DNA of 64,000 nucleotides from Xestospongia bergquistia (taxonomy: Eukaryota > Porifera > Demospongiae > Haplosclerida > Petrosiidae), in NCBI GenBank assembly GCA_963965975.1, contig OZ014422.1, positions 5,045,155-5,109,154 on the forward strand. The letters are read 5' to 3'. Positions 1 through 64,000 of the stretch are shown here, piece after piece; positions within the stretch are counted from its first letter, which is position 1; each line of letters opens with the position of its first letter. A program made the position numbers and the translations under genes. The notes beneath the pieces were generated by a model that saw only the letters and a list, made by a program, of their open reading frames with translations, did not search any database and had not been told where the DNA came from.

Positions 1-3000
1 GCCATATCTACATTATATCTTATTATTGTCAGTTAGTATAGATAGTTCTTCCCTCAACTATTTCTGTGCCCTCATTGTAGATTGACTATTATCATAATCC
101 AGGCTCATGTATATAGGTGTGGCTATTGTTATGTTACTATCTTCTCCATCGCTACTACACAATATGCATAAGCAAAGAGTGAGAAAAAAATGTTAGTTGA
201 TGGGAAATATTATTGGTGACACATTATGATGTATTATCACTCTTTGAACTTGCACTGTCATCATATCCTTTCTCCTTTGATCATGTGATTTTCTTATGAC
301 ATCATAACCCATACTTTCAGCATTAAATTAAAGACAGGCATAAAAGTTAGTGTCTATTTTATTAAATGTTTGTTGAATATAGTTATTTTATTGAAGAATA
401 TCAACAACAAATGTCATTTTAAAGAAAATTTATTAACGCAACAAATGATTTTGTTTCTGATACATACCTTACTTATTACTGACATTTACTTTTCTTCATG
501 ACATCTCCTCCACATTCCAATACAACAAATGTCTCCTTTAATGACTTTATAGTAATTGATTTTCCCTTTCTGTTCCTCTTCATGTATTTTGTCATGTCAT
601 TGATCTCATCTTCTACTATTATAAATCTTATGAATATAAACTCTAACTATTGATATATTGTATAGCTGGCTTTTTTAAGGCATGATATTTTCATGAATAT
701 GAGAAAATTATTTTCATTTAAAACATTTTGTGGTTTAATCAAAACCATACCTTGACAATAACCCACTAATAAGATGGGAGAGTTTGATGTTGACAGCTAA
801 TCTCACCAAATATACACACACTCAGTTTATTCTTGGACTGCTGTGTGGTGTGGCAGTTTAGGAAGGAGACATTATACATCATATATACCTTATGTATTAG
901 AGGATTGGGTTTTGTGGTTTGAAATAAACTTAGTAGACAGAACTATATAGTTATATAAACTCACAGATGATCTCAACCCTGGCACATTTTAAAGTATGGA
1001 TTCAATGCAGATATATAGTAACATTCAATTGGTATATACTCAGCAGACAACTATCATAATTTCTCATATTACTTATTTAATTATTGAATATCCATTGTTT
1101 GTCCTTCTTCTGACACATTATTGTTATCACACCTGGACAGCCTTTGACTAAAAATCATTTTTAGTGTCTAATACATTAACTATTGACTAGTAGCTAGTTC
1201 CTTGACTGTCCTTAAAAAGGAATTGAAAGGAAGTGATTATGTAATATGTTTTATTAAGAGCACATCCCTCATATACCACAAATGGTGCCATATCTACATT
1301 ATATCTTATTATTGTCAGTTAGTATAGATAGTTCTTCCCTCAACTATTTCTGTGCCCTCCTTGTAGATTGACTATTATCATAATCCAGGCTCATGTATAT
1401 AGGTGTGGCTATTGTTATGTTACTATCTTCTCCATCGCTACTACACAATATGCATAAACAAAGAGTGAGAAAAAATTACATATATTAGTCCTGTCATATT
1501 TGGAAGGTCACACAACTGTCATTAATATAGCTGTTTATGACATTTTATTATATAACTTTAAGTATATATGTGTGTTTAGAGAATGCTGTTTACATATAAT
1601 GTCAGAGGTGAGGTCACCTCATCTGTAAGTCCACACAAATAGCTTTATCAGCAAGTATCTTAATGGGGAACTCCCTGGGACAGTCCTCATTGAACTTGCA
1701 CTGTCATCATATCCTTTCTCCTTTGATCATGTGATTTTCTTATGACATCATAACCCATACTTTCAGCATTAAATTAAAGACAGGCATAAAAGTTAGTGTC
1801 TATTTTATTAAATGTTTGTTGAATATAGTTATTTTATTGAAGAGTATCAACAACAAATGTCATTTTAAAGAAAATTTATTAACGCAACAAATGATTTTGT
1901 TTCTGATACATACCTTACTTATTACTGACATTTACTTTTCTTCATGACATCTCCTCCACATTCCAATACAACAAATGTCTCCTTTAATGGGTTTATAATA
2001 ATTGATTTTCCCTTTCTGTTCTACTTCATGTATTTTATCATGTCATTGATCTCATCTTCTACTATTACAAATCATATGAATATAAACTCTACCTATTGAT
2101 AGCTGGCTTTTGTAAGAGATGATACTTTCATGAATGTGAGAAAATTTTTCATGTAAGACTTTTTGTGGTTTAATCAAAACCATACCTTGACAATCTCACT
2201 AATAAGATGATAGAGTTGAGGTTTACAGCTAACCTCATCATAATGACCTACTACACACACTCAGTTGATCTTTGGACTGACAATGTACATCATATATACC
2301 TTATGTATTAGAGGATTGGGTTCTGTGGTTAGAAATAGGCTTAGTGGATAACTAGTTATATAAACTATAAGATGATCTCAATCCTAGCTCATTTAAAGTA
2401 TGGATTCTAATACTGGTATATATAAACATTTAATTCATATAAATATTGTGTAGACAAGGTTACAACTATCATAATTTCCCATATTATTTATGTAATTATT
2501 GACATTCCAATTGTTTGGCCTTCTTCTGACACATTATTGTAATCACACCTGGACAGCCTTTGACTAAAAGTCATTTTAGTGTCTAATACATTAAAGTAGC
2601 TAGTTGTCCTTAAAAAGAATTGAAAGGAAATGATTATGTAATATGTTTTATTATGAGCAAATACCTCATATACCACAAATAATGTCATGTCTACATTGTA
2701 TCTTATTATTGTCAGTTGCTATGGTTCTTCCCTCAACTATTTGTAAGTGGTTGTCATTGTATTGACAGATTATATGGTATATACTATTTACTGCTTTTAA
2801 TTGTCAGGCAATAACTTACTTTCAGAATATATTACACTTTCCATGTCCATAGACAAATAAACCTTTTTTTTTATTTTCATCGTTCCACATGGTGTCTCTC
2901 CTTCAGATAACCCACTAAAAGTAAACACAACAAAATGTTATAATAAGTGAGCAACTACTTGGTTTCAGTTTACATTACGTAAATGAATTTGATTCAGATA

Positions 3001-3960
3001 TAAATACTTATTGTTTATAATTAGGGAAAGAAATGCCAATCATTCTATCTATGATGTATGTGTAATCAGGTGTTATTAAATGGGTGTGGCTAAACCTCAA
3101 TAAAACCATGGACATTAGAATGTAAACCTATTTCTACTTTTACAGTTATGAGTTCACCTTGACTTCTTCATGGTTTTATAATAGGTAAACTACTGCCAAT
3201 TCACTGCGCGCCATTGATCTCACTTTCTACTATTACAAAGTAAAACTCTACCTATTGATATATTGTATAGCTCACTTTTGTAAGGGATGATACTTTCATG
3301 AATATGAGAAAATGTTCATGTAAGACTTTTTGTGATTTAATCAAAACCATACCTTGACAATCTCACTAATAAGATAAGAGTTGAGGTTGATAGCTAACCT
3401 CATCATAATGACCTAATATGGATTACACATACTCAGTTTATCCTTACACTGCTATGTGGTGTGGCAGTCTGGGAAGGAGACAACATACATCATATATACC
3501 TTATGTATTAGAGGATTGGGTTCTATGGTTAGAAATGCTTAGTGGATAGAACTAATCATATAAACTATAAGATGATCTCAATCCTAGCTCATTTAAAGTA
3601 TGGATTCTAATATTGGTATATATAAATATTAAATTCATACACATATTGTGTAGACAAGGTTACTATCACAATTTCCCATATTATTTATGTAATTATTAAC
3701 ATTCCAATTGTTATCCTTCTTATTATTGTAATCACACCTGGACAACCTTTAACTAAAAGTCATTTTTAGTGTCTAATACATTAAATATTGAATAGTTGTC
3801 CTTTAAAAGAATTGAAAGGAAATAATTATGTAATATGTTTTATTATGAGCACATACATCATATACCACAAATAATGTCATGTCTACATTATATCTTATTA
3901 TTATTATTTGCTATGGTTCTTTAAACTATTTGTGTGCCCTCCTTGTAGATTGATTATCAT
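1..3960. repeat. Tandem array of a ~1.3 kb non-coding repeat, about three copies
   Basis: The sequence at 1-190 recurs almost unchanged at 1286-1477, and again in shorter, more diverged form near 2687 and 3873. The block at about 246-760 recurs at about 1693-2170 and in part at 3206-3340; the block ending in the motif gtcctttaaaagaattgaaa recurs near 1210, 2605 and 3798. Unit length is therefore about 1.2-1.45 kb. Copy 2 carries about 210 bp (roughly 1478-1690) where copy 1 has about 55 bp; copy 3 has unrelated sequence at about 2745-3200. No credible coding exon was found. It may be a local satellite or repeated duplication of an intergenic segment. Confidence 0.85.
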
Positions 3961-4001
3961 CATAATTCTGGCTCATGTATATAAGTGTGGCTATTGTTAT
4001 G

Positions 4002-4190
4002 CTTGATTGCCTTTTCTACCATTACATCATTTGGCTCATGTCTAATTGATATAATGACTGAACACACAACAGACACAGGATGATAGAGTATGTCTGTGAT
4101 ATTACTAAGTATAGTCTGGCTATTGTTGTACTTGATTGCCTTTTCTAATATTACATCATTTGGCTCATGTCTAATTGATATAATGACTCT
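4002..4190. repeat. Two-copy tandem repeat, period ~129 bp
   Basis: A segment beginning cttgattgccttttct occurs at 4002 and 4131, followed in both by nearly the same 60 bases (acatcatttggctcatg and on). It sits at the downstream edge of the large repeat array. No gene was seen between here and 4828. Confidence 0.8.
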
Positions 4191-4828
4191 GATAAATCTG
4201 GATCTGATAAATATGTAGATGTGTCTGTGACATTTAAACATTCCTGAATCAAGTTAGAAAAAAGTCTTTCATCATTCGAGTCAGTCTAGGCTAAGTCGTT
4301 TGTGCAATAATCAGATTGTAAACTTGGTAGAGACAAACCATGCCTAACTGATGTAATGGCTTGAAACACAACTGACACAAGATGAGAGTATAATTATGTT
4401 ATGCAGAGTTATGCAGCTGGACAGCCTTTGAACTATGAATGTTATTTTATATTAACAAGAAGTCCACACATGCATATATTTTATAATGTTGCATATTGAC
4501 TCAAAGATTTTGAAGAGCAGGTTACTCGCCTGTGTTGAAGTATTGCTACTACAAATAAATTATTCAGTCATTGTTGTCAAATAATTTCAAATATGACATT
4601 CAATTAACAAATATATTAAATGTTAATAAAGTAAATTATATCAAAATCATACAATTCAATTACAACTATTACAATAACTCTACTACAAAACTATTACTTC
4701 ATTAACTAGTTAAGATTTGATAAAAATTTCTGGCCATCAAGATGACTTGGCAGTCTTCTCTAAAACCAGTGACATTAACATGTCATTGACAGTTATGTCA
4801 TAAACACCTTTCAAATACCTCACTGTTC

Positions 4829-6812
4829 TTACACTGCTTGTTGCACTTGGTCAGCATTGGTTGATAGATACGTCGACAAATCTGTGTTATTTAAGCGTGG
4901 CTCAAGTGTTCCTGAAACAACGATCAAATTATGTGGGTCATTTTGTGGCAAACTTTCTATATAATAGCTGTCATCAGCCAAGGAGCTATAACCACTTTCA
5001 TTTTTGCCGTTTAACTTGTCCAATGGAACACTAACGACAGTTTTCTCTTCTACTGATAATTGTGTTTGCTTACGACTACACTTCCATGAAGCTATAACAC
5101 AGGAACATACTATAACAACTACTAATAGTAGTACCACAAATCCACCTAGTGAAGAAGGCAAACTAATGTAAAGAGGAAATGACTTGTTGATGGCTGTTGG
5201 AGATTCTCTTGTGGATGGCATTATAGATAGGATGACAGAAGAACCAACAGAAAATGGAGATGAGATGACAGAAGTACTAACGGAAAATGGAGCAGTTGTA
5301 TTAATATTAATACTAGTAGGAGATGGAACAGGTAACTGAGTTGATGTCTGATTTGTACTATTGTCTATTGAATGGACATAACCACTTCCACTCTCTCGTG
5401 GTAGTGAAGTGGGGGCGGGGTCACAAAAGACATTCAAACCTTGAGGAGCGTAAAAAAGGTTGAAGTGATAATCTGTTGGTGACATTGATTTCAAGTCAAT
5501 TACTTCAACACGATATGTTCCAGAGTGGAGTGACACAACGAGAATATATTGACCACCAAAAAGATGATATCCATCACAGCCACCACTGAAACAAGGAAAG
5601 GTGCCATTAGCGATTACCTGTAGGTGTTGGTCATTACATCCTTTACTTGTATTGTAGGTCATGATAACAGACGAAGTTAATAACACAAGTATTATGTTAC
5701 CATCAATGTCAATGGAGTAGACTCTAGAAACAGGAAATGGTAATGATACAGAACATTTAGACTGAAAACCATTTTTATAGAACGTGAAATTTGATGCAGT
5801 TAGATCTACTACTATATTGTTGAGATTCCATAGTTCACCATTTAATGGAATCAGGTGCTTGTCTTGTCCATCTTCTTTAACAAGATATATGTGTTTAGTC
5901 TCCTTACACTTGAGGATGAAATAAGTCGTGTTAAAGGTCAGAGGTTGCCATTTGGAAGGACAATGAGTAAGTGATGTCATGACATCGGAATAAATTTGAA
6001 CATCACCATTTTTGAGATTAAATCTTAGCAGTGCATTTGAATCATCAATGTAAATAGAGTTGGTATAACCATCGTGAAGAACAAATGCATGTGCCGATCC
6101 TTCACCAATGGTCTCCATATAGTACACTCCATTTTGAACAGACAGAGCTAGTACAGCAGTACTACAGCTAATATATACGATTTGATTTAGTGTATCAACG
6201 TACAAGTCATTAGGATTGATACAATAGAGAGGTGAACTGGCTGTGTCATCAAATAGTTTAAACGTGTTAACGGGTTTTCCTTTTGTTGTAATTAGTACTC
6301 TGTCTTGGCTGAGCCATACAGAGTCTTTCGATCCAGGGAAGAGTACAATGTCGGAAGGTACATCAGCAAATTTAAAATTGAATGTAAGGTTGGAAGTGTC
6401 TGGAGCAGTTTTACTGATAAATTGGTTCTCCTTCAACTTGGAACAGCCCGCAGTTGTGTTGATAACAGCTTGCCATGAGCACAAGTCCAGTTGATTATTT
6501 CCTATGTAAATAATTACATTAGAAGATTATAATACGATATAGTATAGCAACCGTCCCTCACGCCTGCGTTAGCCTCGTACCCAGACGATTCGGAGACGAA
6601 CGCCTGGGGTTGAGATTATATATTACTTATTGCAAACTGAAAGTGGTATCGGTGTGCATTCGTTAGACTAAGGTAATCTACAAACTTTTATAACCTAAAG
6701 TCTAAAGCGTACGAGAGTGTAGGCCTAAACTTAGTATCAGCTTACCTTGTAGATTTGGAGAGACAGTAGTTAACAAGGTTTGCAGCAGAAAGAAAACTCC
6801 TAACGCAGTCAT
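4829..6812 (-). CDS. Orphan type I membrane protein with a propeller-like ectodomain
   Basis: Two coding exons, 6746-6812 and 4829-6501, join in phase (donor GTAAG, acceptor ACATAG) to give about 580 residues. The first exon is a clean signal peptide starting MTALGVFFLLQTLL. The long ectodomain has many N-glycosylation sites and repeated short blade-like segments (IYIDDSNALLRFNLKNG and similar) that resemble NHL or YWTD propeller repeats. A Ser/Thr-rich stalk follows, then one membrane helix (FVVLLLVVVIVCSCVIA) and a cytoplasmic tail of about 90 residues with tyrosines in GYSSLADDSYYIESL. I do not recognise the family. A receptor or adhesion role is inference from topology only. It is head-to-head with TAPT1. 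Confidence 0.75.
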
Positions 6813-7053
6813 CAGACATCAACGCTCAGTTTAAAGAGTTCTACAGAAATTTTTGGAGCCGATAAGATGGACCAGGTTTCTAGAGTCTAATATATATATA
6901 TATATGAGTCTAGGGGGAGTGGCCCGGAAGGTTACAGAAATATCCAGAAGTTTCTGAATATTGCGTCGTTACAGTCGTAGAATAAATATCTGGTTTAATT
7001 TATTAAAGTGGCAATCTATTTTTTTACTGCAGGATTGCTCTGGCCCTACTACT
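6813..7053. promoter_or_regulatory. Shared promoter between the orphan membrane gene and TAPT1
   Basis: 241 bp separate the two divergent start codons. The interval holds a short TA run (about 6891-6905) followed by gggggagtggccc. Both transcripts must start here or in upstream non-coding exons. Bidirectional activity is inferred from the layout. Confidence 0.55.
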
Positions 7054-10000
7054 ATGCAGAAACAAACCAATGGAGGTAAGTTACACAGCCAGCATGACAG
7101 ATAAGCTCAGACCACACCCACTAATCCACTCGACTATGTCTAAGTTGTGACATGTCTTGCAGGACCTGAGGCCATAGATATTAGAGTACTCTAATATCTA
7201 TGCTGAGACTAATGGATGAAGTCATAATCATTCTTTATTGATAAATGTACACTATTGTATGTGTTATTGATCATTGTGGCTTGCAGGAATTTACATAATT
7301 CTTTGACTTTACTATTCAGGTGTGTCATTTCTGGGTTACCTCAAAGGGGAGGTCACCCGTGGGTACCTCCTCCAAGAAAATGAGGAAATGTACTCTGAAA
7401 AGCAAAAACGAGTGTTAACATTTATGAGGACACCACGTGAACTGGAAAAGGTAGAAATAACATTAATTGAGTCTTTAGAGGTTAATGGCGTTAGTGTACT
7501 ATACTTGTCAATCATACTAGGGGTAGTCATTACTCAATGATGTTGACTCAACAGTTTCTACGTACATGTTACAAGTAGGAAGAAAGATCTATAAAACATG
7601 TATCTGATATTCAGCTGATGTTAATATTAAAGTTGTCAATATAATAGTAGACTCTCCTTTTAATGTATGATACTTTTAATTCTCTCTTATTTGAGCCTAT
7701 CACTTCTAAACAGCTATTGTTTATGAAAGTACTCATTACTTAATATAGATCATGTTGTTTACATATAAATGTCTATCTGATCAGAAGTGATCTTACCTAT
7801 ATGTTAAAGCAAGTAACTTGATGGGAAGTCCCTTAATGATTAACTAAATGAACATTCCAAGAAACAGATGTTGCTTAGTCATTATTTACTATTAACATTA
7901 GTCACATGTACTTCCTGACTTCTGAATTTTGTCATTTCTTTTCTCTTTTATCTGTCTTTAGCTCATGTTATTTGGTGTGGCTATTATGTTTGACTCTTTC
8001 TTGTTGATCTTTTCTTTTCTACCATTACGTGTCATATGGGCGGGTCTAACATTTATATTCCGCCTACTAACATGTCATAGGTAATCTCTTCTATATCGCA
8101 TACAATCCTGACTACAATACTCTTTAGTAACTTAATGGACTCCACCCACAAATGGGACATTGCAAGAGGTGTGTCTTTCATTATAATGCTTTATTTATTC
8201 ATTTGTTGTTTAGCTCTTATTTTAGTGATTTGTACTATTAGTGTTGGATATGTTGACACATCTCAAGTCTATCATCTTGTCCGAGGACAGAGTGTTATAA
8301 AACTTTATGTAATTTTCAACATGTTAGATGTAAGATGAATTAATGGATAGATAGATGAATTAATGGATGGATAGATGAATTAATGGATGGATAGATGAAT
8401 TAATGGATAGATAGATGAATTAATGGATGGATTATGTAAAAATAGATTGCTAGGCTAAAAATGGATAGATACTACCAGTCCTTTCATTTGTACTTATCGA
8501 TTTCTTTTATTTTAGATTTTTGATCGTCTATTAGCGTCTATTGGACAAGATGTACTCGATTCATTTTATTGGGTTTTATCAGAATGTGGGCGAAGTAAAA
8601 CAGATCTTTTTCCAGTGGGAGGGTATGGCCTGGTGGCTACTGCTTATGTATGTATCTTTATATTATCTGCTGACCAGTAGTATAACCTGTTTTGATAACC
8701 TGTTTTGTCAAGTAGTATATAGTGTAAAACTGAATTGAGGTAGGACTGCTTGTAGTAGTCAGTTTAAAGTTTAAAGTTTGAATTGACCCATTGAAGTAGC
8801 TATATGCCTCCTACACATAGTTCAGCTGTAAAGAGTTTAAAGTTTGAACTGTGTGACCTTTTCCATGAACTTAGAATGATAGTGCACTTGGTATGTATCT
8901 CTATTGTACATGCAAGGATGCTTTCCTTAACACTAAAAATCCATTTCTTAGTTCTTGCTGACTGTAGTTCTTATACTTATGATGTAATTACACTCAGATA
9001 ACTTTAGGTTAAAGTCTATAATTTTTAAAGTGCTCACATTAACTGATACTGTTCATTTTATTTTCCTTAACATTTTCTTTATATTATAGTCATTCATTCT
9101 GTACTTGTATTGTGTCAAGTTGTAACACTCAATGTAGCAATCAATTCACACAACAAGGCTTTATTGACTGTCGTGATATCAAACCAGTTTGTTGAATTAA
9201 AAGGAAATGTCTTCAAGAAATTTGATGTCAATAATCTCTTTCAAATGTCTTCAAGTGGTTAGTAACTTTAAAAACAGGATGTGTTTACTCTGATGATCAG
9301 CTGAGTCATTTTGTACATGGAACAATCCTTTCCTAATATAGAGTTGATATCCTGTACCACTATGGACACTCCCTAAACCCTTTTATCTCAGTAGTCACTA
9401 GCTACTCTTTGAAATCCTTATGTACAAAGTTTATGATCTATCTTGCATCTTTAGATATTCGTGAGCGATTTCATTACGTAATACTTTTAACAATTGTAGT
9501 AATAAGAAACCTTGCTCAATTTCAATGGGACCTCGGTAAGCACAATGATATTAAGGTTACCTAACCTATTCTCTTTAGTTCACTTGCAGACATTGTTACC
9601 TCTTATAGCACTCATATTTTTATCTGAAATTTTTGTGGATTGGATCAAACATGGATTTATAACAAAATTCAATTCAATATCTCCTTATATATATCGGAAA
9701 TATACTGCCATTTTAGCCAAGGATTTGGCTACCAGTCGCCAGAGAATGGTTAGTGAGTAGTTATTATTGTTTATCCCCATAGTGGCTGTGTAGTAAGTAT
9801 GATATCATAAGTTGTAACATGTGATATGTAACTTCACATGATTTGTAGGCTGGTAGTTTATGACAACATTATTTGATCTCATATGTGGTTAGTTGTGGTT
9901 AATAGGTTATTTCCTACATGATCTGTGTACACACTCAAGATGACTACGCCAATATGTTATGACACATGTAATATATATACACATAATATATCAAAGTCAA

Positions 10001-11166
10001 AATGAGACAATTCTAGAATTATACAGCAATAAGTTATTATCCATATATTAATGGTCATACCAATACATTACTGTTTTTAACATCTAAGTTGTATACCCTC
10101 GTATCTCCTTGAATATTATACATGTTTTATTAAAAAGATAATGTTAGTGAGACTTCCAATAAATGACACTTTAAGTTAGATCACTTTGTATATTTTAGAC
10201 ATTGGTTTAAGTTTCACTATACTACTGTAGTTTGTCTATTATGGAGCACTTATGCTAATAATATAATATACAGTTATATTATGTAATATGATACAACAAT
10301 GGGCAATTGTTATATCATATTACATAATGGGTGGAGCACACACACTTGCTCCACCCAGTCATATCACCCAAGGACATGCCTCAGTCATATCACCCAAGGA
10401 CATGATTCATTAAGGGATCATTTAGATTGACTAACCCCCTAAAACTAGAGTAATGCATTTTAATGATTTTATGCGCCCAACCTGGATCCTCCTTTTCCCA
10501 TACTATACTGTTTCTGGAGAGCAAGGGATCAATAACAAAAATTCTACTTAATGTTAAAGGAAGGGTAAAAGTATGTCAACAAAAAACAGAGCAAACTATT
10601 ATCATATCACCATTAACAGTTACATTATGTAATATGATATAACAGTTACATTATGTAATAATACAACATATGATATAACAGCATATTTGTATATTCTCTT
10701 ATTTCAGTCACATTCTCAATATTCTGCTGTTGTATCACGTCGTATGGGATTTACTCCTCTTCCCTTGACCTGTCTGTTGTCTCAGACGTTATTTACTTTT
10801 ATGAATTTCCGAGGAATTTATGGGAAACTATTACTGTGTATTATCTTTTTGTGGTAAGTATTACTAATCACATGACTTGTCACATGATTGTCATATGATA
10901 GCTTACTCTCACTGAAGACATTATTGGGTATTGTGTTACTGGGTGTGGCTTGTGGTTACAAGCACAAACCTCCTGATGAAGATGAAAATATCAAAGAGGA
11001 AAAGAAGGAAACCAAACAATCTGGTTTAACTCGTAAAGAACCAGTTAGTGATACTGTATTAACAAGACCAGATTCCACAGTGCGTGATCGCTCATCAAAG
11101 ACAGCTAAGACAAAGAGTCTATCAGAGATAGAAAGATATACTTTGTGCAGCAATAGAATTGTATAA
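7054..11166 (+). CDS. TAPT1: TAPT1, multipass ER/ciliary-base membrane protein
   Basis: Ten exons: 7054-7075, 7320-7450, 7962-8080, 8128-8329, 8516-8651, 9090-9257, 9455-9535, 9579-9748, 10708-10853, 10902-11166. All join in frame to give 479 residues. The protein carries the family hallmarks in order: an EVTRGYLLQENE block near the N-terminus, PRELEKLMLFG before the first hydrophobic segment, YHLVRGQSVIKLYVIFNML, FDRLLASIGQDVLDSFYW, LNVAINSHNKALLTVVISNQ and FVDWIKHGFITKFNSISP. Several membrane segments follow one another. TAPT1 is implicated in ciliogenesis and ER function in animals and has a yeast relative, EMP65. The C-terminus is charged and poorly conserved. The N-terminus is short compared with the vertebrate protein, so an upstream start cannot be excluded. 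Confidence 0.93.
8335..8434. repeat. 20-bp minisatellite in a TAPT1 intron
   Basis: Five tandem copies of atgaattaatggatagatag, with one or two substitutions each, begin a few bases after the exon 4 donor. Confidence 0.9.
10278..10328. repeat. Near-perfect hairpin in a TAPT1 intron
   Basis: The 23-base arms at 10278-10300 and 10306-10328 are complementary with one mismatch around a 5-base centre. The arm core (attatgtaatatgata) appears again at about 10622-10665 in the same intron, and a gtcatatcacccaagg direct repeat lies at about 10358 and 10383. It resembles a small inverted-repeat transposon remnant. Confidence 0.7.
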
Positions 11167-11312
11167 TAAAATTGTAAAATAATTAACCAGTTCACTTTTG
11201 AAAAAATAATTACTTGTTGTAAAAACTTGTTAAATATTAGGGTAGTCAGTGAAATATTACAAAATAAATAAATTAAAATAAATATATTTAATATAGCAAA
11301 TATTAGTTTACT

Positions 11313-12593
11313 CTAATTGTCAACTATTAAAGATAATTCTGTCTTTTTTAATGATTTTCTTTTTACCCATTCATAACTGGTCACCATAATAGCTGCAGTA
11401 GGTATAGTAGATGCTAACCTAGCACTAAGTCCTTTGGTAATACCACGAAATCCTTCTTCTTGTATAAAATGACGTAGTGTGGTCTTAAAAGAGTTGCTTT
11501 TCTCAAGCTAGAAAAAATGGTCATTATTAATATCTTTTGTTTTATTTAACATGATAAGGTCACACTCCAAACATATGCTATCAATAATGACAGCTGTAGA
11601 CTGTAACATATTTGTTCTAAAAACAACACTGTATTGCTGATACTGTCACTAGAGATCTGGTAGAAAACAACCAATATTTATAATGTAAAATAAATACAGT
11701 TAGGGTCCAAAATAGAGTATTAATTTCACATTGAAGTATTGTGTTTTCTGTAAACATAACCTTAAGTTTATAGTATCAGTTACATAATGCATAAAACATT
11801 AATGTTTATGGTTACAATAAGTGTCATTTGATCTTAAATTCTTAATAGTATAATGTATATATATTCTCACTTGATATCTAGTTCTCAATACATCCATAGG
11901 ATTAGTTAAAAAAGAGGCCAAAGCAGCTGAACACATTCCAACACTAGCTTGTACAAATGGTAGTGGTAGTTTATCTAACAACCCATGTTCGGCTGCTCTC
12001 TGAAAACCTCCACTATAAAATGACCACCATAGAGCACTATTAGGAGCATATGTCATCAATGATATTGAATATCCTTTAAAAAATCCTCGTGGTCCTTGTT
12101 TTTTCATTATATTTTTTACAACATCAAAAGTACTTGGTAATCGTTTAGGTTTGGGCTCCACCCCTTTCTTCCATTGGTGGATTTGTCCAGACATCATACG
12201 ATGTTGGGAAATGACATCCACTGGGACAAGAATAGTTTGACCCATCAATGTGGCAACCCCCCCAGCTATTAACCCTTTCAATTCCGTACGGTAACCATGG
12301 AGACGGCTACGTACTAATTCATATGTGACGATATACATTTGTCCAGATATTAGTCCAAATGAGCTTACAATATAACCACGATACAAACCACGAATGCCTT
12401 CATATTTTGCTATTTTATAGAATGCATCTAGAGTTCCTTTATACATGGACTTCTTCTCCTGCATAAAGAGTCTGGTTTTAATTAAATTGAATGGATAAAC
12501 AAGAGCTCTGACAAACATAAACAAAGACGGAGCAAAGATGAAGAACTTGTGTTTATCTAAATGTTGCCATTCTATCATTTGCCCACTGTCCAT
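11313..12593 (-). CDS. SLC25A44: SLC25A44-type mitochondrial carrier (branched-chain amino acids)
   Basis: Two exons, 11871-12593 and 11313-11507, give 305 residues. The start MDSGQMIEWQHLDKHKFF and the YPFNLIKTRL, LVPVDVISQHRM and TNPMDVLRTRYQ signatures mark three mitochondrial carrier repeats. The IEWQHLDK opening is characteristic of SLC25A44, a mitochondrial inner-membrane carrier for branched-chain amino acids. In the third repeat the Px(D/E)xx(R/K) motif is intact. The last exon encodes the final helix (GFRGITKGLSARLASTIP). Its stop is 146 bp from the TAPT1 stop, tail to tail. Assignment to A44 rather than another SLC25 member rests on the N-terminal block. Confidence 0.85.
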
Positions 12594-12991
12594 TCTGTAA
12601 AAACAAGAAAGAAATTGTCACTAATCTGTATATTGACACAAATTACGTCTGTACACGTATATACTGTTAGAAAATGTCAATATGATCATTGTTAATAGCA
12701 TCAATAGTTTTCACATCTACAAACTATTATATAATACTCAATAATAATGATAAAAACTTGCCTTTTACTACCATATATCTTCCCACTAAGCTAAGCCAAG
12801 CCCCCTAGTCAAACTCAAAATAATATTTAATATTTTTCTCCCGCCTACAATTCGCTCTAATAGATTAATAACATAAGATTTACGCTATAGCACGTGGTAT
12901 AGTAGACAAAATAAACATTTTTTATTCAGCAAAAAGCAGCTTTAATAGTTATATAGTTATTGTAAGGGAAGCATTCTGTTGCAATATGATC
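12594..12991. other. Gene-free interval between SLC25A44 and the cathepsin-like gene
   Basis: About 400 AT-rich bases upstream of the SLC25A44 start and downstream of the cathepsin-like stop. They must hold the SLC25A44 promoter and the 3' UTR of the neighbour. I see no coding exon, RNA gene or clear repeat. Confidence 0.5.
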
Positions 12992-14093
12992 TTATTCCAC
13001 AGGATAAGAAGCCATTGTGGCAATTCCACACATGTTGTTTTTATTACGAGCAATCATAATGTATCCATTCATGCCCCAGCTTGCACCTATATGTGAATTG
13101 AAGTATTAATCAAGAGCAAAATGACAGGAATCTTACCCCAGGAATTCTGACAAAGCCAGTAATCTTCACCTCCATAGTTGCCATAACCTACTACAAGCAT
13201 GGAGTGGTCAAGTTTAGTTGATGAGCATTGGTCACTAGAATAAACACCACTATGGTATAGCTAGATAATATAATGACAAAATAATGCTAAATTAAATATA
13301 GTGAGTCTATTGTGTTTACTTGAAAAGAACTATGACCTGCATCAACAGCTACCATCACAGGTTGGTTAGCAACAGCATAAGCTAGAGCAGTCTCATTGCC
13401 ACTCATAACATTCATAAAAAAGCTGATAGGGAAACGGTTGCCATTACACTTGTGACAAATACACTGTGAACCATTAGTATTAGGATAGTCACTACAGAGA
13501 CCACCTAGTCGTTTAATACACTGGACAACATCTGATTCTAAATGCCTACACTGACAGTCTGGAGTGCAACAGTCTATTAACTCCTCGTAGCTATATGCCA
13601 CTAAATGACCTGTTTTAATTGCATGGAGACTGCTAACTGCATCAACTAGTACAATTTCTACGCTACAGTCATATTGGTCTTGATTTTTAACAGGCAAAAC
13701 AACTCCTTTGTCTACCCAGTTCACTTCTGATGGAGGATCAAACAGTGGCTTGCTGTTAAAATGTTTGCTATCATGAGGTGGCTGCAAAATTATCTTTGAT
13801 TTAAGAAGAGTTTCAGGACTCTATTAAAACAAAGGTAACGTTGTTATAACTATATTGATCGAACTTACCAAGTGAGCAAATTTGTTCAATTCCACAGTGT
13901 AACCAAGTTGTGCAGAATTATGCTGATTGACAAAGTCTGCATTCTTTTTCCATTGTGGATAATATGAGCTCAAGTCATCCACACCAGACAAATGTATAGC
14001 AGCCCAGCTAAGGAAGTCAGAATACTCTGTTCCTTCACTGAATACACAGTAGGAAAGAGATAGTATCAAAGTCACTTCTAGTAGAAACTTCAT
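12992..14093 (-). CDS. Cathepsin L-like protein with the catalytic cysteine position altered
   Basis: Four exons, 13869-14093, 13320-13820, 13137-13260 and 12992-13086, give 314 residues with a signal peptide ([18 protein letters not shown]). The propeptide resembles inhibitor I29 ([20 protein letters not shown], then VELNKFAHL). The mature papain fold has [16 protein letters not shown], then [10 protein letters not shown] where active papain enzymes have CGSCWAFS. In an ungapped alignment the nucleophile position is Ser and the preceding residue is Cys. The His ([11 protein letters not shown]) and Asn (CQNSWGASWG) regions are intact. The CNGG block of normal enzymes is missing. Sponge silicateins are cathepsin L relatives with Ser in place of the catalytic Cys, but this protein also lacks the Trp and Phe that follow. 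A pseudoenzyme, a silicatein-like protein, or an enzyme using the shifted Cys are all possible. Confidence 0.85.
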
Positions 14094-14148
14094 TATTGCA
14101 GTCAGAAAGGGGAGTGGGTGGATCGTACAAAGCCACGCCCACTTAAAC
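14094..14148. promoter_or_regulatory. 55-bp shared promoter between the cathepsin-like gene and the basic orphan
   Basis: Only 55 bp separate the two start codons. The interval contains gtgggtgg and gccacgcccac, which read as GC/CACCC-box-like sites on opposite strands. So small a gap makes shared control very likely if both starts are right. Confidence 0.6.
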
Positions 14149-15377
14149 ATGAGTTCGAGTTTAGTGAAGAAAGCTCTTTCTTCAACTGATGGAAGGGAAA
14201 GAAGGAAGCAGACTAAAAAAACAAAAACGAATAGTGATGACACATTAAAGGACTACTTGATATGGGATAAACACTTTGAAGAGGCAGCTCAAATGTTGGG
14301 TTCTAATGACGAGACCTTACCATCAAGTACTAAATCACGTGATGATAAGACAACAGAAACAAGAATGGAGGTTATTTCATCAAAACGTTTAGTACGTCAG
14401 AGAAAGAAACTTTTAAAAAAGGTAATTATAATATATTTAATTTATCTATTATTTAATTTAATTTATTGACGTTTTACCTAGTCTCGTAATTTGATACTTA
14501 TTCTCATAACGTGATACCTAATCTCATTACATTCACTTTAGTTCAACTGTATCACTTTACATATTATCCTCTTTTTTTACATTTATCAGATGTTAGGAGG
14601 GTTTACCTTATAGATAATACTGATTATCTACATTTCTTGTATTGTCAATATCCTAAGCATATCTTTGACTCTTTGTAACACTAGATATCTAGCCCCACTA
14701 ACATAATAGATTGATTCTTATTATTTAATGTGTTCTCATAGACAACTATAAACTGATCTTTAATAAATTAGTCCCAAACCTATTGTTATAAATGACTGTT
14801 AAAAATTGGACAAATTAGATCAAAGATAAATTAATATATAAAACTCTATTGTTTGTAATTGAAGTAGTAAAGTACCAGTTCATTGTAAATTAATACTTAA
14901 ACCTTGAACCTTATGAATTCTCTTTATTATAATATACTGGGTATAGTAAATTGTTTGCACTGCTGACATTTGATACATGACTGCACCATTGACCAATAGT
15001 ACATTTTTGATATTTAGTTTCCTAGTTATATTCCTAATGGCTTCTCTGTTGTTTTACAGCAAGCTAATTTTGGCTTCTCTAAGACTGTTGAGAATTAATA
15101 CTCTGTCCCAAATTTCCAACCAAATTTTTCTATCTATAGTAATACTTTATCATTTGTTCTTATCACATGACAAATGCGTCTAGTCACATGACTTTTCCAT
15201 TATATCCCATGACAGCTAACATATAAAAAACAACAAAGGGAGTCTGTTGGAAGTAATCCAAAAATATTTGCAGAAGAAGCCATCAAAAGAGCCATTAAAA
15301 AAAGAAATAGAAAGAGAGAGAAAACAAACAAATTTAGTATCATGAACATACCTTTGGGAAGAGACACTTATATGTAA
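14149..15377 (+). CDS. Small basic protein of unknown function
   Basis: Two exons, 14149-14421 and 15216-15377, join in phase to give 144 residues. The protein is Lys/Arg-rich (ERRKQTKKTK, KRLVRQRKKLLKK, AIKRAIKKRNRKRE) with no signal peptide or membrane segment and a short conserved-looking end (SIMNIPLGRDTYM). Nuclear or nucleolar localisation is likely from the basic clusters. I do not recognise the family. The 794-bp intron between the exons holds no convincing exon. Support for the gene is the clean splice pair, the open frame and the tight divergent neighbour. Confidence 0.65.
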
Positions 15378-15541
15378 CAAAATTCATTTATTAAAGAAAT
15401 TTTGACAAAACAACTTTCTACTAACAAAATTGTTAAAGACATTAAAACTGTTACCACAAGTGATTGATTAATAAATAATACATAATACTACTTGTGAAAT
15501 ATTTTAACTCATTAATAAATAGTTACATGTGCAGTATATTT

Positions 15542-16651
15542 TTAAGGTGACTGTGGTATAGCTCGTTGTATAGAAGGGGTTGGTAGAGGAGATGGTTGAG
15601 GAGTGTGTTCACGTATTGAAGAGGCAAGCATTTTACAAGAGTCAGCTACTGCACGTGTGCAACTAACTAGACGTTGCCAATGACGCTCATTGCTGCCTAG
15701 TTTTTTCTCAGACACAGACCCATTCTTAGCAGAATTGGAACCAATCTTGTGTTCTATCAGTGCTATTGTTGTGTTCAACATTTGAATACTAGCGCTTACA
15801 ACTGACATTGCACTAGCCAATATATCAGTCTGACTCTGCTCACCTTCTGGAGTTAAATGAGCCGACTGACCAGCAAATTCTGGAAGACATGCATAATTAA
15901 CTACGCTATTTACAGCTGCTATTAAGGGATCCGTAAACATGGCCACTTTTTTACGATCACCAAAATGTCCACTTGTAATAAAAGCTTTCACAGACGCCAC
16001 AAAGGCAGCGGAAACACCATCTAAGGATTGAACACAGGCGCTAAATTGACCACGAGTCACTTCCCCAAGATCCATGTTTTCACTTGCTTGTTGACAACCT
16101 TGTCTTAATATTGTAAGTTGACTAGCTATGGTCTTAGTCAGCTCAAGTATATCTTCACTAGTTAGAGCACCATGTGCAGGTGACAGCTTGCTGCAAGTAT
16201 TGGATATTATAAGCTTAGCTTTAGCAAAGTAATATTGGTCAACAATTCCAGGTTGAGCTGGAACAGTATTCACATCGCATAGTGCAGTAACATAGGCAGC
16301 ATGAGTAGCAGCTTCTATGAGTGCAGTCACTTTATCAGCTATCATTTGAACTGTTCCTTCAACTTCAGTAAAAGTTTCTTCTTTAAGTTGGCGTGTCAGA
16401 TCTTTAATAGATATTGCTAACCCTTTAGTGTTAGCTATAATGGCATCTCTTGACTTGTTATACGAATCTCCAGAACGTGATACTGGATATAAAGCTCTGG
16501 CTGCTTTGGAACCAGAACGTAGTAACAATAGTTCTGCAACTAATTCTAGTAGTTCAATTGCTCCTTCACAGCCACGACTAACTTCTTTAGCAGAGTAAAT
16601 GAGAGATGGTGAAGAAGTAAGTTGAGGAGAGAATTGTACTGAAGCCATCAT
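15542..16651 (-). CDS. TLNRD1: Talin rod domain-containing protein 1
   Basis: A single coding exon of 369 residues. Features shared with TLNRD1 (MESDC1) are ELVAELLLLRSGSKA, the SRDAIIANTKGLAISIKDL segment, AQPGIVDQYYFAKAK, VTRGQFSACVQSL and TDILASAMSVVSASIQ. These are helical-bundle segments like the talin R7/R8 rod pair, which bind actin and dimerise. A Pro/Ser-rich tail ends the protein. An acceptor (TTGTAG) at about 16682 and a donor (GTAAGT) at 16725-16730 suggest a very short 5' UTR intron; the start chosen is the first ATG after that acceptor, with a second ATG directly adjacent. It is head-to-head with the isochorismatase-like gene. Confidence 0.9.
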   Translation of the reverse strand: MMASVQFSPQLTSSPSLIYSAKEVSRGCEGAIELLELVAELLLLRSGSKAARALYPVSRSGDSYNKSRDAIIANTKGLAISIKDLTRQLKEETFTEVEGTVQMIADKVTALIEAATHAAYVTALCDVNTVPAQPGIVDQYYFAKAKLIISNTCSKLSPAHGALTSEDILELTKTIASQLTILRQGCQQASENMDLGEVTRGQFSACVQSLDGVSAAFVASVKAFITSGHFGDRKKVAMFTDPLIAAVNSVVNYACLPEFAGQSAHLTPEGEQSQTDILASAMSVVSASIQMLNTTIALIEHKIGSNSAKNGSVSEKKLGSNERHWQRLVSCTRAVADSCKMLASSIREHTPQPSPLPTPSIQRAIPQSP

Positions 16652-16892
16652 GGTAATAGATAGAGGCCTGACAGAGAACACCTACAACAAAAGTAAATGA
16701 TCTTAATCATAGAGTCCCATGGTAACTTACTAATCTTAATTTCTCTGTCTTGCAATATACTTGTAGTTAAGGCTATTCCATTAAACAGCTTTGCACTGTT
16801 CAGTGTTTACACTAGCGATTTACTACAAATACAAACATACCACGGCCAGCAGTACGCCACGCCTAAATTAGTGGGAGTGGCTAATTACCAAA
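16652..16892. promoter_or_regulatory. Shared promoter of TLNRD1 and the isochorismatase-like gene
   Basis: 241 bp separate the divergent starts, including the likely 49-bp TLNRD1 5' UTR intron. Just before the isochorismatase start are gccacgcc and gtgggagtggc, again CACCC/GC-box-like. Promoter function is inferred. Confidence 0.5.
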
Positions 16893-18321
16893 ATGGCTAC
16901 AGGTGAGTGTTGTATAAATTCTATATTTAATGATTCTTCTCTTGACTTTAGGTCAACTTGTACGTAGTCTTGGTCGTCTGACAGCTAATAGTAGTTATTT
17001 CTTTTTATGTGACATGCAAGAGAAATTTCATCCAATTATTCGGTATTTTCCTGAGATTATCACAGTGGCAAAGAAAATGGTTCATATCTTTAATTAACAT
17101 TAATAAAATATTATACCAGTTAAATGAAGCCAATGAGCATATGATAGGGAGCTGTAGTATGCAGACAATGATTTAAGAATGTTTCTTTAGTAAAATAAAT
17201 ATTATTCTAACATAATCTTGCATAGCCAGCCTGTTTATTAATTTAATGTTAGCGTTAAGGTTAACACTGATTATGGTATCAGTATTTAGTAGACGAGGCT
17301 CATTGTATAGCTAACATTAGTACATTTCCAATAGATGTCCTCCTTGACTCTTTAATTTCTTATTATATTTTCAACTGGCAGCATTAAATGTTTGTCTTAA
17401 ACACTAACTCACTCTAATGTCACCTCTAGGTTCAAGCTGCCCATATATTGGAGATACCAGTAATTGTCACTGAACAATATCCCAAAGGTCACTTCTCTAT
17501 TTCCTCTATAAATAAACTTATAATTTATTTGTAGGTCTTGGTAAAACTGTCAGTGATATTGACATATCAAAAGCTAGAGGAGTATTCGAAAAAACAAAAT
17601 TTTCAATGGTAGTGCCTGAAGTGGAAGCAGTCTTTGAGTCTGAGCCAACTCGTAAAAGTGTAGTGCTATTTGGCATTGAGGTAATTTAATGTGATACTAT
17701 TCAATTAAAATATACTATAATGTTGATATAATTCTGTTACTGTGTACTCAATTATTTGTGTACAGGATAAAGTTACAAATAAAAGGTCGGCTAAAAATTT
17801 TGCACCTTTAATCATTTTTGTGTTTATCTAAACTTTAACTGCAATGTACTCCTTATAATAATAATGTGATAAGAATATTTCATGAATCAACTTTTGTCAC
17901 AATACTTTTCTCACTGTGAAAATAACTGGCTATACCATACATGTTTACTGATATACTAACAATTCTATACTATTAACTTTTTGTAGACTCAAGTATGTGT
18001 TCAGCAGACTTGTCTTGATTTGATTGAGCGAGGATTTGATGTCCACATTCTTGCTGATGGATGCTCTTCACGCTCACAAGTTGATCGATTGTTTGCATTT
18101 GAGGTAATTATTATAATAAACACTTTAATTGATTGAGGTATCAGGCTAGACTTAATTTTGGTATTTTCTCTTAGCGTATGCGTCAATGTGGGGCCTTTGT
18201 CACTACCAGTGAATCAGTTTTATTTGAATTAATGGGAGATTCTAAGCATCCTCATTTTAAGGAACTACAGCCTTTAGTGAAGACCTCTGCTCCTGACTCT
18301 GGACTATTAACAAAACTTTAA
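16893..18321 (+). CDS. ISOC2: Isochorismatase-domain protein (ISOC1/ISOC2 type)
   Basis: Six exons: 16893-16902, 16952-17079, 17430-17487, 17535-17680, 17987-18103 and 18175-18321, giving 201 residues, close to the length of ISOC2. The fold and triad of the cysteine-hydrolase family are visible: Asp in FLCDMQEKF, Lys in EKTKFSMV, and Cys in [15 protein letters not shown]. The [20 protein letters not shown] and [15 protein letters not shown] segments are typical. The animal protein's substrate is not settled, so enzymatic activity is inferred only from the triad. The first exon codes for only three residues plus one base. Exon 2 ends at an unusual GTTCAT donor. ISOC1 and ISOC2 are hard to separate by eye. 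Confidence 0.88.
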
Positions 18322-18580
18322 CAAGACATTAAATTAGTCTTTTGCTTGTATTTCATTAATTTGTTTGATTATTGCTAAAATTAAAAGGGGCTATTGCAAT
18401 TTAATCTACACAACTCTTATGTAAGAATTTGTAATATTAAGGGTACCTCAGAATTCAGAATGCATTATCAATGTATATAACATTACTGTTTATTAATAAG
18501 ATGGATACTTTATAAATTGTTAGAATAAATGTATATTTCTATTATAAATATTTGTTATAAATAATATGAAAACATTCTAC

Positions 18581-21500
18581 TTATGTTACATATATCAGGG
18601 GTTCTTTATCATTTAACTGTTCATGGTAATCATAAAGTAATTGTAGGTTTTTATCATCTCCAAAGTCAGAACACTCTTTCTCTCTCTTCTACAATAAAAA
18701 AATTGGTATTAAAACATGACATGTTACTTCTCACTATAAAACAATTAATATCTGTAAATATCCAAACAGTTTTGAGAGAACATTCTAAAAAGCACTTATA
18801 AACATCTAATAATATAATACCACTATATCAGATTTATCATACCAGAACTTTTTCTAAGACTTTGATAGGTATCTATTCAAAGCTATATAACTAGTGTGTG
18901 TAGAACATCTTACCTGTTGGAATAGAAATGCTTTAACTTGTTTCCTGTATGCTGCTAAGATCAGTACAGGTAATAAACATAAAGGTACTATATATAACAA
19001 AGCAGGTTGTGCAGCTGATGATAAGTAGAGTGCTATGAATGCTAAAACTAAACCAATTGAATAACCTAGAAAAAAATATACAAATTTAGAAGTCAAGTTA
19101 TGTTACTAATATTTATTGTATTTTGTTATTGGAAGTGATCCTAAATTAAGATTATTATTAATTCTATAATAATATGACCTTTAGAGGTTATTATAGCATT
19201 GTCCTTTAATTGTTGGAAAATGGAAGTTAATAATGTTGAAATAACACATTAGGATATGCAACAACAAATAATCATTAAAACAAGCCCATTGTTAAAATAT
19301 TGTAATTATACTTATTGGTTATTATGTTCATTATTGGATATTACTCTGTGATAGTCACATACAACAATAGAATAACATATCAAAAACAAGGAAAGGACCA
19401 TATACAAGGCAAGATATTCATGTTAGTTTGTTTACATAATTTCATTTGTTCATTGGTATTGAAATGACAACTTTCCATGAATTTATTAGTGCTATATATA
19501 TATATATGTACATTTTCTGTTAGTTTAGTTAGTGTATTAATATCTCATTGGCACTTCTATGGTATCATGCCAAGAGTAAAGAAGGAAGTAACAGTAATAA
19601 TCATTAAAATTAATACTAAAAATAGAAGCAAAAATTAGCCAGCAATTACTTTAGTCACAATTTTATGATTACCTTGATGTTCATTAAAATTCATATCAAT
19701 TTTAATATAATTTAGTAGGCTTAGCTTTAATAATTTTTAATAAATTTAAAAATGCATTTATTAAATATTTTCGGTTTTAGTTGAAGTTAACAAAAACAAA
19801 CACTTCCCATAGTTTGGTTCCGCACACTAAATTGTCTTACCATACCTAATATGGATATCACAAAGTAGATGATAGATTTGCCAGATAAGAGATCAAATTT
19901 GAGACAATGAGATACAAATAGTCCTGGTACAGCCATGTCCCCAAATCCTAAGAAAGTATCCAAATCACGAATATTGCACACTCTCTCAAAATCATTTAGA
20001 AATATTTTTGGAGCACTGAGTAATATTGGAAGCTAGACAAAATAAATAATTATAAGTTGAGTCATCTTTAATGTAAATGGATTCATGGATGGGATGAATG
20101 GATAGATAGTGGGTTGATAAATGGATTCATAGATGAGAATAGTGGGATGGATGGATAGATGCATAGATAGATTCATGGGTAAATGGATGAATTCATGGCT
20201 GGGTAGTTAATAAAGGGGGGAGGAGATGGTAACATAACACCTGTTTATAAGCGCTAATAGCCTTAGTTAGAGAGGTAGTAATTGTTTATTGGTTGTCCAG
20301 ACAAAAATGAAGTCCATCATGTGCTTTTCTCAAATTCTCACCTGTTCATAAGATGTACTCATGCGTTCTTTGATTCCAATATTAATAGCACTAGTTGTAG
20401 TAGCTGTTAAGCTTTCAGTATCACTAGAACTAGTCCCAGTAATAGCACCTAACATTACACTTTCACCCTACAGAGAACATGGAGTGAGGTCTACCTCTAT
20501 AATTAACAAAATATAATTACATTTGAGAAGTATGGAGTCAAAAATACAAAGAAGACATCATAGCACAACATTACTATTAGAAGTAATATCACCACCTAAG
20601 GAAGGAACTTAGAATATTACCAGAACCTATGTATATGACTTACCCAAGTATCCACATTAATTAATCCATTGATAACATAGACTATAAAACAGGCACCTAA
20701 CAGATTATGTAGGAACCATATGGAACTAAAAATGATCAATGAAAGAAAAATAGATCAACAGATAGTTTATCTATTAGCAAAAAGTAAATTATAATATTAT
20801 TATTTTTATAAGATATGTTATTTCATGTGTAGGGGGAATATTTACTATATTTAGTGAGTATCTATTAGGTAGAGTAAGTGTATTATATATAATTCCTTAC
20901 GGTTCCTTTCGATCCAGAAGCCACCAAAATGACAGTGAAATAGATATACTAAGTGTTATAAAGAACTTGACATCAGGTCGATAATTCAATAGAGGGAATT
21001 TGTTTGGAGGTAATCTGTGAACAATGAAGCATTAGGACTTGTATTTAGTATAACTATTTTGAGTTATAATATAACAATACATACATTCTTTACAGTATAG
21101 GATATATTAATATTGTAATAGTTGAATACTAAAGAATTTATATTTTATATACCTCCATTTAAGAAATGGTATTAGAGCAACAAATGGAGACAACACAAAG
21201 AATACAGAAACACATGAGCCAAAAGAAAACACAACAATGATAGCATAAACTAGAAAAAAAAAGGAAAGGATTATCTATGCATAATTTATATCAGGTTATT
21301 TATTTAGTTAGGCTGCATTTGAATTGATATTTTTTATAAAACTGATCCAGGCTTCACAATGAGGGGCCTCAGAAGGGAAATACTTATGATAAAGCCTGGG
21401 TCAGTTTTTCAATGTGCTGGATTAAGTGTAGATTGAGTCAGTAGTAATAATATATAATTCTCTTACCCACAGGAAAGTAAAACAGATACAACAGTAGTAA

Positions 21501-22991
21501 CAAAATACAAACTGTCACAACAAAAAAAATAACACTGACAATTTTGTTCATAGTGGCACAACGATTTGGCTTGTGATAAGAAGTCTCTTTGACATGCCAC
21601 AAATGTTCTTCTTCTTTTCTAAAGAGTAAGCCGTACCTGACAATAGAAATAACACATTAGTTATTTTTTATAATAAAACAATCTTTCTGTATTGTCTTCT
21701 CATTACCTTAAAAATTCAAAGTATTCTGTGGCATAAATAGCTGAAAATACCACTATTAGAACTGCAGTGACAATCAATATTAACTCAGAACCATTAATCA
21801 ATGAATCTCGTCCTTCGGAAAAAGATTCTATTTTAAGAGTACAGCTGGAAGACTTAATTTGATCCTAGTCGGAATGTAAAGAAGTGCAATGTACTCAAAA
21901 TCTACATTAGCAAGTAAATTATATAAAACACATCATCTGTCATTGGTTATTTCAAGCTTGTTTGTGAGTATTGTCAGAATGTCAGTATAGTATTTAGATA
22001 TATCATAGTAACATTATAATGATTCTTTTACTCACAATAAGATAATTGCCATCTTGTCTGGTGATGAATAGTATATTCAATGGAATCTTCAATGGTCTAT
22101 TTATTGATATATCAGAAAGCTAGACAAAAGATAAAGAAAGAATGAGATTAAACAGTTAATTTACACTTCAGTATAGAATAGTTAACACATGTGTCATTTG
22201 TGGTAAGTGAGCTTTGATATAGACACATTACTATACTATCCAGGTGTTAATACATAATATGGATAATTATTATACCTTTTGTCCTTTATTAAGGATAACT
22301 ATTAATATTTCAGCTCTTGCCATGTATGTATTATATACCATGTAGAACATAGAACACTGTCCTTCTTCAACTAATATTGCTGCAGACTGATGGTCCTTGG
22401 GAAGATTGTGTAAGGAGCACCCATTATCCAAATGTAGTACAGAATACTGTGTAAATTAAGATATTTGTTAAACCTACCATAGTCTGTGTAAACTGTCATA
22501 AATTAATAAAACACCATCTGTTCTTACAATTCTTTGTATACACTTATCATGTATCAAAATACAACTATTCCTGCATACCATGACTGACTGACTGCTTATG
22601 TTAGACTAGAATACAATATAGTAAATATTATATGATACAATGTCCTGCTTGATGCCAATATTAGTATACACATACTCATCTTTGTCATGCATGTCTCTAG
22701 TGATTTACCATAATTCAATATGGATGGTCATATTGATTCCTCTTTGAAGGCAACAGTACTGGGAATGATTACATTAACGTCGTGTAGTGAATGAAGCTCA
22801 AAATCTAATATTAAACTGATCATGATCATACTTACTGTTTTTATGCCTGATGCAGACCAGCTGTTGTTACTTGACGTAGCACAGTATTGTCGCTCTCCTA
22901 GGTCAGATATTGCTTTGATGACACTAAAGGCTGCTGTCGAAGTTAATAAGGTAGTCAAGAGAGTGAAGGCAACTATAGTTCGACCATTCAT
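18581..22991 (-). CDS. SPPL2: Signal peptide peptidase-like 2, intramembrane aspartyl protease
   Basis: Fourteen exons join in frame to 585 residues: 22836-22991, 22528-22605, 22276-22446, 22036-22119, 21707-21864, 21467-21636, 21153-21249, 20901-21014, 20644-20725, 20521-20595, 20342-20467, 19846-20032, 18914-19065 and 18581-18688. A signal peptide (MNGRTIVAFTLLTTLL) leads into a lumenal PA-type domain with cysteines, then about nine membrane segments. The catalytic motifs are intact: YD in MLCYDVFFVFLTPYF, GxGD in FLGFGDMAVPGLF, and PAL in SSAAQPALLYIVP. SPPL2 proteases cut type II membrane proteins in endolysosomal membranes. The PA domain and cleavable signal separate it from SPP and SPPL3. 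Exon 11 codes for a Ser/Thr-rich loop that varies in the family. Confidence 0.92.
20080..20215. repeat. Degenerate GGATGGATAGAT-type repeat in an SPPL2 intron
   Basis: Interspersed tggattcatggatg, ggatggatagat and similar units fill much of intron 11. They are related in sequence to the TAPT1-intron minisatellite. Confidence 0.7.
21337..21409. repeat. Short inverted-repeat element in an SPPL2 intron
   Basis: The arms aaaactgatccaggctt (about 21338-21354) and aagcctgggtcagttttt (about 21392-21409) are complementary apart from one extra base, with a loop of about 37 bp. The size and arms fit a miniature inverted-repeat transposon or remnant. Confidence 0.65.
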
Positions 22992-23128
22992 GATTGCTCT
23001 ATTGATGCAATCTCTCCCTATAAACAAAATAGGTGTGGCGAGTCTGGCGACGCCTAGTAATCGATTCGTGTAACACGAATCTTCGTGTTATTGCGCGGGT
23101 AATAGCAACCTGGGCTACTGAGTTCAAA
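22992..23128. promoter_or_regulatory. Shared promoter of SPPL2 and dUTPase with a perfect palindrome
   Basis: 137 bp separate the divergent starts. At 23071-23090 the sequence taacacgaatcttcgtgtta is a perfect 9-bp inverted repeat around a 2-bp centre, the form of a homodimeric transcription-factor site. A ggtgtggcg CACCC-like box lies at about 23032-23040. Factor identity is unknown. Confidence 0.55.
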
Positions 23129-24393
23129 ATGTGTAGTGCTGGCTTTATTGAAGATTTTGTCGATTCTTCACAAATACCATCTCAGAAACGAGTTAAACAT
23201 CACGATGAATTTATGTCAGAAATGATGATCCCTTTGAAAGTAAAAAAATTAACAGAGCACGCGTACTTACCGACAAGAGGATCTACTGATGCTGCTGGTT
23301 ATGACTTGTACAGGTAAATAAATTATGTGGAATGTCTGAGTTCAGAAATATTTGTTAGAAATATAAAAAAAATAGATCTAGATACACAGATTAATTTTTT
23401 TCTCAAAACTTCTCGTTCTATATATATAAACTGTTTAGATTGTACAGATGTACTGATATAACTTTGTAGTTATGTGACACCGCACCCACCATAGTACAGT
23501 CACAAGGCAGACCCAACCCCTATGACTGAATAAGTCTGGGGGAACTGTAATAGTACAACTATTTTGCAATAATGATCGACTGGACTTTAACAAGAAGCGT
23601 AGCATTCTGCATTAATTGTAATATCTAACCAAGCTACATACTAGTAACTATGATAGCCTACAGTTTATAGTTAGTTTTTGAGTTATAGTCTTGTGTACAC
23701 AGCCACTCCCCACTTAAGGAAGAGAAGGGCTAGCTACACAAGACTGACACTATCCTATATCATCATCATGTATTAAATATTAAAGAGTATGTCCCTAGAC
23801 ATCATTTTAATATACTGCAATGTATTGCTATTTTGTAGTGCATATAAAGTTATTGTTCCTGCTGAAGGAAAGCAACTAGTAAAAACAGATATTGCAATAG
23901 CATTACCTCCTGGTTGTTATGGACGTGTGGGTATGTATAAAGTCTATGTAATGTTTATAGATGATTGTTAATGTTATAGCACCGCGATCTGGGTTGTCAT
24001 GGAAACATCACATAGATATTGGAGGTTAGGAATAATGCTAAAACTAACATCATTTTTCTGTTAAAACAAAATTTTTTAATTTATCATTTTTATTAGCTGG
24101 AGTCATCGATCGTGATTATCGTGGTAATGTGGGTGTGGTTATGTTCAACTTGGGCAAACAAGATTTTCAAGGTAAGCCTGCATTGAATTAATAACAATTT
24201 ACTAGTAATTTTAGTAAATAAAGGTGACAGGATAGCACAGTTAGTATTAGAGAGAATATTAACCCCAGAAGTTGTACAAGTTGATGTAAGAAATAGCCTT
24301 TTGTATTATTTTTTAATCATTACTTTTAATTAAAAGGATTTGGACTCAACAGAAAGAGGAGCAGGAGGATTTGGCTCAACAGGACACAATTAA
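23129..24393 (+). CDS. DUT: dUTP diphosphatase (trimeric dUTPase)
   Basis: Six exons, 23129-23313, 23839-23930, 23980-24024, 24097-24171, 24224-24285 and 24337-24393, give 171 residues. All five dUTPase motifs are present in order: [51 protein letters not shown] and [12 protein letters not shown]. The enzyme cuts dUTP to dUMP and pyrophosphate, keeping uracil out of DNA. The start [10 protein letters not shown] is the first in-frame ATG. About 45 residues precede the core, without a clear mitochondrial presequence. Its probable poly(A) signal AATAAA at 24502-24507 lies only 7 bp short of the stop codon of convergent LSM7. Confidence 0.96.
23314..23838. other. dUTPase intron 1 with an imperfect inverted repeat
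   Basis: This 525-bp intron carries complementary stretches gtcttgtgtacacagcc (about 23689-23705) and ggctagctacacaagac (about 23729-23745). No coding exon is seen. Confidence 0.5.
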
Positions 24394-24513
24394 GCTTCCA
24401 ACTCTTACTACATAAATGTACATATACTATAATCAACTTGTATATCTGATCTGACTTCATAATATTTAGTAAATGTGGTTTTTAGTATTGTAATTGATTA
24501 AAATAAACAAAGT

Positions 24514-24979
24514 TTATGATTCTTGTTGCAAGAAAGGATTAGGTATGGCTTCCATGGTATCAGCTGGACATATAAGTACAACAGCAGTTCCTCTACAAAC
24601 TACTAAACCCAATGAACGGGTTTCGTCAGTTAATCTGAAATGATCTTTTGGGTCTAATGATGAATGAAATTAATTAATTAATGAACACAAGCCACGCCCA
24701 CCTTGTACGTATTCTATAGTACCATCAAGTACAAGGTTCAATAATTGATCATAGCCTTTAAGTATACCACTAGCTGAAATAAGTGGGATAACCCTGTAGA
24801 ATTAAATTATAATTACCTTCTCGTCCACCTTGAAATTTAACTCTTATCCTCTTGTCAAGGTATTTTCCAAGCTCTGCACTCAGAAGAGTCTCACGACGTT
24901 TTTTGTCTGGCGGCTGGCTTCCCTAATGGTGGAGAAAAGGGCATTCATCTTAGACCACTATTGAACTTACTGAGGCCAT
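24514..24979 (-). CDS. LSM7: LSM7, Sm-like RNA-processing protein
   Basis: Four exons, 24971-24979, 24817-24922, 24702-24773 and 24514-24653, give 108 residues. Introns are only 43-48 bp. The Sm1 fold (LGKYLDKRIRVKFQGGREAS, then GILKGYDQLLNLVLDGTIEY) and Sm2 motif (LGLVVCRGTAVVLICP) match LSM7 closely. LSM7 is part of the LSM1-7 decapping ring and the LSM2-8 ring on U6 snRNA. The first exon codes for just three residues. PRPF3, another U4/U6 snRNP component, is also in this window, which is probably coincidence. Confidence 0.95.
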
Positions 24980-25063
24980 GCTGTAAATTCCGTAATTATA
25001 CTAACTTGTTCTATTTATGCGTATTAACTTTTTGTCTTGGAGAGCTCTTGATTTGATGAGGTA
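24980..25063. promoter_or_regulatory. 84-bp shared promoter of LSM7 and the SH2-like membrane gene
   Basis: Only 84 bp lie between the divergent start codons. I see no clear box other than AT-rich stretches. Shared promoter use is inferred from spacing. Confidence 0.5.
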
Positions 25064-27712
25064 ATGGATGAAGACAGCATTCGAGGTCAGAATGAATAGG
25101 TATTCATTACTATTGCCAAAAGTGTTAACAAGTATTAATAATTTAGGCGATAATAATGCGTGTTGTATCATCATAATAGATGGAGCATGTCGTCCACAGA
25201 ACCATGACCTTTTATAGATTGTAACATATACATGTAATAATAACTACATGATTATGATTATGATTAACAGAAAATGAATAGGAGTCTTTCTTTATAACCT
25301 AATAATTCCAGAATATTATTTATTTTTTATACAGCTTCTGAACTTCGACGATCTCTTCTAGACTCTTCTGATCGAGGCGATTGGGAAGATAGTGAACATG
25401 TTAAAGTAAAGAGAAAAGTTCACTCCAAACGTATCAAACGACCAAACAGTGCTTGGTACATAAGGGAACATTTTAGTTAGCAATACCTATGCATGTCCAA
25501 GCCTTAAAACTGAGTTAATTGTGTTCATTTACTACATCATTTATGGCTGGCCCCATTCCAAGTCACTCCTTGAAATTTGAGATTTTCTATCTTATTTTTA
25601 GATTATCAATATATAATATTACAGAAGTGAGGTCATTATGAAACTCATAATAACAAAACTTAGTATTGTAAAAATAATCCCCCTAAGCTCCTCCTATTAA
25701 ATAATCAAATTTGTAAGATAGTAATACCATATATGTATGTATTTGAGATTAATAGTTGATAATACATACTAGTATATTATTGTACTAGTAAACATATTTT
25801 AAAATGAATGGTTGTTTATAATCAACAACTAACTCAGTTTTTTGAAGATGTTATGAATACACTATCTAATAAATAAATAAAATATAATTTTTATTAACTC
25901 AATAATGTTTATTAATAATGAGATAAACTCTTCTATTTTTTAGGTTTATTTTTGATAATCTCTCTAGTCAACAAGCTGAGGACCTCCTTCGACAACATGG
26001 TAGCCACGCCTCTTATTTAGTATCCCATTTTCATGATCCTCAGAGTTATCAGTTAATAATTAGATTTGAGTAAGAACATATAATGATATGTTGCAATATT
26101 ATAACTTAAATTAATTGTGTCTACTAAATATAATGATTTTATATTCTTCAGATTTAGTAAGTATTGACTTGCTATTTATACAACCTGTGTTAAATTTTCA
26201 TTCAAAAATTAAATTCTATCATGTATAAATTTTAATAGTAATCTCCAAAATTGGTAAAATTAATACACTTGATTAACAATAGACTTAAGATTTTATTTCT
26301 ATAGTTATTGTCTCCATATTATATATTGAAATGTGTTGTTTTTTTAATTATTAAGAATATTGATAGGATGGTTTTAGTATAATGATATGTAGTTTTATTG
26401 TCAGTTTGTTTTTTATTTGACCCAAACTATAGTCTTGTACTCTAATAGTGTCTACACACCTTGGTTTGTTGGCTAAATAACATACTGACTTGGTAACTCT
26501 GTTTGGTCTAATTTTATTTTACATATAATTATTCTGCACTACATGTCTTGTTAAATGTAAATATTAGACAAATGACTATTAAATATAAACAATGTACAAG
26601 TTGTCATTTATAATTTGATCTATAAATTTAAAATTATGTTTAATATACTTATTTTTATTTAGTGAAGATGAAGGCTTAGTATTTAAGCATTATGCTATGG
26701 GTCTTTCAAATAATGAAGTCCACATTGAAGGAATCGTGAGTCTCTTATTTCTAATTGTGGATTCTATTACTTATTTTTATTATTTTTCTAGACTGGACGT
26801 TTTAAATCTATAGAAGATTGTGTTTTAGCTATTGAAGAGAAGTTATGTGTAAAACTAACTCCTATATTCCACCAATACAGTAAGATATTGTTCATACATT
26901 CATTCATTCATAATATTTATAGATTGTGAAACTTGTGACTTTTCTCTAACAATCAGTCAAGAAGCACCACCAGACTATACTCCAGCTCAAAAATATCCAG
27001 TACAAACACACATATTATATACTGTAGTGTACTTCTTTTATAGGAAGCGCCTAAAAGACCACTGCCTGTGATAGTTCCAATACGTCCCACATTAAGACGA
27101 CTACAACAAGTAGCAAATACAGACTCCTTTCAAACTGGCAATACAATTGATAGTTCAAATGAAGGTACATTGTTATTGAATAAAGATACTTAAATAGCAT
27201 CATGATAATAACTTAAATGTCAACAAATTCTTTTGTTTACTGCACCAATACTGTGATATTATAAGTGAGACATGTTTAGTCCCTAATTAACATGGGCATT
27301 TAGTTTGGAAACCATATATGGAATATGTACATGGTAATGATTGTACATGTGTAAAGGAAATAGACAATCAGGAGACTTATACATTATATACAAATGTAAG
27401 GTTTAATATTAATACCGTAAAGGTTCTGTCATGACAAATTGTGGTAATTATATTTTGTCTCCATTAATAGATGCAGATCATGGATGTTTATGGAGATCAT
27501 GTCATACAGATCCTGGTGGCCACTGGTATAAACCTCACAAAGCAGGTCCGTGTATGGCTGTTCTCTTAGTTATGGGATGGATCATTTTTCTTTTGATATT
27601 CGGATGGATTGTTTTATTAGCACTTATATTAGTAGGTATACTAGTACTATGTGCTTATGTACTTAATTTTATATGTACTGGTCGATGTTCTATAGATGAT
27701 GATGATGATTAA
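25064..27712 (+). CDS. SH2-like domain protein with PPxY motif and C-terminal membrane anchor
   Basis: Eight exons, 25064-25085, 25335-25455, 25944-26069, 26663-26735, 26792-26879, 26923-26999, 27044-27164 and 27471-27712, give 289 residues. After a basic stretch (VKVKRKVHSKRIKRP) a region of about 95 residues follows the SH2 pattern: AWFIFDNLSSQQAEDLLRQH, then SYLVSHF, SYQLIIRF, LVFKHYAMGL and GRFKSIEDCVLAIEEKL. The position of the FLVR arginine is Ser (YLVS), so normal phosphotyrosine binding is doubtful. A Pro-rich linker has APPDYTP, a PPxY motif that can bind WW domains of NEDD4-type ligases. The C-terminus has a long hydrophobic segment, possibly two helices, then an acidic end (five Asp). 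I know of no named family with this order. The topology, with SH2 cytosolic, is inferred. Confidence 0.78.
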
Positions 27713-28181
27713 TATAGTATATGTGTGTGTCTGTGTGAGTGTGTGATATATTTATAATAACTTATTTTTTATCATAAAGGATTTGTTTTTATAACATTTA
27801 TAATGTACTGACTTGTTAGTTGGTTAGAAGGAGGGATTGAAAGTTGACAGGTTATCAAAATTATGTTTTAATACTTCAATATTATTGCTCTTGATTATGA
27901 ATTAACAATATACACACTTCAGTTGTAATGTACATGTAAAAACAAACTGAGACAGACAAAATGGAAAAGTACAAGAGAGTATCTCGTGTACTCAGAGAAG
28001 AAGTAAGACAGTTGTGAATAATACACAGTTGTCCTAATTATAAGGAATGCTAAAATTTTGTCTTATCAAGTTAAATATTACACAATATTTGTTAAATTAG
28101 AGATGACCAGTATCACTCGTGATGATGGTTACCCTTGAGAGAGAGGGAGAGAGAAAGATAGACAGGGATATTGAAGTATAC
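27713..28181. other. Convergent intergenic interval
   Basis: About 470 AT-rich bases between the stop of the SH2-like gene and the apparent stop of CDC42SE, with a TG run near 27720 and a GA run near 28138. A small final CDC42SE exon could lie here; no other gene was seen. Confidence 0.5.
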
Positions 28182-29170
28182 TCATAGGATTGTTATCTTA
28201 ACACTTACTACAAACTGGCCTGTAGGTGTGACATCTTCTGGTACTTCTACCACTTCTTCATATCCACCTTTACTTTGCATTTGAGATTGTACCGTTGATA
28301 ACTATAAGAAAATATTAATTACAGGGGCAATCCTATTAAACTAGTAGGGAGAGCAAAACAAAGATGCCCCCCATAATTACTGTATAGGACTCTATTTCTT
28401 ACGTCTGATGTTCCAAAATCTGATGAACCAATATGACCAGTGTGTTGAAAATTTTGTGGTAACCCAATCATGCTCCTGTCAATTTTTCTTCTTCTAGGAG
28501 GCTATAGAAAATAGATCATAACTAGTCACATTGTAGTGGCCCTGTACTAATACAAGGTGTCACTATATATAGCTGTTACTATATTTAGTAACATACCATA
28601 CTGGGCTGTTTTCTCAACAATGCTTGGCATAGCTTTGCAGCATTGATATGTGATAAAACAACACGACCATATACTGTAACATTGGCAAAAGCAGTCCCAA
28701 TGTCAATATAGGAACTTTGCTATACCTTTTATGCAGTCACATGACAATTATTGATACAGCACATGATTGTCATGTTGCATATCATGTGATGTCTATGGGG
28801 AATATGCATCGAGTCTAGTGTTAAAACTTTAAATCATCTGTCGGTATATGATCCTTATCAACATTACATGTAAATTACATGTTCAAAAACATAATATGTT
28901 TAATTTCAAGACAATTTGTCAATACCCTTGTTGATACATAAATTAATAATCGTTCAAACGAACAGGAGTCAATATTATAATGTTATAAATACAGTAAGTT
29001 CACAAACTACCTATAAATCTAACAGCAATTACTGCATATGTTATTAATATTATATACTTGTACCATTATTATAAGTGTTGGTTACAAAGTCTTAGATCAG
29101 GACTGAATTTTAAACTTACTGGAGGTTCTTCAGCACCTAAACACGACATACACGACCAAGAGTCTCCCAT
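28182..29170 (-). CDS. CDC42SE: CDC42 small effector (CRIB-domain peptide)
   Basis: Core exons 29120-29170, 28403-28501 and about 28182-28301. The N-terminus [17 protein letters not shown] has the paired cysteines that are palmitoylated in the family. Exon 28403-28501 codes for the CRIB motif: [20 protein letters not shown], then HIGSSDF. The last exon has [15 protein letters not shown], like vertebrate CDC42SE1/2. These proteins bind GTP-CDC42 at the membrane and influence actin. Joining exons 1 and 3 directly reproduces the family structure, about 89 residues. A further in-frame exon (28597-28719) could be included. The 3' end is uncertain: reading on gives a stop at 28182-28184, but a GTAAGTG donor 24 bp earlier could splice to a small downstream exon. 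Confidence 0.82.
28597..28719 (-). other. Possible cassette exon of CDC42SE
   Basis: A 123-bp open segment is flanked by TATAG and GTATGT splice signals and starts and ends in phase 0, as do its neighbours. It would insert 41 residues (beginning [19 protein letters not shown]) between the cysteine N-terminus and the CRIB motif. No such insert is known to me in vertebrate CDC42SE proteins. Confidence 0.4.
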
Positions 29171-31393
<2,223 letters not shown>

Positions 31394-31557
31394 ATACAAC
31401 TTAAACATTATGACATCATTAGTATTACAAATTAGTTATTATAACTAGAATTAGTAGAATTGAATATTAACACCCAATAGTGTTATTACAAGATCATAAA
31501 TTTAAAACTTATTAAACTGGTAAACAAAAACAAAAACAAAAAACAAACAGCTTTCAT

Positions 31558-34500
31558 TTAACATTTAATGTTTTGTGGGTAAAATTCTGGTGCCTCTACA
31601 TTCCATGAAAATCCTTTAGAGGGAGGTATGTAGCCAACAACAGGAATAGTGTCTGAATGAGTAGAGTTATTACTCAGAGGAGGTAGGTGTGGCTCATTAG
31701 TTGGTTCAAATAGCTTTTTCCATTGACTTGGTGGTACACAATCCTCACTCTCTTCTTCCATTTCTTCCTCACTTTCAGTGGATTCAAGAGACAAGTCTGG
31801 TACCTGGTCAAACTGGTCTGACTGGTCAGGTATAACTATAATATGATCAGATTGTTCTTTAAGAGGTTCTTCAGTGACAATATTTGTAAGTAGTTGTTGT
31901 CTTTTTCGTTTATATAAGTCAGTAGCTACTCTAACTTGCTCCATAAGCTGTTTATATTTGCTCTGAGAAAAAAGGACAATATTCAATATTAATGATTTGT
32001 AACAAGAAATACAACTATATTCATATTGTCATAAGCTGGTACTTACCTCAGCTCCATCATAATTAAACAGCCCAACACAGCCAATGTTAAATTTCTTTTT
32101 TAGTATGCGAGCAAGTTGTCTCCTATTCAATGCAAACACAACAGGTACATCTTGTTGATGAGCTAAATCCAAAATCTCTTTAACAACATCATCAATACCA
32201 CCTATAGGACAGTAACCAGTACATAATATTCTAGACCATGATAAGTAGATGCTGTATATTGTATATTAAATTAAATATAATCATTGTACTATTTGATGGA
32301 ATACATCATAGAACACGTCTCAATTTATTCAGAAGCTCCTTTAATCTTACCTGATGATTGGCTTCTCTGTAAGTTTGGTGGGACAATAATACATCTGAGT
32401 TTCTTCAAACTTAAGTGTTTTTTGACTTCACGTAAACCACAAACATATCGTCGTTTGGTTTTATATTTAGTAGGTTCATTTTTATAAATACGATCTTGGA
32501 ATCTGACTAAGTCAGTGAGTAGACCCTCAGCAATAAAGTTAATTTTCTCATTCACAAGATGGGTACAGTATCTAAACAGTGACATCATTCATAATAATTA
32601 TTACTGTTACTTACTCTCTGAAATGCCTGTTATGAAGACCAGTTGGTGTGAAGTTTGAAGCAATGCTTTTATCAGGTATTGTACCAGAGGAATGCATATC
32701 TAGACTATATGAACAGTACAGTTTTAAAGATTATTGTTAAATAGATGTATTTATTACTTACAGTGTGGGAATAGGCTGTCCTTGTTCTCTTAGTTTCTTT
32801 CTTTCTTCTTTATCTTTATCAATTATCTACAGAAATAAAGATATATTTAGTTATCCTATTATTTATTCATTGATCACCTTTCTTAGTGAAGATGGTCTTT
32901 TCTTTTTGGGTTTTTCTCTCTCTTTCCTTCTCATAACTGATGGTGCTGAGGAGTCTAGAACATTTCTTGGAGCAGCTCCACCCACTACTGCCCCTAATTT
33001 ATTTTTGACAGGTGGTACTAACATTCCAACTGCTGTACTACGCTTTGAAGGGGGTGTGGTCAGATGGACATCAGTCTTTAGAGATTGTTGTTTTGACTGA
33101 ACATAAGTTATTATAATTAGGTATTTAGGAAATGGTATATACAATAACATATAAAAACATACAATTACAATATGTTATTGTTGATAACAATGTAATGTAC
33201 ATAGAATTCCCAGGGGTTAAATTTTTGTGGTAAAAGAAACATCCAATGTTAAATTGAATCATGTAGACCATAACCAATATATATAGACTAGTGGACCTGT
33301 TTACTGCCTCTCTTTTTTATTTATTTTTCTTATTCACAAATCAAATTCCTAAAAAATGAGGCTTTATAAAGTGATCTAATGGTCTGAAAATGACCATCTC
33401 AGTACAAACAATATGACACTGCTCTTCATACAGAGCAATGTCATGTTGTGCATCGTCATATCATCTTGTGACACAAATTGAACACTATTACACAACATCT
33501 TTACTAGATATGCTAACTACATACATTAGAACTGGCCATATAAGAACAAACTTAATTCAAATACAACTAACTATATTAGATATAGTTCACCATACAACTT
33601 ATTTACTATACATAGATTGCCTAAAGAGTAAAATTCAATATCTATAGTTGCTTACTTGAAGAACTTCCAAGACATGTTGACCTAATTCAAATGTCATCTC
33701 CTCATTTCTCTTTTTCTTCTTTTTCTTTTTACTTTTCTTTATTTCAATTTCCTTTTCTCTCTCTTCTTCTGTCTCCATTGAACTGTTATGATGTAGCTAG
33801 TGTTTTATAATAACATTTATCTTTAAAATATTAATAAATTAAATTTTCTCTATAGCGAACAATTCTGAGCCTTGCAAATTAGTGTCCTCAATAATACACT
33901 GTGTGGCTAATAAAAAGGATTTCCTTTATGAAGGGGATTCACTGTATCAATATTCCATGCACTGATATGATACTGATACTGATATGATACTGATCTTGAT
34001 ACTGATACTGATCTTGATACTGATACTAATCTCATTGCTATAAAGTCCATTCATTCAATGGAATTACTCTACACAATCCTTATCAATTTATCAAATACAT
34101 CTATTGTAAACAATACAATAGGAGGGCCTCCCTGCATTAATAACTACATTGTGGAAATATTACTTTTTTAGGTTTTGGTACACTCTTCAAGACAGTACTC
34201 CAACTAGTACTAGATAATGTGATATCATCAGTATCTTTCTTCTGCTGAATAGAACAGGTAGGCCACGCCTCTTTAGCTAAGTCAAATTGAAGCTGAGGTT
34301 TAGGCTGGTCTTGAACAGATGTAATCTTTGAAACATCTACATGTAAAATACCACCTCTTGGTTTATTACTAGTAGTAATATTGGTTTGTGATAATCTTGA
34401 TTTGAGTACAACAGGTTTTCCTATCAAGTTTTGCATGTCTGACTTCGTATCTCGACTCTGTTGTGGACGTTCTATATCCATTGGCTCGTGCTTTATACAA

Positions 34501-34652
34501 ATAGGTTCATCAAACTGGTCTGTTTTGATAACAGTTTTAATTGTTGGTTTATAGTCATCACATGATCTGTCTTCATGTTCCAAATTACGATATCTTTCTC
34601 TATGGCCTCGTCTTGGCTTTGGACTGGACCACTCTTGCACGAAAGCTTCCAT
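31558..34652 (-). CDS. SECISBP2: SECIS-binding protein 2, selenocysteine incorporation factor
   Basis: Eight exons, 34164-34652, 33656-33796, 32878-33096, 32762-32826, 32615-32704, 32351-32571, 32047-32201 and 31558-31962, give 594 residues. The N-terminal part is disordered. A lysine-rich segment and a KKRPSSLRKIIDKDKEERKK block correspond to the SECIS interaction domain. The L7Ae RNA-binding domain follows: KTKRRYVCGLREVKKHLSL, LRCIIVPPNLQRS, GGIDDVVKEILDLAHQQDVP, VVFALNRRQLARILKK and VGLFNYDGAE. The tail is acidic. SECISBP2 binds the SECIS element of selenoprotein mRNAs and recruits the selenocysteine elongation factor, so the host makes selenoproteins. Only one copy is here, so it may be equidistant from vertebrate SECISBP2 and SECISBP2L. 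The start is the first in-frame ATG. Confidence 0.93.
33963..34032. repeat. TGATAC-rich minisatellite in a SECISBP2 intron
   Basis: Alternating tgatactgatac, tgatatgatac and tgatcttgatac units run for about 70 bp in the first intron. Confidence 0.85.
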
Positions 34653-34776
34653 TACTCGCTGCAAATTTCTTTGACAAGCTAATTAAACTTAGGCGTGGTC
34701 TTTATTAAAATAGGTGGGGCTGCACCCTATATAATTGCAAGTTTAACCCCTATCATCCGCTTGAAAGGGGGGAGAG
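34653..34776. promoter_or_regulatory. Shared promoter of SECISBP2 and the PRUNE-BCH gene
   Basis: 124 bp between divergent starts, with ggcgtggtc, gtggggctgcaccc and a TATATAAT stretch near 34730. Shared promoter use is inferred. Confidence 0.5.
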
Positions 34777-37700
34777 ATGAGTTGTCTACTAGAATTGTTG
34801 AATCATGCAGCTGAGGGAATCAAACAGCCGGTAAGTACAAATATCTATATCATAACTGACGTCATTATGACATGTAGTAGACTATTTTCCTTTATTTTTC
34901 TTACCTCAGAATAAACTCTCGTCTGTCCACGTTATTATCGGTAACGACTCTTGTGATCTCGACTCTGTGGCCTCAGCAATCGCTTTAGCACATTATTATG
35001 CAGCAACAAATCCCTCATCTCTGGCATTGCCCCTGCTTAATTGTCATCGCGAGGACCTCTCATTACGTCAAGATATCATATGGCTTCTGCAACATTTGGA
35101 CATTGACTCCACCCATCTCCTTTTCCTTCCAGAAGTTGATATACCTTTATTACCTAATCCTACTGTCACTTTGGTTGATCACAATGTACCTGATGAAATG
35201 CTCCGCCCCTATGTTAACGAGATCATTGATCACCACGACGACGCTCAGACAATAGATTGTTCTCGAGTTATAGAACCCGTAGGGTCTTGTTCAACTTTAG
35301 TAGGAGAGCGACTTATTGACTCAGAGGAATATTCTATACCAACAGAAATTGCAACTCTTCTTTTGGCAGCCATTTTAATTGATACCGGTAATTTGAAAGT
35401 GGAAGAAAGATTTACTGATAAAGATTGTGACATTGCTGCAAAATTAGAGCCTCTCGTTGCCATGACACCTGATCAATTATTCTTTAAGGTACTTGTATAT
35501 CTTTAACAACTGGTCATATATCTAATTGTCATGATCATGTTTCCTCTTATTATGAACATGAAAAGGACAAGCTTTTCTGGAAATTACACATCTAATTAAT
35601 TATTTAGTATATTAACTATACTCTATTTTATATGGACAATGCCTGGTAGTAATTTGTAGGGAGTCTACATGTATACATATGACAGAGTAGTCAGACTCTT
35701 GGACCTAAGTTCCCCTAGCTTCATACCCATGTGTTCAAAAATGGGAATGAACTCCTTGGTATGAGGCTAAGTTCCCTCATATTCCCTCTTGAGGAATTTT
35801 CTTTAATATATCATATTAATTTTAGTATGTATTACATACCTGACTTTATTAATAGGTGCTTACTGCTAGAGAGGATGTCACTGATTTGACTGCTTTGCAA
35901 ATTCTTCGTAAAGATTTCAAGAAATCTCAAGTTGGCAAATTCTCTGTGGGGTTCTCCTCCATGACCCTGCTTGTTACAGATCTAATTAGCACACGAACTG
36001 ATGTCAGCAATGACATGGAAGTTTTTGCTAATCAACAAGGACTCCATTTATTAGTATTATTGAGTATACAGTTGAAACCTTTACGACGTCAGATAGCTCT
36101 TTATCAACCTCCAAATCTACCAGTGGATTACGATCTTGTGGACTCTGTTGCTGCTACTCTTGAGGTGGATTCTCACCTTCAAGTGGAAAGAATTGGCGAG
36201 GGTATGTTTGATGGTATCATCATGGAACAAGGCAATACATCGTTGTCACGGAAACAGATTCTTCCTATTATTACAGGATCCCTTTCTCTCTCTGAGTGAG
36301 TCAAGAATGAATATATTGAAAAACAAATAGATTAACAAGGAAAATATAAAGAGATTTATTTAAAATAAATGAATTAAGACACAATCAAGTCATTATTATT
36401 TAGACTTTAGATTTATCTCATGACAGAATTTTTTATTTTTGTTCTTATTCAGTGAAAAGGAAGAAACAGTAAGGATACATGGCTTTCCACGATCAAATAC
36501 TCTATATTTAGAAGATGCTCTTGCTCCGTTGTTAATAGAAGAGGAATTAAAAGAGGAAGACAATAAAAAAGAAGAGAATGGACGAGGAATCAAAGAAGCA
36601 GAGGATGAATCTCAGGTGCCCTAATAGTAATAATAATAATTGGTAATCAAGTAATCTAAGAATTTGCTAATTGTTAAGAAATTACTGTTTATATTGTAAA
36701 TTAATATTTAATTTATTTGTTTTTGATGCACATTCTTATACACAATATAATCCTGACTAAGGAGTTGAAAATGTACAGCTGGTATTTCCCCATTACTATC
36801 AGACAAAATAGTTACAGTAACAATACTCATATCAATTTGGCTATCAACTCACATGAATATATTTGATGTTGTCACTATAATACCTTCCTATAGCCATCTT
36901 CAAGTCATCAAGGTAGTTTATTACAACTAGAAAGTATCAGTGCACGTTTGGGAGAAAGCATGGACTCATTTGCTTTAGCTCAGGACAGTGACCATGAGAA
37001 TTCACCCTCTGTATCACCAAGTGCTTCTCTCACTAACCTTGCTGATCACAGTTCTAGCTCAGTTGAAGATAAATCCATAAGCCAAACTATTATCAACGAA
37101 CAGCCACCTTCAGCACCACCTTTAGAACCAGAAATTATTATGGTATCATCTTCAGGGTCTGTTTCATCTCCTGCTGTGTTGCCCAGCGAGGTAGGGTCTA
37201 TGCATCCACTTTCACTCATTTGTCCATTTTTATATAGCCCCCAGAGCCACCTGTCCCAGAGTATACTCCAGAAGAAGAGAATGATGAAACACGTTCTTTT
37301 CGATTTGTATCTGTTGGTGGAGAACAGCGACGTATCAGTCTAAAATTGATAGAACCATATCGTCCAATAATCCAACATGGGGGTCAGTCCTATCAAGAGA
37401 AAAATAACAAGTTTCTTTGATTTGTTAGGTTACCTTGGTAACGAACAGACTGCTGTGATAGTAATAAGTGCTTTCTATTTGCCGCCCAAAAATCTCAGAA
37501 ATTATCCTCAAGTCATTTCACAGACATTTTTGTAAGTGTCTTATAATTTGATTCATCTATTATTATCTATTGGACTATTTATATAGCTATGTTCTATCAG
37601 TTCTTGATCAGTTGGTGGTTGATGATTATATTATTGTGTACTTACATAGTGGAGCACCTCGTAATAGTATGCCAGGTATACAGTGGTTTCATCGATTTTA

Positions 37701-38198
37701 TAGAATGATTGATAGAAGGTATGTGGAGAGAGAGGGGGGGAGGGAGAGAGAGAGAGAGACAGAAAGACAGAGACAGTCAGACAGAAAGAGAGACAGACAG
37801 ACAGACAGAGGATAGGTGAAATTAAACATATTTTTCCTCCAGGTTACGCAAAAATCTCAAACAGTTAAATATTGTTCATCCAACTTTTTGGGTTAAGACT
37901 ATGCTAAGATTACTTAGACCCTTCATCAGGTAAGTATAATTAAGGGCCATGACCAATCTATCCTGTCTCCTCACATTCCAGTCGCAAGTTTTATCGTAAG
38001 GTGCACTACATAGAGAGTCTTAACCAGTTAAACGAGTATGTAAAACTGGATTCTATGATGATACCAGATGTTGTAAGAAGGTCAGATATTGTTGACATAC
38101 TTCACTAAAATAACTTTATTTTTATTTTTAGGGCTGATCAAGATATTAATCCTTCCCTCTACACACAAGAACCAACAGCTTCAGTTGAGTCCAGTTAG
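34777..38198 (+). CDS. PRUNE2: PRUNE-family DHH phosphoesterase fused to a BCH domain
   Basis: Eleven exons, 34777-34830, 34910-35488, 35856-36295, 36453-36615, 36894-37190, 37238-37382, 37429-37531, 37587-37718, 37843-37929, 37982-38080 and 38132-38198, give 721 residues. Residues ~20-360 are a Prune-type DHH/DHHA2 phosphoesterase with metal-site motifs GNDSCDLDSVASAIA, VDHNVPDEM, IIDHHDD and EPVGSCSTL. A Glu/Ser/Pro-rich linker follows (residues ~360-510). The C-terminus is a BCH (BNIP2/Cdc42GAP homology) CRAL-TRIO-like domain: SLKLIEPYRPIIQHGGYLG, VVDDYIIVYLHSGAPRNS, PGIQWFHRFYRMIDRRLRK, NIVHPTFWVKTMLRLLRPFI. In vertebrates PRUNE1 lacks the BCH domain and PRUNE2/BMCC1 has it, so this gene has the PRUNE2 order. 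BCH domains bind Rho-family GTPases or lipids; the DHH part should act on phosphate esters or polyphosphate. Confidence 0.92.
35716..35769. repeat. Short inverted repeat in PRUNE-BCH intron 2
   Basis: tagcttcatacc (35716-35727) and ggtatgaggcta (35758-35769) are complementary with one mismatch. The related string tagcctcgtaccc occurs in the intron of the orphan membrane gene near 6570, so this may be a dispersed element end. Confidence 0.45.
37733..37812. repeat. GA/GACA microsatellite in a PRUNE-BCH intron
   Basis: A purine-only run changes from agag units to acagacag units. It occupies most of the 124-bp intron between exons 8 and 9. Confidence 0.9.
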
Positions 38199-38322
38199 CC
38201 ACACCCACATCATAATTAATTCAGGTGACATGCATTAGTTTATTGTTGATCTCTACATTTTTTATTACCTGGCCAAAAATCAAACAAAATGTTTTTGTAG
38301 TTCAAATAAAATATACATAATT

Positions 38323-41300
38323 TTACTGTTGTTGTTGTTGTTGTGTTTTCTGTTGAGATAAAAGTTCCAAAACAAAAGGAACAACTTGCGCTACCTACAA
38401 TAAAAATGGATATAAGGGGTGTGGTCAAAAGACCTTAAACATTTATGTAACAGGGACAATGGGCAATTATTAGAAGCCATGTCCAGTTTGTGAGTAAACA
38501 TGTTAGTACTATAGTTTCTTAACTATGGAGTTAAATTTTATTTCAGTATTTCATTAATACTTACTGTTAAGCCATCTTCCTCATCAATGTAAACTTGATC
38601 TATAAAATAAACAGATAATTAACTAGTCAATTAAAGGGACAACTCAAATTAATTATATACTAGTAAATTCATGGTTGAATGGAAATAATATTGAATTAGA
38701 GATAATGGATAACAGACTATATGTATTGTATGAAATAAAACATTGTGTTTCATTTTTAAAAGAAGTGTAACTGTACCTTCTCTGTGACTGGTCTTTGATG
38801 ATGATTTTAAAACATCCATAAACTCAAGTACACTAGAGAAAAGCAAGTTATTAACAAATCATAAACATCATTGAATACAAGTCATAGGGAATATTCCAGT
38901 TCGTTACATTACCTGAATGACTCCGGTAGTAATGACCATATTGAATTAATATGTTTGTGAAGTAAGCCTTCTTTAGATAAATGACATAATGTGCGATAAA
39001 ATAATGCACATTGAATAGAAGGAGAGACCTATGACAGAGAATAGTAGATTACTAGATCAATAGAAATCTATTACTAACTTACCATAGGATGGACTTGGTG
39101 TAACATTTCTATGACATCTTCCCACATACGATGTTCCAGTAATAATGTAAGAGCATTAATTTCAGCATTAGTATGGTCACTGTGTAATGTGAATATAAAA
39201 TGATGTTATTAAATAATACTGTTTTATCAGTAAATCATCTAATCTTAATAGTCTCAATGTGCATATTAGTATTTTTCCTAATATCTCAGTAATCTTACAC
39301 TGTACATCTCAGTAATCTTACACTGTACATCTCAGTAATATTACTTTGTACATTTCAGTAATCTTACATTTTTATATCTCAGTAATCTTACATTGTACAT
39401 CTCAGTAATCTCATGCAATACCTCATCAATAGTATTTGACAATATGATCGAGTCTGATCAACTGATGATCCTAAAGTGGGTGGAGTTAGAGTATCCACTG
39501 CTCTATGATAGAAATACCCCTAAAATACTTAGTAATTATCAAGCAGTATGGGTGTGGCACTTTACCTTGTGACACTGTCGAGCATAGGTGGAGTCACTGA
39601 TGCTTTGTTGATCACGTACCATGTGTACAAAGGAAATAAATGAAGGCAAATCTTGAGGATCATAAGTATAAAGGAGTTGTGTTGTGACTTCAAAGATTGG
39701 CAGACGAACAATTTGAGCTGTTGGCTAAAGATGTACTATCACTTATCTCTGTTTATCTGAATACTTACTTTAAGAGATTTTTCTGGAATTTTTTCAGCAA
39801 TTTCAGAAGCTAGTAGGCCACGCCAATTAAGATCAAATTCTTCCAAATTTTTTTGTAGGCTTAAAATAGCTACAATATAAAATCATTAAACTTATCAATT
39901 ATAAGTATGTCTCCTATAATTAATATGTAATTATAAATTAATGTATTAGACAAAATAATTTAAAGTGGGAGGTGTGTTAACCATTGTGGTATACCTTCAG
40001 CAAATGTTGTTTTTATTCTCATAAATTGTTTAATTCCAGACAGAGTCTCCACTGGATGAGAGAAACTGTATGATAGTAGCTCTGTCCTTAAATGAACTAC
40101 AAATACAAAAACAGTATTTCACTCATGAATATTATTAACTTTACCTGTTGGGTCACCACCCAAAGTCGACTGCTGTGAACACTCTAATATCTCATATACT
40201 CTCTCCTGTATGGAGGGTGTGTGGTCAACCTAAATGTATGTAGATAAGATGACCAAGTGATATTAAATTATATAAGTACTGGAAAAGTGGGTGTGGCCAA
40301 CAAGTTGTCATACTGCTGTGATAAATCCAGGTATTGCTTTAATAAAGGAGCTGTAGTAATCATATGACAGTCATGTGATAATCAAGTGATATTACCAACC
40401 TGTTTGAGCATTTAATGGTGTCTGTATATTATTTGATATGTTGTCATGGTAATGCTGAAGAAATCGTGTTAAGTGATCAGCTATTGTTTTACGATAAATT
40501 GGATACTATTAGCAAAAAAATGGACAGATGACAATGACAAAAGGATGCATAAATCAAAAAATGGATATATAATAATTAAAATGGATATCATTATAATACC
40601 TGGCTCATCAATGCTACACATATCACAGGATTCTGCACTGATAAATGTTCCATTAATTCTAACAGCTATGATCAGCCCCCAAAATAAAATGTTAATAATT
40701 ATAATATTATGTACCTCAGGTGGGAGGAGACATGAAAGAGGGGTGTGGTTTGATTCAGTAACATCAGTATCCTAAATGACAAATGGCATCAAGGTTATTT
40801 ACATGTAAGTTTTACCATGAGACGTTCATGGACTAGTTTTATTGTATATTGTGAAGCTAACATATCTAGTGACCACAAATGACATAATTGAGCAGCTAAT
40901 ATTTCACCATTATCCAGATAATCACCAGGGGTTGTCTAATAGATAGATAGATGTATGGATGGGTGGAGACACAAGTGGATAATATATTAATGGGACATGA
41001 TGGAATAAATAATAGTACTATTACCTCATCGGCATTGGTTGCTATGGGAAACAAGCTATCAACAAACATTTGGGCGTGGTCAGATATACGTTTACACTAC
41101 AAGACAAGTACACATGAAAAAAACATGTACAAAATAAATAATTCTCTTACACGCAAAAAATAAACACCACTCTGGTTCCATAAAGATACAGGAGGTGGAA
41201 CGTTAGTGAATGGAGTTGTGGGCGGGACCAACAGTTTTGTTGTAGGATGGTCCAGATCATCACACTCCCAAACAAACTCACCAGTATTGGTATCATATAA

Positions 41301-43007
41301 TCTAAGTGGGTGTGGCTTTTATTAATTTTGTTATGAGAATAGTTGCTTGACATATACCTTAATTCTCCTCGATGACATATACCAAGATAAGTATGGAGAA
41401 AAAAAAGCTCAAGACCAGGAACACTAGATGATGAAAACCAATGTTTTGGCAAAGGATACCGTTCACTGAAATCATTTAGTTTTATAAATAGCTGTTGTCG
41501 ACATGTACCTAAGTTATTAATAAGATAGTTGTGGTTTGTATGGATTGGTTTCTTTACCAGCTGTTTCTATGAGCTTATAGACACACCCATTTTCTGTGAG
41601 AGACATGAAGTCAAAGGACACAGGATGAACAGCAAAACAGATCAATGGAGATAGCACAGACACCTACAAAAATACATTACATAATTTATCCACCAAACTT
41701 AATAATATAATCTTGATTAAAGGGACTTCCCTTCTTAAAGGTTTATTAATCACAAGAAACTTGGGAGACCTATAGCATTTGGCATACATCTTACTTTGCT
41801 CCAAATAACAGCAGTTCTTTGACATAAAACTTTAAAATCTTTAATATGTAATTTCTTCATAATACGTAGATCATTATCACTCCATATAATGGGCTAGTAA
41901 TGAAATAGATATGGACAGATGAAATATAGTTATGGATTGATAATACATAGAAATGGACATATGAAATATAGTAATGGACATATACCTGTACATGTTTGTC
42001 ATGTCCATTCCAATACATCAATAAATTGGCTGGCACTGTTTCTCCACTTTTAGGAACTAGCCACACCCCCAGCTGACCAGCATACAAACATAATGGGGGA
42101 CAGCATGACAAAAGATGGGTGTGGTCAGACAGCTCTACAGCTCCACCCTCACCTAAACAGATAATATCACACACTTAAGTACGAAATATCAGTAAACTCT
42201 AAATAGTGAAAAAATAATAAATTCTAAACTAGTGAACATTAGTACTTACCACAGTGACCTAGGAATAGCTACCATTAGTAAGCTCTAGACTAGTGAACAT
42301 CAATACTTACCACAGTGACCTAGGATAGCTATCATTATTCATTAGTAACCTCTAAAGGATATAGGTTCCTTAATAAACTTAAATGGCTTACCAATATTAA
42401 TAAAGACTGAATATACTGAGTTATTCCAGCCATCTTGTGATGCATCACCAACAGAGTAGATTAACTGACCATGTCCACATAAAGTACCATTGGTTACGCC
42501 TCCTTTTTCAGTATGTAACATAAAGTTACTGGTAGGCATCCAATGATAGTGATCAGTAGAATATTTAAGTACGTGAACAACACCAATAGTTTCCACCTAG
42601 ATAATAACGATCATGTGACAGTCATGTTATCGTAGCACTTACTATTAAGACAGTATCCTGATCAAAGAGCAATATTTCAATAACTTTTGAAGCCACACCC
42701 ACTTGATTGGATCCATCAAATGGAAGAACCTTCACTGGCACTTGATCAAATATATGTACCTTACGTTCATCTAAAAGTCTATCATATGATTATCACGTGA
42801 TATTCCTACTTACTTCCCGACCAATATGCAGCAAAAACATGACCAGACACTAGCCACACCCCTTCAACATTATCCAGGTCCATTAACAAATCTCTAAGAG
42901 CCTAAATAACAAAAGCTTAATTACATGATGTGATAAAACAATCAACCTACTTGAGAACCTCTGAGAGAAGGCCCTTCTAAAAGTCTCTGCACTTCAAAAA
43001 GACCCAT
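38323..43007 (-). CDS. HPS6: HPS6, BLOC-2 subunit for lysosome-related organelle biogenesis
   Basis: Twenty-five exons join in frame to 854 residues: 42951-43007, 42814-42901, 42643-42770, 42392-42596, 41986-42152, 41795-41893, 41558-41663, 41358-41508, 41151-41301, 41025-41096, 40816-40935, 40715-40771, 40600-40665, 40400-40505, 40280-40350, 40145-40229, 39995-40096, 39769-39869, 39566-39724, 39422-39519, 39083-39179, 38913-39028, 38777-38832, 38565-38599, 38323-38394. The N-terminal half is propeller-like (VGVASKVIEILLFDQDTVLI; YLGICHRGELRLYDTNTGEF), the C-terminal half helical (VHLRTELLSYSFSHPVETLS; PQDLPSFISFVHMVRDQQ; FYHRAVDTL; SIQCALFYRTLCHLSKEG). Segment order and length fit HPS6, a BLOC-2 component. 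Similarity is moderate, so another trafficking protein is possible. The protein ends in six glutamines from a CAA/CAG run. Confidence 0.7.
39282..39411. repeat. 23-bp minisatellite in an HPS6 intron
   Basis: Nearly six copies of atctcagtaatcttacac plus tgtac follow one another. The last copy stops just before the exon donor at 39421. Confidence 0.9.
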
Positions 43008-43119
43008 TTTATTTTTAACCCCTACGCAGCACTGCCAGCACAGTCAGCAACCCACACGCCTACTTAACTGAGATGAGTGTCTTCACTTTGGAGGCCTCTA
43101 ATAACTGATCAAGTCAACA
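43008..43119. promoter_or_regulatory. 112-bp shared promoter of HPS6 and MGAT1
   Basis: The divergent starts lie 112 bp apart, with cccacacgcc near 43050 as a CACCC-like box. Shared promoter use is inferred. Both products act in the secretory/endolysosomal system, which may be chance. Confidence 0.5.
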
Positions 43120-45341
43120 ATGCGTCCAATGACGACCTTAGCTGTTGTCTGTGTGATTGTCTTTCTTTGGGGATCAATCATTACTTTTCTCTATATCAAT
43201 CGACCTCCTCAACTGGTGTGTGTGTATGTGTGTGGTGTGATTTTTATGAATATTTTCTGATTCTTTAGATTGAAGACCAGACCTCTCTCAAATATTATGT
43301 TGATAAACAGTTACAACTTCACCATCAATATATTGAAACATTAACAGATACAGTTGATAAAATGGATTATAAATATTCTGGTAATATGGCTCAAATACAG
43401 GAAGATATACGAAAGCTAAAATGTACATCACCAATAATTTATATTTATAGTTCAGTCTTAAATGAGAGCATAAAAACAACCTAGAATACTTTAGCATTAG
43501 TACTCCTCTCTGACAAGGGGAAGCTCCTTAATTTTCACGATTGATTAACCAGACATATTTAGAACAATAGTGTCCCATATTATGCTACAAGTCAACCTTT
43601 TTCTTAGTCATTTGTCTAATAATTCAGTCTTTATGTAGAACAGTTATTTATTAAACAATAAAATTAATATAAAAGATTTGAAAATGAGATTGCTAATAGT
43701 ATAACTGTTAAGTATATTTTCTCTCTCTTGTTTTGCAGTATTGTATAATACAACATTCAAATCATTGCAAGCTCCTTCTAAGAAGGACATATCCTCATCT
43801 CCGACTTCACTTCACTTATCAAATCCGATAGCAGTTTTATTGATAGCTTGTGATAGGGAGACTGTCAATAGAGCTATTAATTCATTATTGAAGTAAATAG
43901 ACGAATGGATTATTGGATGGATGAATAGATGGATGGCAAATATATTTAAGTAATTATATAATTATAATAGAAATTAATAGGGTAGTCCAAGATCAGTATA
44001 TTTTAAATACTGATTACCACCCTCTAAACTCTAACATTAAGCATTAAAGTATGTGGCCTGAGGTTTGGGCTGTCCTACTGGGTCATGCCGAAAGGTCAGA
44101 CTGTCTCACTAGACTTCCATAAATCTTATAGTATTTATTATTTGATAGTGATACATCTGTTGACAAACTTGTATATCTGATCTTTCTTTCACTTCAGATA
44201 TCGTCCTTCTCAGGAGAAGTTCCCTATAATTGTCAGTCAAGATTGCAATCATCAAAAGACAGCTGATGTCATTGCTTCATATAAGAATAGCATCAAACAC
44301 ATAAAGGTTATAGTACTAATTGATGTCATTATAGTGTACTCTCTTCCTTTACAATAGCAACCAGATCTCTCTGATATACCATTAGAAAGAAAGGAAGCAA
44401 AAATGAAAGGTTACTACAAGATATCCCGCCATTATAAGTGGGCATTAACACAAGTATTTGAAGTCTATGGCTATCATGTTGCTATAGTTGTTGAAGGTAC
44501 AATACTCATATAATTTGGCTATTGATGTATTCCTCTTTAAACTTAGATGATTTAGAAGTAGCTCCAGATTTTTTCTCTTATATGGAAGCTACCCGTTCTC
44601 TCTTGTTATCTGATTCATCTTTAATGTGTGTCTCTGCCTGGAATGATAATGGAAAGAAAGGATTTATTGACACAAAAAGAAATGGTTAGTTAGTAATATG
44701 AACTTATAAATGATCTCATATTCTCTAACAGATCTTTTATATCGTTCTGATTTTTTTCCTGGACTTGGATGGATGTTGACTTCTGACTTATGGCAAGAAC
44801 TAAAACCCAAATGGCCAAAAAGGTTAGCTCCTATAATTAACAGTAATTAATAATACATTGCTCTTTTAGTTACTGGGATGACTGGTTAAGACAAGATCTA
44901 CAAAGAAAAGGAAGGTTAGGTAGATCTATTCAAATCAACATATTTAATGTTTCTCTCAAAGATCTTGTATTAGACCAGAAGTATCTCGTACGATGACCTT
45001 TGGCCGTAAAGGTGTTAGCAATGGACAATATTTTAACCAACATCTCCAGTATATTGTCCTAGAAGATAATCCCTATAACTTCACATCTGCCGATCTATCT
45101 TATTTATTGAAAGTAATTCATTGTGTATTGTATTTGTTTATTTGTTGTCATGACAGGAAAATTACCAACGTGTTTTTGTCGATCATGTACATGCATTGCC
45201 ATCAGAAACTTTGACTCAAATTCAACAAAGTCAGAGCAAAGAGGAAGTGGTTATCAGATATTCGAGTAATAAAGACTTTGTTAACTTAGCTAAGAAATTT
45301 GGCCTTATGTCAGATTTAAAAGTGAGTTTTATAATTTCTTA

Positions 45342-45381
<40 letters not shown>

Positions 45382-45521
45382 TCCATTGACCAATCATATG
45401 TCGTCCATCCATTTAGGATGGTGTTCCTAGAACAGCTTACAAAGGTATTGTTAGTTTTATGAGAAATGGGCGAAGAATCCACTTAGCTCCACTCATTACA
45501 TGGGCAGGTTATCAAAGTTGA
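43120..45521 (+). CDS. MGAT1: N-acetylglucosaminyltransferase I (GT13)
   Basis: Eleven exons, 43120-43215, 43269-43380, 43739-43892, 44198-44306, 44358-44496, 44547-44684, 44732-44822, 44870-44914, 44962-45112, 45157-45321 and 45417-45521, give 434 residues. A type II signal anchor ([20 protein letters not shown]) and short coiled stem precede the catalytic domain. Family motifs: [51 protein letters not shown], the metal site [50 protein letters not shown] and [15 protein letters not shown]. The Golgi enzyme adds the first GlcNAc toward hybrid and complex N-glycans. Exons 4-9 are separated by introns of about 47-51 bp. Introns 2 (358 bp) and 3 (305 bp) show no extra exon. Confidence 0.95.
45344..45381. 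repeat. GA microsatellite in an MGAT1 intron
   Basis: A near-pure GA run of about 38 bp lies between exons 10 and 11. Confidence 0.9.
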
Positions 45522-45760
45522 TGTACATGTATAATAGTAGGCACAATATTTTTATTTTTAAATTTTTAGCATTTGTTCAATTGTAAAATAATCTTCAAAA
45601 AATTGTATAAATAATTTATAAAACAGAACATACACTTGTCTAGTACTAACTGGCAGTACTTAACATAATAAAAATACATTTGATAATTTTTCGATACATT
45701 ATTGTTCATATCATAACATGGTAGGTGGGATTGGTAATAATTTATGGATTTGATTCTCAA

Positions 45761-46868
45761 CTATCTTAAGTAGTTAGTTAAAAATTTTTGAACTGCTTCG
45801 TATACATTAAAACTAATAGTAACTGCTAATGGTCCTTTTATCCAGTTCATTGAAACTCCCTTGAATATACCTCGCAAACCTTCAGTTCCAAAGACATACC
45901 TCAATGTCTTGTTAATAGAACGATATTCCACTTGACTAAGGACACCTTCTGTCTGCATTCTACGACGCACGATATCAAGAGGATAGGAAAATGACTGGCC
46001 CACTAATCCAGCAATGGCACCTGCACCAATACGAATTAAACGGGGAGGGGACTCATTATAGTGACGTCTATAAGTATCTTTTAATGTTTCATAAGTATAG
46101 AAACTGGAACCAGCATATGGGAACACGCCCAATAAAGTAGGAATGAGACCACGGTAAAGAGTGATTACTCCATTGACTTTGTATATGTGAGAAAACATAT
46201 CAATAAGAGATCTGTGAGCAGATGCCTTTGTAACAGCCATTCTTGCTCGGACCATGTCTAGTGGATAAGTCAATGTCGTTGCTGTAGCACCAGCTAAAGA
46301 TCCAGCAATAAATCTCCGTCCAGAAGGAAGAACACTGGAGAATGGAACAAAAAACAAAGACAATATGTTAAGTACCCATATTGCAGTGACACCATTATTC
46401 ATGATTGTTATTTGCTGACTTCAGCACTACAATACTTAGTGTATATATACTATATACTATTTACCTCTCTTTACTACCAGCTGGTTTTAATAGAATCTTG
46501 TATTGTTCATAGAAAGTGAACTGTAAAGCTGCAAATGGTACTACACGAGCCATTGTAGCACTGTTACCACGCCATAGAGTAGTGAATCCATCATTAGTGT
46601 ATGTTTTGCGAATAAATTTAAAAGCATGTCTGAATCTGTATCGTTTATTTGTAACTGTAGAAAAAAGATCAATAAATTGAATTATTTTCGAGTTTATTGA
46701 TTACATTTCATACAAACCTTGAAAGTATATTTTTGTTCTATCTAAAGGAGCAATGGTTGACTTTGCCACAGCCCCAGCTATTGCTCCAGCCACTAAAGAT
46801 CTAAATACACCTTCTGTACGTAGAGTCTTTCGTTCAGTAACAGCTAGGCTTTGTTCTTTTTCTGCCAT
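45761..46868 (-). CDS. SLC25A42: SLC25A42-type mitochondrial carrier (CoA/ADP)
   Basis: Three exons, 46718-46868, 46465-46654 and 45761-46334, give 304 residues. The three carrier repeats are seen as AKSTIAPLDRTKIYFQG, LTYPLDMVRARMAVTKAS and SYPLDIVRRRMQTEGVL, each with an intact Px(D/E)xx(R/K). TLWRGNSATMARVVPFAALQ, LGVFPYAGSSFYTYETLK and KGVSMNWIKGPLAVTISF match SLC25A42, which exchanges CoA and adenine nucleotides across the mitochondrial inner membrane. SLC25A16 or an APC carrier is a less likely alternative. It is tail to tail with MGAT1 (239 bp). Confidence 0.9.
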
Positions 46869-46987
46869 AGCTTCTATTTTAGGGGTGACTAACACATATA
46901 TAGCCTCACTTGTGAAATAGTGCGTATAGGCGTGGTTGTGAGGGACAACGCCCACTTCTACAATGTATTGCGTTTGCTTGTGATAGA
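46869..46987. promoter_or_regulatory. 119-bp shared promoter of SLC25A42 and the E2 gene
   Basis: Divergent starts 119 bp apart. The interval has ggcgtggttgtg and caacgcccac, CACCC/GC-type boxes on opposite strands. Shared promoter use is inferred. Confidence 0.5.
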
Positions 46988-47958
<971 letters not shown>

Positions 47959-48111
47959 CTCGCTAATAGAAATGAGTATATTCCTTCATATTAATCATTT
48001 TAATTGCATATTTATCATGAAAGGTATAGTTGAATTTGAAACAAAATTGAAACATTTCTTACAACCTTGTTTCAAACTGGTATAGTCCAGTTTCAAAAAC
48101 CAGTTTAGTAG

Positions 48112-51100
48112 CTACTCCTGTTCCCCCTGTTCCACAATACTTAGCGACAATGCCATATCCCAGTAATGCTCAGCTCCATGTCGTTTAAGATGTTCTCGTG
48201 CTATTGTCTCACTAGGACACTGCTTGAAACGCCAATCCAAAAAATGGCGGTTATCTCTAATACCCTAGAAACAATCAGAAAGCTGTAAGATAACTTTACA
48301 TACATCTTCCTACTGTCAAGATTATTAACAAATGGAATTAACAAGATACTACAAAACACTATCAATTATGTGTGTACATTGTCTACGAGTACACTAGTTT
48401 GTATAACTTACTTCCCATACTACAACACAGCTGTTAGACTTTTTGTTACTCGAGTCTTTTTCATTGTCCGAGTCATCATCTAAGTGGATAAGATAAATAA
48501 CAGATCAAATAAATTGTTGGACAGTGAATGAATTAACACTGTATAGATGGTAGACATAACTTACCATCTCCTATTGTATCTGGATTCCATTTGATTCTGT
48601 GTAACATCAACTTTTTGTATTTTCTGAGAGCCTTTGGTCCACCTTCTATAATGACTAAGTTAACATTAGAATACACTAACACACAGCCTGTCAAATGATA
48701 CTGCTGAGCATTCATATCAACCTGTAATAAGGGGTGGAGTTTGGACATGGGTAACATCCTTAATTTACTTTGAATTTATTAGAATGATTTGATAAGTCAC
48801 GGACACGATACACAGCAACATGTACACCACACGATGTATCTTCTTGCATTTTTTTGATCTTCTTAGCTCGCTTTTGTTCTGGAGTTAGTTTGCGAGCAGC
48901 ATTAGCTGCTTCATGTTGGCTAAGGAAATGTAAACAATGAAATAACAAAATTGACATTGAAGCAATTATAGAAAGTTTACAATAAGGTTAAACAGCTGGT
49001 TAACCACAAATGATATCAAAACCATGTGACAATTTGTGTATATAGTGACAAAATACTGATAGTTTAATACATATTACTAGAATATGTGACACAGGTGGAA
49101 AAACTATACTTATTTTGAAGTGTTTTTACTTTTGCAGCTGCTATACAATGATTAGGTCACTTAGATATCAAATTGGTTACAAATTGGTTTCATAGCAACC
49201 ACATATCCACAATTGTCTATTTCAAAATCTGCCATAAAGCCAAATTGGGTCATGTACATAATGATACATGTATTAGTAAACAATACCGTTGTCTCTCTGC
49301 CATTTGAGCTTTGACACGAGCTGTTATTTTTGTAGGATCTTGTACAGCATCAGTTCCCAGTACTCTCATCATGTTTGAGATACGTACTATATTTTAATAA
49401 TAACATCACATACTTAGGTCGCAATGAAACCACACTGACTCACATTTAGGTTCTGGTTTCTCTAAGAAACCGAATCGAATTTTTTCTTGTTTCTCTAACT
49501 CAGCTTCACGTCTTCTCTGTTTACGAATTTTTTTTCTTTCAGTCTTTGTCAAAATAACTGGCATAACTACAGGCTTTGATGGAGTACCTAATTAAACAAC
49601 ATAACACTTTAAAACTGCCACAAAATAATATACAGAAATATACCGTAAATGTCAAAATTTTTGAGGTAGTTATATTTTTGCAGTTGACACAAAACGCGAA
49701 AATTAGACTTGTGAATAATTAATAATCAAATTTTCGTGGTTGACACAAAACGCAAAATTATGAGTTCGCGAAAATTTTATGCACGAAAGTTTTTGCGGCG
49801 AAAATTTTGACATTTACAGTACTACAAATACAATTGTATAGTACTGTCAATACTTGTTTCAAAGGGGAAGACCCTATTCACCAACTTAATTATTAGTTAA
49901 TAGCTAGTCTACACTTACCAGCTGGGTCTACTGGTATAGGATGTTCTACCAAGTTAGTTATCTCTCGATATTTTTGTTCAATAGGCAAGTTTCTGTCACA
50001 ATCAGCATATGTTCTACTAGGTAACAAGTCAGCATCCCACCACTCAACAAGAGGTATGTCATCTTCTCTCTGTATAAAATAATAATATAATACTAAATAT
50101 AATATTATTGAACTATACACATAAGAATAATTATTGTAAGAGTGGACCACTTATTATCAGTAGGTTTTGTCCTATGTTCTAGTTACTTATAGTAACAGTA
50201 GATATTACCTTATAAGGACAAGATATAAGTTAATACAATTATGAATATATTTGGAATTGGATAATTCACTTAGGTGGGGCTCATAAAAATGGCAGCTATC
50301 TTCATTGTCTACCTATTATCAATGATAGTTCTATGTTCTGCAAAGCTACCACAGTTCTCTTGGGATACTGTGCCAGTTTTCTTTCATTCAGGAAATGAAA
50401 GTGGTCTCTACTCTCAAGATGCTCTACAAACAATGGCTAAGTTTCAAATGGTGACAATTGAAAAGTTTCAAAGCTACCAAGTCCAAGGAGTTGATGATGA
50501 AGATGATATGGTAGCTGTCATGAAAGCTGTTAAAAAGATCAACCCTAATGTAGCTACTTACTTCTATATGAATTCTTACAAAGATCGTCCTGAAATGACA
50601 CGCATGGCACGGCAACTTGAACAGCATCCAGACTGGTTCTTACGAAATGAAGAGGGCATAAAAGTAAAGAATAATGGTCAAGGTTATTATGTCTTTGATT
50701 TATCAAACCCTGATGTACGACAATGGTGGCAGGACACATGTATTAATGCAATAAGGGATGCTGATGGAGATGGTTGCTATTGTGATTCATCAGCTCAGCG
50801 GCCAGTGAAATTTACACCACCTCTGTCTGATGCTATTTTTGAAAAGTTTGAGAAAGGGTTACTAGATTTGACACAAGATGTACAGAAAGCATTAGGTGAT
50901 GATAAATTATTGATTGGAAAGGTTTCCAACCAGTCATTTGTTAAATCAGTTCAAATTGAATATTTCCAAGCTACTAATGATTCCATTAATGAATTGATGT
51001 TAGGGGTTACCAATGGTAAAGTAATGCAAGCACATGTACCTGTGCAAGTAGATTGTACCGGAGATCTTACTAACTATCTAGCAGCATTTTTAATAGGAGC

Positions 51101-54100
51101 TGGAGACTATTCTTATTTTGGTTGTGGCAAATGGAATACTATTAGAGATGACAAGACAGCTATGACCTGGAAACCAGAGTATGACAAACCACTTGGAGCT
51201 CCTAGGGGTCCTGCTATATACAATAATGGAATGTGGAAGAGAGAGTTTACTAAAGGAACCAGTGTTATGTTTGATACAACTAGTAATACTGGTACAATAC
51301 AATGGAGTATTGAATGACTCCTATTAATTGTGTATAATTAGTAGATACTATTGTATGCTAAATAAAACTACTATTGCTGAGTGCTTGATAAAATGGCTGC
51401 CAATAAATTCACCAATGCTGCAGTAATGGTTAGTTAAAATACTGACATTGTAATAATAACAACTTTGTTTTGGTTGATAATAAAAGAAAGAAAATATTGT
51501 TGGCATTCCTTTTGTCAAATTTACCAGCCAATCCTAAAGATCTCATGTTAATTACACATAATTAAGTTTGTTTTTCATTACAAATAACATTCATCTTTCT
51601 CTAGATTGAGAAAGTTCTTGAGTTTTTATTCAACCAGCCTTCTTACAGTGCAATTCAATAATATTAAGCTAACACTTCCTATTAATATAAAATAGGAATT
51701 TTGATGAATACACTTAAAATTGCAACATTAGTTAGGCGGGGCTCATAAAAATGGCAGCCATCTTAATTTTCAACCTATTAACAATGGTAGTTCTATGTTC
51801 TGCAAAGCTACCACAGTTCTCTTGGGATACTGTACCAGTTTTCTTTCATTCAAGCAATGAAAGTGGTCTCTACTCTCAAGAAGCTCTGGAAATAATGGCT
51901 AAGTTTCAAATGGTGACAATTGAAAAAGCACAAAGTCACCTCGTCCAAGGAGTTGATGATGAAGATGCCATGATGGCTGTCATGAAAGCTGTCAAAAAGA
52001 TCAACCCTAATGTAGCTACTTACTTCTATATGAACTCTAACAAGGATATTCCTGAATTGACACGAACAGCACGGCAATTTGAACAACATCCTGACTGGTT
52101 TTTACGTAATGAAGATGGTGTCAAAGTAAAAGATAGCCAGGGACTTTATGTCTTTGATTTAACAAACCCTGATGTACGACAATGGTGGCAGGACACATGT
52201 ATTAATGCAACAAAAGATACTAACGGAGATGGTTGCTATTGTGATTCCTCTCAACAACGACGTTTGAGATTTACACCACCTTTATCTAATACTATGTTTG
52301 AAAAGTTTGAGAAAGGTTTACTAGATCTGACACGAGATGTACAGAGAGCATTAGGTGATGATAAATTATTGATTGGAAAGGTTTCCAACCAGTCATTTGT
52401 TAAATCAGTTCAAATTGAATATTTCCAAGCTACTAATGACTCCATTAATGAGTTGATATTAGGGGTTACCAATGGTAAAGTAATGCAAGCACATGTACCT
52501 ATACAAGTAGATTGTACTGGAGATCTTACAAACTATCTAGCAGCATTTTTAATAGGAGCTGGAGACTATTCTTATTTTGGTTGTGGCATGTGGAGAACCA
52601 TGGGAGGTGATATGACAGCCATGACCTGGAAACCAGAGTATGATAAACCACTTGGAGCTCCTAGGGGTCCTGCTATATACAATAATGGAATGTGGAAGAG
52701 AGAGTTTGCTAAAGGAACTAGTGTTATGTTTGATACAACTAGTAATATTGGTACAATACAGTGGAGTACTGAATGACTCCTATTAATTATGTATAGTTAG
52801 TAGATACTATTTATATATTAAGAGAACCTATATATAGTCTACTTCATATTGCTTAATGCTTAATAAAGTAGTTGCATGTCGTCTAAAGTGGCAACAACAA
52901 AATTGCAAAATGGACTTGTCTATTTTATTATATTATATTTTAGATTTCTACACATCATTCATGGTTGTTGGTAGATAAACAATTTTTTTGTCATTTCTTT
53001 ATTAAATTTTGTTGTTATAAATCCATTTGTTTTTGATAAAGTAACATAACCACAAGTACATTACATGTGAAGAACAAAAAAGAATGCACCTATCATTATG
53101 GAATACTTAAGTAACTAGTTTTACGCAAGAATTAGTAGGATTAAGGAAATACTGTTCCCATTAAAGATCATTTATTTAAAGAAACACAAAGTATTATAAG
53201 AGTGACCTGAACAATACCAGTTATGTGAGAAATTTAGAAAGTGTAGCTACTTTAGTTTAATATTTTATTGAGGAACAGGACTAGCTTTGTCTCAATGGGT
53301 CTTATACAAGATTATGTCATTTTGTTCAAATGCCTAGTTTACCAGTACAATCAAATGATGATGAGAGCATTTAGGAAGCAGTTTAAATGCAGTAATTTAA
53401 AACAAATCATAGCTATATACCTTCATAAGGGCAGCAAAGTCACCATTTTTATTCATTCAACAATGTTTGTAGTTTTAAAATGGGCACGATCTCATGTAGC
53501 TATGATCCACTACATCATGGAGAATCGAAAATGTGACCATTAAATTTGCCATACATAATTTCAGATGATACTACTGACTACTCTAATTAAGGCACGTTCA
53601 GGCTTGCCCTGATTACCCAGATTGTTGACTACTTATTTCAGTGCTAGCACAATATAACTAATTCTGAAGCAGTACCTGGCATTTTTTGGTTTACATATCA
53701 TACAATATATACTAACAATTAATGACCACACCCACCTCTTCTGTCGTTGGAGCAATCAGAGCAAGTTTTGTAGCAGAAGATATTCCTGTTTTACGAGCAC
53801 TAGACGCTATCTCTGATTGGAGTTTTTCTAACATAGCTTTAGTTCTCATGGTCTGACCTAACTTGACATATTTGCCTAAAGCACAATGAAGTCATTATGA
53901 CATCATATACCAGGGAAATACCTGGCTCATTAAATTTAAATTGTCGCCGACCACGTCCAGCTATCTGTAGTGACACTCGTTGATCAAAATAGGGATTTCT
54001 ATCAACACTCTCTTCTTTATTTTGTTCTCTAATTATCTGCTTCATCTGTTGTTTCTGCTGAGCTCTAACATTTGCCTGTATGAATTAAAACAATGATAAA

Positions 54101-55491
54101 AATAGTACTATAGAAACTTAAAATTATAAACTTAAGAAAGTTTCACATACAAAGACATCAATATATTTATACTGCATTATTCAAGTCTAGGGCACTCTTA
54201 TGTAACATGCTCCTATGATATCTGTCTTAATTGGTAATTATTGTGTGTTCAACTTACCATAAGAGTGGGTGTACGTGTTGATTTTGGCATGTCTACTTTA
54301 CCTTCTGCATCTAAAACTAGAGGTACTGGTTTTGAGGGCCTGTTTTACAAGTAATACAATAAATATATCATGTATTAGGATACTTACATTGTAGATGTGA
54401 CAGCTGATAAGAGAGAAGGTTTACCAGCTAATGTGTTTTTTATTTTAGCTTGTAATTCAGCTGCTTTTCTTGCCTTCTCTATGTGTGTGTGTGTGTGTGG
54501 AGAGAGAGAGATCAGAGTCATCAGACAATCTACTAGATACATACAAGACTTACCCACGGCATCAGACACAGCAGGGAGTTGATGAGAAGGTATTGATACA
54601 TTAGTAGGAGTAGGCAACAGACCAGTATCTTTATCTGACTATAAAGAATAACAAATTAAAAGATTAACCCCTAGATTTGTTAGTACAATTTAAATAAACT
54701 CATACAATAATAATAGAAAATTTGGAGAGGAGCTGAATTGGGGGTTTGGTAAAATTTCCAAATTTTAACTGACAGATTAATATCACTTTTCAATAAATCA
54801 TCAAATACACAATCTTGTGGTTACATACAATAGATAAACTTACTGTTAAATATTACATATTAAATATGACATGTGTGATGACATGAGAACAATATAGAGT
54901 CATATAATACCTGAACAAGTAGAGACTTTGTGTGAGCTCGTCTCTCTTCAATTTGTTTTAATGTTGATGCCAACATTGCTTGGACGTGACCATGAGTCAA
55001 TCCCTTAGCTGGTTCATCAAATCGACTACAACATCTTAAAACAAAATTAAACTAGATTAAGAAAATACCTTTTACTTTTTTTAGCCGTGGGCATCTCTGC
55101 TTCCTCCATTTGTTCAAATAGTCTTTTTAGTCCTGGCTGCAGTATACTGCCTTTGGCAAGGTTGGCCGACTTGACCTACAACATATCATGTGACAGTCAG
55201 GTGATTATTATGTGATACAGATTACCTCTAGGACTTTACGGTAAAGTGTATCAACAAATACTGCTGTTTCATGTTCTAAATATGTCCTCAATTTTTCTGA
55301 AGGAGACAAAGTGCATTAAATAGAATAACATGTAAGAGATGACACTCACCTGTTGTTGCTTGTCTGTTTAAACTTTTAGCTATACAATCTAAGACTGTAT
55401 TCACTACTGTAGGATTAAAACCACCAAGTAAAGCTGTAATTCTCCCAGATACCCATGGTCTTAGTAACTCTAGCTCAAACTTTGACAACAT
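48112..55491 (-). CDS. PRPF3: PRPF3, U4/U6 snRNP protein
   Basis: Sixteen exons give 636 residues: 55350-55491, 55226-55296, 55069-55175, 54911-55025, 54554-54638, 54388-54478, 54258-54339, 53922-54075, 53736-53875, 49919-50069, 49444-49587, 49287-49386, 48769-48919, 48565-48721, 48412-48479 and 48112-48264. The N-terminal PWI domain reads [20 protein letters not shown] and on. The middle has [20 protein letters not shown] and the [12 protein letters not shown] block. The C-terminal part has [69 protein letters not shown] and [24 protein letters not shown]3 holds U4/U6 in the tri-snRNP. Intron 9 (50070-53735) is far larger than the others and contains two complete opposite-strand genes. Confidence 0.95.
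49641..49822. mobile_element. MITE-like inverted-repeat element in a PRPF3 intron
   Basis: The left end taccgtaaatgtcaaaattt and right end aaaattttgacatttacagt are almost perfect inverted repeats about 180 bp apart. Inside, gttgacacaaaacgc occurs twice as a direct repeat and several GCGAAAATT blocks appear. It has no coding capacity, which fits a non-autonomous DNA transposon. Confidence 0.75.
50289..51317 (+). CDS. Secreted glycoside-hydrolase-like protein, copy 1 (nested in PRPF3 intron)
   Basis: A single-exon frame of 342 residues with a signal peptide ([18 protein letters not shown]). The body has [66 protein letters not shown] and [11 protein letters not shown], a strand-and-acidic-residue pattern like TIM-barrel putative glycosyl hydrolases of the GHL15 type. 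That family name is my best recollection, and substrate and catalytic residues are not known to me. An upstream tggggctcataaaa box just before the ATG is repeated at copy 2. It lies inside PRPF3 intron 9 on the opposite strand. Lack of introns in an intron-rich region suggests retroposition or horizontal gain. Secretion is inferred. Confidence 0.8.
   Translation: MAAIFIVYLLSMIVLCSAKLPQFSWDTVPVFFHSGNESGLYSQDALQTMAKFQMVTIEKFQSYQVQGVDDEDDMVAVMKAVKKINPNVATYFYMNSYKDRPEMTRMARQLEQHPDWFLRNEEGIKVKNNGQGYYVFDLSNPDVRQWWQDTCINAIRDADGDGCYCDSSAQRPVKFTPPLSDAIFEKFEKGLLDLTQDVQKALGDDKLLIGKVSNQSFVKSVQIEYFQATNDSINELMLGVTNGKVMQAHVPVQVDCTGDLTNYLAAFLIGAGDYSYFGCGKWNTIRDDKTAMTWKPEYDKPLGAPRGPAIYNNGMWKREFTKGTSVMFDTTSNTGTIQWSIE
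51751..52776 (+). CDS. Secreted glycoside-hydrolase-like protein, copy 2 (nested in PRPF3 intron)
   Basis: A single-exon frame of 341 residues, highly similar to the copy 434 bp upstream, with signal peptide [18 protein letters not shown]. Differences cluster in the first 200 residues (for example [10 protein letters not shown] against [10 protein letters not shown]), while the region [20 protein letters not shown] through [11 protein letters not shown] is identical and nearly so in DNA. The promoter-proximal box (ggcggggctcataaaa) is shared. Both copies keep open frames, signal peptides and the [20 protein letters not shown] block, so both are probably functional. The function is as uncertain as for copy 1. 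Confidence 0.8.
   Translation: MAAILIFNLLTMVVLCSAKLPQFSWDTVPVFFHSSNESGLYSQEALEIMAKFQMVTIEKAQSHLVQGVDDEDAMMAVMKAVKKINPNVATYFYMNSNKDIPELTRTARQFEQHPDWFLRNEDGVKVKDSQGLYVFDLTNPDVRQWWQDTCINATKDTNGDGCYCDSSQQRRLRFTPPLSNTMFEKFEKGLLDLTRDVQRALGDDKLLIGKVSNQSFVKSVQIEYFQATNDSINELILGVTNGKVMQAHVPIQVDCTGDLTNYLAAFLIGAGDYSYFGCGMWRTMGGDMTAMTWKPEYDKPLGAPRGPAIYNNGMWKREFAKGTSVMFDTTSNIGTIQWSTE
52777..53735. other. Remainder of PRPF3 intron 9
   Basis: About 960 bp between nested copy 2 and PRPF3 exon 9. Some short open frames occur but none has a recognisable domain or splice logic. No clear transposon ends were seen. Confidence 0.5.
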
Positions 55492-55492
55492 T

Positions 55493-56480
55493 TTGAAGAG
55501 GACGTTTGTGATACGTGCTATCTATTTATACAGTCCAATCAAATTGCAGTAACCACGTGGTATGATAAGTGGTTTTGGAATAATTAATTAGTTCGTGTAG
55601 ACAGCTTCTTGAGAGTTGCTCTCTTCACTTGTTGTTGACACTTCTGTTCTTGTTCAGCTAATGTAGTAGCCATCTAAAGAATATATTAATCAGTATTGAC
55701 TAAATATGGAGTTGTTATATAATATATTATTACCAAGTCAACTATTGCTGTTTTTAATGATTTCAAAGTTTCCTTCAATTCTTGTACAACTCCTTCAAGT
55801 TAGGTTGTCTTCTTGGTAGTTATGAGAGAGAGAGAGAGAAAGTATACGCCCTCAGTAATTAATAATCATATAACCTTGCTTATATCTTTTTTCTGCTCTC
55901 TTTAATTCATAATCAACAGATGTGAATAATAGGGATTTCTGTCATTAATGTGCTATTATGTAGGGCCCAAGTTTGTTTGTTTTTCAAGGACTGTGAGAGA
56001 GAGCCATCCTGCATTAATGTTTTGAGAGAATACTTTATGTGTTTGTAGTAATAGCTCTTATTAAAATATATCATCACAGATTAACTTGGATTAACTAAAT
56101 ATTCCTTTGAAATAATGATTAAATTAGATAGTTTTATGTATAACTTAATGATAGAATATAACAGTAGAGTTTGAAGTGCAATCTTTTGGCTTAGGATATG
56201 AATATAATCAAATATCACAGCTTAAATGACTGTTGTTTTGATTAACAATGTTCTATACAATAAGAACCCAACCCATCATAGTTTATATTGATTGGTGGTT
56301 AAGGTAGCCAATCAGATTCAATTACCTGATCTTAAGCCATCAGTCGTCTTGAAGCTGCATGATCAACTACTAAGAAGACAATTATTGGATATCCTGAAAA
56401 CTCAAAATCATCAACAAACTTGTAGTCACTATTCTAACACTAACACTATTTCTCTATCTCAAGTGAGTGTCTAGAGTGGA
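55493..56480. repeat. Segmental duplication, copy A (deleted in the middle)
   Basis: From just upstream of the PRPF3 start codon (gaagaggac, ccacgtgg), this stretch matches 61764-62180 and then 63483-64000, in the same orientation, with scattered substitutions. The 1.3 kb that separates these two parts in copy B is missing here. The homology starts within a few bases of the PRPF3 ATG. Confidence 0.85.
55584..55880 (-). pseudogene. Truncated copy of the coiled-coil gene 3' end
   Basis: An exon-like piece at 55584-55673 begins MATTLAEQEQKCQQQVKR and ends early at TRTN compared with the copy at 61838-61963. The neighbouring exon (LEGVVQELKETLKSLK) has an in-frame TAA where the other copy has an Asn codon. 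Upstream exons are absent because of the internal deletion in this duplicate. Confidence 0.75.
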
Positions 56481-57533
56481 TGCTATATATTTCTAGCTCA
56501 TCAGACTTGTAGGTATTTAAGTTAATAATAACTATACAATGATTTGCTTTACCAAACAAAACTTAATTTTCACCAAATAAAGCTTCCTGAGAAACTATAA
56601 ATAATGCAAATAACTCATTTATATATTCCAGGGGTCCATTATTAAATTCTGAGCCCTAAATATAAGTCAAATAGTGCTGTTGCTATGACTACAGTGTCAA
56701 ATGTCTACTTGGTGAAAGTAAACTTTATTTGGTGAATCAAATCATTAATTCTACTATCTTAAATCTACCTATAAACGCTCTGGACTTGTCCTTATAATTA
56801 TACAAGATTGTTAGAGAAAACAAGAAAATTTCATACTAGTGGTAAAATAGGGATTGTACTGACATATATAAATGACAAATATAGTAACACTGAAAATGCA
56901 TGCCATTTATGAATAACATTCCTTCTGTGTAGGCAAATTGCAGCAGCAACTTTACTTGTGTTACTATTTTTAGCGCAACTATTTTTGTTTTTCATACTGC
57001 AATAAAAATTCTTCTGAGGTGAGGATCAATTCTTAGTAATATCAATTCTAGGTATTGTTATTACAACATGGTAGATACTCCCTTAGTTATCACAACTGTA
57101 TAGTATAATTTATGTTGTTTTGTATTATTTTGTAAAATTTCCAAGAAGTCAACTTAAAAATTTAGAGCCATTTACTTGTATAATGCAGTAAAGGTCATAT
57201 GTTATATATACACATTGCAACAATATTTCAATTGACAGCTATTCTCCGTTAGAGACAAATACCATTAATGAATCTAAGACTTTATAGGAAGAGGTCATAT
57301 TGCACATGCATACATACAATGCCTATATCTATTACTGTTAATTTAACTCGATTATCCTTTCTTCTATTACTACTAATGAAAGAAATGGAATAGTGTGTTA
57401 TATTTCAGGAACCCTGTAATTATTATAAAATTACGTGGTCATTTTATGATCATGGCCAGTCTACAATTATGTCCAATGATTATGATATTTTACTGATATT
57501 CAAATAAAGATTTTCTATTATTACAGGTGAAAC
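56481..57533. other. Gene-free interval upstream of the multi-MATH gene
   Basis: About 1 kb of AT-rich sequence. A TTACAG acceptor at about 57521-57526, 8 bp before the ATG, suggests that a non-coding first exon of the downstream gene lies somewhere here. No other gene was seen. Confidence 0.45.
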
Positions 57534-60500
57534 ATGGATGAACTGGAACAAGATATTGTGTTTGTTAATCCTCCAACATATGACCCTAACTGTCCAGTTT
57601 GTTTTGAACTATTAAAAGATGCTTATCAAACAACTTGTTGTGGTAATCACATATGCTCTAATTGTACTGAACGACTAAAGTGTACTCCTAATGTCAAGTG
57701 TCCTCAATGTCGAGATGATAACTTTGAAGCAAATGTAGATAAGTTTTTTTCTAGTCAGCTGTTAAAATTAAGAGTACGTTGTTATTATCATAAGGAGGGA
57801 TGTACCTGGACAGGAGAACTATGTGGATTAGAACAACATGTAACAATGAATTGTAATAGGGGCATGGATGAACCAGAAGAAGATATTGAGTTTATTAATC
57901 CTCCACCATACGATTATAAGTGTCCATTTTGTAGTAAACTATTAAGAGATAGTTATCAAACAACTTGTTGTGGCAATCACATATGCTCTGAATGTACCAA
58001 AAAACTAAAACCAAACTTCAAGTGTCCTCAATGTCAACATGATAACTTCAAAGCAAATGAAGATAAATTTTTCTCTCGTCAGCTGTTAAATTTAAAAGTA
58101 CATTGTTATTACCATAAGGAGGGATGTACTTGGACAGGTGAGCTACGTGGATTAGAACAACATGTAACAACAAATTGTAATAAAGGTGTTATAAAATGCA
58201 AGCACTGCAATTCTCAATGTGCTGATGAGGCAGCAGTAGAAGAGCATTTACCAAATTGTGGGGAAATCCCTATTGATTGTCCTAATAAATGTTCTAATAG
58301 CCAATATAAGCGCAAAGATATGCAACATCATCTTGAGACAGAATGTCCTTTACGTGTAATTGTTCATTCCAAGGGAAGCATACCTTATACTGCCAACAAG
58401 ATAGTACAAACAGTTCCTTTATCTTTTACAATGACAAATTACATGTATTATTTAGAGAGTAGAGATCCTTGGTTTAGTCCTCCATTCTATACACACAAAC
58501 AAGGGTATAAGATTCATTTAAGGGTAGATGCAAATTTACATGAACAGGGCAATGTTTCTGTAGTTGCATTTACAACAAAAGGTGAGTATGACCATTTACT
58601 TCAGTGGCCACTTCGGGCTGAAATAGAAGTGGGTCTCCTTAATTGGAGAGTTAAAAGATATAACGTCAAGACACTTTACCTCTCAGGTGATTATTTCTGT
58701 AGTCAGATGCCCACTGAGAAACTAGCTGAGTGGGGTAAAGGCATCATCAAATTTATACCCAATGAAGAGCTTTGGTACGATCCTGGTAAAAACACAGAAT
58801 ATCTACAACACAACTGTTTGAGCTTCCAAGTTAGGAGAGTGACTATTTTACCAAATATTGTACCAGATCTTCCACTATGGGCTATAGGAAAATGCTTATT
58901 TCAATTCACAATTATTTCATTTACTCAAATTAAGCAAAGAAAAGCTTCTTTTTATGGTCCTCCATTTTATACAAATTTAAGAGGATACAAGCTTATCGTT
59001 TCTGCTTTCAATGATTTCAATACAACAAAGGGTACATATATGTCCCTGCATGCTAGGCTCATGAAGGGAGAGTATGATGATACATTAGCTTGGCCTTTTA
59101 GTGGTGATGTTGTTGTTGAAATATTGAATTGGAGGGAAGATAAAAATCATCAAAAGTACACTTTTAGTTTCCATAAAGGATTGCCAAGTACATCTATTAA
59201 TAGAGTACTCAATATTGATATAGCACTGTCTGGTTGTCAACAGATTGTACCATACAGTGCCCTTCCTTACAACCATTCTACAAACACAGAGTTTCTTAGA
59301 AATGATTGCATTCATATTAAAGTTAAGTCAGTAGATGTATATTCCTCTCATAACATTCTTAAAAGCCCTTTTTGGAGACACCCTTCACATGATACACAAG
59401 AACTTTGTCATTTTGTGCTAACTCACTTTACTAAGCGTATACAACACAAGACCATATATTTCAGTGATCCTTTTGAAAACGGATACAGAATGCAACTTAA
59501 AGTCAATCCTGACGAGGATGGTCATGTTGGTATACATGTGTATCTAATGAAAGGCCCAATAGATGAATTTTTGCCATGGCCTTTTCATGGAGATGTAGTA
59601 GTAGAACTACTGAATTGGAGAGAAGACAATGGTCATCACAGTAGAGTGATTGAATTGTCATCAAATGTCAGTAATAGTGCATGTAGTCGTGTAATAACTG
59701 GTGAACGAGGAAGTGTCAGCTGGGGAAACTCACAATTTATACAACATTCAGCTCTTGAATACAATCCATATACAAACACAAAATACCTTCAAGATGATTG
59801 CCTACTATTCAGAGTCAAAGACGTCATTGTTCACTCATCTGAGTTCAGTCAGAAATGTCCATGGTGGCAAAATCCTCAAACAGTGTCTCCTTACTTAGAG
59901 TTTAATGTTACAAATTTTTCAAAACGTAAAGATCTTGGTAGTACATACATTAGCTCTGCATTCTTAACACATTACCAAGGTTATAAAATGAGACTAGAAG
60001 TTGAAGCAGAAAGAAGGAATGAAACCTATTATGTTTCAGTAAATGCTCGCCTCTTAAAGGGTGACAATGATGACAATCTTGTGTGGCCTTTTGAAGCTGA
60101 TATCTTTGTTCAGCTTCTTAATTGGAGACAGAACATCAATCATTATGATCAAACAATATCCTTCGATAGAAAAACTCCAGACTATTTTTCTGGCCGTGTT
60201 GCAATAGGGGAAGCAGCTTTAGGCTGTTGTAGTGCACAACAATCAATACTTTGCTCAAAACTTAGATACGACAATACAACCAACACTGAGTATTTACAGA
60301 ATGATTGCCTTAGATTTAAGGTCAAAGAAGTAGTTGTATACTCAACACCTCATTGCAGTAAGAGTCCAATTTGGCAAAATCAGAAACCTTCAAAATTCTT
60401 TGAGTTCACTATAACTCAATTCTCTCATCATATTCGACTAAAGAATGCTTATTTCAGTCCTCCATTTTATACATCTGCATATGGTTATAAAATGTGCCTA

Positions 60501-61379
60501 AAAGTATATGCTGCAGGCAATGAAGGGACACATGTAGCAATTTATGGATATTTAATGAAAGGTGAATATGATGACTTCCTATCATGGCCTTTTTGTGCTG
60601 ATATTGTTATTGACATTCTTAATTGGAATGGTGATCACAATCATCATAGAAAGGTTCTGAGTTTTGATGATAGCAGTCCTGACAATGCTCGTGCTAGAGT
60701 TTATGATGATGGTCTAGCCCCCCAAGGCTATGGTAATAGTGAAGTTATACCAATCTCTACTTTATTTCCTAGATATGCTTCAAATACAGAATATCTTGAA
60801 GATAACTGTATGCGTATTAGAGTATATGATATTGCTATATATAACACTCCTCTACTTAACAAAACTCCAAGATGGCAGAATTCATGGTTCACCACATCAC
60901 CTTGGCTACAATTCACTGTCACAGGGTTTTATAAACGTAAGATATATGACAGTGAGTATATTAGTCCTCCATTCTATACTCATAAAAATGGCTACAAAAT
61001 GAGATTAGAAGCAAATCCTAATGGATATGGTGATGGTAAAGGTACTCATCTTTCAATTTTTGCTTGTTTGCTTAAAGGTGAGAATGATTATAATCTGAAA
61101 TGGCCAATGAATATTGATATATCAATACAACTTATTAATTGGCGTAAAGATGACTCGCATATTTTGCATGTAATACATTTTGCTAATGCAGTATCTGGTG
61201 CTCGTAATCAAGTAATGGGTACAAAGGAAAAAGCTGATTCCAGTTGGGGGAATCATAAATTCTGTGCTCACTCTACTTTATACACAGCTACTCGTGATGT
61301 TCAATACATTGAAGATGACTGTATTCTTTTGAGAGTTAGAGGTGTAATAATACACTCACGTAAAGGATTTTTTTCATAA
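57534..61379 (+). CDS. TRAF-like protein with two RING/zinc-finger blocks and six MATH domains
   Basis: One uninterrupted frame of 1281 residues. Residues ~15-110 hold a RING (CPVCFELL, TTCCGNHICSNC, KCPQC) and a TRAF-type finger (CYYHKEGCTWTGEL). Residues ~111-218 repeat the whole block (CPFCSKLL, TTCCGNHICSEC). A further TRAF zinc-finger pair follows (KCKHCNSQCADEAAVEEHLP; CPNKCSNSQYKRKDMQHHLE). From ~295 to the end are six MATH/TRAF-C repeats, each marked by a PPFYT..GYK-like motif, a KGEYDD-type turn, WPF and LNWR. The repeat starts include SFTMTNYMYYLES, FQFTIISFTQIKQR, CHFVLTHFTKRIQH, LEFNVTNFSKRKD, FEFTITQFSHHIR and LQFTVTGFYKRKI. TRAFs normally have one RING and one MATH domain. E3 ligase and receptor-adaptor roles are inference. 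No coiled coil is obvious. Confidence 0.9.
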   Translation: MDELEQDIVFVNPPTYDPNCPVCFELLKDAYQTTCCGNHICSNCTERLKCTPNVKCPQCRDDNFEANVDKFFSSQLLKLRVRCYYHKEGCTWTGELCGLEQHVTMNCNRGMDEPEEDIEFINPPPYDYKCPFCSKLLRDSYQTTCCGNHICSECTKKLKPNFKCPQCQHDNFKANEDKFFSRQLLNLKVHCYYHKEGCTWTGELRGLEQHVTTNCNKGVIKCKHCNSQCADEAAVEEHLPNCGEIPIDCPNKCSNSQYKRKDMQHHLETECPLRVIVHSKGSIPYTANKIVQTVPLSFTMTNYMYYLESRDPWFSPPFYTHKQGYKIHLRVDANLHEQGNVSVVAFTTKGEYDHLLQWPLRAEIEVGLLNWRVKRYNVKTLYLSGDYFCSQMPTEKLAEWGKGIIKFIPNEELWYDPGKNTEYLQHNCLSFQVRRVTILPNIVPDLPLWAIGKCLFQFTIISFTQIKQRKASFYGPPFYTNLRGYKLIVSAFNDFNTTKGTYMSLHARLMKGEYDDTLAWPFSGDVVVEILNWREDKNHQKYTFSFHKGLPSTSINRVLNIDIALSGCQQIVPYSALPYNHSTNTEFLRNDCIHIKVKSVDVYSSHNILKSPFWRHPSHDTQELCHFVLTHFTKRIQHKTIYFSDPFENGYRMQLKVNPDEDGHVGIHVYLMKGPIDEFLPWPFHGDVVVELLNWREDNGHHSRVIELSSNVSNSACSRVITGERGSVSWGNSQFIQHSALEYNPYTNTKYLQDDCLLFRVKDVIVHSSEFSQKCPWWQNPQTVSPYLEFNVTNFSKRKDLGSTYISSAFLTHYQGYKMRLEVEAERRNETYYVSVNARLLKGDNDDNLVWPFEADIFVQLLNWRQNINHYDQTISFDRKTPDYFSGRVAIGEAALGCCSAQQSILCSKLRYDNTTNTEYLQNDCLRFKVKEVVVYSTPHCSKSPIWQNQKPSKFFEFTITQFSHHIRLKNAYFSPPFYTSAYGYKMCLKVYAAGNEGTHVAIYGYLMKGEYDDFLSWPFCADIVIDILNWNGDHNHHRKVLSFDDSSPDNARARVYDDGLAPQGYGNSEVIPISTLFPRYASNTEYLEDNCMRIRVYDIAIYNTPLLNKTPRWQNSWFTTSPWLQFTVTGFYKRKIYDSEYISPPFYTHKNGYKMRLEANPNGYGDGKGTHLSIFACLLKGENDYNLKWPMNIDISIQLINWRKDDSHILHVIHFANAVSGARNQVMGTKEKADSSWGNHKFCAHSTLYTATRDVQYIEDDCILLRVRGVIIHSRKGFFS

Positions 61380-61763
61380 ACAAACCACAGAGACAATGTA
61401 ACAATAATAATTTGTAGTAACTAAAAATGTTATATTTTTGTTTTTACTTTGTAATGAATGTGTATCAAACATTATCTTTAGAATTTACTAAAGTTATTAC
61501 TCATTTTCTTTTTACAGTTCTTACAGTGAACTATAGATTTGTAATAGTACCATATGTTTAGTAATTTTGTTAGTAGATAATTTTTACATATTTTGAAGAT
61601 AGTTAAAGCAATTGCAAAATTCAATCTTTTGATAATGGAAGTGTACACAATAAGTCAAGTGGTGAGTTCCGAATGGCCTTGTGGAAGCATTCTCAAGCCT
61701 AAAAAGATGGAAGTTCAAGGGATTAGAAGCAATCTTATTGATAAGCCTAATTATTATTATTTT
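61380..61763. other. 3' flank of the multi-MATH gene
   Basis: About 380 AT-rich bases from the stop codon to the start of duplication copy B. They presumably hold the 3' UTR. No exon or repeat was recognised. Confidence 0.5.
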
Positions 61764-64000
61764 TGAAGAGGACATACGTACTATCTATTTATACAGTCCA
61801 ATCAAATTACAACAACCACGTGTAAGATAAGTGAGGTTTATTTTTTGAAATAATTAACTAGTTCGTGTAGATAATGCTGTTCAGTTTCTTTGAGAGTTGT
61901 TTCACGTACTCTCTTCACTTGTTGTTGACACTTCTGCTCTTGTTCAGCTAATGTAGTAGCCATCTAAAGAATATATTAATCAGTATTGACTAAATATGGA
62001 GTTGTTATATAATATATTATTACCAAGTCAACTATTGCTGTTTTTAATGACTTCAAAGTTTCTTTCAGTTCTTGTACAACTCCTTCAAGATTGGCTGTCT
62101 TCTTGGTAGCTATGAGAGAGAGAGAGAGAGTACACACCCTCATTAATTAATCATCATCATATAACCTTGCTTATATTTGTTTTCTGCATGTTCTCTTTAA
62201 TTCGTGAGACATTTTCTGTTTGTCTGTTTCAATTTCTTCCTTCAATTTCACTATCTCCTTTTCCTTGTTTAATTTTACACCAGTCAATATCTTATTGTGT
62301 TCCTCTTGAACTTGCTGTAAAAGCAACATGAATAGCTTCTTGTCTTCTCTCATCTTCCTTCTTCCATAATTTATGAGCAGCAGATATAGCTGTGTCCAAC
62401 TAAATAAAGTGAATGATTATAATCATATTATATATAAATAATTTATTAGATTATAAATGAAGTTTGTTGTGATATATATATGTATATATATTATGCTGTT
62501 TACATCTTTACAGTGTAAAGATGATGCACCTTAGTTTGGTAGTTTCTGCTTGATAATGTAGTTCAAGTTTACACTTCTCTTCTAATAACTCTTCTTTAAG
62601 TCTTCCTGTGGAGTCTTCATGAAGTTTTAAACAAGCTGAACGACATCTAATAATAATTAATAATGTAGAGTTTACTAGACAGAATACTCACTGTTCTAAG
62701 TTTGTCTTGAGTTTCATTTCAGCCATTACTTGATGTGTATCAATTTGTGTTTGTAATTCCTTTATCTGTTGCCTCAACATTTCTTCCTTCTCTTCTCACT
62801 CTCTTCCAGTTCTTTCTTGTAACATCTGCCACTCCTGAATTACTGACTATTAAAACAAACAAAAACAAATATATTAATTTTTTATTATATCAACTGTTAT
62901 GTACTTCAGATTCTTTAATTTTTTGTGCATGCTCAGATACTAATAATTGTTCTTGTGATGTTGAGAGTTGATATCTCAAGTCTTCAATTTGGGCTATCAA
63001 ATCTCTTCTCTCTTCTTCTAAATTCTCTGATGAATTATAACTTGACTAGTGTTAGCCAATAGCTATAGATATTGTAAGTAGTATACATGAGATTGAGCTT
63101 GTAATAAAGACTGATCATTGCCTTGAGAATAGTTTGTTGCATTCTCTTTACTCTAGAAAAGAAAACTACATTTTTTGACTTGTTTGTTTCACTGACTTGT
63201 TCTAATTGTTGCCTAGCAACAGATAGTTCTTCTTTGAGCTGATTCAGTTCAGTTCTATATTGCTCATTAGATGAAGTGAGTGCAGTTTCATAATTTTGAC
63301 GTAAACATTGAAGAGCATCACTTTGATTAAGATTAGATAACTAAATAAGGAAGACATAGTAACAGAGCATACTTGTAGGGATCTTAGAAATTTGAGAATA
63401 ACTCTTAGTTTGTAAATAATAAAGATGACAGTAATATCACCTATATAATAGCACACTGAGAAACATTATATGTAATTTGATTTCTATAGTGATAATCAAC
63501 AGATGTGGATAATAGGGGACTTCTGTCATTAATGTACTATTATATATGTAGGGTCCAAGTTTGGTTACATTTTTTTCAAGGACAGAGGGAGTGTCAACCT
63601 GCATTAATTTTTGAAAGAATACTTTGTGTTTGTAATGACAGCTGTGATTAAAATGTATCATCATAGATTAACTTCGATTTTGCATTAACTAAATATTCCT
63701 TTAAAATAGTAGATTGTTTTATGTATAACTTAATGATAGAATATAACAGTAGAGTTTAATGTGCAATCTTTTGGCTTAGGATATAAATATATTCAAATAT
63801 CATAGCTTAAATGACTGTTGTTTTGATGTTCAAGAATAAGAACCCAACCTATCATTGATTAGTGGTTAAGGCTAGCCAATCAGATTCAACTACCTGATCT
63901 TATCAATTGTCCTTGAAGCTGCACGATCAACCACTAAGAAGACAACTATTGGATGTCCTGAAAACTCAAAACCATCAACAAGCTTGTAGTGACTGTTCTA
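61764..64000. repeat. Segmental duplication, copy B (longer)
   Basis: 61764-62180 and 63483-64000 match the two parts of copy A at 55493-56480, including the short PRPF3-upstream segment with the ccacgtg box, although no PRPF3 exon is present here. The duplication runs off the window end. Confidence 0.85.
61838..63340 (-). pseudogene. Coiled-coil gene, probably inactivated
   Basis: At least seven exon-like pieces on the minus strand code for charged heptad sequence: 63197-63340 (LSNLNQSDALQCLRQNYETA), ~63085-63150, ~62907-63030 (ENLEEERRDLIAQIEDLRYQ), ~62690-62850 (EEMLRQQIKELQTQIDTHQV), ~62530-62650, ~62160-62400 (EEHNKILTGVKLNKEKEIVK), 62024-62109 and the last exon 61838-61963 ending VNYFKK. 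A TGA at 62796-62798 interrupts the frame of one piece, and the 62160-62400 piece needs a frame change to join AAHKLWKKEDERRQEAI to the following coil. This suggests a decaying gene, though alternative splicing or sequence errors could explain it. A centrosomal or trafficking coiled-coil protein is a guess; I do not recognise it. Confidence 0.55.

What the first reader, a model, noticed from the sequence alone, without database searches (positions are those of the whole stretch)
57534..61379. Single-exon gene with duplicated RING/zinc-finger block and six tandem MATH domains
Canonical TRAFs have one RING, several zinc fingers, a coiled coil and one MATH domain. Here the RING plus CYYHKEGCTW finger block is duplicated nearly word for word, and MATH is repeated six times with no visible coiled coil. 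Standard TRAFs trimerise through the coiled coil and MATH; six MATH units in one chain could be a covalent multimer that binds clustered receptor tails. The lack of introns in an intron-dense region and the flanking segmental duplications suggest a young, expanding gene.
Basis: partly seen in the sequence, partly recalled or inferred. Interest (0 to 1): 0.75.

Follow-up and report, generated by a model that had tools for sequence, protein, structure and literature searches.

The report
Two-RING, six-MATH TRAF-like gene
A gene, probably from an animal, encodes a relative of the TRAF immune-signalling ubiquitin ligases in which the ubiquitin-handling head is present twice and the partner-binding MATH domain six times in one chain, which may replace the usual assembly of separate copies.

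Summary
Window 57534-61379 (+) is one open frame of 1281 codons: two RING+zinc-finger blocks (81 of 108 aligned residues identical), two further TRAF-type fingers and six MATH domains, each above Pfam's cut-off on its own. A coiled coil of TRAF length does not fit. The reading needs three corrections. (1) Coding is intronless, but a splice-acceptor-like site ends 7 bases before the ATG, so a 5' UTR intron is plausible. (2) The gene is not simply young: MATH units are 26-38% identical with near-saturated synonymous sites; the RING block duplicated later (dS 0.37). (3) MATH units keep 1-5 of 15 TRAF2 receptor contacts, so TRAF2-type tail binding is unsupported. A new lead: the four TRAF6 sites whose mutation harms RING-dimer activity all differ between the copies, and copy 2 alone keeps both ubiquitin-contacting arginines. 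This suggests an asymmetric RING pair in one chain, though other TRAF6 contact sites are kept in neither copy. Structure predictions failed (mean pLDDT 31 and 42), the host genome could not be searched, and the host is unidentified. New variant of a known kind (TRAF).

The parts
57534..61379 (+). Whole coding sequence, 1281 aa plus stop
   Evidence: max open run 176 codons in 200 shuffles
57510..57526 (+). Splice-acceptor-like site (T-rich stretch ending in CAG), 7 bases before the ATG; an in-frame TGA at 57528-57530 makes 57534 the start if it is used
   Evidence: read by eye; not scored, no transcript evidence
57534..57863 (+). Copy 1 of the RING+ZF1 block (residues 1-110)
   Evidence: (D9, D10)
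57591..57710 (+). RING 1 (residues 20-59)
57780..57854 (+). ZF1 of copy 1 (residues 83-107); Cys97 at the TRAF6 Arg146 position
57864..58187 (+). Copy 2 of the RING+ZF1 block (residues 111-218); starts with its own MDE
57921..58034 (+). RING 2 (residues 130-167)
58104..58178 (+). ZF1 of copy 2 (residues 191-215); Arg205 at the TRAF6 Arg146 position (Arg182, just upstream, is at the Arg125 position)
58188..58349 (+). Two more TRAF-type zinc fingers (residues 219-272), present once
   Evidence: PF02176, 34.7 bits, one stretch
58359..58853 (+). MATH unit 1 with linker
   Evidence: 66.2 bits
58854..59351 (+). MATH unit 2 with linker
   Evidence: 82.0 bits
59352..59846 (+). MATH unit 3 with linker
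   Evidence: 58.8 bits
59847..60353 (+). MATH unit 4 with linker
   Evidence: 55.1 bits
60354..60854 (+). MATH unit 5 with linker
   Evidence: 86.4 bits
60855..61376 (+). MATH unit 6 and C terminus
   Evidence: 88.5 bits
55619..56436 (.). Left flank: pieces of a duplicated stretch (left copies of D5, D15, D17)
61909..64000 (.). Right flank: the matching pieces (right copies of D5, D15, D17; 96, 95 and 91% identical), with unmatched sequence between

Best explanation
The gene encodes an intact TRAF-derived, E3-ligase-like adaptor. Shown: a TRAF6-type RING-ZF1 unit present twice, two further TRAF fingers, no space for a coiled coil of TRAF length, and six tandem MATH domains that group together against the TRAFs compared. 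Inferred: multivalency is built into the chain instead of coming from coiled-coil trimerisation. The MATH array acts as a row of binding modules with diverged surfaces that recruits or clusters partners, and the two RING-ZF1 units act as the RING pair that TRAF6 needs for ubiquitin transfer. The likely setting is innate-immune or stress signalling, by analogy with animal TRAFs.
For: Six MATH units each above the Pfam cut-off. TRAF6 RING-ZF1-3 co-linear match, and each RING-ZF1 copy finds TRAF6 first. In a nine-row tree the six units separate from three TRAF MATH fragments with support 100/100. Pairwise dN/dS of the RING blocks is 0.36, and all their RING and ZF1 cysteines are kept in both. GC by codon position is 45/37/24%. 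TRAF6 activity requires a RING dimer in which one RING binds Ubc13~Ub and the partner's linker helix and ZF1 contact ubiquitin (PMC5702613: abstract, passages, first part of Results, section 9). TRAF genes respond to LPS in the sponge Halichondria (PMC8242945, passages) and to symbionts in the sponge Ephydatia (PMC13042239, passages); these bear on function only if the host is such an animal, which is not known.
Against: No expression data. RING scores fall below Pfam cut-offs. A pairwise dN/dS of 0.36 fits constraint on both copies but does not prove it for each. TRAF6 Glu69, which makes a salt bridge with UBC13 (PMC6874479, passages), is Asn19 and Lys129 here. The TRAF6 residues after Pro106 that touch ubiquitin's Ile36 patch are Gln-Cys-Arg and Gln-Cys-Gln here. 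The Phe118 position (dimer residue, recalled) is a gap or Asn in both copies. AlphaFold gave mean pLDDT 30.5 for the head and 42.4 for MATH4-6, so no model supports RING pairing or MATH packing. The six MATH units keep only 1-5 of 15 TRAF2 receptor contacts.
Confidence: 0.55

Rival explanations
1. The RING duplication is neutral or a spare copy: an in-frame tandem duplication that included the start codon. Translation can start at Met1 or Met111, and only one RING-ZF1 does the work.
For: Copy 2 begins with its own MDE and fits TRAF6 better than copy 1 (43-46 against 33-37 bits for the six TRAF6 RING-ZF1 chains). Copy 1 has lost both TRAF6 ubiquitin-contact arginines.
Against: dN/dS 0.36 over 108 codons and all RING and ZF1 cysteines kept in both copies. 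This is a pairwise mean, so one relaxed and one constrained copy is not excluded.
Confidence: 0.3
2. A scaffold without ligase activity: the RING/finger head serves only for binding, and the MATH array is a multivalent docking rod.
For: Sub-threshold RING scores. TRAF6 Glu69, the Phe118 position and the Ile36-patch contacts are kept in neither copy; copy 2 has Phe132 and Ser134 at the Ile72 and Leu74 E2-contact sites.
Against: All eight RING cysteines and the Pro106 equivalent are kept in both copies. TRAF E2 surfaces vary, and each TRAF may use other E2s (PMC5702613, discussion passage).
Confidence: 0.25
3. Assembly or gene-model artefact: tandem repeats joined wrongly, and the real gene has fewer MATH units.
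For: The gene lies between duplicated stretches.
Against: MATH units are only 45-55% identical in DNA, so confusion of repeats is unlikely. The frame is open over 1281 codons.
Confidence: 0.05

Closest known systems
TRAF6 (and TRAF2/3/5)
   Same: RING-ZF1-ZF2-ZF3 order and sequence of the head; MATH of TRAF/meprin type at the C-terminal end
   Different: RING-ZF1 twice, six MATH units instead of one, no coiled coil of TRAF length, RING with eight cysteines and CC-G-N-H spacing, few TRAF2 receptor-contact residues
Plant MATHx2 / MATHx4 proteins (Brassica rapa, PMC3664471, passages)
   Same: Tandem MATH domains in one chain, two or four
   Different: Class I is described there as without any other recognisable domain; here RING and TRAF fingers are present and six MATH units
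TRIM37-like proteins and Branchiostoma TRIMs with up to two MATH (PMC3503706, passages)
   Same: N-terminal RING with more than one MATH in some members
   Different: B-boxes there; no B-box hit here, TRAF-type fingers instead
TRAF5-TRAF6 RING heterodimer (PMC5702613; PDB 7l3l)
   Same: Idea of two non-identical RING-ZF1 units sharing an E2~ubiquitin site
   Different: There two chains; here two units in one chain, and pairing is not shown

Membership tests
TRAF family | N-terminal RING related to TRAF RINGs | tested here: met
   TRAF6 chains are the best PDB matches of each copy; Pfam RING scores are below cut-off
TRAF family | TRAF-type zinc fingers after the RING | tested here: met
   PF02176 above cut-off once; co-linear match to TRAF6 ZF1-3
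TRAF family | Coiled coil (TRAF-N) before MATH | tested here: not met
   29 residues with three prolines from the last finger cysteine to the first aligned MATH strand; by spacing only, no coiled-coil program was run
TRAF family | One C-terminal MATH of TRAF/meprin type | tested here: not met
   Type met, number not: six units, all above the PF21355 cut-off
TRAF family | TRAF2-type receptor-peptide contact residues (list of 15 recalled; not shared by all TRAFs) | tested here: not met
   1-5 of 15 kept per unit; controls TRAF5 13 of 15, 7ypc TRAF 3 of 15. TRAF6-type contacts were not tested
TRAF family | Trimerisation | not testable with these tools
   AlphaFold models uninformative
TRIM37 / TRIM with MATH | B-box between RING and MATH | tested here: not met
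   no B-box family among Pfam hits of the whole protein up to E 0.1 or of nine pieces up to E 1
MATH-only multi-MATH proteins (plants) | Tandem MATH without other recognisable domains | tested here: not met
   RING and TRAF fingers present

The most novel reading that the evidence does not exclude
The protein is a single-chain, asymmetric RING pair with divided labour. Copy 1 binds the E2, while copy 2 supplies the linker-helix arginine (Arg182) and ZF1 arginine (Arg205) that hold ubiquitin, together making one composite E2~ubiquitin site as in the published mix of two TRAF6 mutants. With six MATH units in the same chain (two trimers' worth), it would solve within one chain the dimer/trimer mismatch that TRAF biochemists describe.
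Probability: 0.15. Interest if true: 0.75.

Novelty: new variant of a known kind. Interest (0 to 1): 0.45.

Why it matters
TRAF signalling has a stated open problem: trimeric TRAFs meet trimeric receptors, yet RINGs work as dimers (PMC5702613, discussion passages). A natural chain with two RING-ZF1 units and six MATH units, and no room for a coiled coil of TRAF length, would be a ready-made test of whether covalent linkage can replace both oligomerisation steps, and of whether RING pairs may specialise.

Tried and rejected
Host-genome paralogues: the genome search 'own' was asked 14 times with the same request and never answered, so nothing is known about paralogues or MATH-number variation. 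Relatives elsewhere: none confirmed in viral contigs (no pattern match; 8 pattern matches, 0 confirmed) or genome contigs (7 pattern matches, 0 confirmed). These hold viral, bacterial and archaeal sequence, so this says little about animals.

Structure: the head alone (285 aa, single sequence) gave mean pLDDT 30.5, and MATH4-6 with MATH1-3 as second row 42.4. Neither was used for a fold search or for any claim on RING pairing or MATH trimers.

Rejected: a TRAF6 Phe118-conserved dimer interface. An earlier count said that Phe118 is kept in both copies. That was wrong: the Phe I saw lies at TRAF6 Phe122, and the Phe118 position is a gap or Asn in both (the entry corrects it; that entry's 'Arg183(ish)' is Arg182). 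Rejected: other TRAF pieces in the window. Rejected: TRIM membership (no B-box). A promoter scan of bacterial type found 8 sites against 8.9 expected and is not meaningful for this organism. A blastp of the protein against itself returned only the full-length match, so repeat comparisons rest.

Literature: ten searches, of which I saw the listed rows only: (1 of 1; 1 of 1; 25 of 58, mostly off topic; 8 of 8; 25 of 94; 20 of 51; 20 of 271; 12 of 21; 15 of 64), 85 (15 of 86); one search failed on a format error. Nine papers were opened, each in passages, named sections or abstract, none whole: PMC8195603, PMC3664471, PMC3503706, PMC8242945, PMC5702613, PMC6874479, PMC13042239, PMC4795655 (planarian TRAFs listed as zinc finger + MATH) and PMC4545420. 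I saw no multi-MATH or two-RING TRAF described. Most subscription journals and the sequence databases were not searched, so an annotated database entry of this or a similar protein may well exist.

Full report
What is there. The window holds one open frame at 57534-61379 on the + strand, 1281 codons. The longest open run in 200 base shuffles of window 55001-63000 was 176 codons. GC by codon position is 45%, 37% and 24%, as in coding sequence. The head carries RING-ZF1 twice, then two more TRAF-type fingers; the rest is six MATH units. Cut into units, 6 of 6 pass Pfam PF21355's gathering score alone (55.1 to 88.5 bits against 27.4). Spacing between the same landmarks of successive units is 160-172 residues.

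The head. Residues 116-275 align with TRAF6 RING-ZF1-ZF2-ZF3 in order (3hcs, E 4e-11). Copy 1 and copy 2 alone also find TRAF6 first (E 4e-8 and 5e-11). The best Pfam RING models score about 22 bits for each copy, below their 27-28 bit cut-offs. Each RING has eight cysteines in the order CPxC, TTCC, ICSxC, KCPQC. The CC-G-N spacing differs from the TRAF6 line and resembles RBBP6, which is also among the PDB matches; that the RBBP6 RING is of C4C4 type is recalled. The two copies share 81 of 108 aligned residues and 84.6% of bases, with dN 0.13, dS 0.37 and dN/dS 0.36 (Nei-Gojobori). This fits constraint on both copies, but a pairwise mean cannot exclude one relaxed copy. Copy 2 begins with its own MDE, so the duplicated piece began at or next to the start codon.

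The array. The units are 26-38% identical to one another and 20-34% to the three TRAF fragments compared. In a tree of nine rows the six units separate from TRAF2, TRAF5 and the 7ypc TRAF with support 100/100; branching within them is unresolved, unit 1 has a long branch, and only three outside rows were used. Synonymous distances between units are not estimable for 4 of 15 pairs and about 1 to 3 for the other 11. The MATH array is therefore older than the RING duplication. Of 15 TRAF2 receptor-contact positions (list recalled from TRAF2-peptide structures), units 1 to 6 keep 2, 5, 2, 1, 2 and 3; Gly468 is the commonest (5 of 6 units). The serine triplet 453-455 is whole in none, though units 2, 3 and 4 have one serine each there, and that stretch aligns with gaps. 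As controls, TRAF5 keeps 13 of 15 and the 7ypc TRAF only 3 of 15, so the result speaks against TRAF2-type tails and not against peptide binding in general. TRAF6-type peptide contacts were not tested.

Coiled coil and start. Residues 272-300, with three prolines, lie between the last finger's cysteine and the first aligned MATH strand; Pfam's match starts some ten residues later. A coiled coil of TRAF length (recalled as about 50 residues or more) does not fit; no coiled-coil program was run. A T-rich stretch ending in CAG (57510-57526) stops seven bases before the ATG and is followed by an in-frame TGA at 57528-57530. If that acceptor is used, translation starts at 57534, and the gene has a non-coding upstream exon. 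The site was read by eye, without a score. 'Single exon' therefore holds for the coding part only.

Surroundings. Pieces at 55619-56436 recur at 61909-64000 at 91-96% identity, so the gene lies between duplicated stretches. With the gene masked, no other TRAF or MATH piece is found in the window at E up to 1. Two tandem GHL15 genes at 50274-52776 are single open frames too, so an intronless coding region is not unique here. Intron density was not surveyed.

Mechanism. [quoted passage not shown] A mixture of an I72D/L74R mutant with an Arg-ZF1 mutant is active through one composite site, and TRAF5 rescues TRAF6 mutants of both arginines (PMC5702613; passages, first part of Results and section 9). 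Mapped by the phmmer alignments, sites 72, 74, 125 and 146 read V22, F24, S74, C97 in copy 1 and F132, S134, R182, R205 in copy 2. All four differ between copies, while 27 of 108 positions differ overall. The chance of that is 0.0033 if sites are drawn evenly, and 0.006 if Cys, His, Trp and Gly sites are left out. Surface sites vary more than buried ones, so the true figure is larger. Both arginines survive in copy 2 only. Reading copy 1 as the better E2 binder is my judgement (Val and Phe against Phe, Ser and a following Lys).

Against divided labour. Of the two TRAF6 sites whose mutation did no harm in that paper, Ser129 also differs between copies (K78, N186) and Glu144 is kept in both (E95, E203), so five of the six sites differ. 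TRAF6 Glu69, which pairs with UBC13 Arg14 (PMC6874479, passages), is Asn19 and Lys129. The three residues after Pro106, which touch ubiquitin's Ile36 patch in TRAF6, are Gln-Cys-Arg and Gln-Cys-Gln. The Phe118 dimer position (recalled) is a gap or Asn in both copies. Pro106 itself is kept in both. No usable model was obtained. I therefore give divided labour in one chain 0.15, and the broader reading, a multivalent TRAF-derived ligase-like adaptor, 0.55.

Known relatives. Plant proteins with two or four MATH domains (PMC3664471, passages), TRIM37-like proteins with up to two MATH and Branchiostoma TRIMs with two MATH (PMC3503706, passages) show that MATH repeats and RING+MATH pairs arise elsewhere. 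One survey lists MATH among the domains fused to TRADD-N in the sponge Amphimedon, and states that organisms with TRADD-N expansions lack matching MATH expansions (PMC8195603; section 10 and passages). In the rows shown by ten paper searches I saw no TRAF with two RINGs or several MATH units (searches and row counts are in Tried and rejected). The protein is TRAF-derived by head, fingers and MATH type, but fails two defining points (coiled coil, single MATH), so I file it as a TRAF-like variant, not as a standard TRAF.

Limits. The host species was not identified. That it is an animal is inferred from the TRAF-type head and a talin-domain gene in the window, and a sponge is only a guess from recall. 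The host genome could not be searched. There is no expression evidence.

Noticed in passing
50274-51317 and 51736-52776 (+): Two tandem single-frame genes, each with one GHL15 domain (PF14885, E 2e-61 and 3e-58), 91% and 89% identical in DNA over the two repeated 300-base stretches; hypothetical glycosyl hydrolases. A horizontal origin was thought of but not tested.
   Followed up: partly
1-4200: Several families of direct repeats with copies mostly 1.17-1.45 kb apart (D1, D4, D6-D8, D11-D14, D16; identity 61-99%); nature not examined.
   Followed up: no
62000-63400 (-): Minus-strand sequence that reads by eye like pieces of a coiled-coil protein with small introns; one piece also lies left of the TRAF-like gene (55619-55839). 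Its 101-residue frame at 63038-63340 has no Pfam hit at E 0.001.
   Followed up: partly
13290-13820 (-): Papain-family protease frame (PF00112, E 3e-16).
   Followed up: no
4829-6526 (-): A 565-residue stop-to-stop frame with a hydrophobic stretch near its C-terminal end (by eye) and no Pfam family at E 0.001.
   Followed up: no
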